From assembly GCF_037975245.1 (NCBI RefSeq), contig NC_092578.1:3493001-3557000 (forward strand): a stretch of 64,000 nt of DNA, read 5' to 3'. The translations under genes were made by a program, and so were the position numbers. Below, piece after piece: positions 1 to 64,000 of the stretch; within the stretch, counting starts at the first letter, position 1; the number at the start of each line of letters is the position of its first letter. Source of the DNA: Apostichopus japonicus (lineage: Eukaryota; Echinodermata; Holothuroidea; Aspidochirotida; Stichopodidae). The notes below the pieces were generated by a model that was given only the letters and a program-made list of their open reading frames with translations, was not told the origin of the DNA and searched no databases.

Positions 1-58
1 TGTTTCTCCTTTCCGGCTCCTTATTAATTTTGATCATTTACTCTTCTCTATCATACAG

Positions 59-401
59 AGAAACCTTCCAATTGATTTATACCAAGATGGCGAACTTGAT
101 GGGACAGAACGCGATGTATTTCAACATGGCGTCGTTTCTAATCCTCGACAACCAGATCTTACAGAAAGTCAGCACAATGGATGTGATACCGTTCTTCAAT
201 CACCACAATATCATTGAGGCCGCGGAGATGAACTACATACAAGATGGCGCCACAGAGAGAATTAGGAGAGAACGACTGTTACAAAGACTACGATCGAGAG
301 AAAAACAAGGCTATCAGTATCTGAAAATGGCATTGTCGACGCATGGACATAAATATCAAACTGTTATCTCTCAGATCGACAAAGTTTTGTTGCCAAGTTA
401 A
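59..401 (+). CDS. Last coding exon of a CARD-domain protein (partial gene)
   Basis: The exon opens after a CAG acceptor (59, or 61 if the neighbouring AG is used) and runs 113 codons to TAA at 399-401. The translation has the spacing of a caspase recruitment domain, the six-helix death-fold module that mediates CARD-CARD assembly in apoptosis and innate immunity. Seen features are LDNQILQKVSTMDVIPFF (helix 1-2 region), HNIIEAAEMNYIQ (helix 2-3), TERIRRERLLQRLRSR (helix 3-4, basic) and GYQYLKMALSTHGHKYQTVI (helix 5-6). The CARD therefore sits at the C terminus. Upstream exons are outside the window, so the parent protein (adaptor, caspase, NLR-like or other) cannot be named. The domain call rests on pattern recognition only. 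Confidence 0.68.
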
Positions 402-760
402 AGCGAAAAAAAAAAATTCCTTAAAGCTGTCAAATCCTATATATAGTTCTGTAGCGTTATTACCAAAAAAGTACTACTACATAACTCAGTTTTCGTTTTT
501 TATTATTCAAATTATATGCAAATTGTAATTCATATTTGATAATCATTTGCATAAAGATAACCTTTTCTTAAAGTTAAAAAAAAGAGTAAATCGGCAACAA
601 CTAATGATCTTAGTTTGTTATCTATAGCTGTTTAAACACCGACGCAATCCTAAGCCGTGTTACGTCAGTACGCTAAATCAAATAGCTAAGCCATTGCATA
701 AATCTTTTTGCACTATGCATTAACTTCTAGGTTATAATTCTTTTAAAGCACTTTTAATCT

Positions 761-905
761 GGGGGGGGGGGGGCACCGACATCAAAGGGCACTTTGCAGA
801 AATTCGATTGGACTGATGCAGCCTTATATTTAGTACCCTTTATAACTCTTATTGTATTATCTTATTTGCGTATACACATCACTCCATCAACGCCCCCCCC
901 CCCCC
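761..905. mobile_element. Fragment of a poly-G/GGCAC MITE-like family
   Basis: A 13-base G run followed by GCACCGACATCAAAGGGCAC, and a 13-base C run at 893-905, form a loose inverted pair. The G-run side matches, in reverse complement, the right end of the element at 35572-36092 (GTGCCCCTTTGATGTTGTG followed by a C run), so both look like copies of one non-autonomous family. Confidence 0.4.
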
Positions 906-1114
906 AAGGAAAATATGCATACTAGCACTGCAATATCCAATGTGCAAATTGGGAAACAAGGAACAAGTTTTCTTTTGAGACAAAATGAGGTGAAATCATG
1001 CTAGTTGCTAATGTAGGAATCTTCCGAATTAAAGTTTATTTCTTGTCAATATCTTAACAAATTTTTTCCATTCGAAATAGCTTTGAGTTTGACCCACAGA
1101 AATTCATTAAAAGT

Positions 1115-1382
1115 CAGGGGCGTAGCCAGGATTTGCAAAGTTGTATGCACGACTATCTGAGCGGAGCGCCACCATCAGTTGGCGCGGAGCGTACAAGAAA
1201 ATTTTTGGTTTTACAAACCCCTCAGATGGCTGGAAACGGCCCTTCCCGAGTGTTCATTCTGGTTCCCTGGCCTCTTGCTAACTTGAGACACCTCAATTTT
1301 TATGTAGAAAAAGGGCACATTTTTAACCTGAGGAAAAGTGGGGGGCACGTGCCCCCTGTGCCCCCCGGTTCCGCCGCCCTTG
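1115..1382. mobile_element. MITE-like element with GGGCGTAGCC-type ends
   Basis: It starts CAGGGGCGTAGCCAGG and ends GGTTCCGCCGCCCTTG. The reverse complement of the right end, CAAGGGCGGCGGAACC, is an imperfect inverted repeat of the left. An internal palindrome GGGGGCACGTGCCCCC lies at about 1340-1356. The same vocabulary recurs at 34091-34429 and 35572-36092. Target-site duplications are not evident, so the boundaries are approximate. The open frames inside it look incidental. Confidence 0.45.
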
Positions 1383-3186
1383 TACTCATATCCCATAGCC
1401 CATGCATATCCCATAGCCCCTACCCCCATTAAAGAGCACAAACACGGTGTGCATCAATGTTCTAACTAACAGATTCACGGTATATTGATTTAGATTTTGC
1501 TGTGACACATGTATTTAACATACATTTTAAAACTGGCAACGTATTATAACGTTGTAAGCAATGTTGTACTTCATATGGTAGGCGGCCTATGCATGAGTGT
1601 AGTCTTATAACTTTAAAAACAAACAGACAATGACTATTAGTTTTCCTTTGCAGTTTGTCACATTTACAATTTACTGCACATTTTGCGTATTCGGAACTGT
1701 TACACGTTCTGCCGTGAATTTGTTAACGTTTGACCAAGCCATATAAGACTCCTTCAACTTTCAACTATAGCACACCGTGCCATTATAGACACACCTCTAA
1801 CGACCCTTCTCAGACAAAGATATCGATGATAATCGCTGAGTGGCTAACCAACAGATCACTTCTAATCATGGGAAGTTTTAAAAGAAGACAACACATTAAA
1901 TTGAGTAATCAAACAGGGAAGCTATACAAGTGTTTGTTTGTATGTATGTATGTATGTTTATAACCGCACTTGTCTCATCGTTGGTTAAAGAATAACAAGA
2001 ATCCAAACAGACAATAAGAAGTATGTTAACGCCCTCGACAAGGAAATTCCTTCCCAAAACACGAACAGCAACAGGAAATGTTGTCATGGAAACGAGTACA
2101 AGATTACAAGATATCTTTAAAGGAGTATAGAGATCACGAAAGAAACAAATTCATGCATTTATAAGGAGACGTTGTTGTTTTCCTGTTTGATAACAACTTA
2201 AAGGGTTATAACTAGTCGCGAAATATCGAAACAATGAAAAAGGCACAGAAAATGGTTCCTTAATGACTGGATGATAAGCGCTTAAATAGACACATTTGAT
2301 GACCGGGAATTTAACGAGCTTGAAAGACGTTAGCTGCTTAGGAATAAACAAACTTGTGAATCACCACAAGTACAACCTCTAATTACATGTTTACCTTAGT
2401 GATTTAGTAGCTAATTAACCATCGTAATCTTTGCCAGCAGCGTCTATTTTTGTTTACATCGTTTGCAAGATAACATAACCTACCTTCCCATCCACCCTAC
2501 CCCCACCCCCCCCCGTCCCCCATTAAAAGAATGGTTACGTTAGTTCATTTCTGAAAAGCTTTAACTTACGTGAAGTCTTTCATAGAAAAAAGTTACCAGT
2601 GTATAAGCCAATGAGTACATGAACCTATGAGACCAATTGGGGGGGGGGGGGATTACATGGGTCTACTATGGGCGGATTTTTTGTGGGGGAGAGGTGGTGA
2701 GATGGATGTTATGGGAGTGGGGGTTGTGGTCAAGGATTGGTGTTTATTGTACTGCCACTAGCATTAAGTGTAGTTTCATTGGTGTCGACTGTTTGCCAGC
2801 CGAGTTTTATGACCGTTTTACATAAACAGGGCATGTGTGTGTGTGGGGGGGGGGCATGTGTGTGGGGGGGGTAACGGGACAGGGAGAAGAGGGGAGGGGT
2901 AACAGTTATATAAAGATTGGAAACTACTATATTATATCATTATGATTTACAGATCATCAAGTATCCAACCAACAACAATTGGCCACGTGACAAGTTACTT
3001 ATTAGTAAAAGGTTTAATCAAGAAATAATTTGTGGAAGGCGCGCAAAATATTTCGTATTCGTCATTCATGCGTACTGCATTATGTTAGTTGTCCAAAAAA
3101 AAAATAGGTAAATATTAAGAAAAGAGTTACAGAATCCTTCAGTGGATACTGGCGCGTGAAATAGGCTAAGAGTAGGGACGTTTTAA

Positions 3187-3618
3187 TTTGTCCAATCAGT
3201 GTGCAGTAAACAATCATATGCAAATTAATTTAAATATTGTGCCTTTTACCGAAATTTTTCTTCCAAGCTCCTCTGAATTTGAAATTACACTGATAAAGTA
3301 TTTACGATTAGGAATTAATATGGAAATACGTTATACGTGCATATTAAATTTAAGTAGGTTAAGAACATAAGATGCTTGACTTTGTCCAATCAGTGTGCAG
3401 TAAACAATCATATGCAAATTAAATTCAAAAATGTAAATATTGTGCCTTTAACCGAAATTTTACTTCCAAGCTGCTCCTCTGAATTGAAGTTACACTGATA
3501 ATGTATTACGATTCGGAATTAATATGCAAAGACGTTATACGTGCATATTAAATCTAAGGAGATTAAGAACATAAGATGCTTGACTTTGTCCAATCAGTGG
3601 TCAGTGAACAATCATATG
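3187..3618 (+). repeat. Tandem repeat, about 200-bp unit, 2.2 copies
   Basis: Units begin TTTGTCCAATCAGTG at 3187, 3381 and 3585 (periods 194 and 204 bp); the third is cut short. Units one and two contain the octamer ATGCAAAT. Copies differ by small indels and substitutions. Confidence 0.8.
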
Positions 3619-4259
3619 CTAAAGAATTCCTTATTTTAATCTGAGTGCCTTGTGCATTGTAATAACAATGACACTAATTTACCTTGCAAGCATAATTATG
3701 TTAATACGTTATACGTATTTTAATGCGTATTAAAGACAGTAATGCATATTAATGAGCGCGTAAATCACTGCGCCACAATAAATCAGTAATTGGGCAACAC
3801 GTACATATTCGTACATTTGTAATGGAGTATACTGAGTGTGAGTGCAGTTATACATATTTAAATATCATCATGCATATTCAGTACATTAATATCAATGCGG
3901 TGCCTTTGAATTAAGTTTTATACGGAGTACATACTTTTATTTTACACAATATCACCTAAATCATTTAATTTGTGATGTATTTTGTAAAATAAAGCATGCA
4001 TGTGCCATGATATAGTTATGCAATCAGCAAATAACGCTGACATGATTTGAAATAAAAGCGTATACCTTTTCAAAGGGATTCGTGATATCTCATTTGACGT
4101 GACGTGACACCATCGTCATCACACGGTAAGGGGACTGGGGTTGGCAGTGGATCAAGTTGTATGGTTTTTGTGGCCAGATTCTATGGCGGGAGACTTTTCT
4201 TAAAAGTATCAAACGCTCTTGCCACTACGGCCCACACAGGCCTACAAGTGTGGAGATAG
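3619..4259. other. Intergenic, A+T-rich, nothing recognised
   Basis: Contains many TAAT/ATGCAT-type words and an ACGTGACGTGACACC stretch near 4098-4112, but no exon-like sequence or bounded repeat. Confidence 0.4.
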
Positions 4260-4437
4260 TTGAGATGGGGACTCATCCATGGTGGTCAGGAGTAGATGAC
4301 ATGGAGACTCATTCATGGTGGTCAGAAGTATGAGATGGGGACTCATTCATGGTGGTCAGAAGTATGAGATGGGGACTCATTCATGGTGGTCAGAAGTAAA
4401 TGAGAATGGGGACTCATTCATGGTGGTCAGAAGTAAA
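4260..4437 (+). repeat. Minisatellite, 34-38 bp unit, five copies
   Basis: Five consecutive copies of GAGATGGGGACTCATTCATG followed by GTGGTCAGAAGTA, with minor variants (CATCCATG in the first, GACATGGAG in the second). The cleanest period, from 4331 to 4365, is 34 bp. Confidence 0.85.
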
Positions 4438-6239
4438 CTTCTCGACAGAAGAAAGTTAAAACTTATCATTTACAACTCCACCGCTGTGGACTAACATCAT
4501 GAGCAATCTGAATATGGATTGTGTAATAAGACAAAATCGAGCAGTAAAATAACGAGTTTCTATCTCAAAAATGTAATGGTTTTACCGATTCTCAAATCAG
4601 CACAGTATTGTCAAATATATGAGTTTTAGTAAAAGATTGAATGAGTAATGGATTACATCATGTTTGAAGTTTTAATTTACTTCGTTTTGTTATCATTATT
4701 ATTTTCCAGACGAAATAACAAAATAACGGCAATGCTATATAAAACTATACAGATATTTTGTTTTCTGTGTGTCGTTTAGGGTAAACTATTATTGGAATGG
4801 GATTAGAAAGATGAAACAATCAACAATTACCATTTATATAAATGTTAAAAAAACTGGAAGGTATATGAACAACATCATTCCGAATTGAGGTTTTAATGTC
4901 GGAAACTACAAAGAAAAATGGACAGAGAAAGAGAGAGGAAAGCCAGATTAGTAATTTCTTGCCACGTTTTATATTCGAACATGTCATGTAACACTACACA
5001 TACTTTTCCAATGTTTGTCCATTGCTGACTTGAAGTTATCAGCAACGTATTTTACCCTATTTTCTTGGGGGAGGGGAGGGGAGAGGTATTAAACTGTGTT
5101 TACAAGGTTTTAGACCTCAATTGACCCTCAATGACCGTTGAATTCCATACAAAAAACAACCTTGTGAATGTTCGTGTGGACATGCGTACACCACATATCC
5201 AAGGAACTTCATCGTGAGTGTGTTTGTACCATCTCCTATCGCCTTCCCTACTAGAAGGATTTTCCGGATGAAAATTAAAATACATATCATGTGAGATTGG
5301 GTGCAACGATCAGGCCACATATATCCTAAAAGTTAAGTAGATCACCCTTCCTCACTGGGAACGGTTGTATAAACCTCAAAAATAAAAAAAAAGAACTTCA
5401 TTCCTATATATTTTTGGATGAGTGGGGGGCAGGGGTAAGAGGGGGGGGACGTCAGCTTTCATAATTCGTTAGTCCCCTCTCTGCTTATATAATGATTTAG
5501 ATTCTGGATGTTGAATACAACAATAAAACAAACAAAAAGAAAGGAATAAATCCAGACAAGTTTTTTGAAATTCTTCCTGTTTGTATTATAACTGGCATCG
5601 TTTAAACACATAACAAGATATGAGAGGCAAGAAACAAAACATTCAAAAACCGACCAAAATCACAAAAAAATGAAAGAAGAAAAGAAGCAAAAGGGGAAAA
5701 AAGCAGAAGAAGGGAAGAAAGTAAACTGTAATAAAATTGGATGAATTCGTATACCATATGCTGCGAGACAAATATTCCATGTCATTTAAAATTGACATTC
5801 ACGTTAAGAATACAATATATGCATATGCAACCTTCAAAATGATTTTTTTTTGTGTGCAAAATAGAAAAATTAACATATTACGCTTGACTGACAAAGGAGG
5901 TTTTACATATCAAATGACATATAGCGCCCTCTACTTTATGCTTCTTACTCTATTAAAGCTGAACTTAAGAAAAAAATCAAAAAATCTTTAAGAATAACAA
6001 CAGTTGTTTTCTTACCATCACATGAGGTAATTGCTGGTATATGTTTTGAAAGGTAAAAAAGTTTCGCCTTCAAAACAGTTTCAAGAGATAAAGCAAGTAG
6101 CTTTTTTTTGTTCATTACATCATCTTTGTGGTGGAGAGGGAGAGGGAGAGAGAGGGTGGGGTTGGTGGTGGGGGTAGATAACTGCTGACCATCCAGTTTT
6201 GTCTACCTTTTTCTTTTTTTTTCTTTCAATCACTCACAT
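4438..6239. other. Intergenic, no gene seen
   Basis: Low-complexity A-rich and GA-rich stretches (about 5600-5730 and 6130-6180) and short G tracts. Open frames near 5100-5320 and 5737-5991 have no splice context or recognisable motif and are treated as chance. Confidence 0.4.
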
Positions 6240-6580
6240 TGTTATCATTCCATCCAAAAAAAACGTTTCCAAACATAAACGATACACAACTAGCATTTGC
6301 ACTGGTGAAGGGATATGAATAACAAAAATAATAGGCTATTGTTGTACATAAAACAATGTATTTGTCATTACCAATGTTCCTAGGAAGTGATGTAACCGTA
6401 GAGATCACGCACATCATTATCATTCCATCTAAAAAAACGTTTCCAAACATAAACGATACACAACTAGCATTTGCACCGGAGATTGGGTATGAATAACAAT
6501 AATAATAGGCTATTGTCATACAAAAAACAATGAGTTTGACATTACAAATGTTCCTAGGAAGTGACGTAGCCGAAGAGATG
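6240..6580 (+). repeat. Direct tandem duplication, 175-bp unit
   Basis: Two adjacent copies, 6240-6414 and 6415-6580, both containing ATCATTCCATC, CGTTTCCAAACATAAACGAT, ATGAATAACAA and CAATGTTCCTAGGAAGTGA. Divergence is slight, so the duplication looks recent. Confidence 0.85.
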
Positions 6581-6853
6581 GACAATATATTAGCGTTTAT
6601 TCCCAACACTTATATACAGTGCGTGGCATACACAAACAAACTGTACAGAATCTCATGCTACAATAAAATAACATGGATAGCGTCCACAAAACTAAGCCTC
6701 CACACCAGCAGCCTTGATTGCACAATATGATATATATACACATGATAAAGCAACATGCCTATGAGAAGACAAACAAGCTAAAATCACTTTTCAAGATGAA
6801 AAACTTTCCAATAATGTGCAGTGAACGGTTAAATATTCTCTTTTTTTTATACT

Positions 6854-7213
6854 CAGAATTCTGCAGCTGTTAAAATCAAATTAAAATCAATGTTAAATCA
6901 AAATCAAATTATTGGATTTTGAACAGCAAGTATGCCTCAACACTGTTATTTGCCCATTGTGACTATCTATTCATGAGCAGCGCCATCCATCTCGCAACAG
7001 ACTTAGCCATGTCTGGTTCTTAACTTCATATGAAATCAGAATTCTGCAACTGTTAAAATCAAATCAAAATCAATGTTAAATCAAAATCAAATTATTGGAT
7101 TTTGAACAGCAAGTATGCCTTAACGCTATTATTTGCCCATTGTTACTATCTATTCATGAGCAGCGCCATCTATTTCCCAACAGACTTAGCCATGTCTGGT
7201 TCTCAACTTCATA
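6854..7213 (+). repeat. Direct tandem duplication, 184-bp unit
   Basis: Copies 6854-7037 and 7038-7213 share CAGAATTCTGCA, a run of AAAATCAAAT words, ATTATTGGATTTTGAACAGC and GACTTAGCCATGTCTGGTTC. This is a second recent duplication 300 bp from the first, with unrelated sequence. Confidence 0.85.
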
Positions 7214-8073
7214 AGGAACCGCCTGCCAGCTTTATATAGGTCCTAAATATCCACTACCGCAGCATTTTCGGGGTTGAATTCGTAGATCATTTCCCATAAA
7301 TGATACATCAAATCTGGTGTTATTGGTTACCTAAATACTAAGAGGGCTTCTTGGTTACCTCACTTGTAAGCATTTTCTATAAAATCTCTTGATTAAATAC
7401 ACATATTCGCAACTAATTTTTAAAAACAAAAACCTTAAACATTGATTGACAACAGGGCAGGGAGAACCATTCGGATATGTTTCTATCTGCAGCTGATTGT
7501 AGCAATGATGCAACAAAGCCAAATGAATAAGTCAAAGAATGCAACATTCTGTCTGGAGAGAATATAAAACCACCACCACTACATAACACAAAGTAAAAAT
7601 ATAACACCGTCTAAAAGATTGCTACATACCAACAGTGCATTCATTCTAGAGTAGAGAATATAAAAACCCCCCTCCCCCTGCCCCCTGCCCACGATAAAAT
7701 TAACAACCCCTCCCCAACTGGCTATAGAAACAAAGTCCATGTAACCCCTCCCCACTGGCTATAGAAACAAAGTCCATGTAACATTCTGTATGTATCATTC
7801 ACAAACTCCACCCACACCACCCCCCCTCCCCCCACCATAATACCGTTGGCCGAAAATACTGAAATCGCCAAAATTATTTGCATCTGTCTTTGGAAGCATT
7901 TCAATTCTAAGACTCATTTCCTTGGCTAGTATGTAGACTGATAATGCATCAGAAGACAATGGAACACCATTAATTAACAATGACAAGCATTTCTCACAAA
8001 ATTAAACTTGTTTTGTACGATTTGGAAGCACACGGATTGCTTAAACTTGAAATGTTGAACAGTTGGAATGTCT
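7214..8073. other. Probable 3' UTR/flank of the PTTG1IP long isoform
   Basis: No other gene. It contains a 40-bp direct duplication (about 7703-7743 and 7744-7782, sharing ACTGGCTATAGAAACAAAGT) and C-rich runs near 7660-7690 and 7810-7840. No clear AATAAA on the minus strand was identified near the stop at 8074. Confidence 0.35.
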
Positions 8074-8141
8074 TCACAGCTCTTCGGTTACTTGGGTCAT
8101 GGGTCTTTCATCTTCGTCATCCGATTCATTTTGTAAAAGTC
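8074..8141 (-). CDS. PTTG1IP: PTTG1IP last exon, version B (distal alternative)
   Basis: A strong acceptor (TTTCTTTCTTTCTAG) opens G|GA, the same phase as version A, giving KYG-LLQNESDDEDERPMTQVTEEL-stop (TGA at 8074-8076). Both versions begin Gly-Leu after KY, as in vertebrates. The tail is longer and carries an acidic cluster next to Ser. Without transcripts it could instead be a relic exon, but phase, acceptor and composition all agree. Confidence 0.65.
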
Positions 8142-11100
8142 CTAGAAAGAAAGAAACAAAGTCCAGTTAACTTTATCACAAGCCATTGGTTAGAAACTCC
8201 CACTCCATTTGAAAGTGAGAGTAGTCAAGGTGGCTAGCGGGGTAACGATTAACTTGGCGGGGAGGGGGGGGGAAGTCTTCAATAGGGTCACAAAGCGAAA
8301 AAACATTTTACTGGGACAGGTTGGTTTTTTTCTTACGTATCCCACTTTAGTTGAATAAATCTGGTGTTAGCCAATTATTTACCTCATCAACATTACAGGA
8401 AGTCCATCAATGATCTTCATACGCTTTCCATCTTCCCGGAGAAAGTCAACTTACGTCGGTTAACATCAAAGAGAATATGCCCAAGTTTAAGCTAAGAGCA
8501 ATTTTTTTTTGGGGGGGGGGGGGGGTCTCAGGGCTCATAAGGCTTCTGGACGTTCAGGCGTTTGAAGCTCTCAAAGCCTTGGTGTTTATGTCACTGGTAA
8601 AGGCCTATGTGACTACGGGTAAACAGATAAACTACAGGTAAAACAACTCGTTGCGATGAAAACTCCCAAAATTGTTTCCGACGAGTTGTCCTGTTGTTTT
8701 CACTTGAAAAATGTAGTGATGGCCAGAGGGTCTGGCCCTGGGCACAATTACATCACCAGCCCCACCCCTCCCCCTTTTTGCACTCTTCCAAATATTTTTT
8801 AATCCCATGTTTACCCAGGTCACCCCCACCCCCATGATTTCCCAGGCATACAGATGACACACATATATATACAGTGTATGCAGCAAGCCTATTGCAGTTA
8901 CTGTTAATTTGCAACCATGACAGAAAACCACGGCACCTGCAGAAATGTTTCGCCAACTTCTCTAATTTGGCAGAACATTTAAAGGACAAGTTACTAAGAA
9001 ATTATGAATGTGAAAAGTTGTTTTTTATATTCAAAACATCACTGATTTATGGTCCACAATGGGTGATCTTTCACTGGAGTTTTGATTCTTAACTCAATTC
9101 ATCCTCCACTTCTAATGCAAAAGCGTGGAAGATGTGCAATGAAGGGTCGACTAAAAGGAAACACTGAAGGACTACAGTATAATTCTGCCAGTGTCTAGGA
9201 TTCTTTAATCCATGGCACCAGTTGCTTATAGAGCTATATACAGTGCTTTGGTACCCGGGAACAGTGATGTCACCGAGCCTCTGTATCAATTCTTCAACCT
9301 CCCTTAAGTACTGTATATTATGAAAATGAAACTTCACTATTTTCTTTATTTCATATATATACTCCCAATCCCCCCCCCCTTAATTTGATCTTGGGTCCAG
9401 GGCTATAGCACCCTGAGCACCCCCTCCCCCCCACACTCCCCCTATCAGGCCAGTATCGTGGTCTTACTAACAAATGAAATAAAAGAAGAGATAACCAATA
9501 TATTGATTTTAAGTACATATTGATCTGATTGCACCTTTACACCAATATCTGTTTACAAATAATTCAGATCCCCCTTTCAGAAAAGGAAAGAAATCTAAGG
9601 AAAATGGATATAAACAAGCCCATAAAATAATCATTGAATAATCGTTGTAGATTTAAGAACCATTAACCCCTCAAGAACAAGAAAGAAAAGAAAAAAATAT
9701 CCATTTTGAAAATAAGTAAATAAAATATAATTGATATCATATGCTGGATATAAGTATTTAAAGATGATATCTATCAATGGTGGTCATAGCATATATATCC
9801 AGGTATAAAATGATCAGTGATTTGAAAATGTACAGACGGTTAAACTGATTAAATGTGCTTTCTAATTGAAGACAGAAAATTGAAAAGTAGTCATTCATCA
9901 CCAGTGTCAATGATAAGATGCTATTTGTATATAATCTCCATAAAAAAAATTCATTGTAGATGAAAAGATGACACAGTCAAACTTGGAAGTTTTCATTAGT
10001 CCGCTGATTGTCCTGTGAACCCCATCCCCCTCCTCCACCCCCACCCTCCAGCCCCCACCCACGATCCCCTCATCATTGGTTCAATAAATCTTTCCCCAAT
10101 TCTACTTAAACAATATAACTTTGAGTCAAACTAAAACACAAATGCAACACCTTTGAGTTTTCCCTTTCATTTCCAACTGCCACATAAGTGGGCATTATCA
10201 TGTTGTAAATGTTCTCTTTAGAATTATTTTTTTGTTGAAAAATTCAGAAATTCATTAAGAGAAAATGAGTTCCATGATGTGTGGAAAAAAGACCATCACT
10301 TTGCAAGTTTTCATGTTAGATGTCATTTTGCAGGGCTTGAGGTGTTTCTTAGCCAAATTGGCTAATTAGTTACCATCAAACAATCTCTTTGTCTTAAGAT
10401 AACAATTTATTTACAATAATTTGCATAAAATGATTTTGTTGGTCCATTTCTCCACGAATCAAGGATGATGCAGGTTGGATGGATTCCATTGTTTTAGCAG
10501 ATGTGCATGGATAGGAGATGAGTGCATATAATATATTTTTGATTAATCTAAGCTTTGAATACAATTGATGGTAAAAAACAAAAACAAATGGTGTTACAAG
10601 AAAAGCTAAAAAGAAAAATCAACAATTGAGTCTACTGGTTTCCAAAGTAGCAAAATATTTACATGAAATGCCACACAAGCCTTTCCTTTCTATTTTTCTA
10701 CACTATTTCACATTTATTGACGATTGTCCATAACTACTGTATCTCAGACCAATTCTAACCATAGTACAACATAATAAGTTTTCAAATGATTTTATGAAAA
10801 TAAATTCAAGTTTGTTTATTTCTTAAAACAAGCGAGGTTTAATCCATAACAGTTTCTAGCTGTTGTTCCATGGAAATGTCACAAAAGTAATTGAAAATGG
10901 ACGATACTCTCGGGGGCCTCTAAACGTTTTTTTGGTAAACAGCATGGGACATAATACTCAGACAGGTCTAGAAATGACAGAGAAGGAATGAGTAACAATC
11001 ACAATTTCACGTAGGATTATAGGAACTTGACAAAGTTTCTAACTAAAAGACATAAAAGGGATTGCATACACGTCTAGGGGTGAATGTTTCTATTCATGAA

Positions 11101-14100
11101 GCCCAGTTGGGACACTTTATTTAATGCTAATACCACTCTATACTTTCCTTTCATATCATGCTTCCAAGCACTTGTACTGTCAGTATGCACAGTTCCTAAC
11201 CCTCATTCAAATAGACAACATTTTCAAACTGTCACTACACAGTGGTTTGAAGCATGACATGAAAACTGGCCAAATCAACAACGATTGTCGGGCCCAGGTT
11301 GGGCAATTCTTTGGGCAACAGATGAATATTCATCATGAGTTATTGTAAAAAAGGGTGTGGTGGGGGGGGAGGGTTACTTACAGTAGGTTGGGGTGGTATA
11401 TGAGATCGACAAGCAGTACAATTGGTGACAAATTCTATTTGCTGACATTAGCATTAACAAATTTTCTCTCTTTGTGATGTAAGATGTTTGCTATATAACT
11501 GTGTTAACTTTTACTTTCAAGAATCAAATATTGACTTTAATCACATGCTATTTTGTTCTCCTTTTCTACATGGCTATTGATACAGTCCATAAGTTTCATG
11601 GATTAAAAACTCCTCCTGTTAAATCCAGGTCAATAAATCAATGGTGCAAACTGGAGGGAACAGCAATACAAAAATCAAAAGAAGCAATACAAGTATATAC
11701 CAATTATAAACCATTCATGGAAATGCGGCCAAAAGGCACTTTCATAGTAAGCAAGCAGGCAAGCAATTCACAGGCCTAGCTCTGTTAACTGTGTCAATCT
11801 GCAATGGGGATTTGTGAAATCTCAAAGGCTGTGCCATTACAAACCTTATCCTACTCTTAAGTGTCCAAAATAAGGCCAAATTTTTTTTTTTTGGTTTTTG
11901 GGGGGGGGGGCTTGAGATGAATTTTGTGTCATTTTTGGCAACTTTGTTGTTTTGAAGGTCATTGATATTGCTAGAAAGGCTCATTTGCTTATATACCACA
12001 TACTGTAGTTAAACTAGCATGTTTTCCAAGCAGCTTTTAGTTTGACCAGCTTAGTAGATCTTCCAATTTACTTATGAACTTTAATGTCATTTTTTCTCCA
12101 TTCTTTTCTTCTTCTGTTATTTATAACAAGTTGAAGATTACAAGTTAAGCATTTTATTTAAAAATAAGAAGAAGAAAAAAACAACTCACGCTTGTTCAAA
12201 ACACAATATCTGTTGAACTAAAATTATAACATTAAATCAGACAAATTTTTTCGCTTATTATTATTATTACTACTACATGAAAAGGAAATTACCGTCGGCT
12301 TATAGCCTTGATTTCTCAATGAGAATATTAGCCTTACTGCTAAGTGGTTTTCCAGATTAGCACCATGTTCTTATGACTACTCAACTGGTAACATACATCA
12401 GTGTTACAGATTATTTTACACCAGTTCAAAATTTCTTATATAAATTCACACGTTATTTGCCACCTTGCTCAATTAACTAATTACTTAATTAGTTCCAAAC
12501 TTAACTCCCTACAGAGTCTACACCTTTGTGTTTACCATAGTTGACATAAAGGACAATTATTCCACACAAGTGAAAACCTGACATATCCTTCTATAAGCTG
12601 ACCCAACCTATCTACACGACCACTGTCCGTGAATGATAAAATGTTAATATATGTTCATAGTGTAACATGATACTTGTGGCATGTGTGCAAAAATAAAGGC
12701 ACAGTGAACATTTAACAGAACATGATCAAAACAAACGAATAAAACAAAACAAAAACAAAAACAGAATGATAAGAATAACAAGCTCTTACAAATAAGGTTA
12801 CACATGCATGGAGCTCTAGTAATAGACAAGCGTTGGATAAGACGGATGCAAGCACATGCAGTGGGGGTGGGGTGGGGGGTGGGGGAGGGAGGCATCCCAG
12901 GTTACGGGTAGCTTGTTTAGTCCTCCTCCAAGTGGTGGTATTGGCCGTCATCATCACGCTTCAGGCCTAAAACGGATGGAGGAAGTTAAAAGAAAAAAGA
13001 AAATAAATAAATAAACAGAACACCAATAGTTTAGATCAAGTCACCAAAACCCCCAGGGAGAATGCATGCTTGGTAGCCAAGAAATCATTGGTTTACTAAC
13101 TAATCGAGAATCTGCTATTCTACATCCCCAGGGAGGGGGTTGACAGATAAAGACCACGATGAAATTCATCCGAGAAACTTTCATACCATTTCACAAGTTT
13201 TGAGTCCCCACCACCTGAAAATGACAAACTTTTAGTCTTTTACCACCAAAAATTCCTAAATCCATTTTCCTTCAATAGTTGAGCAACTGCTATTAAACGC
13301 CTCCTTATGTGTGGCCCCTACTGTATGCCCGCTCATTATTGCCCCTGCTGTTTGCATTGTCACGTGTGCCCATTATGTAATGCCTTCTCGTGTGTGCCAC
13401 CCACTCATGTGCGCTTGGTTTATCCATGTCCACATTCTGCTCAGGATGAGACAGACGACTTCACAGTCGTTGCAACATGTTAATAAAACTGTTAGGAACT
13501 GAGAATGCCGGAACAAGAAAACTATCCTCACTGATGTATAAATTCTTTGTTTAGACTGATAAAAATGGGGTTAAGTAAAGCGGGGTTAATTAATTGCCAA
13601 ACAAAACAACACAAATAGAACAAAAATATGATGCTCATATTATTAAAAGTCATCACAAAGTATGAAGTGAGTGGTTAATTGAGAGATTAGACCAGTCCCG
13701 GGCATAAATAATATTATCTTGTGTGTCATCTTTATCATTCCGTGTCATTTGCCCTATCACCGACAATCACAAGCTTTTTTGAGATAACATCTACTCTAGT
13801 TCTACAAAGGGCACTGGTGATGCTCGCAGAGGAAATTAACAAGCAATGGTTGATCGTTTGGGGCAATAGTTTATGGGAACTTAAAATCTGCCATCAACAT
13901 TTTAGATTGATATAGTGGTGTGACCAACTGAATAGCAAGGGGGACATAGGATAGGCCGATAGGGGTGGCATGTTGGGGTAGGAAATTGTCCCTTAAGGAA
14001 AAGGCTATTTGGAAGTAATTGTATTTTGTCGGGCAGGATCTATTGGAGCCCTGGTAAGGATGGTGGAGTCGGGTGGGGAGCATTACCCCCTGTGCTACAT

Positions 14101-17100
14101 GGGAACAGGAGTCTGTACTGATTAAAAAGTGAATGTTTCATTTCTCAGGGGTTAAACTTCATACTCCTCTGATTTTGAAATATATAATAGGGAATAATTT
14201 GTGTTTTCAAATTTTACGTAGCAGTTCTGAAGGCTATGATTAATATACTATGGTTGCCTCTGTAAAAAAAAACACTGCTATACAATTTGACTATCTTGCG
14301 TAGCCTTTTGCAATGGGACACTGGATAAAATTATTCTCTGTATAGCTTTGTGGTTAAATTTTTTATTAAATTGAGCAATTTGCAACATTTTAAATTATTA
14401 AGCAAGTGCTGTACAATGGTAAACTGCTTGCTTTGAGTTTTGGAGAAAGATAAGCCAGAGATGAAATCAAAGAATATATTATCGTTGCGGTTAGAGGTTT
14501 TTAAATATCAGTGTTATCATTGTACAGTGTACTGGAGTGCTTGCTGCAAGCTTGTACATGGTATGCCAGCTACAAAGCCCAACCACAATACCTTGTATAA
14601 ACACTCAGCTTTCAAAGTTCCTCCAAACTTTCGCTGGAGTTTAAGCCTGAAAAGAATGAATCCCTGAGCCAATGAAATCCTTGAAACATTCAACATATTT
14701 TAATGTTAATTTAGGCGTTTCTACTTGACTTTGCTCTTCCCATCTATGGTTACTGTACTCTCATAGAACGTCGGAATGTGTTATACTTTTGATTAAATTT
14801 CAAAAGACAAGACTGTTTTACGGAAGCTAAATGCGCTGATGGTTGCTCCATTTTCTGGTATTATAGAGGTCAACAAACATGGATACCATATAACAAAGGC
14901 ATTATACCTAAGCTCTGTATTAGGATGGAGATAATGGAAATATTTTCTCACTGACTTGAACTTATTGGAAAACTTGCGTGTATCTGGATATGTTCCTCCT
15001 ACGGATCAGTCCCCAGTCGATACCAGAAAGATATCAAACCTTGTGTTTGATAGTGTGGCATCTTAGCAATGTTCTGTAGTTAACTGTACAACTACCTCTA
15101 TAGTAAACCTTTGTAAATAGCATGCAGCATGCATACATGTGGTTTTAAAAGTCAGGCCGTGCTATGAAAGAGTGTCGACGAACAAAGGGGATATTTTGTT
15201 AACAGAGGGTGTTGTGTACATGGGATGGGTAGACATGCCTACTGAACATATAATAGAGGGTGACAACATTAGTAGGCCTTGTTAAGTACTATTATGGAAT
15301 ATATTCATCACATAAAACCCAATGGAAGGATTCAGACCGCCCAGAAGTGTACTTTAAAATGTCCGTATTAGATCTACAGTATTATAAAATCTTAAGAAAA
15401 CAACTACAGTAGTTGGATTGTACAACGCACAGAATAAAACGTTGATATTCTGTATCAATCGTAAAGAGGATTTCAAGCAGGAAAGTCAAACTGCTCCGGA
15501 ACTCAGGAAGCTGTCTGCCCAATGCCATGTTAAAAGCTCAGCAAGCACAGGGCACGTATGGTATCGTCGATTCCGCCACAAAGGGTGAACGAAACGTTTT
15601 ACTACGACGCACAGAATCGTGGAACAAGGTTTTCATGGGAACTAGTAAATTTCATTAATTCTGCTCAAAGTAATGTTGTCATCTTCTTATGTACCCCAAT
15701 ACAAGGACACTATGACTTCAAAAGCAGTTAATGGAATTTATAGCATACACCTTGAAAACATTTTGGTACAGTAATGATTGATGTCAACGATAGTCCAAAT
15801 GACAGTCAAAGATGCAAGTCTTTCAGGAAATTTTTTTTTAGTTTTTGATCAGTCCTTACAGAGATTAGCATACAGTGTTTTATTAGACAAAGGAACCTCT
15901 AAAGACAATCAAAGCAGATTTTCAAGTTTGCTTCCCACTTTTCAATCTACAGCCACCCTCTTGTACTTGTGTCTTCATTTGACATTCACCATCACCAGCA
16001 GCTTGAGTACCTTTTACGATTGTCCCAAAGCCTCTTCTAGGTCATTTGCTTGCCTTTTTTGTATTTGATTTGGAAAAATTCCATCACTGAAATTTATATC
16101 GTCACTTTTGATACTTATATTTTTGGTTACTGCATGTCTTTGTTGTACGATTCTTACAGGTGACCATATCTGTGAACACTCCTACAACTGAAACTTATAC
16201 TTAGGTCAAAGGGCAATCAGTATGTAGTGCAGTAGCTTTAACCAATCTGACCAATTATCGGTAAAGATCGGTTTCAGTTTGAAGTGACGAGAAGCGGTCC
16301 AGGCCTCTACTGACAGCAGTGCAAGAACAGTACGTATTACAAACAGAAGTTGAAAAGTGCCTTCACAATCTACTGTACTTTGGGTGGTGCAAAATGTTCC
16401 CTTCAAAGCTACAGAACGTTTTGGCAAATTTTTTACTTCTGAGCTTTAAACGTAAGATGTCGTTTGCTGTCAATGAGACAAAAGAAAAGGCTATTTCAGT
16501 GCAGTTCACATCCTTTCCGTGTTCCATGGGAATCGTGTGAATGGATGTACGTAATTTAATTGTATATTGATATGGTGATGAACTACCACTGACCTCAGAC
16601 GGTGAGTTGTATATTACTGTACGAGAGTTTCCTTGTTGGACCTTGGACAACGTCAACAAATGACTGTCCAAGGGTCAAAGTTGGAAGACAAATATATAGT
16701 GGGAGATGTGCCCGAGTGCTGTTGGTGTATATCAACTGTTTGTCCCCTTCCTCGGACAAGTTCAACAATACTTTTGGTTGTACCAGGGGAGACGCAGGCA
16801 TGTCAGCGTCGATGGAAGATCTCAAAACGTTCAGCCCCGACATTCCCAAGATAAAATTACTTGTGTTAGTACACACTATGGACTGAGACAAATAGGGGTT
16901 ATCAATTTGCAACCGACGAGGAAATGAGGAAAGTTAAAACCGTGTCGGGTACTCACCATATTTTCGTCTGATTTCATCGTTCTTTGCTTGCCGTTCAGCT
17001 TTCCTGTAAGAATGAGAGTAAGAAAAAAATGTTATGCCAGGGTTAGAATAGAATGAAACGTTACGTTAACACAATTCCTTTCTCTGCTTTAGGCGTGTGC

Positions 17101-20100
17101 TCGTTGCTGTGCTCAGTGGGACTCTTTGTATTAATAATAATTAATAATCAGGCACTGGCAGTTATATTTACGACGCATAGGTGACGCATAAGTGACGCAT
17201 AGGCGACGCATAGGCATTTACGACGCATAGGCGACCACAAATGAGGGAGAAACCCGCAAGGATTTCTGGATGCTTGCTCACTGTAAAGAGTTGTGGCCCG
17301 TGGATTGTATAAAAAATTTCCCACCAGCCTGGCCCACAAGATCCATTGAGTACCCACTCCAGCAGATAATGTACAGAAGGTATTTTTAGCAGACGACTCC
17401 AGCAAAGACAAGTCCACTTAATCCTGATTTAAATTAAATAGATTTGATCGGGAAGGCCCCACATCATGGGTGACAGATATCTGTCCCTATAGTTTTATCT
17501 ACAACACCTCTTTGATGCCACCAATTACTTGCCTCTGGTCTTGTTTCATTTGCCTCTCAGACTTCTTCCTCTCCTCTTTGGCATCATCCTTGGCCCATCT
17601 AGAAATTGATGAGGAAGGGGGGAGGGGAACAGAGAAAAGAAATACCTCTAAATTAATAAGGATCAGACAGTAACATAAACTTTAGACAATCACTTTTGCC
17701 TCGAAATAGAGCTAAATTCTATAAAATATGTTAGTAAAGTACACAAATAATCGTTCGGTGATAAGAATTATTTTCTTGAGTCATTCACTCAAAACTTGAC
17801 GATGTCGATCTCCAAATGACTCACGTACTGTGACTGGAAAACCCTGCCACACGACGAGCAGGTTTATGTGTGTATTTTTATCTGTGCAGCTTTGTGTGTT
17901 ACTGTATATATTCAACACTACTGTACATGTCAAACATGACACCCACCACTAGATTCATCTATCAAATAACAAAAGTAATTAAATTTCCTGTTTTAATGTG
18001 AATAGGAGACTAGTGTGCCGTTTCCGCAATGTAAAGCAGACACTTTTCAGTGACTGTCGGCAATGCGACAACAGTCATGGAATAGTTTATTATATGGTTT
18101 TAGCATGTCAGTTGCTTTGCAGTTCTGCCCATTTCCCACACAATTGCAAGGACGATTGTTCTTTTGTGGGTACACCAAAGACAGTCCTCTTTTCTTTTTC
18201 TTTTTGGATCATCATTCTATGACCGACAAATTTCAAGTCTCAAAAATGTACAACAACTGCAAAGACCAAATTATTCCAAGATTTTCCGGTCAATTTTGCA
18301 CATTAGCATAAATCTAAAATTGATTTAAATTGATTGAGCAGTTCTCGCTCCTTATTACAGACATCTTTGGGAAGCTGAACATATTGTAACTGTTGACTAT
18401 TTGTGTTCCTTCTTGGACAAAAGGAGATATTTTGAAAGACCTGTTACGGAAACCTTCCCAAAGGATTAAACAGCTGAGAGAATCGTGTAAGAGGTGCAAA
18501 TATCGTCGTTAACAGAGAGCGTCAACTGTACTTGAAATAATCTACGTTAATACCGCAATAAAGCTGTCCTGTAAACACTTTATGTTTTGGCTACTTCTGA
18601 TACTGCCCTTGTATCCATTAATCATTAGCAAAATGTGTGAAAAGTGGAACCCTTTCAAGAACATGTTGTCAAAGCTTTGTCATTTATTAAGTAACCCATT
18701 CATATCACCAACGGCGCTGAGGATATTAATTCCGACACATTACATCCTGTCATTTATGATAACTACATGCAGCAAATACAGTAGCTTCATAAAAAATAAA
18801 AATAAATTAATACATATCCTTCTTGCAGCTCAGGTTAATAAAAATTAAACAGAAAAGCATACATGACAAGTCAAAAGAGAAAATTATTTAAATGCCGGCC
18901 AGCAAAATTGATGCTTTCAAACCATGAGTCTACAGTGTGGGACTATGGGTGCACCATACAGTAGTGCAGTCTAGGGCAACAACATAACTAACAGAACAGC
19001 AAGTAGCCTTGTTGTATACCTTATTAGCATTAAAGTCACAAAGTTATGTATCATAGTTGACATCTCACAGAAATCATTCCTTTATTTATTCTGCTAGATA
19101 AGGGTCAAGAGTGTACTGCAACCTGCTCATAGCAAACTGACCTTAGCCCAGCTAATATCAACAGTACAATCATGTGCAAGTCACAGAATTTTGTTTGTGT
19201 TAAGTGACAAATATATTTATTATCTACTGTAGCTAATTAATCCTTTTGGAGCTTCACAAAATATTCTCAAAATGTCCACATAAAATTCTACCAAACCATG
19301 GATTATGTGGTTATGCAACAAGAGACCCTAAAGGGGGCATATAAATGAGGGATGAACATTTCATACTTGTCCCCCCCCACCCCCTAGCCCTCCATGGCCA
19401 AGGGGTACAACTTACTTTCTCCTCTGCCTCCCACTGGGTCCTCGACAGTAGCAGCAGTATAGTACACAGCAAGAACAGCTCAGCAGAAGAGCACCAGCGA
19501 TGGTTCCCATGGCAATGAGTAAGGCTTTGTAATTCACTGAGAGAAGTTCAAAATCAAAACAATGCTTACTACAAGTTCAGATCGTTCCATATTCATTTTC
19601 CTAGTAAAGAAAGCCTTGACTTGAGAGGACTGTGATCATTGAAATCCAGAAACAATGAACTTTTATACCATAACATTTTATATAATGTATTGCAGTCATG
19701 ACATCAATGTTTTTAAAGTAAGAGAAAGTCTTATTTAGGCTGGTTATTGCAAATGATATCTGGAGGCAGAGGCTCATATGATATGGATATATTTTTCCCG
19801 CAGATATTGAAATATCACAACACCACCAATACAGACTGAATATTGGGGGGGGGGGACATTTCCTAAGACTTTGTTTGTAGGCTGTCTGCTGTACACCATC
19901 CTTATGAAAACACAGGTATGACCATCCAACATCACACTACAATTTTTCATTTTTATATTTTTTGGAATTTTATTTTTTGGGAATCACCTTGTTAACGAAC
20001 CGTGTAACTATGCAGTCATATTTCAGTATTTTACTATGTCAAAAGACCTTTATCTTTCAGGTAATTTGGAACGTGCAATCGATTAGTGTTTTACAGTAAT

Positions 20101-22135
20101 TCGGGTGAACTCGATGCTACGGTAATTATTCTGTACATATGTTACTACACTCACCCACACATGTCCCCCATCTCGATTGGCTAAGGTCGCAATCCTCGGC
20201 TCTAGGGATGATGTGTTTTTTGGGATAGTCCATACATTTGTTATCAGTGTAACAGAATATACACTAGTGAACAAAGATAGAAAGAGGAATGCAACTGACA
20301 GTATGCAGATGTACATGTTGTCAACTTTAATTTCTTGGCATATATACTGTAGAACTCTAAATGTAAAGTAATGATGCTTGATGCAAAAAAGGAGAAAGAA
20401 CTTTGCTAAAGATCTATGAAATTGGAACATAAGAATAGGTATTTAAGTTGGTGGAATTGCTATTAAACCAGATGATACACACATGCTGTAGAAATTAACT
20501 AATACACTGTACAAAGCTAGTTTCATTCCTCTGCTGCTTAATGGCCCGGACGTCTAACTTCGCTGAAGCAAAGAATCACTGCGTTGACACCTCTTTAGAA
20601 TTCAAAATCGAAACATTATCACACAGTAGCATGTTGAGCTAATACTACCTGGTCATTTTCAAACCTAAATTTTGAAAAGTAATAACACCAATGAACAGCG
20701 ATTTACTTTGGATATTTAGGCGCTATATTAATTTTTTATATTCGTTACAACAACAAAAAAGTTACTGTCACAACAGTCAAAACTGTCACAACAGTACTGT
20801 ACTTATCGACAGTTAAATTAGAGCGAAGGAGTCTGTGACCAGAGCAGTCACATTTAACTTCCATGGAAATGGTTAAACAATGAACAGCATTTTAACACTG
20901 AATCCCAGATGCATAATAACATCATGCAATCTTACAGAATTACAAAGTGATGACCATGCTGCATCATGAGCTAATCTACAAGATTCTTTGCTCACACTTT
21001 GCAGGAAAATGAAAGGTACGGAAATGGACTCTTACAGTTACAATACTTGGCTAATACTTACGCTAACGTTTCCGACGCATTCGTCACATGTTGTATAGTC
21101 TACACAGGCTGTTAAAAGAGAAATCAGAGAAATAAAAAAATTAAAAATGAATACATTTGACAATCACAATAAACACTTTCAAAGAAACCCACATTAAAAC
21201 ATTTCAATCGGAATAACAATGTTCAACACAACTAGACTCTAGGTCTACAATGGGCCTACAAAATACCTATGAGCTCATTAAGGATAAATTACACAGTTCA
21301 CAGGCGGTAAAGCACTATTGTATGGCGGAAAGAGCACATTATTGATGGTGTACTGTAGGCCTATATAAATATTGCTTTGCTTCACAATACCTAGGCCCGC
21401 AAAATCCACAAAATTGGTCATTTAAATCAACGATCAGAATCGGTCTTAATAAATAATCAACTTTAATTAATTCGATTTATTCCACCAACTATATTATATA
21501 TTTCAAGACAGTGTAGCGACTCTTACAAACTTACAATAAACTATTAAATCAACATGTACATTAAAGACTGTGTATCCATTTTCCAATCTTTTCTTAACTA
21601 CGTACAATTCAGTCTATCCAAGCGAACCGTCACATTTTGAAGACGGTATACCTATCCTTCCACGCGAATCAAAGAAAATTTCACCAATACATTCCTGTGT
21701 AAAATCCATTCCTAAAATGTACTTTTCCGCCATACGTTTTGATCCTTTCCGCCATGGCGGTTTGTACCTTTGGCGGAATGGTATGGAACCTGGCCTGAAG
21801 GCCTAGCCTATACCATCATGAATGAATTGTTTTGCAAAATTCTCAATGTCATGTTGTAAATAAACCATGAAGTACCTACTTTAACAACTTATTGTGATAC
21901 TGATAATAACGTTACTGATAATCAGTTATGCAATATCAATGATAGTCTTCTAAGTTGTAAAATACGTAGGCTAGGCCTAACCGTTGCCTAATTTTGGCCT
22001 AATGTACGACAACACACCAAACAACTTACACTTCAGCATTGGAGTTGGTGTGCCTGTTGTTGTTGATGGTGCCCCGTTGGTTAAAATCAGCAAAAATCCA
22101 CCCAAAAGGGCTACTGAACACAGATAAGCGTTCAT
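8074..22135 (-). CDS. PTTG1IP: PTTG1IP (PBF) homologue, type I membrane protein, complete gene
   Basis: Coding exons in transcript order are 22135-22030, 21108-21062, 20263-20155, 19536-19416, 17598-17533, 17003-16957, then either 12966-12917 (181 aa) or 8141-8074 (187 aa). All phases join without a stop. Human PTTG1IP is about 180 aa; it binds securin (PTTG1) and aids its nuclear entry. Layout seen: signal peptide about residues 1-22; a Thr/Pro linker; a PSI-type domain with eight Cys at 37, 43, 46, 52, 55, 61, 76 and 86 and the family landmarks CVGNVSCIFC and SRWGTC; a transmembrane helix about 92-114 followed by a Cys-rich juxtamembrane stretch; and a charged helix with NDEIRRKYG. That last motif matches the vertebrate HDEIRKKYG and is diagnostic. 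Oddities are a GC-AG intron after exon 5 and two alternative acidic tails. No serious alternative identity was found. Confidence 0.92.
8142..12916. other. Interval between the two PTTG1IP last exons (intron / 3' UTR)
   Basis: For isoform A this is 3' UTR and flank; for isoform B it is the rest of a long last intron. Contents are a T9-G15 run at 8502-8525, C-rich tracts at 9369-9435 and 10020-10070, a T12 and G10 region at 11880-11911, and A+T-rich sequence. An 80-codon minus-strand frame at 9089-9337 follows a TACAG but lacks family resemblance. Confidence 0.4.
12917..12966 (-). CDS. PTTG1IP: PTTG1IP last exon, version A (proximal)
   Basis: After a GTTTTAG acceptor, G|GC joins exon 6 in phase 1 and gives KYG-LKRDDDGQYHHLEED-stop (TAA at 12917-12919). 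The tail holds YHHL, a possible YxxPhi sorting motif comparable in position to YARF of the human protein. An AATAAA on this strand occurs at about 12153-12158. Confidence 0.85.
12967..16956. other. PTTG1IP intron 6
   Basis: Mostly unique sequence. A denser cluster of overlapping open frames on both strands lies at 16595-16927, about 30 bp from exon 6; no motif was recognised in any of them. Confidence 0.5.
16957..17003 (-). CDS. PTTG1IP: PTTG1IP exon 6: family signature NDEIRRKY
   Basis: Encodes KAERQAKNDEIRRKY followed by a split Gly. The acceptor is CTTACAG and the donor G|GTGAGT, phase 1. It matches the conserved RHDEIRKKYG end of vertebrate PTTG1IP. Confidence 0.93.
17169..17233. repeat. 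Short tandem repeat of GACGCATAGG words
   Basis: Five to six copies of a 10-12 bp word (CGACGCATAGG, TGACGCATAAG, CGACGCATAGG) with one interruption, in PTTG1IP intron 5. Each copy contains GACGCA; two read TGACGCA, a CRE-like half site. Confidence 0.75.
17533..17598 (-). CDS. PTTG1IP: PTTG1IP exon 5 with non-canonical GC donor
   Basis: WAKDDAKEERKKSERQMKQD is the cytoplasmic charged helix. The frame into exon 6 is kept only if the intron starts at GCAAGT (17532-17527), the consensus of GC-AG introns. A GT donor four bases downstream (GTAATT) would shift the frame and reach TGA at the third codon of exon 6. Confidence 0.82.
17599..19415. other. PTTG1IP intron 4
   Basis: No repeat family or exon recognised; open frames at 17998-18311 and 18582-18848 lack supporting signals. 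Confidence 0.45.
19416..19536 (-). CDS. PTTG1IP: PTTG1IP exon 4: transmembrane segment
   Basis: NYKALLIAMGTIAGALLLSC is the membrane helix and is followed by alternating Cys (CCVLYCCYC) and a basic stop-transfer run. It aligns with the VNFEALIITMSVVGG region of the human protein. The donor AA|GTAAGT leaves phase 2. Confidence 0.92.
19537..20154. other. PTTG1IP intron 3
   Basis: Unique sequence with a G10 tract at about 19844-19854; nothing else recognised. Confidence 0.45.
20155..20263 (-). CDS. PTTG1IP: PTTG1IP exon 3: second half of PSI domain
   Basis: Begins CIFCYTDNKCMDYP and ends SRWGTCV, against a CLWCNTNKACLDYP-type stretch and RWGVCW in the human protein. It holds five of the eight PSI cysteines. 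The acceptor is CACTAG and the donor G|GTGAGT, phase 1. The longer open frame in another phase here is a shadow. Confidence 0.92.
20264..21061. other. PTTG1IP intron 2
   Basis: Contains a duplicated GTCACAACAGT word near 20765-20800; otherwise nothing recognised. Confidence 0.45.
21062..21108 (-). CDS. PTTG1IP: PTTG1IP exon 2: first half of PSI domain
   Basis: Encodes CVDYTTCDECVGNVS between an AACAG acceptor and the donor AGC|GTAAGT. It supplies Cys 37, 43 and 46 and leaves phase 0. It matches the C-x5-C-x2-C start of the family PSI domain. Confidence 0.9.
21109..22029. other. PTTG1IP intron 1
   Basis: No exon seen. The plus-strand frame at 21570-21806 has no splice context. Confidence 0.45.
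22030..22135 (-). CDS. PTTG1IP: PTTG1IP exon 1: start and signal peptide
   Basis: ATG at 22135-22133 opens MNAYLCSVALLGGFLLILTN, a typical signal peptide, then a Thr/Pro linker ending MLK. The donor is T|GTAAGT, phase 1. No in-frame upstream ATG is close, and the hydrophobic N terminus fixes the start. Confidence 0.9.
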
Positions 22136-24162
22136 TATTACTAGTTTTTTAAACAATTAATGAATACGAATATAAAAGGGAAGACGAAATCGTTGATTGC
22201 GAGTCTTCTACGTACAACACTTCCTTGACACTGTATCCTATCAATATATACCCGAGTCCCGAGTACATCACACATAGTCAACGTTGGCTCCATTATAGAT
22301 ACACTAAAAGGATATAAACAAAGACATTTTATTCAGAGTTTACTACACTGCCAATATAAAACAAAAATAAATCAATAATAAAAATATAAAAAATAATAAT
22401 ATCGACATTTTAAAGCAAACAATATATTTTTGAATCCCTCTAACATGTACAACAAAAAAATGTGTGATGAACATTGACGGAGATGAGTTTTGTACAACGT
22501 ACGCCTACTAGGCAGATACTATTAATAGATAATTAGTCACAGGATACATGATAACAACTCCTCGGTCTGAACCTCTGAGGCAAGTCGTGCTCATGACATT
22601 TTCTACGAGGGCCAGAGATAGATATTCTTTAGGAGTGAAGGGTGCCGTCAGAGACTCAGTTTTTTTTCTATAGTCCGCTGAAAGAACAGATCTCTGTGAA
22701 TCTTGCTATTATATGAGTTTGAGTTTTAAAAATGTTACTGCATATCCATCATTGCATTCGAAAGCTTACTAAGTTGGTAAGCCTACAGTTTGGCTGGAAT
22801 TTGTGGTATGAAATACCGTGACAGACAGTCTACTTGCCGAAAAGTTTTGGAGGTTTCTTTCAAATCTCTCCTCGGCCTTCCATTATCCATGGCACTATAC
22901 CTTGTCAAACACTATTGGGTATTAAATTTCTTCAATAATGGATCAAAAATAATATTGCTCGAAATTAGATTTTTGTCTTTGAGATGGTTTATAAGTCTGA
23001 GGCTTTATAGTACACTTTACTCAAACCTTCTAAGGTTACGTTATTTAGCTCATCAGCATTGGGGGGAAATGTCAAAACGTGATTTCTATAGGCAAGGTAG
23101 TCTTGTTCAAGACCCTGGCATTCTGCTGTTACTTTGCCTGTTACAATTAATATGAGTGCGCCCTTACTTCCTGTTTCGATAAACTACCAAAACCTGTAAT
23201 TCCCAGGCCCGACATGCAGATATGTGGAAGGGCGCCCTCAGTTAGTGTTATAATTCGACGATATTTATATATATATAATGAACGTCTTTACCAAATAGGC
23301 GAAGCAAAATACTGTCGAACGATGCTATAGCAAAGAGGCGTTGCCTACCCATCGAAGCATAACAAAAGAGAAATTAATAAAAAGGTCCATAATGAAATAA
23401 CGATATAGATTACACACAGTAAACCGTGGACACAAAATATAAAGTGGTCAACAGGTTCGTAGATTCCGCTGCCCAGTATTTGTGATACTATCGTTGCTTG
23501 TATTTATATACAGGCGGACTCAAAGACTGGTTCTAATTAGATAAAGGCTTAAGTGAATGCCACCGAGCAACAATTAGACAAGATGCACATGGGTAAGTGC
23601 AATACTAATCAAAGAAAATATGTTCATTATCAGCTGAGGCGAAATTAATTTACAGTTTCGACTTAACACATCTGTTATGTCGTATAGACTTAGACGTCGC
23701 TGCAGTTATAGGCATATATAGGCTATATATACATGAAACATCAATAACCTATAATGTAATTGTCTAAAATGCCTTATGTGTAATTCGATATATGTTACAT
23801 AAATACAATAATATTATGACAATTAACGTACGATTGAACAAAAAAGATATTCGACGGATTTATAGGCAGACTCTACTGATGGTAGTTAAATTTCACGGCA
23901 TGGCACGTTCCTCACATTCGAATACAAAAATAAACTTTAGTCCGAGAACTTTCAACATGATACTGTACAAAGCGCCTTTTCTCGCATATATTGAGAACCC
24001 CAATCGTGAGTTTTAAGTAATAATGGATGTCTATAGCAATTTTGACCGAATTTGGTCAGCAAACGTGTAGTTTTCGGTGTCTATCTATATATGTTTCTTC
24101 AGCTAGCTGAATGAAACTGCCTTGTCCAGAGACAAGAAATCAATCTTAACAATATATATATA
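22136..24162. other. Divergent intergenic region upstream of PTTG1IP
   Basis: Holds the presumed 5' UTR and promoter of PTTG1IP (just right of 22135) and upstream DNA of the cholinesterase-like gene. No TATA box or bounded element could be assigned. A 121-codon plus-strand frame at 22790-23155 has no family resemblance or splice signals. Confidence 0.4.
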
Positions 24163-26315
24163 TGGTCAATTCCATGATAAGGTCAACATCATACCAAAAA
24201 TATTTAAAATCATTGTACATTAAAATTGTATAAGATTCCAATAAATAGAATACTTGTAGTTACTACCCCCCGAAAAATCATTTGTTTAATTATTGGGTCA
24301 GTAATAACAAATGGTTCCCGTAGTAACTAATTTATGAAAAATACAGTGAAATTTCATTTTGTGCAGATTTGTACATAGTAATCATAGGTATCATCAGTTT
24401 TTTGGACTAATTTATTTGCTATAGCATAGTGCTCACTTAATAGCTTCAATTTTTTCGACATCAAGGCATTAGACAACAGTGGTGAATTGAAAACACCCTT
24501 GATTTACTGTCACGCGAGTCACAAAAATGACTGTTTTTTTTCCTCCTTGCCTGCACAATAGTTTTACTCCAAATAATGAATATCAAGTCTTCACATAGAT
24601 ACCAAAAGGATTACTGAATTTTCCTTTCCAGAAGATATTCAAATTTTGCGGAAAATCACCCTTTACGAAGGTCACGCAAGTCACGTCACGCGAGTCACGT
24701 CAATTCAAGATAGTGTTTCTACCTATTTACTGTGTGTTGGAATAATTATAATATAGTGCTCACTTAATAGCTTCAATTTTTTCGACATCAAGGCATTAGA
24801 TAACAGTGGTGAATTGAAAACACACGCGATTTACTGTCACGCGAGTCACAAATTGACTGTTTTTTTTTCTCCTTTCCTGCACAATAGTTTTACTCCAAAT
24901 AATGAATATCAAGTCTTCACATAGATACCAAAAGGATTATTGAATTTTCCTTTTCAGAAGATATTCAAATTTTGCGGAAAATCACCCTTTACGAATGTCA
25001 CGCGAGTCACGTCACGCGAGTCATGAAGATAGTGTTTCTACCTATTTACTGTGTGAAAATTACAGGGATGTTATAGTTTGATGAATGAATCACTGATTAA
25101 AGATATCATATATGCATTCCCCTTTAATTAGGCAACTTGAATAATATGGGCACACTTAATTAAACTAATTATGAATTAAAATTCATGAAAATTATTATTC
25201 GCAATATAATGCCTATTTTATCACCAAATTTGGAAAGTTAGCACGTGTCACTGATTTTTTAGTAATATACAAAACACAATCTATATTAGTATCTGGCAAT
25301 GCCATGTGCTATGACTTGACAACCTTAAGGTTAACTGCTCAATCATTCCCAAAATCATATGAGCGAATGTATCTTCTCAAATATTACACTTTTGGTTTAT
25401 TCAAATATGACAAATGAGAATGGTAATTTGAATCACATTTTGATAGATGTTTCTTCTATAACTTTCAAATGAGTGACTTCAACAGACTAAATAGTGTTAT
25501 AAATATTAATTGACAAGATATATTGCCTGAACAACTGTATTACCCATACAGTATATTACCTACTGTCTGCAGTCATTAGGGTAAGTCGGGGACATTAATT
25601 TTGATAGATGTTTCTTCTATAACTTTCAAATGAGTGACTTCAACAGACTAAATATTGTTATAAATATTAATTGACAAGATATACTGCCTGAACAACTGTA
25701 CTACCCATACAGCATATTACCTACTGTCTGCAGTCATTAGGGTAACTCGGGGACATTAATATACCATCTGGACATTCCCAAGGGAAGTACCTTTTGGACA
25801 CTTTCTAGACCAATGAATGTTATATTTCACTATGCAAGATCTATACCTTCGATTCACTACTGCATTTGGGCTAGAACTATCCGAAAAGTGAACTCGTCAC
25901 GTGAGTCACGTTTTCTTGTCACGCGAGTCACAAAACATCTTCATCGTAATTTTCATGCGTTACAAATTTTTTCAAAGTTGCATAGCAATTGAGGTAGAGG
26001 TGTTTTTCTACTTTGGTATGATTATAAAAAGTTATTGGTAACATTTCAATAAAACATAAGAAATCGAACATTTGTGTGTGCATTCTCATTTTTGCTAATA
26101 GTAACTGTCACGCGAGTCACGTTTAGTTTTTCGCCAATTTCATCCCCAATATTTGAGGTATAAATATGTTTTCTCTACTGATGTAAGCATTAAGGCGTAT
26201 CTTCACTGACTACATGAATGCTTTTCTCCCAGGTAATTTTTTTTATTTGTTTAATGATATCAAATAGAGAGGAATTTTAGTAAAAATGTCACGCGAGTCG
26301 CCACGGAATTGACCA
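24163..26315. mobile_element. 2.15-kb non-autonomous DNA transposon with TIRs and repeated 14-bp motif
   Basis: The ends are inverted repeats: TGGTCAATTCCATGA at the left and, in reverse complement, TGGTCAATTCCGTGGC at the right. Both are flanked by TATA, a possible target-site duplication in A+T-rich DNA. Inside are two direct duplications (about 24428-24754 with 24755-25060, and 25440-25600 with 25602-25762). There are also ten copies of GTCACGCGAGTCAC or one-base variants, at 24509, 24671, 24685, 24836, 24997, 25011, 25896, 25918, 26107 and 26288. No transposase frame is present. The superfamily cannot be named. The right end lies about 390 bp upstream of the cholinesterase-like start codon. 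Confidence 0.75.
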
Positions 26316-26705
26316 TATAGATATATATAGATATATTTATCAGGTAAACGACTATAGGCCTATGCACTATATTCTTTATCTCTGCAGAGTTCCCTCCGTA
26401 TTCTCTCAGCCCCCTAGTGTATAGGATGTATAACTAGCTCTGATCTGACCACAAACCTCAACCGCCATTTAGTTAGGCCTGCCTCCACAAACAGAAAGAA
26501 GGACACATGTTTGATAAATCAGTGAATGTGGAAAATAAAATATGAAGATGAGTTACAGCAAATGATGACAACTATAGCGTGTTGTCTGTGTAGATAGAAA
26601 TTATATTTCCTTTCCATTTTTCTTAGTATTTATCATAAATACAGGTATATTTTAGAAGGAACATTTTCTCCGAAAAGACAATTTTTTTCTTTCAATTTCA
26701 TGCAG

Positions 26706-27070
26706 TTATGTTACTACTGTGGCCGGGGTTAGCATTGTTTTTGGGGACGGCCCATGCCCTATTCGATCCCATCATTGAAACAGAGAATGGAATAATTCGT
26801 GGGAGAGTTGAAGAGTTTTCTAAAAAAAATCTCAGGCAATCGGGTTCGGTTGAAGTTTACCTCGGAATACCCTATGGAAAACCACCAATCGGAGAGAGAC
26901 GGTTTAGACCAGCAGAACCGGTAGAACCATGGACGGAGGATCTCAATGCTACCAGGACTCCACCTTCTTGTCCTCAAAATGTCCCAGCGTTTTATGAACA
27001 TTTAATTGACGACGCTGCAGGTTTCTCCGAGGACTGTCTTTACCTTAATGTATTTGTACCGCATAATATT
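26706..27070 (+). CDS. Cholinesterase-like exon 1 (start, signal peptide, first disulfide)
   Basis: A pyrimidine-rich tract and CATGCAG at 26705 suggest that this exon follows a 5' UTR intron; ATG is at 26708, two bases in. MLLLWPGLALFLGTAHA is the signal peptide. EVYLGIPYGKPPIGERRF and SEDCLYLNVF are family motifs. The donor is ATT|GTGAGT, phase 0. Confidence 0.9.
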
Positions 27071-30000
27071 GTGAGTATATACGCTTTTCACAATTTATAA
27101 ATATATATTTGCATATATATATATATATATATATATGTGTTGTGCAATCTCCTAATCAAGTTTTGACTTAAAATGAATCAAATTATGTATTAAATAATGC
27201 ATTAAATGCATTTTATGACAAGACCGATTTCCATGTAATAAACGATAGTTGCAGAATACAATAAAAGTCTTAAAACTTCTCGCTAATCGCCCAAAGAAGT
27301 TTGTAGGGTCGCCAAAATTCGAAAGAAAAGGAAATTGTCGATATTATTTGTGAGAAAAAAAAAGGAGAATTCTTTAACATAAATTACTTCACAAGTTGCA
27401 AACTGTAATTGTATAACGGTGTTACATTTCGCAACTAGTGACCCTTTATCATATCAAACTAAACTCTTAAATATAATTAAGGCGATCTGATCCTCCCCGT
27501 ATACCCCTTCCCCATGGCGTAGGTGAAAAGTTTGGTCACCAAGCAACACAGTTGGATCACCAGGAATTCATGGTACCTTTTACCGCACGACCACTAAGTA
27601 TGACAGAAATGTACCAAATTATGAAATCAAAACATTGTTTTACATCTATTTTCTTCTTTCACATATACCTTATCCTGTAGGATGCGAATGCGACAGTCAT
27701 GGTTTTCATTCATGGCGGAGGGTTTACTCTAGGAAGCAGTTCTGACATTGAATACAACCCTGTTCCACTTGCCGTGCTGGGTGATGTGATAGTTGTTACC
27801 ATCAATTACAGGTTAAGTGTATTCGGTTTCTTTACGACAGGTGAGTCTATATATACATCACTGAGAGGATTAAAGGGTGTGAAGACTCGCGCATAAAGAA
27901 ACGTCTCATGCCGGTAATCTGACCTAGTTTCGAATGAGGTGTAACAGAAGTGTTAGACACCACCACCATCGATCCCATGAAAATACACACACAGCTTGCT
28001 ACCGTCGGTAATTAGACACTTTAGTGTACAGTCAATACATACAGCTATACGGTCAATACCCACAACAGTGTACATAGCAGCGTGGACATCTCAGGTCTAG
28101 ATAAAAGATAACAAGGTATCACGTTTCATTACTGTCTGCATTTTGTAGCAACAAGAAGAAAACATCATTTGCAAGCAACGGAAAGTTAACTTTTTCAGAG
28201 CGCGGCACGCGGTTTGGGGCGAGTCTTCAATGCCTTTAAAACGTACTTTAAAGAAAGGTAAAGATATCTACATGTGGGATCCTGACGTAACAGCGGAACA
28301 CATACTGACATGACATCCGTCAAAATGGACACGTCGACGACACGACAATAGTACCCGGGCAGATCATGGACGGTGGAGGGATGGTTGGTGGGGGTGGGGG
28401 TGGGGGTTGGTGGTGGTGGGGGGCTCAACCTGGGGCTCCCGGTCATGTGCCGTGTTTCAAGGGAAACCACAAAGGATAGCCTATCTACTTCATGTTTGTT
28501 AATAGCTATAAATGTACATCATTAGTAATGATACAATTTCAGCTTAGCCAATAGGAGGCATGCAGGAATAGCTCATATAAACTACAAACATGACCAATTG
28601 CATTGTTGATCGTTAGTGGTAAATGTACACAGCATATAGGTACGTGTACATTTATTAGAAGAATAAAGACCCAGTATTTAAACAGCACATGCACGTACCG
28701 TAAGTATAGTTTTAAAATTGTCCAAACTTGGTCAGATTTCATACAAATCGGACACCGATATAATGCTGGCTGGAGGACAGTGCACGCACTGAATTCCCAT
28801 ACCGTGTCGGGCCTAATGTCGAACGTTTAGCTACCCTTTAATTCTTCAATGTCGATTCAACATGCATCAATGATCTATTTTGCGAGCCAAATTTGCTCGC
28901 AGTCGTAGTCCATTAGTTGGGTTTTGCTTTATTACGGAAAATATGGAAAATGAGATTTCGTTCGGCTCTTCGGGTTTTGTAATAACTTAATAGCCTCTAT
29001 ATAGGCAGATGCCTTTCGTAAAACAAAGCGTCATATATAATTAAAATGCTATATTCTTCTTGATTTCGTTATTTCAGGAGATTCTGCTATACCTCCAAAC
29101 TTAGCAGTAAGTGATCAGCGTCTAGCTCTGCAATGGGTCAGTGAGAATATTAAAGGTATAATATACCAACGAATTGAATTTGATTTTCTATATTAATATT
29201 TCCATCTTTCCATTTTTCTTGATTGCATAACGTCAATGAGAAGTATAAGTACTTCTAGAAACGACGTCGAAACTATGTTATATCACTTTATATTAAATCG
29301 CCCCGTGGATTTTCATAATGCTTTTATACAGATTAAAATCGATACTAAGTTGTATAGTATACTGATAAATATTGAAATAAAAAAATTAAAAAATAATTTT
29401 GCATTCATGTTTTGATTTAGCTTTCGGTGGAGACCCACAGAAGATCACATTGTTTGGACAAGGTTCAGGCGCTGTATGCGTTGGATGGCACATGCTTACC
29501 GACGGAAGTCGCCAGTTCTTCCAGAGAGCCATTATGCAGGTGACCAGTTTTGTTGTTTTTTATGGCATGTTTTTCTTCTCCAACTTAACGGTAACATAGC
29601 TTATACTGACTCAATGTGCACTAGGTACGTACGTTTTCTTACCACCAGTGACCACGAAAAACATGTGCGGTGCAAATATTGGCAATAAGCTACAGGGACA
29701 TGTATACGCTGGTGTGACGTCATTCCACCGCAAAGATAATACGTGAGCGCGTTGAATTCCTTGCGCCGCTAGATCTGTGTCGAGTGTGATATATAGGGAA
29801 GAACTTACACGCAGTACACAAGCCCGTTTATCATCTTCCGAATTTGGTTAATATTTAGGACAAATAGACGTAAATCAGCAGAGATTACCTCTAGCTATAC
29901 GTGAACCAATCATTAGGAGGTAGGGAGACTTCGTTTTGTTATGGTTAGCAAACTAGACTACACTGCAGCAGGGCCCAACAGTAAGTTTTGAGAGCGTGGT

Positions 30001-33000
30001 GGCCAATTGGCTAAGGCGTCGGACTCGTGATCCAAGGATTGCTGGTTCGAGTCCTGCCTATAGTTCATTACGTTGTGTCCTTGGGCAAGATGCTTTATCT
30101 CAATTGCCTCTCTCCACTCCACTCAGGGGTTAAATGGGTACCTGTGAGGTAATTTGTCATTGGGCACAGTACATAACTGCTGCCGACTGGAGGGATTGTC
30201 TCTGGGACAGGTTATCATTGACCAGGGGTAATATAACGTATGTAAAGCGCTTTGAGACCTATCGCTGGTGTAAAGCGCTAAATAAATATATAATATATCT
30301 AGCCTAGCTCTAGCATAAGTACTAGAATTAGTAGTACAACTATACCTCTAACAGAATTGTTGAAATCGTTGAAAATGTAGAAATGTACATTTCTATATAG
30401 GTAAATAACTGTACAAATTTATACTTTTCTCCCCCTACTAAGCTGACTCAATTCGTACTCGTTTGGTGGCAAAGTTGTTATATAGCTCTCTTTAAGATAT
30501 ATTCTATAGGTATAAATGTAAGCCAGATACAGCTAACGCCTTAAAGGGGCCACCTTATTAGTTTCTTGATGTGATAATTGCATGCCAATCTTTGAAGTTG
30601 GCCCAGCTTTGTTACTGATTATTGCAAAAAAAGGGAATATATTCTTTGGATCATTGCTTCCATTGGTAACAATTTGTTGTAAAAACAAGGCTTGTCCAAT
30701 GAGAGTTCACTCTCCGTCTGTCTGTAAAGACGACATCAAACAAACAAGTAATTAGAAATCCCAGCAGGGGTGACACAACAGGTCCCTGGTACAATAAACA
30801 AGGGGGAAAACAAGGCTTTAAACTGTCAAGAAATATATACTTTTGATCATGCTTCCAGAACCCCAGTAGGCCAGTACAATAAACAAGGGACCACGCCATA
30901 CAATTACCATTTTTGACATGCTGGGATTGGCTTTGTCACAATTCTACGGATCACGACAGCTATTAATATGAACTTTAATTGGACTGTAGGCTCTAAACCC
31001 TCGGGTCTTTTGTCGACTATATAGTTATTACAGAGAGCATTCCGTGTCGAAGTTGTCATTTTACCAATGCTTTTCTTTATAGCTTTTGCGAACTGTTTAT
31101 CGTTTGGATAAAAATCCATCGATTTATGTACACAGTGTGAGGTGACAATTGTTACTAAAGCGAGTTTTATGCTGCAGCTCAAAACTAAACCATAGTCTTT
31201 ATTAAAGCAGTGTAGTTTCACATAAACAAACCGTCCCGAGGAAGTTGATGTCAGCTATATATAAACCTTCTAATATTAACTCTGGTTGATTTCATTACAG
31301 AGTGGCTCGCCTCTTCTCGTTCGGGCGACTTTACCTTCAATGGACCAGATAAACGAGCGAGCCCTGACCCTCGCGAATCTTGCTAATTGTAGCCCCCCTG
31401 TTCCTCAGAATACATCTTACATCGCAGAATGTCTACGTAGTAAGACCGTCGAAGAACTTCTCGATCTACAAGAAGCTGTAAGAGAAGTTCTCAAACTCTT
31501 TTTTTATAACAATCTGTATTGGATCATAAATATGAGTCATTCTACTGTATTTGTGGTCAAAGTAGGCACCCCCCCCCCCACTCCCCGCTTCGTTATAATG
31601 AAGGAGGTATACCTGCAACTCTCTATTTAAAAAAAAAAACAACCTTTGAATAAAAAAAATAAAAAAAAACAATGTTGAGAAGTTAAAGGCGCTAGCATTA
31701 TAGAAGCCAGGAAACTCAACATCCATGAGAGAACCGGCGGTTGGTTCGATCGAAATAAAACTTTAAACCAGACGACTTTTTCCACATGCATATGTAAATA
31801 TTTTGCATATATATGGCTGCTTCCAAGTATATATGATTATTATATGATTATTAAAATTGGTTTTTGATGTTGTAACATTCAAATGGAGGAAGATTAAGAC
31901 CACTCCCAGAGGCCCAGGGACGATCTTCGACAAAAGTTCATGTCCCTACATAAATCATTCGGGGGAATTTAGATCCCCCTTATACACCTCACCTTTGAAA
32001 TCCTGTGCATTTCACTGCGATTGCTCCCTCCTCCGGAGGAGGCCACCCCGCCCTATGTGGTCAATAAATAAGACAATTAGTATCATCTTTGGCTGGTTTC
32101 CACACAGGCAGATGCTTTCTATATTGGTATAAACATTTGGTTACCATCGTTCGATGGGGATTTTTTCGAACAAGATATCCCTGACCTGTTGGAGAGTGGA
32201 GCTTACAGTGACACAGACTTACTTATAGGTTCAAACGACGATGAAGGCGCCTTCGTCACTTTTAGGAGATTGGGGGATGTCACCGATCGACCTTTCATCA
32301 CAGAGACCCAGTTCAACAGTCTGACGCTTGGCGCTGAAACAAATCTGTTGGTTTCTGGCCTCCAGAAAATCATCTACAATAACGGGAAGCAAGATGAAAG
32401 CTGGAACTACGAAGAAGCGACATCGGATGTACTGGGGGATTTAAATTACATTTGTAACATCACGTCCTTTGCGCGACAGGTTGCAGCAGCAGGAAGCAAG
32501 GTTTATATGTATAGTATGACCCAAAAACCCGTTCAATCCATTTTCAACGTATCATGGCTAGGCCAACGGGCCGGACACGCTGAAGATCTCCAGTTCGTCT
32601 TTGGACTGCCCTTCTTTGCCAGGGGTGCCTGGACTTACGAGGAACTGAAGATTTCATACTACGTTATCCGAATGTGGACAAATTTTGCCAAATCTGGGTG
32701 AGTGAGTAGTCGTTGTATCAATGAAAACAGAAATATTACATAAATGTTGCAATGACATACTGTGAACACTGTGTGGAAACCATGAAACGACCAGGTGGGG
32801 GGGGGGGGCGCAACCACGCAAACTTCTGGTGGGAGGGGATCTCTATCGTCCTCAGAATACCACCCCCCCCCCTCTGACATACAGAATATTACAATATAAA
32901 TCCTTATGTACAATGAATAAATATATAAAGTGTATGCATACGGTACAACCTAAACATAGCTAAGGAGTTTCTTATATAGGCAACCTCATTTGCACCAAAC

Positions 33001-33233
33001 ATTTAAAAGTGGAGGAGCCACCGTTCCCCTTTGACCCATCTTTTGCACGACATAACGTCTTAGTCCGCCACTCATCCCCCCCCCCCCCTCATGCCGACTC
33101 ATTGTAAAAAAAATATATTGTGGTCGCACCCTGGTATAGTGACAATTGGAAGTTTCAACCGAACATGTGAAACTTGAATATGCACATAGGTTTAATACGA
33201 TAAAGCGTTAGTATAATTTGATATCGGAATTCT

Positions 33234-33273
<40 letters not shown>

Positions 33274-34913
33274 CATATACATATATATATATATATTTAA
33301 GAATTCCGATATCAAATTATACTAATATATATATATATATATATAAATATATATATATTTATATATATATTAAAAATTTAAATAGCCGAAACATCATGAA
33401 TATTTTGCAGAATTTTATGACATAGTTTCGCATCTATTTTTACTGTAGGAACCCAAACATCCCCGTCGGTCTGCCAAGAAGTATCCCAGAATGGCCCCGA
33501 TTCTTACCTGATTCAGAAGAGTACAAAGAACTGGACATTGCCTTTTCCAATAATCGGTACCTACGTGCACCCTATTGTGAATTCTGGGAAACCTATGTTG
33601 AGATGATAGTCTACTTGCAAGGTGAGTCAAAAACCGGACTGGACCACTTGACAAATTATAAATCAAATCTACTACAAATTACACCAATTCAATGTTTCCC
33701 AATTTACATATAGCCGAAAAACATCACGTTTAACTAAATTTGACCTTTGATCTGTGACCTTTGTTTCCGTGGTCTGCGAAACAAAATGATTCACGCTGGG
33801 GTGGTACCTTCTCACCAAGTTGGAAGAAAAACGGCCAACTCGTTTAGTTTTTGACACAAAATTGCGCTAAAAATAAACATTTCCTCGGTTCCCATGGCAA
33901 CTACATATATTTATGATATTTCACATTTACATTATATCTGCTACGTTTCCATGTAAATCAATATTTCCCCTTAGAGTTATAGCAAGAATTCGACCTTTGC
34001 TTCCGGTGACCTGCGAGACAAATGTGTTCACACTGGGGTACCTTCCCACCAAGTTTGAACACAAAATTGGACACACACAATGACACACACCAGTGGCGTA
34101 AGAAGGTACTTTTGAGTGGGGGGGGGGGCTGAAGACTGATGGCCGGCCTGGGGGAGGGGTCTAAGGGGAGGGGGTGGTGGCCTCAGATGCAATTTGGTGC
34201 AATATAGCACACTTCAACCCACCCACTCCATTTTGTATATAATTTTGCATTTTCACCTGGCCTTAGATGCAATTTGGTGCTCCAAATGAGATTTTTTTCT
34301 CATTTGGAAATGAAAAAGGGGTTTTCTGACTTGCGAAGCGGGGGGGGGGGGCGGAATGATACTTCCGCCCCTCCACATTTGTCACTGGGGGGGGCTGGCG
34401 CCCCCAGCCCCCCGGTTCCTACGCCCTTGACACACACACACAATATGAAACACACGGACGCGTGTTGACCCCGTCCTCGACTTCCAAGAGTAGCTACTCA
34501 GGAAAATTAACCATGACCACGGCAACAGTTGTTATGGTAACTGACATAACTGTCTATGGCCCTACTGGCAAAGACCTTAAATATCTTATCTCCTCGATAG
34601 ATTAATACAACAAGTGATTTATTCGGTACTGTGTCCAACACTGCCGATTATAATTGATTCGCTTACTACTTTATTATTTTTAATTTCAACAGAACATCTT
34701 GCAGATGTCCAGGATGGTACGTATATAGGCGGCAGAAGGTAGAATTCTGACCTCCCAACTTCATTTGTTTAAGGTACAACCAAATGTTAAACAATCTTAT
34801 ATTCGGTGGAGGGTTTTGGATATGAAAAAATTTGAACACTAAGTTTATAAGATGGATTAAAATATGCAACCTTAACATTGGTTTGGTTAACATTTTCAGT
34901 CCGAGGTCACTGA
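26708..34913 (+). CDS. Cholinesterase/carboxylesterase-family protein lacking the catalytic serine
   Basis: Predicted exons are 26708-27070, 27681-27840, 29078-29155, 29421-29539, 31301-31477, 32108-32697, 33449-33621, 34693-34716 and 34900-34913. They give 565 aa with continuous phase; the last two are short and less certain. Seen: signal peptide residues 1-17; oxyanion-hole HGGGF at 132-136; family motif SEDCLYLNVF; three disulfide pairs as in acetylcholinesterase (C88-C110, C270-C284, C415-C539); acid Glu345 in SNDDEG; His456 in RAGHAEDLQFVFG. The nucleophile elbow, normally GESAG, reads GQGSG, so the Ser position is Gly215. The choline-binding Trp of AChE (Trp84 in Torpedo) aligns with Ile100. 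Inference: a secreted, probably non-hydrolytic esterase-fold protein, comparable in principle to neuroligin-type relatives but without a visible membrane anchor. Several N-glycosylation sites (N80, N124, N277, N416, N446) fit secretion. Confidence 0.88.
27071..27680. other. Cholinesterase-like intron 1
   Basis: Holds a (TA)n run at about 27113-27136; otherwise nothing recognised. Confidence 0.6.
27681..27840 (+). CDS. Cholinesterase-like exon 2 (oxyanion hole)
   Basis: Encodes VMVFIHGGGFTLGSSSDIEY and VVTINYRLSVFGFFTTG. HGGGF and NYRL are hallmarks of type-B carboxylesterases. The donor is G|GTGAGT, phase 1. Confidence 0.93.
27841..29077. other. Cholinesterase-like intron 2
   Basis: Contains a G/T-rich run at about 28372-28430 (GGTGGGGGTGGGGG); no exon or element recognised. 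Confidence 0.5.
29078..29155 (+). CDS. Cholinesterase-like exon 3
   Basis: Encodes DSAIPPNLAVSDQRLALQWV plus SENIK, the family D-x2-LAL-WV-ENI stretch that precedes the nucleophile elbow. Phase 1 on both sides. Confidence 0.9.
29421..29539 (+). CDS. Cholinesterase-like exon 4 (altered nucleophile elbow)
   Basis: Begins AFGGDPQKITLFGQGSGAVC. By position GQGSG replaces GESAG, so the serine nucleophile is Gly215; a Ser lies one residue later. The donor is CAG|GTGACC, phase 0. The exon is otherwise intact, arguing against a decayed pseudogene. Confidence 0.92.
29540..31300. other. Cholinesterase-like intron 4
   Basis: Holds a tRNA-derived SINE (29992-30298) and a repeated ACAATAAACAAGGG word near 30790-30890; no exon seen. 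Confidence 0.55.
29992..30298 (+). mobile_element. tRNA-derived SINE
   Basis: The head GAGCGTGGTGGCCAATTGGC has an A-box-like TGGCCAATTGG, and GGTTCGAGTCC 50 bp later is a canonical B box of a pol III promoter. The body contains CCTTGGGCAAGATGC and AATGGGTACC, and the tail has GTAAAGCGCTTTGAGACC and GCGCTAAATAAATATA, the composite layout of metazoan SINEs. No functional tRNA fold with a CCA-ready acceptor was seen. Family name not assigned. Confidence 0.75.
31301..31477 (+). CDS. Cholinesterase-like exon 5 (second disulfide)
   Basis: SGSPLLVRATLPSMDQINER opens the exon and C270/C284 (NCSPP, AECLRSK) form the small Cys loop typical of the family. The donor is GCT|GTAAGA, phase 0. The acceptor follows a TTCATTACAG. 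Confidence 0.88.
31478..32107. other. Cholinesterase-like intron 5
   Basis: A C9 run near 31569-31577 and A-rich stretches at 31630-31670; no exon seen. Confidence 0.5.
32108..32697 (+). CDS. Cholinesterase-like exon 6 (acid and histidine of the triad)
   Basis: The largest exon, 196 codons. It carries LLIGSNDDEGAF (Glu345), LNYICNITSFAR (Cys415) and GHAEDLQFVFGLPFF (His456). The acceptor is CACACAG at 32101-32107 and the donor GG|GTGAGT. Confidence 0.93.
32698..33448. other. Cholinesterase-like intron 6
   Basis: G10 and C9-C12 tracts (about 32798, 32865, 33078) and a 116-bp A+T palindrome at 33209-33324. Confidence 0.6.
33209..33324. repeat. 116-bp palindrome with (AT)n core
   Basis: The left arm TAGTATAATTTGATATCGGA leads through ATTCTTAA into alternating AT. 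The right arm is its reverse complement, ending TTCCGATATCAAATTATACT with A. The non-AT arms are about 28 bases and appear perfect. A further (AT)n run continues to about 33365. Confidence 0.88.
33449..33621 (+). CDS. Cholinesterase-like exon 7 (C-terminal domain, third disulfide)
   Basis: GNPNIPVGLPRSIPEWPRF and APYCEFWETY match the GNPN and C-x-FW landmarks at the end of the family domain. The donor is G|GTGAGT, phase 1. Confidence 0.92.
33622..34692. other. Cholinesterase-like intron 7
   Basis: Two related stretches containing CTTCTCACCAAGTT / CTTCCCACCAAGTT (about 33809 and 34042) and the MITE at 34091-34429. Confidence 0.5.
34091..34429. mobile_element. MITE with CAGTGGCGTAAGAA / GGCGTAGGAA ends
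   Basis: The left end is CAGTGGCGTAAGAAGG; the right end in reverse complement is CAAGGGCGTAGGAACC. ACACACAC on both sides could be an 8-bp target duplication, but it also fits a CA repeat. The interior is G-rich, with AGCGGGGGGGGGGGCGG and GCTGGCGCCCCCAGC. Confidence 0.6.
34693..34716 (+). CDS. Cholinesterase-like exon 8, 24-bp micro-exon (tentative)
   Basis: Between TTTCAACAG and GTACGT, it encodes EHLADVQ in the right phase (1 to 1). A short exon is plausible after the end of the esterase domain, but support is limited to splice signals and phase. Confidence 0.45.
34900..34913 (+). CDS. Cholinesterase-like terminal exon (tentative)
   Basis: After CATTTTCAG, the frame reads VRGH then TGA at 34911-34913. 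No membrane anchor, GPI signal or heparin-type tail is encoded, so the protein would be soluble. A different, later exon cannot be excluded. Confidence 0.4.
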
Positions 34914-35571
34914 AGGCGAAATGAAACTTCTGAGTTTTGTCTCCATTGTTAGTTTATATACAGTATGTACAACCTAAATGTTGCAAACTGCAAATTTCAT
35001 TTAATAACATGCAACATAACATGGTCAAACGAACACGTATGGAAGGAGTGAAAAAAAGTTTTTACAGTAATTTCGTTAAAGTAAAAAATTTTATTTCATA
35101 TTTCGTTTAATTACATTAACTAAAGGGTTTCAATATTAAGAACTTTTATCCAATTATTTTAATAATGGAATTTCAACAAGGGGAAGATAGGTATATAAGT
35201 TTGGTTAATGAAACAGAAGCATCTGCCTTTCAAACAACTTTCTTTAGTTTGATAACTTCTTTTGCTTTTCGATAAACAATTTCCATAATAATGTATATAT
35301 AGTTTAGTATCACTGGTCAACTTTGGATTTCATTATGAATTAAATGTTAACAGTTTTCAATTTATATGAAGTTAACTTGTGTTTGATTGGTAGGTATCTG
35401 GGGCGTCGGTCCCAAGGGTAGAGAGGTAGGGGTGTGTGTTGGAGGGGGTAGGGTGGGGGACAAAAGTATGATATGATGCCCTCCAACAATCGCTAATGGA
35501 TGCATAACATTTTTTTATGAATACGATCATTTGATTAGTCTACTTGGAGTGATCTAATGCAGTAGCCTACT
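34914..35571. other. 3' flank of the cholinesterase-like gene
   Basis: A+T-rich, no gene. A clear AATAAA close to the stop was not found. Confidence 0.4.
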
Positions 35572-36092
35572 CATGGGCGTAGGAACCGGCGGGGGGGGGG
35601 GGCACGTGCCCCCACTTTTTTGTCAAAATAGCAAACGTGCCATACTGGCAAATAAAATGTGCCCCTTTGATGAAGAACTCTCTTTTGGATATCTTAAGCC
35701 TTTGTTAATTTTAATATTTTATTTTAAATGGTTTATATTTAGTCTATACATGTTTTTTTTTTAATATGGCATCCCATATCTTTTTGTATAGCATGGTTAA
35801 CAATAAACAATCTCAATAAATAAAAAATCAATGTTGCAGCTCATTTTACTAGCATAATATATTTATGTAGGAGAACCGGCAGCTTTTGCCATTCCCTGTG
35901 CCAATCACAGACTAGACTAAATAGTCACGGGCACCTTAATAGTATTGATAGCATACTAACACATTATATATTTTTAAGTGACATGGCCGGTGTGTATAGG
36001 TTAATAGCATAACGAATGGTGGTTGTGGAATGAGAAAGTGCCCCTTTGATGTTGTGCCCCCCCCCACACTTTTTGGAAGCTTCCTACACCCA
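35572..36092. mobile_element. MITE-like element with GGGCGTAGGAACC ends and poly-G/C subtermini
   Basis: The left end CATGGGCGTAGGAACCGG runs into a G12 tract and GCACGTGCCCCC. The right end in reverse complement is CCTGGGTGTAGGAAGCTTCC followed by a G run and CAC. The word GTGCCCCTTTGATG occurs near both ends. No target duplication is visible, and the right end abuts a transposase relic. Confidence 0.55.
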
Positions 36093-36093
36093 G

Positions 36094-36246
36094 GCGAAAA
36101 GCATCGACTTGCATTGCCCTACCCGATGGACAGTACGCACCAAGTCTCTCTTACCAGTCTTTAACAACTATGAAGCTCTTCGTCAAACATTAACAGAATT
36201 AGGACATGATGCGACATCAAGGGAAACCAAAGACAAGGCACTTGGG
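36094..36246 (+). pseudogene. Relic of a hAT-type (ZMYM1-like) transposase
   Basis: The frame reads AKSIDLHCPTRWTVRTKSLL, then FNNYEALRQTLTELGHD and ETKDKALG. CPTRW followed by Arg and a later NY-x2-L is characteristic of the hAT/ZMYM1-like transposase C-terminal half. Only about 51 codons survive, without frameshift; no catalytic region or second end remains. Confidence 0.7.
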
Positions 36247-36936
36247 GCTAGCTCTGAAGATGACGAAATTTTAAACATAGCCATCACTATATACTGCTCT
36301 GACAGGACACTGACATGACAGCGCCCTCTGTTAAAATGCAGGCGTGCGCGCGCACCCCTGAAGCAATTAATAAACTGGAATATTTTGGAAAATATTTTAT
36401 TTTATTTTGGAAATATTAAAATATCTTGGACCTGAAAAATAATTGAGAAATATTTGGAAATATTAAAATATTTTATTAAAATTATTTTGAAAAAATAAAT
36501 TGGATTATTAATCCCATGTGATCTGGTCAGCTGGAACGATCAAAGCTAACCACAAAGGAATGCAACACATGAATGAGATAAAATTGAACAAACCAAGGCC
36601 AAAATAAAGAACAACAGATTCTGTAGGTATGATGGAATATCTTTATAAATGTACACATATATCACAAAAGAACTTCAGCATCTTTTCATAAATACATGTT
36701 GGTTTTTTGTTGTAGAAATACTTATCATGAAAGACATATTTTTAATATTTAACATTCACAATGTTCAAACAACATTCAAAAATATATCAAAGATAAAATC
36801 AAAAAAACATAATTAATAAAGTGTAGGACATTATTTTGATGTCAAATAGTTCTTTATTCTCTTGTGCAAATAATTTGGACGGAATGAACCCTGAGACATT
36901 TTTCAAGGTTTTCGATAAAAATAAACAACACAGGTG
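36247..36936. other. Intergenic/3' flank of DLEC1, A+T-rich
   Basis: Repeated TGGAAATATTAAAATAT words at 36372-36500 form a degenerate A+T-rich repeat; nothing else was recognised. Confidence 0.5.
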
Positions 36937-36942
36937 TTTATT
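36937..36942 (-). terminator. Poly(A) signal AATAAA overlapping the DLEC1 stop codon
   Basis: On the minus strand the stop TAA (36943-36941) reads on as TAATAAAC, so AATAAA shares two bases with the stop. If used, the 3' UTR would be only about 20-30 bases; other signals may exist downstream. Confidence 0.5.
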
Positions 36943-37064
36943 ATATGTTAACCAGAGCTTCGTATCTGTTGTCATATGACCCTTGACCTGTTATCTTGAT
37001 TTTTCTCACTTCTTCCCCTAACAAACCGTTGAAGAGAAATACACCCTCATATGATACATCATGT
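36941..37064 (-). CDS. DLEC1: DLEC1 last coding exon
   Basis: HDVSYEGVFLFNGLLGEEVR and IKITGQGSYDNRYEALVNI, then TAA. Human ends LRLRGQGSYDERY plus six residues, so the C terminus is complete. Confidence 0.95.
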
Positions 37065-37761
37065 CTGCAAAAGAGAGACAAAGAGAATAAAATAAGAAGA
37101 TGAATCAAAGATGAAGACACATAGATATGACATATTTTGTCTGCAATTTAATGCAAAAAAAAGAAAGGAAAATAGACGAATTGATTAATGAAAAACAATA
37201 ACCCAGATAAATTGATTAATGAAAACAAAACGTGATGAGACAAACTAACTTTGTTGATAATTAACAGAAGTGATTAATAAAGAAAATATTGATAAGAAAT
37301 ATTGCATCTGTCATAGAAATAAGCATGGATTAACAGTATGATGCAGCCATGTCATTAATAAGGTATCTTTTGCCTATATTACACACACAAAGCCACAGGG
37401 TACTTACACTCTGCAAATATGCATAAACAGAATCATTCGTGAGGTACGAAAATTCCTGAGAAACAAACTTTAACCTAAAATTTCTAATGTTCTTTATGAT
37501 CTCTGGTAACAACTGGTTTTCGGACATCCATCCACACACATATACACATTTTTTTTAAACTTTGAATAAGCTTACTAAAAATGAGTTAAAACCACACTGG
37601 AAGGACCACCAGGGAAGGAATCGAAAATTAAATTATACATCCACATTACAACTAAAAAACAACCAAGTACCTTTTCAAACTAACTGTTAGTTAAACTGTA
37701 ACTGCTCTTGAAACCATAATATTTCCCCAAACAAAAAGGAGTAAAAATATATATAAACATA

Positions 37762-37830
<69 letters not shown>

Positions 37831-40800
37831 TTACCTAGCTGTAAAATATATCTTCAAGATAGCTTTGCTATGGGAAATATGGGTAACATGAGCCTCGAGA
37901 TATCCCACGGCAGGACTAATGCTGAAGACCTCAAGGTCATTGTCATCAACAGGATCTGAAACAAACAAATAAACGAAAATTCAGAAATAACAAACTTTTA
38001 AGCCCTTTCTGATGTTATATCTTATTGCTTGAATCATACATATATCATAGTTAGAACCCCCCCCCCTCGATCTTGCGTGTTGAGACGTTATAAAAACAAA
38101 GACGAGAACAAAATTCTGAATCCAACTTTTGCGTAACTCGGTGACCAATCTAAAGCTATGAATTGTTATGCGTTCACAGGCAGCAAAGTAAAGTTGCAAT
38201 TCATCATTTGAGTGAACATAGGTGAAACAATATGAGTACCTCTGGCATTGAAATTGTGTTATCCACAAAATTTCATAACTTCTGAATATTATTTTAAAAT
38301 TCTCTCACAGATCAGAGAAAGACTACATTGAGGGAGGGATTTTCCAGTCGAAAGATTCATGTTTGATTGATGTTTGATTGATGGAAGAGGAACATATTTC
38401 TAACCTTCCTTCTGAGAGTTAAATTCAATTCCTTAACTAAGCATTTTTCAAAATATTGATAACTGGAATTGGCCACAGTCTTTACCATAAGCAAACTTGA
38501 TTCAAACAGGCGTGACATGGTAGCTACACAATTGTTCTCACCTTTGATTGGATAGGGTTTTTCAACTTTATCAATTCCAAGGGGAATGAGAAATTAACAA
38601 TATACAAATTGACTGTCATAGGGTATTATAAATAATATTTAACATACGTCACAATTTTGTGGTAGAAAACAAGTTTGTGGGTGTCATGATACAACATTGC
38701 ACCTGTTTTTACTTTTGGTACAATTGAAACGTCTTCCAGTTCAGATGTTATTATTTCAAATATGGTATCTAGAAGAAGTTGAAGGTTTTATAATCTTGTT
38801 GGAGGCTATTAACGCCCTCTCACACAACTTAACAACTTAACCCCTGGTCAACCCTAGGTCTGAGGCTTAGGGCTTGATGTTCTGATGGTAAAAAATTGCT
38901 TTAATACACTGGTATTTTCCGATTTACTGATTTGAAATAGATTAATATTTGTCTCTGTCTCTTGGAAACAAGGAGAAAATAAGATGGATTAACATCAATG
39001 ATGCATTTAGCATCTTGCATTACTCATCAAAATTTTTACCTTGAGAGCAGAGAAATGCTTTCCAAAATGTAGCTGAGGCAGTGAAATTAGTAACAGTGAC
39101 CTCAAGTGACCTCTGCTGACCAACTAAACAGATGCCAAAGTCCAGAAGCTCAGGTGTAATGACCAATGAAGGGAGTGTCACTACAGCATACAGGGGCAGT
39201 TTCTAAGCAAAAGAAGACAAATAAAGTGAAATATTAAAGTGTTTTTACAGCAAATATCAAACCGTACAGGTTTGAACTGTAAAGAAACTCTGAGTGACAT
39301 TAGGAATTAGTGACATTTCTGATCTAATACTTTGCCCCCCCACATGAAACAATGCTTCTATAAAATCCATTCTATTTATCTTCTTAGTTAAAATCATTTT
39401 ATTCTCAAATAGGCAAAAAAATGTTACAAACAGCTACCTGAATTGTTCCATTGTTATAACAGATGTCTAAATTTCTCCTGATGTGAAGTCTCCTTTCTCC
39501 ATCCCCGCTGACCGACAGACACTCCTCTGAGTCCTCCTTGACCCCTTGAGTGACCTCGAGACTCTCCAGGGCAGTAGTTATTAGATTCAGAGTCAACTTG
39601 AATGCAACACTGATCTATCATGTAAAAGAAATATGTTAAATTTTGTAACAGATCAAAAATTGAAATGATCTATTTTTAAGGAAAGAACCAAAAGCAAAAT
39701 ATCACTACTGTAATTTCTTTGCTATCTTCATTAGAAATACTTTGAAAATCTATCCAAAAATACTTTTATTTGCTTCTATTCACAAGGGCAGATCCAGGGA
39801 TTCTATCAAGGAAAGGGGTGCGGTCCCTGGGGTTGTTATAGCCAACTCCCATGTAAGGAGTGTCTAGGGGTATGCTTATCCCAGAAATAATTAAAATTTT
39901 AAACCAACAAACGGTTCATCCAGAGTCATATGTAGACTAGAAAATGAGGTCTATAAGTTGGGTGTAAAAACAAGATTGTTTTAATTTAATTATTGCTTTT
40001 GATGTTTTAGTGTGAGGTTGAAAAGTGTGGGTGGGGGAGGGGGTGTACATCCCCTCCCCCACAGCTTAGCAAAATATAAAGATGCTTCCTCTCTGTTTGA
40101 GTCATCTCACTTTGACATACCTCCACATTCTTCTGAGATGGCAGCGTCACCATCTCGTCGACCTCAAACAATGAAAACGGCCGTCTCTTGGCCCTGGATT
40201 CACCGGGTCTCTTCGGGACCGGGTCCAAGTTGGCCAGGAAGAAAGGGTCTGGAGCTTTGAGCTGGAACTTCAAGGGTGTTTGAGTGGCATTCGTTAAGGT
40301 AGCCTCTATGGTAGGGGAGTGTGACGGGTTTAAACTCCACTGCGGAGATTCGACCGTTGGTTGAAGGAGGCTGCTAGCTGCCGTCCTGTATATCATTCCT
40401 TCTTCTTCTGATGTCTCGATCTTGAGTCTGTGAATTAAGCGGGTAAAATCATCACCGTACTCCACTCGATCAAAACACAGAAATGCAGAATTTACTGAAA
40501 GAAGTCCATGAATATTTTTTGGAGAAAAGAATAAAATTCCACGTAAAATACAAATATTTTTCAAAAAGGCCAGTAGAGAATTGATATCTTTCCAGAGAAG
40601 ACCAAGAAAGCACAAGAAACACAAGAGAGAGAGAACAAAAAAACAAATATGGGTTCTAAGAAAAGTTTTAAAATACTGCTGACCTGTTTATCCCTTTGAA
40701 TATAAAAAAAACCTTTTGACTCACATGGCTGGTTTCATATTGGCTGTGAAGTCCAACCTTAGAGGTTCTACCTCAAACATCTCTGCTCTTTCTACATATT

Positions 40801-43800
40801 GAGATGGATGAGAGGCTGTCTCATCAGCCAGGCTCACGTAGCCTAAGGCATATCCCACGCAGTCGGTTACCTCTAGAGAAGATAAGTACTTCACATCGGG
40901 TGTGAAGTAGGTAACAATACTGGCATGGCTCCTTGCTGGAATAATCTGAAAAAAGAACAGATGTTCTGTTTATACTGCAGGTGTTGTGGTAATATGAGAT
41001 TTATCAATATATCAAAGTTTTTGTTCACTTTTGATCTGAATGGTATCTCGATATCATAACGTTAAACCACAAACAATTGCAACTGAGTGAAAGCCATGTT
41101 TTGTTGCTGCAAACGGCACCCTTACCATTACCAGACTCATTAACCAGTTGGACAGTTGACTCATAATATATCATGCACCAACCCTGGAATTCATACGTAT
41201 CATGTGAACTTTTATTAAATATTGAAAATTCCATCGCTGATTCAAACTTACGATTTTACTTCATATTATTGAATGGCCCAACCCTGATTAATTCTTATCA
41301 GTTGATTTTATTCAAATATGATGGTCCATGCTAGTTCATTCTTACCATGTTGACTTTAATTTGTACTTAAAGTTCTACCCCCGATTCATACTAAGGATTT
41401 GACTTTTATTAACACTGAATGGCTCATTCATTCTTATCAGCAGACATCTAAATAATACTGATATAGTCCATCACTCATTCATTCTTACCAGTTGACTTTT
41501 ATTAGCACTGAATGGTTCATTCATTCTTATCAGCTGACATCTAAATAATACTGATATAGTCCATCACTCATTCATTCTTACCAGTTGACTTTTATTAACA
41601 CTGAATGGTTCATTCATTCTTATCAGCAGACATCTAAATAAAACTGATATAGTCCATCCCTGAGTCATTCTTACCAGTTGACTTTTATTAGCACTGAATG
41701 GTTAATTCATTCTTATCAGCTGACATCTAAATAATACTGATATAGTCCATCACTCATTCATTCTTACCAGTTGTCTTTTATTAACACTGAATGGTTCATT
41801 CATTCTTATCAGCTGACATCTAAATAATACTGATTTAGTCCATCACTTATTCATTCTAACCAGTTGACTTTTATTAACACTGAATGGTTAATTCATTCTT
41901 ATCAGCTGACACCTAAATAATACTGATTTAGTCCATCACTTATTCATTCTTACCAGTTGACTTTTATTAACACTGAATGGTTCATTCATTCTTATCAGCA
42001 GACATCTAAATAATACTGATATAGTCCATCCCTGATTCATTCTTACCAGTTGACTTTTATTAACACTGAGTGGTTAATTCATTCTTATCAGCTGACATCT
42101 AAATAATACTGATATAGTCCATCCCTGATTCATTCTTACCAGTTGTCTTTTATTAACACTGAATGGTTCGTTCATTCTTATCAGCTGACATCTAAATAAT
42201 ACTGATATAGTCCCTGATTCATTCTTACCAGTTGACTTTAATTAACACTGTATGGTTCATTCATTCTTATCAGCTGACATCTAAATAATACTGATATAGT
42301 CCATCCCTGATTCATTCTTACCCGTTGACTTTAATTAACACTGAATGGTTCATTCATTCTTATCAGCAGACATCTAAATAAAACTGATATAGTCCATCCC
42401 TGAGTCATTCTTACCAGTTGACTTTTATTAGCACTGAATGGTTAATTCATTCTTATCAGCTGACATCTAAATAATACTGATATAGTCCATCACTCATTCA
42501 TTCTTACCAGTTGTCTTTTATTAACACTGAATGGTTCATTCATTCTTATCAGCTGACATCTAAATAATACTGATTTAGTCCATCACTTATTCATTCTTAC
42601 CAGTTGACTTTTATTAACACTGAATGGTTAATTCATTCTTATCAGCTGACACCTAAATAATACTGATTTAGTCCATCACTTATTCATTCTTACCAGTTGA
42701 CTTTTATTAACACTGAATGGTTCATTCATTCTTATCAGCAGACATCTAAATAATACTGATATAGTCCATCCCTGATTCATTCTTACCAGTTGACTTTTAT
42801 TAACACTGAATGGTTAATTCATTCTTATCAGCTGACATCTAAATAATACTGATATAGTCCATCCCTGATTCATTCTTACCAGTTGTCTTTTATTAACACT
42901 GAATGGTTCATTCATTCTTATCAGCAGACATCTAAATAATACTGATATAGTCCATCCCTGGTTCATTCTTACCAGTTGTTTTTTATTAACACTGAATGGT
43001 TCGTTCATTCTTATCAGCTGACATCTAAATAATACTGATATAGTCCCTGATTCATTCTTACCAGTTGACTTTAATTAACACTGTATGGTTCATTCATTCT
43101 TATCAGCTGACATCTAAATAATACTGATATAGTCCATCCCTGATTCATTCTTACCCGTTGACTTTAATTAACACTGAATGGTTCATTCATTCTTATCAGC
43201 AGACATCTAAATAAAACTGATATAGTCCATCACTCATTCATTCATTCTTTCCAGCTGACTTTTATTAGCACTGAATGGTTCACTAATTCTTATCAGCAGA
43301 CATCTGTATCTTACTGATATAGTCCATCACTGATTCATTCTTACCAGTTGACTTTTATTAACACTGAATGGCTCATTCATACTTATCAGCTGACATCTAA
43401 ATCATACTGATATAGTCCATCAATCATTCATTCTTACCAGTTGACTTTTATTAGCACTAAATGGTTCACTCATTCTTATCAGCAGACATCTAAATCATAC
43501 TGATATATTCCATCCCTGATTCATTCTTACCAGTTGACTTTTATTAGCACTAAATGGCTCATTCATTCTTATCAGCAGACATCTAAATAATACTGATGTA
43601 GTCCATCACTCATTCATTCTTACCAGTTGACTTTTATTAACACTGAATGGTCCGTCGGCAGGGTTCCCCTCATGTTCTGCCAGTATCACAGTCACCAGTT
43701 TGCCCATCTTATCCTTCCTCTCCGCCTCTAATTCCAACTCCTCGGTGATATGAGAGAGGAGATTACCGTCCATCACTCTCTGGCTCTGTGCAAAAGTCGA

Positions 43801-46800
43801 TTCTGAGGCGGTCTCATCTACGTCCTTGGGAGTATTCTGCGGTGTCTTATAGTCGACCTCTGCTGGTTCGATCTCTCGACCATTCTCGTCCAAGAGGGGA
43901 AATGGATTGCCGATGTTCACGATCAAATCCAGAATGGTGGGATCTCCTTCTTGGAGATTGAACAGTCTCCAGTCAACTCTGAGACCTGAGCAAGCAGAGG
44001 AAGAAAAGACAAGGTGAAAAACAAATAGTGTTTTTGATTGACGGTGGTAAGTTAAAAGGTAACCTGTAAAGTTACGGTGGGTCCTTAAAAAGTTAGCTAA
44101 AGAACATTACATTCAGAGTCCTGCAAACTTGTGCTTACATTTTAGTCTCACTCTATATCTTTATCAAAGGCCAAAATCCATCTCAAACAAAGTTATAAAT
44201 TTCCTTACGTACATTTAAATCTCGCATGTCATTAAAAGCATCCACAAACAATCATCTCACGGTAGAATTTACCTTTACTCTTAATTCATCAAATCTCGAT
44301 CAAAAATGTGAATTTTGTTTTTAAAACTTTCTTCCTAAGACATTCCCCAAAGAAAGAGTTCAGAGTAGAACTCTTATGTCATACTTTTTTGTAAGTCAGG
44401 GGTGGGCAACCTTTTTGAATGAATGGGCCAGATATAAGGGGTGGAAAACTGACTGGGTCGCACCTAACCAACGACCTGCTGTGGACTTCAAACCTTTGAT
44501 TCCGAGGACTTTCAAGCAATAGGTTTGTATACCTAATCTGTACTCACAAAAACAAAATGTCAATACAGTACAGTTGATAACTAATGGGGATAATAGGCCT
44601 ACCTGACAGCATCATTAGTGCCGATATATTCTAAGCAGCTAGCTCGTTTTTTGTGATGATGTAAAATAGATTGATTTTTTTTCTTTTTCTTGAGACATCT
44701 CACAGGCCTCAAAATAACCATGGCCCGCTGGTCGTAGGTTGCCCACCCCTGTTGTACGTAAACTAACCATATGGACTGTTGTTGATGACTTTAAGTGGTC
44801 TTTGGACAGCAGGCACACCACAGACATGTGTTCCAAATCTCACCACTGGTATCTGTCCTTCCAATGTGGCCATTTGAAACTTTAAAGGACAGCCAATCAC
44901 AGTAGCTTTCACTGGTATCACCATGGGTACCAGATCTGAAATCTTAAAAAAAGAAGAGAACAGTTTTAATGGTAGATTTACACCAAGTTTCATGGGAAAC
45001 AAATAATTTCTTTCATTTCTTTATTTTATCTGACTCATATTCAATATTCATAGTGTCTTATTTCAGGTATGTAAAACTTTCAAATTTTTCCCATGACAGT
45101 AATGTGTTACTAATTTTGAAATACACAGCATGCTAGCTTAAAGGACCCAATCACATTCTGAATGCATTCAGTTTTTTACTCTAGGTACCAACTATGACAC
45201 ACTTTTCCAAAATTTTGTGTTTTTACCATGATAGTGACACGTGCAAACACAATGCCTGAAATGTGCTTGCAGCAAGTCTCTTGGTATATTTTTTAAAGAG
45301 ACTGACGTCATACAAGGATGTACATTGCAAAGTTCAATCTGAATCACCAAATATCCATCAACGTGTTTTGTTTGTGCTAGCTTACCTATGTCAACTCAAC
45401 TTTTATTTGTTTAACGATGTCCAATGTTTTTTAATTGGAGGTAATGTTTTGTCTAGAGTTCTAGACAGCATGCTGGTTCAATAACCTATCAAACGTTTAC
45501 ATGCAATCTTTCCTTTCTTTTCTGTTTTTCTTTGCTGTTTTGATGAATCTATACGTCTATATTTGAAGAAAAATGGTTACTTTATTAACAATATCTTGTT
45601 ACTTTGTTATCTAGTTACTTGTTACTATATTGTTACTTGTTACTTCGTTAACCATAACTATATCACAAGGAGTGTTAGCTCAGTGGTTAACGCCAGTGCC
45701 TTTCAATCATAATGTCCCGAGTTTGAGTCACTCCGAGATTAATGTATGTCGTCCAGTTACAGAGTTGTTGACAATTGACAATTCATAATCATGGATGTTA
45801 AATATGAATCTAAGAGACTGACTTTGGTCATCTTGAGGCTTTGATAAGCCAAGGATTCCGGAGTTCCTGCTTGCAGGAGGATCTAAAATATATACATATC
45901 TTCTTGTTCACTTCTGATACAAAATGAAATTAAGTTTGGATATGACTTAAATTTTGATAATCTATATCTTACCATACAGATTAGGTTATCTGAATAATCG
46001 CCCCACATGTCACAGAATAGAGTGACTTTCACGGTCAGAGTCTCAAAAGGTTTCAGGGTTCCTGCTGCTGGCTCCACGATGAACGCAAGGCCTTTATTCT
46101 CCCTCAGTATGGCTTTAGTGTAGTCTGCCTGAAGCTGATTGCTGCTTTTACTCTTTGGATCCGACAGATTGGCGGTAGCTGTTAGCAGACCGCGCCTGAA
46201 AATATTTAGAATAAACTGTAAGAGATCAAAATTCTATCATTTCCTTAGCAGGTAACTCAGTCTAGGTGCCAACCATGGCACGATACCAATTATGAAGCAC
46301 CGTTTGAAATTTCATGATATTACCATGGCATTGGGCAAACCCTGTCTTAACTGTGCTAGCAAGTCTCTTAGTAAACATTTATTTTTAAAATTTATTTCTA
46401 AAAATTATTTTTAATAATTATTTTTAAATTTTTTCATAAAAGTTTAAAAAATTATTTTAAAATTATTTTAAAAAAAGTTTAAATTATTTAAAAAAAAAAG
46501 AAGATAAATAGTTTCCACTTGTATCAACTTTTAAAATGATCACAGCACTTTCAGTAAAACGATGATAAAATTGACCTTTTCGGACTGTTGACTCGTTTTC
46601 TGGAACTCTCAGGGGGTGTAGGGGGTTTGCCGGCCACAAAGTGTTCCACAGAAATTTTGTAGGAGGCTTCGATAGCTGTGTGATTCTTTATATGTACAAA
46701 ACGGCTGGGGGAAGAGCCTATTTCAACCTCTGATCCAAAGTCAATGGCTATCTCTTCTTCTGTAACACCACCATTGTCCGATTTGATACTGTCATAATGA

Positions 46801-49800
46801 ACAAGAAAATGAAACATTGCACAAAATGGTTAAATTAAAATACTGTTACCCAGAATTTCTTGATATCACTTTTCAAAAATGATTCAACAATTCTAGTGCA
46901 AAAAACTTTCTACTAATAGATGCTCATAAATCGCAAATATGTCTGCAACATTTTTGCATTTGAGGAAGAGCAAAAAACCACCACAAAAGTTACATGTATA
47001 ACAGACTGTCCTTTGACTGAACGAAAAATAATCATTTTCTTGGACCCACATATTTTATGAATGATCCCACGCTTGCTGCAAATTTATCAAACATACCGAG
47101 CATTGTTATAAAATTTACATTTAAATTTTAATAATCACCTTATGACACAATCCTAGCTTATGCCTTGAGCAACCTTCCGGGTGGATATGTGCGCATTTTA
47201 TAAATCACCATTATTATTATTATTATTTAACTGAGATAAATGTCATATATCTACCACATATTTAATGTACTTACCATGAACTGTGGTCTTCCTCAACAGC
47301 AAAAGGAAGGTCACATATATATGAGAGGAACAAGCTACTATACTTGTAAAAGCTTTAATAATAACATGACTGTGTACGTGCATCGTATCACAGTCCGTTC
47401 AATAACAAACACCCTACATGTAAAGTTATGGACAGATCAACTTTAATACATGGAAGTACATGTTTACACAATCAACGGTATAATTTTTTACTACTGTTAC
47501 CGTGCTGTTTCTTGTCTCAATTTACAATTTTTTGTTTCAAATTTTGGGCTGTCAATAGCACAGGTGGGTTTGGGTGGGGAGAGTGCGGCCTGCAGGGCAC
47601 ATGGGGTCCTTGAGTCAGTCATCCCCAGCTCACAAGCGTTTTCGATAGCCTGTTAATGCAGTCTAGGGTGCCATATGGCAAAAAAAACATGTAATATATA
47701 TACTAGAGTTCACACCTAGGTCTTACTTGCGATAGGACGTTTTGACGTATGAGATTGGCAATGTACATGTAGAAGTTAATGATCTTCTATTTCCCATAGA
47801 ATGTTATATGTCCAAATTTTGTCACAGACGTGGGAACAATTCTTAAGAGCTGTGGCATGTCAACTGGGTACAGAGATTTTTCACTGTGACCGCTCAAATC
47901 AATTTTGTGCTCACCACTTGTCGACATGCAGCTGCCTAGGTTAACTTGGTTAATTAATTCTATTAAGTCAACATTACCTTTGATGGACTTCGTTAGATGT
48001 ATTATAGGTAACCTTTAACCCTTTCACCTCTCCACTCACGGACAGGACGACTGGTTGGACCATGCCCTCTACCTTACACGGCACAAGCAACCTGTTGACT
48101 TGGCCTACTAAATCTGCGACCAGTGTGACCGTGATCTTCAACTCCTCGTGCGGCTTCAGGTCACCGGATGAAGGTTCAAAAGTCATGTGACAGGAAGTAG
48201 CTTGAGAACCAATCGGCTGGAAAGGTAGAGAAAGAAAGCGCCTTAAAGGATGACTTTGGGTAAAATTCTGGTTTTGATATTTCATAGTCTAGAGTGCTAG
48301 TAAATGTATCTAATACTGTAGCTTAATTACTGCTTTATTTAGTATTAAATTATTGACAAATCTCTCTGGTATGTGATCCTCTACGACTAAATTGATGATG
48401 ATGATGTTGAATCCTGAGAGCAGGCCTAAATGTTAATGTTCATTCCATTGTCCTAATCAATTCTAATAACTAATCCAAAGCAATGTTCTTTAAAAATTCA
48501 TATATAAAACAATAGAGTATATCTGGATGAGGTTCAACACCATTTGTAAGTGACAAAGTTGTCCTACATTGTAAATATGTCATTTGAGGCCATAAAAATC
48601 TTTTGTTTTCTCATCACGTTTTGTATTTACATCTGGAAGAACTGACCCTAAAATGTCTGTGTAGTAGACTATATGATCCAGTCACTTTAATTGATGAGCC
48701 TGAGATGTTTCTAGAGCCATTTCTCAAAATATTAAAAGTGTTAGAGATATATACAACCTGGACTGATAACGGTATTTTTTTTAACAATCTATAACACATC
48801 AGTTCTAAATTTTTGTGCCTTAAAGGCATCCTGTAAGCTGTCTTCCTTTGAACTTTTGAGGAAGCTTTAACCTGATTATACAGGTAAACATAAATAGGAG
48901 GCTTTTATTACAGCCTTTTAACTTGTCTGCCATTAACCTCTCCTGTAACGGCAAGCTTCATTCCTGATCATAAGCACGTTGCATCCAATTGACTTCCTGA
49001 ACAATAAACAAACGATCTCTTCAGAAAATCAATGACCTGTATTACTTGTTCATGAGTAATATCATCCTACTTAGGATATCTTAGGTAGTGATAAAAAAAA
49101 TTTTAAAATGTGTCTTGACACAAATATTCCCATTTTGTTTATCTTGTTATCAATGTGATGTGTGAAAGCAAACCTCGACCGAGTACGAGCATTAAATAGC
49201 GATATATAGAGCCGATTATATCGTGGATTTGCACCCATCTTCATCGTTGGTTGGGAAGATGCTGACATTTGATGAACAACACATATACAAACATATAGGT
49301 TTTAACCTTTCTAGATCATTTGGTCCTTCTGCCATTTAACACTGCACTGATATTGAATAGTTATTGAAGCAAACTCAGAGGAATGACGTGACACCCGAAT
49401 CGTGAGGGCCACATTCCCTGTTCCAAATTTTGCATCATCTAGTTTTAGAGATGTGAAGAGATGTACCCTCAATTTCTGAGCAATCTGATGGGAGAGATGG
49501 GGAAAAGTCAAGAGCCACTTTTTACATTTATGATACTGACCTTTTGCCAATCAAATTTAGCTGGTAGTAGCGTCTGGTTGATTAAAACCACTTGGTGCTG
49601 TGTGGGTACACCTGTGTACACCTCTTTTAAAGCTATGATGGATGAGAGTAGGCAGGCTTGAGGTCTTTGAACATCGGCCTTAACAGGAACAAAACTGAAA
49701 AAGAGAGAACAACTTTAAGATTAAAGGAAGACGTCCCCACTTTAAGATCAAATAGCTTTAGAACTGACGAGGTCATGTAAACAAACAGTTAATTCAACAC

Positions 49801-52800
49801 TGCTGTAAGAGGTTTTAGTTTATCTTTCACTTTTAACTGAATTATCATAACTATGGCTCCATCCCAATGTAATTCCTTGTGAAACATTGAAATATTACTA
49901 AACAATGAATATCAAAATTTATATTTTTACCAGTCAGTGCCATCTTCGACGATGCATTCTATGACTGAGTCGACTCTCCTGCAGCTCAGAGGCCTGAAGG
50001 TGACTGGTATTGTCTCTGATGCCAAGGGTCCAAGCTCTCCTTCACGTTTACTGAAGATGAGTTCCGAATGAATCTGCGCAGAGGAACGTAAAACAAAAAA
50101 AGACGATGGATTACAATTGATGTGATGACAAAAACTGTAAACTATAAAAGGAAGGGAAAGAGAAGGAAATGGAAGATGGCAGGTAAGGAAGAGGGTGAGG
50201 AGGAAAAGAGGATGAGGAGGGGGAGAAAGGGTAACATGGGAAGAGGGAGGGGAAGGAGAATTGGAAGTGAGAGGGAAAGGAGGATGGAAGTAGGGAAAGG
50301 AGGAGGGGAAAGCAGGGCAAGAATAAAGGAGCAGGGGAAAGCAAGACAAGAATGAGGGAGGACAAGGAGGAGGGGGTCAGTGGAGGGAGGACAAGGAGAA
50401 GGGGGTCAGTGGAGGGGAAGGAGGGGGATGAAGCTTTGCAGTGAATTTGCATCTTGTAAATCATAGTCATATGTTATTAAAATACACTAAAGATAAACAA
50501 ATTGTGCTTATCATATCAAGATATTATAACTGTATATATGTAAGCAACTCATACCTCTCCCGTAGCTGGAAGTCTTACATTAAACTCTTGACTTTCTCCA
50601 ATTCTGTACTTGGCTGCTACTTGAGATTCGTTTCTGATCACCAGATCGACCGAGGCTGAGTTTCCAAATTGAACGAGACCGAAGTCGATGGATGGGGTGT
50701 CGATGACAATAGCAGGACCCTAAGACAAAGAAGACGTGTCATCAAATTAAAAAGTATCATTTCACATTTCACATTCATTTCACATTAGGTAGTCAATAAT
50801 CACATACCTGCTATAAATAGACAACATATGGCATGATCGTTTAATGAACTAAACATCGTCAGGAAAAACTTGTTCTATCAAAAACTTTTTGATTTTCCTT
50901 TACTAAAATGATACATTCCATATACTACATATTGACTGTCCCATTCATGTTCCTCTGCATAACTAAGGCCAAGCAACCAATATGACTGCAATTCCCCCCC
51001 CCTCTACCTCCCCTCCCCCAATGAGGTAATTGTCCTCAAATTGACATTTGCTTCTTTGTATCTATTTTAATAAATGAGGTTAGACAGGGTTACATCATTC
51101 TTCTGTGAATGTGTTACACGCCTATTATAGCAGATTCTAAACATATCAGGCTTAATTTATTAGTCCAAGAAATCTGACTTTCTATAGATATTGTTATGCC
51201 ATCCTCAAGACTCTGTACTGTGGAAAAACAAGAAATGCAACAAGATCAATTTCAAGCCCTCGTTCAGGGTTTTATCACAAATTATTATGGTGCACGACAC
51301 AGTTAAAATGTAGGGCAACTTGTACGAAACTTAGGGGCCTCCTCTCTACCTTAATCAGTGACCTAATTACTGTATGAAAGAGGGAACCAAGAACAGATAA
51401 ACTTGAATATGTATATATGTAAGAAGGGCAAAACTATTTCCTATTTCCTGAAATATCTTTTGAAATGAAATTTGAACCTTTGACAATGTACCTTCACTGA
51501 TGCCTGGAGTTTGAGGAACACCGGCGCAGTTTGGTTCTCGATGTGACATAGGACGGTCTCCTCCAACGGTCCAACCCTTCCGGCTGTGACGGTCACTTCC
51601 AGGTCAATGGTTGACCTTCCAGGGATCTGTCCCTGGGTAGGTTGGATCTCTACGATGTCACAGTCACTGAGAGTCTCCCATTTAAAGAATGCTGGATACT
51701 GGCTGTAGTTGGTCATCTGAGAAGGAAACCACGAAATTACTATTTAACTCTTTCGAGATTCGGGGCTTGATTAAATTTCACAATTTCCAACGACCACGAT
51801 ATAAATTTCCTGCATAGTTTTATGTGATATGAAGTAGCAAGCAACAGTGGTGTTGCTCACATTACTTCAGAGGGTCTTACTACAGAAAATCACATATTTC
51901 TGGACTTCGAAGTCAAGCTTCAGGGCTGGATTCACAATGACCTACACGATGGCATATTGCTGCATTTTCTACATATGACCGTGTTTTGGGACCCTTTACC
52001 TATGAGGTATTACTTTAAGTGATATTCTGGTGGCCGAAAATGTAACACTTATCTGCAAATGGTGCCCTTTACCTCTGAGGTCTTACTTGAAGTGATAATC
52101 TGGTAGCAGACAATGTAACAATTATCTGCAATGGTGCCCTAAACTTCTTAGGTCTTTACTTCAATTGATATTTTGATGGCAGACAACTTAACATTTATCT
52201 TAAAAAATTCCTACATTTGTAGTTAAACAAATTAACCCGATCTCAAACAATATTTAATTGAATTATACTGTATTTTGTTAAAGTTTCCTGATATACTGTA
52301 GTTAAAATCTAGTTGGGGTTAACTTTTAATAATCTTACCATTAATGGCTTTCTAACCGTTGTTGACACCAGTATCTGTCCTGGAACAATGATTGCATAAG
52401 GGTGCACGACAATGTTAAACTCTTCACACTCCCCTCCGACCTCCAACTCCAAAGCCGTTGTATCGCAGACTAGAGAAGCTTGCGTTTGTGAAGGTCTCTT
52501 TGAAGGAGTGGTGGTGCAAACCTCCGTAGATGTGGAGTCGTTACTGGGGCTGGTCGGAATGTCTTCCAGAATTAGATGCAGGACTGAACTGTAGCTACCG
52601 ATCTGTCAAAACAGAAGAAGAAGAATGACGAGGAAATGTTTGACTGTGAAATTAATTTCTATTACTTTGACCAATCCACTGCTCTTCCACCCCCCCCCCC
52701 TCCCCCTTAAAAATTGACCTTATCGACAAAAACGAAACAAAATGATTTCCTGATCAGTAACTACAGTCTTGATACTTTTTTCAATACCAAGAAAGTTGCA

Positions 52801-55800
52801 TAAATCAAATAATTTCAAAATCATCCAGTATGTTAGGAGAGCATGTTGAGAATGGATTTCTAGTCCTAACTTTTGCCCATCCCCTGCACCCCTTCCCCCC
52901 AACTCCCCACTCCCTCCTTCTTGTCAGGTCATCCCCCTGAAATGATTTGTAACAACCAATTAAGTGCACAACTGCTCACTTGCCTATCATAATCCATCCT
53001 CACAAAAGACACTCCTGGTTTCTACCAGGAATCTCTCCTGATTTTATGAGCTAATCTCCCGGCAAGATTTGATTTCTAAATATCTGTTTGAATTGCCATC
53101 GGTAATGAGCGGCACACATGTTTCTACCTGTTGCATAAGGAACATGGAGAAACTCCCCATTTAGTTTCAAGGCGAATAGGTGTATAATATACTTCATACG
53201 CTAAATTTGTGGTCTACAACGCTGCTGTTAAATGCAACAATTACCTTTCACATACTTTGGCTATATTGTAGAGGTGCCCATGTAAAAACACCAAATATGC
53301 TTTTATGCCTCTTTTTATACTAACATCTTGTTTAAGTTGGAGTTTGCCCAATTTTTACCATTTTTTCTTTAATCTCCCAATTTTTTGTTATACAGAAAGT
53401 CGTAAATCGCCCTCATTGTGTGAAAGACAGGACAGTAGGTTCTGGCACTACAAGCCCCAATGTCCTTTTTTGCAGGACTAACTGTTTACCTTCTATGTTT
53501 AATACATTCCTCATTTCTGTTTTGGAGGATTATCTTGTATTTTAAATTGCTATATCGATTCATATTTTCTGACCTCCATAGTAACCAAACGGTACCAGCT
53601 GTTTAACACTGGTCTAAGATACCACCTTTTCAACCTGAACCTTTTTTTCTCAAGTTTTCCATTTTGGAAGACAGATTCCTAATGGTTTGCGCCCAAGAGT
53701 AACACATAAAATACGTACCGCGGGTGGAGCAAAGCATACGGTCGCCTTGGTCTTTCCACCGGGCGGGAGGGTACCTCGGTCGGGGTTGATGTGAAACACC
53801 ATGCTACCATCTAACTGCCTATCTGCTATATTTAGCTGATTTGTAGTATCTTCACTCTGGTCATCAACTTCTGGTCTGGGGTTCACAGGGATTGGTCTAT
53901 AGCACTGCCAAAAGTAGGGCAGTTCAACATTGCTGAAAAAGGGAAAAGTAAAGTAAATCAGTAAAAAAAAAGTAAATCGCTTACTTGATTTCGCTACAAT
54001 ATCAAACTGTGCAAAAGTAAAGACAAACGAGGAGCATTGACTGACATTATTAAACTTGAACACTCACAGGTTCTAGGGGATGATTTTGGTGGAGTTTTAA
54101 TCTTGACATGGCATAGTCCAAGAACAACAGAAAAAATGAGAGCCAAAAATGATTCTATAGCTATTCCAGTTTTCACGATATTCACCTGTAAATTTTTTTT
54201 TTATGGATGACAGTTGCTCCTCAAGAACATTCTTAAATGTTATATCATGTTAATCCATTGTTTTTTTCCTGAATTCTAATAACTCCAAAACCAAACCATG
54301 TTCATTTATCTTCAGATAAAAAACTGAAACACACCCTTAGATGGCATATCAACACAATTTGTGATTGGAGAGCTTGTAGTGCAGCATAACATGTGAGGCC
54401 ATTAAAGTCTTATGTTTTACCATTGAGTTTTTGTGTTGCATCTGAGAAATTGATCTAATTAATGGTTTGTGTCAGATTTAAAAGTAGTACAAACAATTTG
54501 ATTAATGAGCCCCAGATGTTTGAAGGGTCATTCCCCCCCCCACCCCCCAAATAAAAAAAGTGGTAAAGAAATACATCCTAGACTGATAGCAGTGTCTTCT
54601 TAACTTTATACGACAGGGTTTCCCTAACTTTTTCCCCCCACGAACCCCCTGTCAGAGTTGTCCACGAACCCCAACTTTTCGAGACACGATCTGTGCCATA
54701 ATTATACTGTAATACGCATAACAGTGCTTCGTAAAAGATCAAGTTCATAGTGTAATATTGTAAAGAAGAAAAACAAAGATGTACAAATATTTATTTGAAA
54801 CTTCAAGATCAGCTCTTTATCTTCACGTTGTACTGTCACGCGTACACCAACTTCACCAAAGTCATGCGGCCTGTGTCTGTTTCATAATTCAGTTATTTAC
54901 CACATGCACGGTACGGTACTACTACGGCAATATATGCTTATGGAACGCGAATAGAGTTTTGACTTTCAGCAGTCCCGAGAACCCCCTGGGATGGACTCAT
55001 GCACCCCCTGGGCGTTCATGCACCCCAGTTAGGGAACCCCTGCTATACAACAAATCAATATTAACTCTGTGCCTCTAATAATCGTTTCAATCTTTACTAG
55101 CAGGCTACACATATGCTTTCCTATATACCACCTCCTCTACATTAAATCACGATGAGCTTCTTAGGACTACTCACGTCGTATTCTGGATGACAATGTGTTT
55201 GGTCTCCATTGTCAGAGGGTTGACAGGTTTAAATTTTATGTGATGCTGAGCTGTGATATCTCTGAGATCACCTAACAACGGTGGGGTCTCACCACCGGTG
55301 ACCGATTTCAGAAATACTCCAGCCGACTGGCCCTCTCCTGCGAGAACAAAAATCAGATTTTGTAAACACAATTATCTCAAGGCAAAAGCAAAGTAAGAAA
55401 AAAAGTGCATCGCAGATTTGTTAATGATATTGTAATAATTTTTCCCTCATTTTTCTTTCGAGTTGTGAAGGGAAAAAAAATGAAAGAATGAATGAAATAA
55501 AAATAGATTTAGTATGGACTAGATTAGAAACCAAGAGTAATAATAAAAAAAAATTGTTACAAAAACAAAATTTGTTATTGTATTAGGTATAACAGAAGAG
55601 GTAGTCTGTTATCTAATGGAGCATGGTTCCCAAACTGTTAATCAAATGTAATTCCAGCCTTTTTTCAACAAACCAAAACACATTTCAAAAATGTGATTAT
55701 GAAGCCTACACACTAATGGAGACCTAATGTTAGGCTACCTATAGTAGGGCCTGACAATTGTAACTCTGGTAAAATGTCTACAAACTCATACTAGCATTCA

Positions 55801-58800
55801 TTAATTTGTGGTGAGGAAGCAGGGGCAGGGAGGGGTGAGGGAGGGAGGGGGTGGGGGCAGGGAGGGGGTTGGGCAGGGAGGGGGGATGAGGGAGGGTGCA
55901 TGAATGCCAAACAAGGATAGCCTTAGCCCTAACTTTATCACAAAGTTTTGATTTATGTTGTTAAACACCTTTTGAATGAAAGTCAAAGACTATCAGGACC
56001 TGGCAATAAGGACTTTTCCGGTCCGGAAAATATTTCCCATATTCTACTCGATCGCGTGAGAACCATGATCGTGAGAATTCTCTTTCAAGTACCTGATTTT
56101 TTCCTTTTCATTTTTTGATGTTGTTATTTTCTCTTTTTAATTATATTGGATTGTTTTCACAACTGTCAATTCTCTGCTTAAAAATTCTCATCAAGAGGGT
56201 AATATTTTTTTTTTTTTATTGCCCTTCCTACATCAACAAGAAAACCAGGGCATTCTCAACTCAAACTGTCATCACTTCCGTAAACTTGCATAATTGTACC
56301 AGGATATAGTTTTACTGCTATAATACATACATTTAAAGCATACAGTATAGTAAATGATCAGATCCCTACTCAACAGAGCATCTCTTTAAGGGTTAAAGGA
56401 AGTTAATTGTATGCTAATGCAAACAATAATAAGCCTATAAAGACTGTTATTTTATGATATTAACAAATTAGCATACTGAGGTAAACACAATGGCTTTTGT
56501 CGGTTGGAATACAAGCCAAGACACGAATTAATATAATTTCAATGGTTGATTCAGAGGATTGTTTTCTCTGATTTTGAAATTTAAATAAAAAATGATGACC
56601 AATGCTTATTTAACATTTGCAAGGTTACGTTTTCCACATTCCGTAAGTTCACCTACCTACTGTACAATGATCTTTATAACCTTTTAAAATATTTTACCTT
56701 TTATGGTGAAGTGCTTAACATTGCAGTTGTCACAGACGATTGTGACCGTCTTTTCAAAAACCGATGCAGACCGTGGTGAAAATGTAATCTAGAATGGGTA
56801 ACCAAAGAGAAGGAAAGTAGCAAATGACCTGGACACTCACAAAAATATATAAAAAACAACAAACATCAAAAAAAAAATCACGATTTCATATGGAATTGTA
56901 TGCTACAATGGCTAAAGATCGTCAACCTATCATCAAACTTTGAAATTTCTTTTACTTTCAAGTTCAGAATCTCCTTCCACCGACAGTAAACTGTAGTATT
57001 TGACCCCCCCACCCCCCACCCCTTCAATGACATTAGAGTAAAATGTCTAAAACTTACTCTGCAATAAGAAAATAAGAGAAGAGAATAGAATGTCTAAAAA
57101 TTATGTTTCGGAGAAATTACTTGGATCACTTTTTCTTTGTAAAGTAGGGACGAACCAGGATGGTATACCAACCACTGAGGGTTGCATGTTCTTCCTTCAT
57201 AACACACTCCCCAACCCCCCGCCCCAAAAAAACTTGGTGCAACCCTGACTAGAACACATAGAAATCATGTTAACACCTGTGGGGAGGCCTTAGCCTTCAG
57301 GACCAATTTCGCATATATGACAGATGGCTTATTTACACACGTTTTCATGCAGGTTTAAAACATATGAAAAAGTGTACTACATATTTTGGCAAATGTTAAA
57401 CCCTATCTGTGGCAAACCTTAGACCATCTAAACGTATGCACAGCAGTGTATAATTCTATGTCACACAAATCCCTGGGGATATTTCACACATTTGAATTGC
57501 TCTCCAGAGATGCTACCTGTCAACTTGTTTTCTAAAAAGAATTTCCCAGGGAGCACCCTGTGCGTAACCTGTGTCAAATGGTGAACATTGCCAAATTCGT
57601 GTCACTTTTCACCAAAATCACACACTTTCACAGAAACAGAAGCCTGGGACTTCCTTGTACCATTGACTGATTTTCACACATCTGAAGTTGGAGCAGTGAC
57701 ACTGGGATTTTAACTTTGTGCAATGGCAATGTGCACCTCACCTTTACCTTAGTACCCTCTTAACCGATGCTTGGATATGTATGACATTTGAAACTGCCAC
57801 TTGGTAAACATATTTTATTTCTACAAATTTTGGGCAAAATGGATACACGCTAAATGTGTATTTACTTTGACATGAACAAAGATGTAACTATGACACAATT
57901 CACGACATGTATCAGAATATATTGTACCAGCCAAATGAATCAAAACTAAATGTGTATTTACTTTGACATGAACAAAGATGTAAATATGACACAATTCACG
58001 ACATGTATCAGGATATATTGTACCAGCCAAATGAATCAAAACTAAATGTGTATTTACTTTGACATGAACAAAGATGTAAATATGACACAATTCACGACAT
58101 GTATCAGAATATATTGTACCAGCCAAATGAATCAAAACTAAATGTGTATTTACTTTGACATGAACAAAGATGTAAATATGACACAATTCACGACATGTAT
58201 CAGAATATATTGTAACAGCCAAATGAATCAAAACTAAATGTGTATTTACTTTGACATGAACAAAGATGTAAATATGACACAATTCACGACATGTATCAGA
58301 ATATATTGTACCAGCCAAATGAATCAAAACTAAATGTGTATTTACTTTGACATGAACAAAGATGTAAATATGACACAATTCACGACATGTATCAGAATAT
58401 ATTGTACCAGCCAAATGAATCAAAACTAAATGTGTATTTACTTTGACATGAACAAAGATGTAAATATGACACAATTCACGACATGTATCAGAATATATTG
58501 TACCAGCCAAATGAATCAAAACTAAATGTGTATTTACTTTGACATGAACAAAGATGTAAATATGACACAATTCACGACATATATCAGAATATATTGTAAC
58601 AGCCAAATGAATCAAAACTAAATGTGTATTTACTTTGACATGAACAAAGATGTAAATATGACACAATTCACGACATATATCAGAATATATTGTAACAGCC
58701 AAATGAATCAAAACTAAATGTGTATTTACTTTGACATGAACAAAGATGTAAATATGACACAATTCACGACATATATCAGAATATATTGTACCAGCCAAAT

Positions 58801-61800
58801 GAATCAAAACTATATGTGTATTTACTTTGACATGAACAAAGATGTAACTATGACACAATTCACGACATATATCAGAATATATTGTAACAGCCAAATGAAT
58901 CAAAACTAAATGTGTATTTACTTTGACATGAACAAAGATGTAAATATGACACAATTCACGACATATATCAGAATATATTGTACCAGCCAAATGAATCAAA
59001 ACTATATGTGTATTTACTTTGACATGAACAAAGATGTAACTATGACACAATTCACGACATATATCAGAATATATTGTAACAGCCAAATGAATCAAAACTA
59101 AATGTGTATTTACTTTGACATGAACAAAGATGTAAATATGACACAATTCACGACATGTATCAGAATATATTGTAACAGCCAAATGAATCAAAACTAAATG
59201 TGTATTTACTTTGACATGAACAAAGATGTAAATATGACACAATTCACGACATATATCAGAATATATTGTAACAGCCAAATGAATCAAAACTAAATGTGTA
59301 TTTACTTTGACATGAACAAAGATGTAAATATGACACAATTCACGACATATATCAGAATATATTGTAACAGCCAAATGAATCAAAACTAAATGTGTATTTA
59401 CTTTGACATGAACAAAGATGTAAATATGACACAATTCACGACATATATCAGAATATATTGTACCAGCCAAATGAATCAAAACTATATGTGTATTTACTTT
59501 GACATGAACAAAGATGTAACTATGACACAATTCACGACATATATCAGAATATATTGTACCAGCCAAATGAATCAAAACTAAATGTGTATTTACTTTGACA
59601 TGAACAAAGATGTAAATATGACACAATTCACGACATATATCAGAATATATTGTACCAGCCAAATGAATCAAAACTATATGTGTATTTACTTTGACATGAA
59701 CAAAGATGTAACTATGACACAATTCACGACATATATCAGAATATATTGTACCAGCCAAATGAATCAAAACTAAATGTGTATTTACTTTGACATGAACAAA
59801 GATGTAACTATGACACAATTCACGACATATATCAGAATATATTGTACCAGCCAAATGAATCAAAACTAAATGTGTATTTACTTTGACATGAACAAAGATG
59901 TAAATATGACACAATTCACGACATATATCAGAATATATTGTACCAGCCAAATGAATCAAAACTAAATGTGTATTTACTTTGACATGAACAAAGATGTAAA
60001 TATGACACAATTCACGACATATATCAGAATATATTGTACCAGCCAAATGAATCAAAACTAAATGTGTATTTACTTTGACATGAACAAAGATGTAAATATG
60101 ACACAATTCACGACATATATCTGAATATATTGTACCAGCCAAATGAATCAAAACTAAATGTGTATTTACTTTGACATGAACAAAGATGTAAATATGACAC
60201 AATTCATGACATGTATCAGAATATACGGTACCAGCCAAGGAGGTTGTAAACAGTGTCACTGCACGCTGAAGACAAACATTCTAATTAGAGGTCATATGTA
60301 ATAATTCAAAAATGACTTACATAGAGGGAGATGGCATGGCCAGCCTGTAGTTCAAACATTGCTGGCTGAATCAGAAACGGAGGTAGCTCAGTCTTATCAC
60401 CGGCTGACACGGACTGCCAAAAGAAAATATGTTGAGATTAAGGGTAAGTGGAGGTCCTAAAAGAAGTTAATTAGGGGGTAGGGGATCCAGGCATGGACCC
60501 AGGGGCTTGTGGGGTATGACCCACCTCGCACCACACCCACCCTCCCCTTCCACAAACTCATCCCTCTCCCTCCACATTTCCAAATTCACACAAAAATTCA
60601 AAAGTAGTTATTAGCACCACCTTGCATGTAGACCTAAATTATAGACCTCATTTTATAGGCTACAATACTTCATAATGCACCATTGGATGTCTTGAATTTT
60701 AGTTTTATTCCTTGGAAAAGTTTGGGGGGGGGGAGGAGGGGCATGCCCTCAGAACCCATACAAACCCATAAATTTCCCTACCTTGAAACTTGTAGCCGGC
60801 CAACAGTCTCTGGGCATCACACAAAATCTGCCGCTGCCTCCTTCGTTCTTGACCACAAATTCTCTGGTGACATCTCCACCGGTCAGACAGTACCCGCAAT
60901 CGATACAAGAGGAGGGCACTGAGGATAACCATTAGGTAATTAATGTCAAAGGACAACAAAATTACTACTAACTCTGTTTAAGCTCATGTGTTACATTACA
61001 GGGAACCATTTATCAAGCATCCCATAGTGAAATACTGTTCGAAATGGTCAAAATTGCTATTATACAAATGCACCGAACAGAGCGATAATAGTATTTTCAG
61101 TATTTCACATGAAGCAAAAATTTAGTAACCTGAACATTGCATCAACAAACGTGAACACTGAAAGTATTTTATTCCCTGCATTAAACAGCATGTCTTGAGA
61201 TCAAGAAAATTTGCTCCCGCATGTGTCCCAATAATGTTTCAAACAAGAAAACTGTTAGTAAATAGTAAATAAAGGCAGGACATTAATGTATCCACATGGA
61301 TTTTACATTCATGTGATCTCTTCAAAATGGCCATTATGTTGGTAAAAAAAGCAAAGAGTATATTTTCATGAACTATTTTGTACATACAAGTGCTGAGAAA
61401 AGACGGTCATGCTAGGATCGATTTGACTGTGTTTATTATAATGGCATGCATAATGAGGTTAACATTTAAAAAGTAGTGTTAGACATACACACAGTGTTTC
61501 ATACTGGCGACACTAAATAACACATCAAAGTTCAAGCACAGGAAGCAATATTAAACTTGTCTGTGGTAAATAAATTATTTCTTAGTAATAACACGGAAAG
61601 CACACATATTTCAGGATACATCCTGTGGACTTTTTACAACATCAAAGTTTAAAGTCTCAGTACGTGTTTGTCAAATTTAAACTTCGACCTTTCAGCTTAC
61701 TGCCCTAAAAGCTCAGTGAAAATGACACCGTTCTATGCAATTTCCATATCAGAATTCATTATATTTATTGAGCTATCTATCATTAAAAATTTTGAGCTGA

Positions 61801-62698
61801 ATAAAATTCGCCAGATTTATTAACGAGTCCTCTGTTTTGTTCACAACTGTTAGGCCTAGGACTACTTTCATGGCTAACCTGTCTTAGGTCCTTTCTCTTG
61901 AATAGTATCTTTCTTTCTGTCTTACCGGTGCAGCTTGCAAAATTGTGTCATTTCCTTCCATTGCAATGAATAAACAGGTGTTTTCAGACGTTTCCTCCGT
62001 GGAATCGTATAAAAAAAAGTGGACTATACGAGTATATATATGTGTAGGTTACATTTGTGTAATGAACATGCTGATATGGGCGGTCGCAGTGATTTTAGGT
62101 TAAATCGTTCGCGCCATAAGGGCAACAGATAGTTCTCCAATAAACCCACCTGGTCAGAGTACATTTAGAATAAGAAACACTGAATCTGCTTCGGAAGTTT
62201 GTTTTCTGAAATTCATCAGCAAACATGCATTCATCAGCAAACCAACCCACTACTTGTAAACTTGTACATGGTCCATAAACCTGGACATGTGTCATGTGTG
62301 CATATTTTGTCACTTTATAATATATAACACATATACTTGTATCCCTCTCTGAAGGGACCACACGCTCCTATGTTGCCTCCCCCACTTCCTACCCCCCTCC
62401 CCACCACTTGTCCACAAGTAAAGAAACCTTGCTATGAGCTTGTTACCCAACCAAAATCTTCTGAATGCGAGATGATACATTATATGACCCAAATGATATG
62501 TTTTTAATACCCAAATTTACTTACAGCTCAACACCGGGGGCAACCTTTTGCCCTGCAGTTGGACCACCACTGGTTGCGACGACTGCGTCTGTACTTTGAG
62601 TTCGTCTTCAAAGTCCATCAGAGAGTCCGGCATGAAGCGGATGTTGTACTGACAGCTCATCCCTGGAGCTACGATTCCTTGCTCCCCTGGGAATTTAC
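36941..62698 (-). CDS. DLEC1: DLEC1 (CFAP81) homologue, 22 C-terminal exons
   Basis: Transcript-order exons are 62698-62525, 60918-60782, 60413-60321, 56788-56698, 55337-55175, 53932-53719, 52602-52339, 51716-51492, 50719-50555, 50073-49931, 49694-49541, 48216-47978, 46788-46576, 46195-45973, 44942-44768, 43985-43624, 40945-40725, 40494-40121, 39614-39438, 39202-39040, 37955-37835 and 37064-36941: about 1,400 codons. DLEC1 is a roughly 1,750-residue ciliary/sperm-tail protein built of ASH/MSP-like beta-sandwich repeats. The order of landmarks follows human DLEC1 to its last residues: VAPGM, DCGYCL, DITAQHHIKF, LSDCDIVE, TGVPTQ, DMWGDYSDNLIC, VRFGTHV, VILAEHEG, GYALG, DFGICLVGQQR, TGQGSYDNRY. 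All junctions are in phase except exon 17 to 18, where one base is out of register. The N-terminal fifth lies beyond 64000. Confidence 0.93.
37065..37834. other. DLEC1 last intron
   Basis: Dominated at its left part by A+T-rich unique sequence and at its 5' (right) end by the (TA)n run. Confidence 0.6.
37771..37829. repeat. (TA)n microsatellite at a splice donor
   Basis: About 29 TA units, ending within the GTAAGT donor (37834-37829) of the penultimate DLEC1 exon; an imperfect AT-rich lead-in lies at 37745-37770. Confidence 0.95.
37835..37955 (-). CDS. DLEC1: DLEC1 penultimate exon
   Basis: DPVDDNDLEVFSISPAVGYL and AILKIYFTAR, matching FRVSPNSGLLEA and LQVFFTAR in human. The donor AG|GTAAGT runs straight into a (TA)n microsatellite. 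Confidence 0.92.
37956..39039. other. DLEC1 intron 20
   Basis: No repeat of note. A 56-bp frame with splice-like borders at 38713-38768 breaks phase and was rejected as an exon. Confidence 0.55.
39040..39202 (-). CDS. DLEC1: DLEC1 exon (LDFGICLVGQQRSLEVTVTN)
   Basis: KLPLYAVVTLPSLVITPELL and DFGICLVGQQRSLEVTVTN, matching VPLRAVVAVPEL and DFGTCFVSQQR in human. Donor G|GTAAAA, phase 1, which joins directly to the exon at 37955. Confidence 0.94.
39438..39614 (-). CDS. DLEC1: DLEC1 exon (ISVAFKLTLNLITT)
   Basis: ISVAFKLTLNLITTALESLE, an acidic loop, then RRLHIRRNLDICYNNGTIQ, corresponding to VNVSFSLSLELL and LLLEYTNQTTQ in human. Phase 0 both sides; acceptor ATGATAG, donor CAG|GTAGCT. Confidence 0.9.
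40121..40494 (-). CDS. DLEC1: DLEC1 exon with apparent frame break at its start
   Basis: From DRVEYGDDFTRLIHRLKIET to VDEMVTLPSQKNVE the frame is open, and it joins the next exon in phase 0. At the acceptor (TTTCAG|TAAATTC) the phase is one base off relative to the previous exon, and the straight join meets TGA at the T4 run (40472-40475). Either one base is extra there, or a micro-exon was missed. Confidence 0.78.
40725..40945 (-). CDS. DLEC1: DLEC1 exon (DCVGYALGYVSLAD)
   Basis: IIPARSHASIVTYFTPDVKY and VTDCVGYALGYVSLAD match the VECTGYALGFMSLD stretch in human. It ends MKPAM at AT|GTGAGT, leaving phase 2, which does not fit the next exon. Confidence 0.9.
41271..43651 (-). repeat. 93-bp minisatellite derived from a DLEC1 exon end and its 5' splice site
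   Basis: About 25 units of 87-93 bp (93 bp between 41510, 41603 and 41696). On the gene strand each unit contains a copy of the last 27 bases of the DLEC1 exon at 43624-43985, then CTG|GTAAGAATGAAT, the same as the real donor. A second, diverged copy within each unit (CAGCTGATAAGAATGAA) shows that the unit is itself an old dimer. A block of about 740 bp (eight units) is repeated: the variant ACCTAAATAATACTGATTTA sits at 41911 and 42651. The left part (41271-41404) is degenerate. Confidence 0.92.
43624..43985 (-). CDS. DLEC1: DLEC1 exon whose 3' end seeds the 93-bp minisatellite
   Basis: LRVDWRLFNLQEGDPTILDL, GNPFPLLDENGREI, an acidic variable stretch and MGKLVTVILAEHEGNPADG, ending PFSVNKSQL at the donor CTG|GTAAGA. 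The last nine codons and the donor are themselves the terminal unit of the intronic array at 41271-43651. Confidence 0.93.
44397..44751. mobile_element. hAT-type MITE, 355 bp
   Basis: Perfect 16-bp inverted ends CAGGGGTGGGCAACCT, flanked by TTGTAAGT (left) and TTGTACGT (right), a near-identical 8-bp target duplication as hAT elements make. No transposase inside. It lies in the DLEC1 intron between the exons at 44942 and 43985. Confidence 0.9.
44768..44942 (-). CDS. DLEC1: DLEC1 exon (VVRFGTHVCGVPAVQRPLKV)
   Basis: The acceptor is TTTTTTTAAG at 44943, giving ISDLVPMVIPVKATVIGCPL in phase; a closer TTTCAG would break the frame. VRFGTHVCG and INNSPYG follow human RFGTQVSGG and LNNSSP. Confidence 0.92.
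45669..45890 (+). mobile_element. tRNA-derived SINE, second type
   Basis: GGAGTGTTAGCTCAGTGGTT contains an A box (TAGCTCAGTGG) and GAGTTTGAGTC is a B-box-like word 45 bp later. The body ends CTTGAGGCTTTGATAAGCC and GTTCCTGCTTGCAGGAGG, a small hairpin. It differs from the SINE at 29992. Confidence 0.65.
45973..46195 (-). CDS. DLEC1: DLEC1 exon (DMWGDYSDNLIC)
   Basis: LAFIVEPAAGTLKPFETLTV and CDMWGDYSDNLICM match NMWGEYWDNLICTV of human DLEC1. This is among the strongest identity markers. Phase 2 to 0. Confidence 0.95.
46376..46502. repeat. Low-complexity A+T tract
   Basis: Interleaved ATTTTTAAAATTTA words and an A-rich end in a DLEC1 intron. Confidence 0.85.
46576..46788 (-). CDS. DLEC1: DLEC1 exon (AIDFGSEVEIGSSPSRFVHI)
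   Basis: AIDFGSEVEIGSSPSRFVHI opens another ASH repeat; a basic, Pro/Ser-rich linker follows (KPPTPPESSRKRVNSPK). Donor AG|GTCAAT. Confidence 0.9.
46789..47977. other. DLEC1 intron 12
   Basis: Unique sequence. Plus-strand frames at 47240-47656 lack splice context and are on the wrong strand for this gene. Confidence 0.5.
47978..48216 (-). CDS. DLEC1: DLEC1 exon (FEPSSGDLKPHEELKITVTL)
   Basis: FEPSSGDLKPHEELKITVTL and LLVPCKVEGMVQPVVLSVSG. Human has LPCHVSGMKKPLVLGISG. Donor AG|GTAATG, phase 2. Confidence 0.93.
48217..49540. other. DLEC1 intron 11
   Basis: No exon or repeat recognised; the minus-strand frames at 48614-48829 and 49071-49268 do not match the protein. Confidence 0.5.
49541..49694 (-). 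CDS. DLEC1: DLEC1 exon (VYTGVPTQHQVVLINQTLLP)
   Basis: FVPVKADVQRPQACL and VYTGVPTQHQVVLINQTLLP match LYLGVPTKTTITLINGTLLP in human. Donor AAG|GTCAGT. Confidence 0.94.
49931..50073 (-). CDS. DLEC1: DLEC1 exon (GELGPLASETIPVTF)
   Basis: SKREGELGPLASETIPVTFR and SVIECIVEDGTDW. The pattern G-x-L-x-P-x5-V-x-F closes an ASH repeat. Phase 0 to 2. Confidence 0.9.
50130..50425 (+). repeat. Polypurine (GA-rich) tract
   Basis: Almost uninterrupted purines on the plus strand for nearly 300 bases, including GGGAGGACAAGGAG tandem words at 50357-50410. It sits in the intron between the DLEC1 exons at 50719 and 50073. The long frames translated from it are compositional. Confidence 0.85.
50555..50719 (-). 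CDS. DLEC1: DLEC1 exon (IDFGLVQFGNSASVDLVIRN)
   Basis: IDFGLVQFGNSASVDLVIRN is a classic ASH/MSP entry strand: a DFG followed by a G-x3 turn and an IRN strand. Acceptor CTTAG, donor GAG|GTATGA. Confidence 0.92.
50720..51491. other. DLEC1 intron 8
   Basis: C9 run near 50995-51003; otherwise nothing recognised. Confidence 0.5.
51492..51716 (-). CDS. DLEC1: DLEC1 exon (LSDCDIVEIQP)
   Basis: FFKWETLSDCDIVEIQPTQG and VGPLEETVLCHIENQTAPVF. Human has ISDCHIIEVEP. Donor AAG|GTACAT, phase 0. Confidence 0.94.
51988..52204 (+). repeat. Degenerate tandem repeat, about 72-bp unit, three copies
   Basis: Copies start near 51988, 52061 and 52132, sharing GCCCTTTACCTCTGAGGT-type sequence followed by a TGATATTCTGGTGGC-type word and AATGTAACACTTATCT. 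Confidence 0.75.
52339..52602 (-). CDS. DLEC1: DLEC1 exon (SVLHLILEDIP)
   Basis: SVLHLILEDIPTS, a Ser/Thr-rich variable loop, then ALELEVGGECEEFNIVVHPY and AIIVPGQI. The human counterpart has LQMVLEEVP, VLEIEV and ALIIPGE. Confidence 0.9.
52603..53718. other. DLEC1 intron 6
   Basis: C-rich runs near 52690-52708 and 52870-52910; no repeat element or exon recognised. Confidence 0.5.
53719..53932 (-). CDS. DLEC1: DLEC1 exon (NVELPYFWQ)
   Basis: NVELPYFWQCYRPIPVNPRP and VFHINPDRGTLPPGGKTKAT. HVELAFYWQ is the human counterpart. Acceptor TTTTTTCAG, donor GCG|GTACGT, phase 0. Confidence 0.92.
54614..55042. mobile_element. hAT-type MITE, 429 bp
   Basis: Left end CAGGGTTTCCCTAACT; right end in reverse complement CAGGGGTTCCCTAACT. 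Flanks TTATACGA and CTATACAA agree at six of eight positions, consistent with an aged 8-bp target duplication. Subterminal CGAACCCC and GAACCCCCTG words repeat inward. Located in the DLEC1 intron between 55175 and 53932. Confidence 0.82.
55175..55337 (-). CDS. DLEC1: DLEC1 exon (DLRDITAQHHIKF)
   Basis: LGDLRDITAQHHIKFKPVNP and ETKHIVIQNT match the LTDLTAQHFIRFEP region of human DLEC1. Donor AC|GTGAGT. Confidence 0.93.
55338..56697. other. DLEC1 intron 4
   Basis: A G/A-rich run at 55808-55900 (GGGAGGGGTGAGGGAGGGAG) with G4-forming potential; the rest is unremarkable. Confidence 0.5.
56698..56788 (-). CDS. DLEC1: DLEC1 exon (VCDNCNVKHFTIK)
   Basis: ITFSPRSASVFEKTVTIVCD continues directly from the previous exon, so the minisatellite between them is not needed for coding. 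The donor G|GTAAAA leaves phase 1. Confidence 0.88.
57850..60238 (-). repeat. 96-bp minisatellite, about 25 units, open in one frame
   Basis: Units such as TAAATGTGTATTTACTTTGA (plus strand start) repeat every 96 bp with very few variant sites: GTAAATATG or GTAACTATG, ACATGTATC or ACATATATC, TGTACCAGC or TGTAACAGC, ACTAAATG or ACTATATG. Variants alternate to form 192-bp dimers at 58718-59101 and 59390-59773. As 96 is divisible by three and the unit has no minus-strand stop in one frame, an 812-codon frame spans 60259-57821, encoding a 32-residue repeat containing LCHIYIFVHVKVNTHLVLIH. It lies in a DLEC1 intron whose flanking exons join without it, so it is treated as non-coding. Confidence 0.95.
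60321..60413 (-). CDS. DLEC1: DLEC1 exon (MFELQAGHAISLY)
   Basis: 31 codons, phase 0 on both sides, with QPAMFELQAGHAISLY matching the FELAPGHAI stretch of human DLEC1. The donor TAT|GTAAGT leads into the 3.5-kb intron that holds the 96-bp minisatellite. Confidence 0.88.
60782..60918 (-). CDS. DLEC1: DLEC1 exon (CIDCGYCLTGG)
   Basis: LPSSCIDCGYCLTGGDVTRE and FVVKNEGGSGRFCVMPRDCW. CGYCL, a free-standing family signature, opens the next beta-sandwich. Longer frames overlapping here are out of phase. Confidence 0.92.
60919..62524. other. DLEC1 intron 1 (within window)
   Basis: A+T-rich unique sequence; the minus-strand frame at 62095-62361 and others were not recognised as coding. Confidence 0.5.
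62525..62698 (-). CDS. DLEC1: DLEC1 exon (most upstream in window)
   Basis: GKFPGEQGIVAPGMSCQYNI and FMPDSLMDFEDELKVQTQ end in LPPVLS. This is the first ASH-type repeat seen. It starts with two bases of a codon, so an upstream exon must exist beyond the window. Confidence 0.9.
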
Positions 62699-64000
62699 CT
62701 GCAAAAAGGAGAAAAAGAGAATTCTTTTGGTTAAGCCAAAAAGAAGAAGTGGTTTTATACCAATTTGAATTCCAGTAGTTTAATCACAACGAGCATAATT
62801 TCTTCCACAATTATGGCATCGCGTGCCTGAAATCTTAAGAAAGTCATCATGGTTTTCTCACAAAAAACACCACAAACCTTGACTAGTCCTAACAGTCTCA
62901 CAACAGAGTTTATTTTAGCCTAGCCTAATTTTTGCAAGCAAGAATCAAAGCTGAATTTATTTGATTTATCACTAACTGCTGTGGCTAGCTATGGTACTAG
63001 TTATTTGTGACTCTTTGTTTTTGTTTCATACAGATAATATGTCTCTCAAGTGTCTTTAAAGAACCTGGAAGGAATAGGAAAAATGTGGTTAAAAAAAAAA
63101 AGGCAAATTGCAACAGTACTTTTTACTTGAGGTTGCTGCACTTTTTTTAGCTCAGTAAAACATTGCTTACTTTCAAAACAACGTATATCGTCACGCACAG
63201 TTAATTGTTACTGCACCTGGGAGATAAACGACTAGCCTCTATGAATTGTCAATAAGAACTTCTTCCACTATTTAGACAGAGCTTTTTCAAGTTTATTCCC
63301 CATTTTCTAAGATCAACACTTCATGAATAGTTTTATCATCACAGCACATTTTGGCAAGCAGTTAATTTCTTCTGCCATCTTTCAGGTTTCTTATAATTTT
63401 GAACACAAGTTTTTTTTCCCCTCTTATCAATCGCTTAAATCGCTCTAATTCCGAGGGAACGTAACATATTTCCCCCTTCCTGTAATTTCCCTCGGAAAAA
63501 CAAGGAAATACGTTCTTTGAGAGAATGGCGATCGGTAAAGCTTGAAGGCAAGTGCTGTGAGTACTTTTGACAAATTTGGTAACATATCTTTGGTTTAGAT
63601 GAGGAAGCCAACTGTCATATACACATGGGAATATTTACACTGTATATTGTGCCAAGGAGAACCAAACTCTTTAAGATGTGGATCTATATGCCTCTCAGTA
63701 CTACCGTCATGGCCATGTATATCAATATATTTTAACATTTATCATAATAAGAAAACCGTTGAAACAGATGATAATATAGAAACCTCTGACACCCACCTTC
63801 CCTCCCTCGCTCCTCTCCCCTTCCCCCCCCCCCGACCGACCCCTGACTATATAGGGGTGGCCACTGATGGTGTAATGGATAGCCTACTGTAGTTCATGGA
63901 GCACAGGGCTTGTAACTAATAGCTAGGTCACTGGTTCTTATTCAATTTCAGTAAAAAAAGTTCTTTGCTCTTTTCCAGAAATAGATAATTGCTAGAAACA
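62699..64000. other. DLEC1 upstream intron, no exon seen to the window edge
   Basis: The exon at 62698 needs one base from an upstream exon, so this stretch is taken as intron. T- and A-rich runs and a C9-C10 run near 63824-63833; no minus-strand exon matches DLEC1. Confidence 0.55.

Follow-up and report, generated by a model that had tools for sequence, protein, structure and literature searches.

A minisatellite that probably grew from an exon end lines a DLEC1 intron of Apostichopus japonicus with decoy 5′ splice sites

Introduction

When an intron opens with a long row of near-copies of the preceding exon end and its 5′ splice site, two questions arise: how the row came about, and whether its surplus donors take part in splicing or are simply carried along. 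We address both for one intron of DLEC1, a gene that protein homology places on the minus strand of the window (the whole 64-kb stretch of Apostichopus japonicus DNA analyzed here). Minisatellites that span an exon–intron boundary are a known kind, described in lancelets and in one human gene, and the present array agrees with them in three testable features.

Results

The spliced peptide of the two exons that flank the array had one DLEC1 chain, 9ijj_O, as the sole distinct sequence listed at E ≤ 1, and aligned to it with no gap where the two exons join (FSVNKSQL/IIPA against YRISPKQL/VIPA; slashes mark splice junctions throughout), which bears out the gene identity proposed in the earlier note. 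The outer limits of both exons were called by eye: the 5′ limit of the upstream exon was set at the AG of 43987-43986, and the 3′ limit of the downstream one at the donor CAT/GTGAGT. Pfam returned only a sub-threshold match for the two-exon peptide (CFAP65 Ig domain, E = 0.015), and an upstream frame at 62517-62783 matched Ig_Dlec1_1 with 36.7 bits (cut-off 29.7). Because the peptide is ungapped against DLEC1 across the junction, the exon end is old coding sequence, and the same homology predicts that the 5′ splice site with +1 at 43623 is the one used. In minus-strand reading, exon end and intron start run ...GGACCATTCAGTGTTAATAAAAGTCAACTG/GTAAGAATGAATGAG..., followed by the tandem array and then by the next exon at 40945 (Table 1).

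Table 1. Coordinates of the array and its flanking features within the window
Feature	Position	Strand	Remarks
DLEC1 exon upstream of the array	43624..43985	-	Peptide ends ...GPFSVNKSQL; E = 8.2e-17 against DLEC1 chain 9ijj_O (spliced peptide)
Predicted authentic 5′ splice site, CTG/GTAAGAATGAA	43613..43626	-	+1 at 43623, last exon base 43624
93-bp minisatellite, 24 units	41424..43651	-	Unit 1 = 43651-43559, holds the real exon end
Higher-order copy 1	42350..43182	-	Units 6-14, including unpaired unit 8
Higher-order copy 2, 740 bp	41610..42349	-	Units 15-22
Partial 25th copy, half A, donor lost	41379..41423	-	Alignment score 58
Decayed half-A monomers	41178..41378	-	Four alignments, scores 34-50
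Next DLEC1 exon	40725..40945	-	Peptide IIPARSHASI..., acceptor TTTTTTCAG/ATT

TRF reported a single array at 41399-43651 (period 93, 24.3 copies, 92% matches), which we cut into units at the ACCATT boundary from 43651 down to 41424. Twenty-one units measure 93 bp, one 97 bp, and two 89 bp (the last unit was clipped at 93 by the script), with a mean pairwise identity over the alignment of 0.927 (minimum 0.825). The intron begins with the array, and every unit repeats the last 28 exonic bases together with the 5′ splice site region. The exonic part had earlier been put at 27 bases; the 93-bp unit of exon end plus donor stands, with 28 nt in the alignment. This 28-nt copy is identical to the real exon end in 6 of the 23 intronic units, and the poorest match, in unit 2, still agrees at 25 of 28 positions. 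The authentic boundary sits in the 5′-most unit, as had been claimed.

Several layers of duplication can be read within the array. The 93-mers are in turn dimers of two diverged halves, a 49-nt half A (exon end, donor, and about 21 intron nt) and a 44-nt half B, which align to each other with a score of 35 (none of 2000 shuffles scored as high; shuffle maximum 25). In the alignment, half B carries AT in the place of GT in all 24 units. At a higher level, units 6, 7, and 9-14 correspond to units 15-22 with 2 mismatches in 740, so that the 740-bp duplication described earlier is real and of the type expected from unequal exchange; unit 8 has no partner in the second copy, and most units lie 833 bp from their counterparts in the other block. 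Beyond the array, on the acceptor side, lie four decayed monomers, which start at 41361, 41312, 41276, and 41218 and whose scores exceed the maximum of 27 obtained from 300 shuffles of the flank. Their donor positions are about 47-51 bp apart, and one retains GGTAAGAAT with +1 at 41345. The end previously assigned to the array, 41271, falls inside this decayed zone, which extends to about 41178.

We next consider the strength of the repeated donors. Among the 23 intronic A halves, 19 retain CTG/GTAAGAAT exactly and pair with U1 at -8.0 kcal/mol, the value of the real donor. Units 6 and 15 read CGG/GTAAGAAT and, differing at -2, pair better than the real donor (-10.3 kcal/mol); unit 5 has lost its GT (-3.3) and the donor of unit 20 is weakened (-4.1). 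The claim that each unit carries the donor therefore holds for nearly all units, with units 5, 20, 6, and 15 departing from it in these ways, and the proposed row of near-equal decoys is confirmed by the 21 of 23 intronic donors that pair at -8.0 kcal/mol or better. Within 41100-43700, 24 of 174 GTs reach the energy of the real donor or better, against 59 of 3870 elsewhere on the strand, i.e., ~9 per kb (real donor included) compared to 0.96 per kb. Two comparison donors, at exon ends chosen by eye, gave -5.4 (60320) and -8.0 kcal/mol (52338).

An in-frame TGA at 43608, after five intron codons (VRMNE), precedes every decoy donor. As judged from the reading frame, the first donor would yield the conserved protein and any later one would take in this stop; of the extra peptide or stop codon that distal units had been expected to add, it is the stop that applies, after five intron-coded residues. 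Conservation of the donor above the background of the unit was not significant, with 14 of 93 nine-site windows equally invariant. The count covered 16 of the 24 units, units 15-22 being dropped as higher-order duplicates and the donor change of unit 20 with them, and gave 2 minority cells over the 9 donor sites, a slightly lower variability than in most of the unit. These values would accommodate a weak constraint on the donor, and donor conservation provides no evidence for a function of the array. We also considered pseudo-exons, which would run from an acceptor within the array to one of the decoy donors and which appear possible but weak with the pyrimidine count as sole score: 3 of 189 array AGs, those of the half-B ATTTAG, attain a count of 11 pyrimidines over 17 positions, the same as the poorest among four real acceptors (range 11-15).

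Within the exon, similarity between the repeats goes no farther than the edge of the unit, as the sequences upstream of ACCATT at the 24 edges match at a mean of 7.3 of 30 positions, about the level of chance. Since the exon-end peptide is ungapped against DLEC1 and the similarity stops at this edge, the exon is likely the source of the array, and the direction from exon to array is favored over the reverse. GGAC occurs at both founding edges (GACGGAC in the exon, GATGGAC in the intron) and could plausibly have provided the microhomology from which the founding duplication arose, which would fit either slippage or microhomology repair. When the half-unit consensuses were compared to both strands of the rest of the window, the best scores were 24-28, far below those of the array copies; accordingly, we found no convincing copy of the array elsewhere in the 64 kb (best score 28, to be read against a single null, the shuffled 324-nt flank, with a maximum of 27).

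The sense strand between 41400 and 43651 also contains 21 copies of the poly(A)-signal hexamer AATAAA, in 20 of the 24 units and in the partial copy, with AATTAAA instead in units 6, 7, 15, and 16. Their density is ~9 per kb, compared to ~1 per kb outside. Most lie 9 nt 5′ of a live donor and correspond to the AAT AAA codons of the exon; inheritance from the founding segment, plus one early change, explains both this adjacency and the dead donor of half B. A functional reading, in which the array would be a self-repairing, length-variable U1 platform where U1 silences these poly(A) signals and keeps the spliceosome near the true donor, strikes us as very improbable. If true, copy number or U1 level would set the output of full-length DLEC1.

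Discussion

Taken together, these observations make it very probable that the array is a boundary-spanning minisatellite, or “mirage”, grown from the exon end, with passive decoys. A ~49-bp segment comprising the last 28 exon nt and ~21 intron nt with the donor would have been tandemly duplicated into the intron; as the copies diverged, neighboring A (live donor) and B (AT for GT) copies would have been amplified jointly as a 93-bp dimer, and the 740-bp block of eight units would have been duplicated in a later step. We infer this order, from monomer to dimer to eight-unit block, from the degree of decay of each layer. The outermost donor would be used and the others would be passive by-products. 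Since nearly every A half has both exon end and donor, recombination of the exon end with an intact unit would contract the array and restore a normal exon–donor junction; such restoration may explain why the array has been tolerated. Neutrality is the most likely status of the array, and a regulatory role has a small probability.

The term “mirages” is used for minisatellite-like duplications of intron–exon boundaries in amphioxus, where many but not all repeats contain splice signals (PMC3087553). Named cases include Adh3, the globins BflGb6 and BflGb9, and TnC, and the repeats of PGBD5 have been likened to the Adh and TnC mirages (PMC3087553, PMC3902484). The A. japonicus array likewise consists of tandem repeats whose span takes in exonic sequence, the splice site, and intronic sequence. 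The true boundary lies at its edge and appears to be its source, a feature that we read from the published cases, and the first PGBD5 repeat similarly adjoins the 5′ splice site (PMC3902484). Concerted turnover among units is visible, within one haplotype, in the 740-bp block and the amplified A/B dimer, and is reported for BflGb6 along with a copy number that differs between two haplotypes (PMC3087553, PMC3902484). With its 24 units of 93 bp, each a dimer, and its duplicated 740-bp block, the array contrasts with BflGb6 (units of 150-160 bp, 6 and 3 in number), the 157-bp duplicate of BflGb9, the 10-72 bp units of Adh3, and the 60-bp and 108-bp repeats of PGBD5 (2 and 3, or 7 and 6, depending on the assembly). 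In human CBS, a 31-bp VNTR of 16-21 copies, named c.1444_1467+7(16_21) (PMC2630376), is located at the exon 13–intron 13 boundary (PMC5188458, PMC1395315). As we read this variant name, its unit comprises 24 exonic and 7 intronic bases including the donor, and would thus cover exon end and donor as in the present array; unlike the latter, it has a 31-bp unit and lies in a gene unrelated to DLEC1. In viral contigs, two stretches matched a search pattern and neither encoded a relative.

The main alternative is that the donors compete for U1 or are used at some rate, so that copy number, for which an effect on U1 recruitment or splice-site choice had been suggested earlier, would tune the share of DLEC1 transcripts that contain the stop and are degraded. 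The number and density of donors equal to or better than the real one, and the TGA that every extended product would meet, are what this proposal calls for, and in human CBS, where the VNTR is reported to be polymorphic, a higher repeat number is associated with lower enzyme activity (PMC5188458). However, the signal of selection on the donors is not significant, and normal splicing is reported for lancelet mirages (PMC3087553, PMC3902484): RT-PCR of Adh3 and the globins is said to suggest that regular splicing is undisturbed, with cryptic use named as possible (PMC3087553). The PGBD5 repeats count against a purely passive reading, since a predicted exon inside them, set aside by its authors without transcript proof (PMC3902484), would leave the splicing effect of such repeats open by analogy. 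On balance, we regard tuning by copy number as unlikely.

Far less credible still is an origin in the opposite direction, with a dispersed repeat or element present first and the exon end captured from it. It would account for a repeat that spans exonic and intronic sequence and for the most decayed copies being farthest from the exon, but the peptide of the exon end lines up in register with the DLEC1 of another animal and the best score elsewhere within the window is 28. Misassembly that multiplied copies or the 740-bp block, for which the high identity of the block could be cited, is similarly hard to credit, as 2 substitutions and one whole unit set the blocks apart, the units differ individually, and a decayed layer is present.

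As a mirage with passive decoys, the array represents a large natural experiment on 5′ splice-site choice, in which the first donor is apparently used despite 21 decoys that are as strong by U1 pairing. It stands out within a known kind by its length and by a history readable in unusual detail, preserving the successive steps by which a boundary minisatellite grew, from monomers to a dimer in which one donor is dead and on to an eight-unit block. These steps bear on the published proposal that mirages are a source of new introns (PMC3087553).

Other repeats and genes in the window

A second array, at 57850-60238 in another DLEC1 intron, consists of 24.9 copies of 96 bp (98% matches) and begins about 85 bp past an exon end placed by eye. 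As its 96-bp period is divisible by 3, it sustains an 819-codon open frame on the minus strand (57821-60280). A 73-bp repeat (2.9 copies, 51992-52200) lies in a further DLEC1 intron, by eye away from the exon edge. Both were considered as mirages and rejected, as the neighboring exon ends, inspected by eye, are not copied. On the plus strand, a carboxylesterase-family gene occupies 26639-33713 (frames by eye; Pfam COesterase, E = 5.1e-26, for the frame 32081-32701). Finally, four two-copy tandem duplications of 161-204 bp with 88-96% matches (3187-3619, 6229-6579, 6853-7213, and 25437-25760) suggest that tandem duplication is frequent in this genome.
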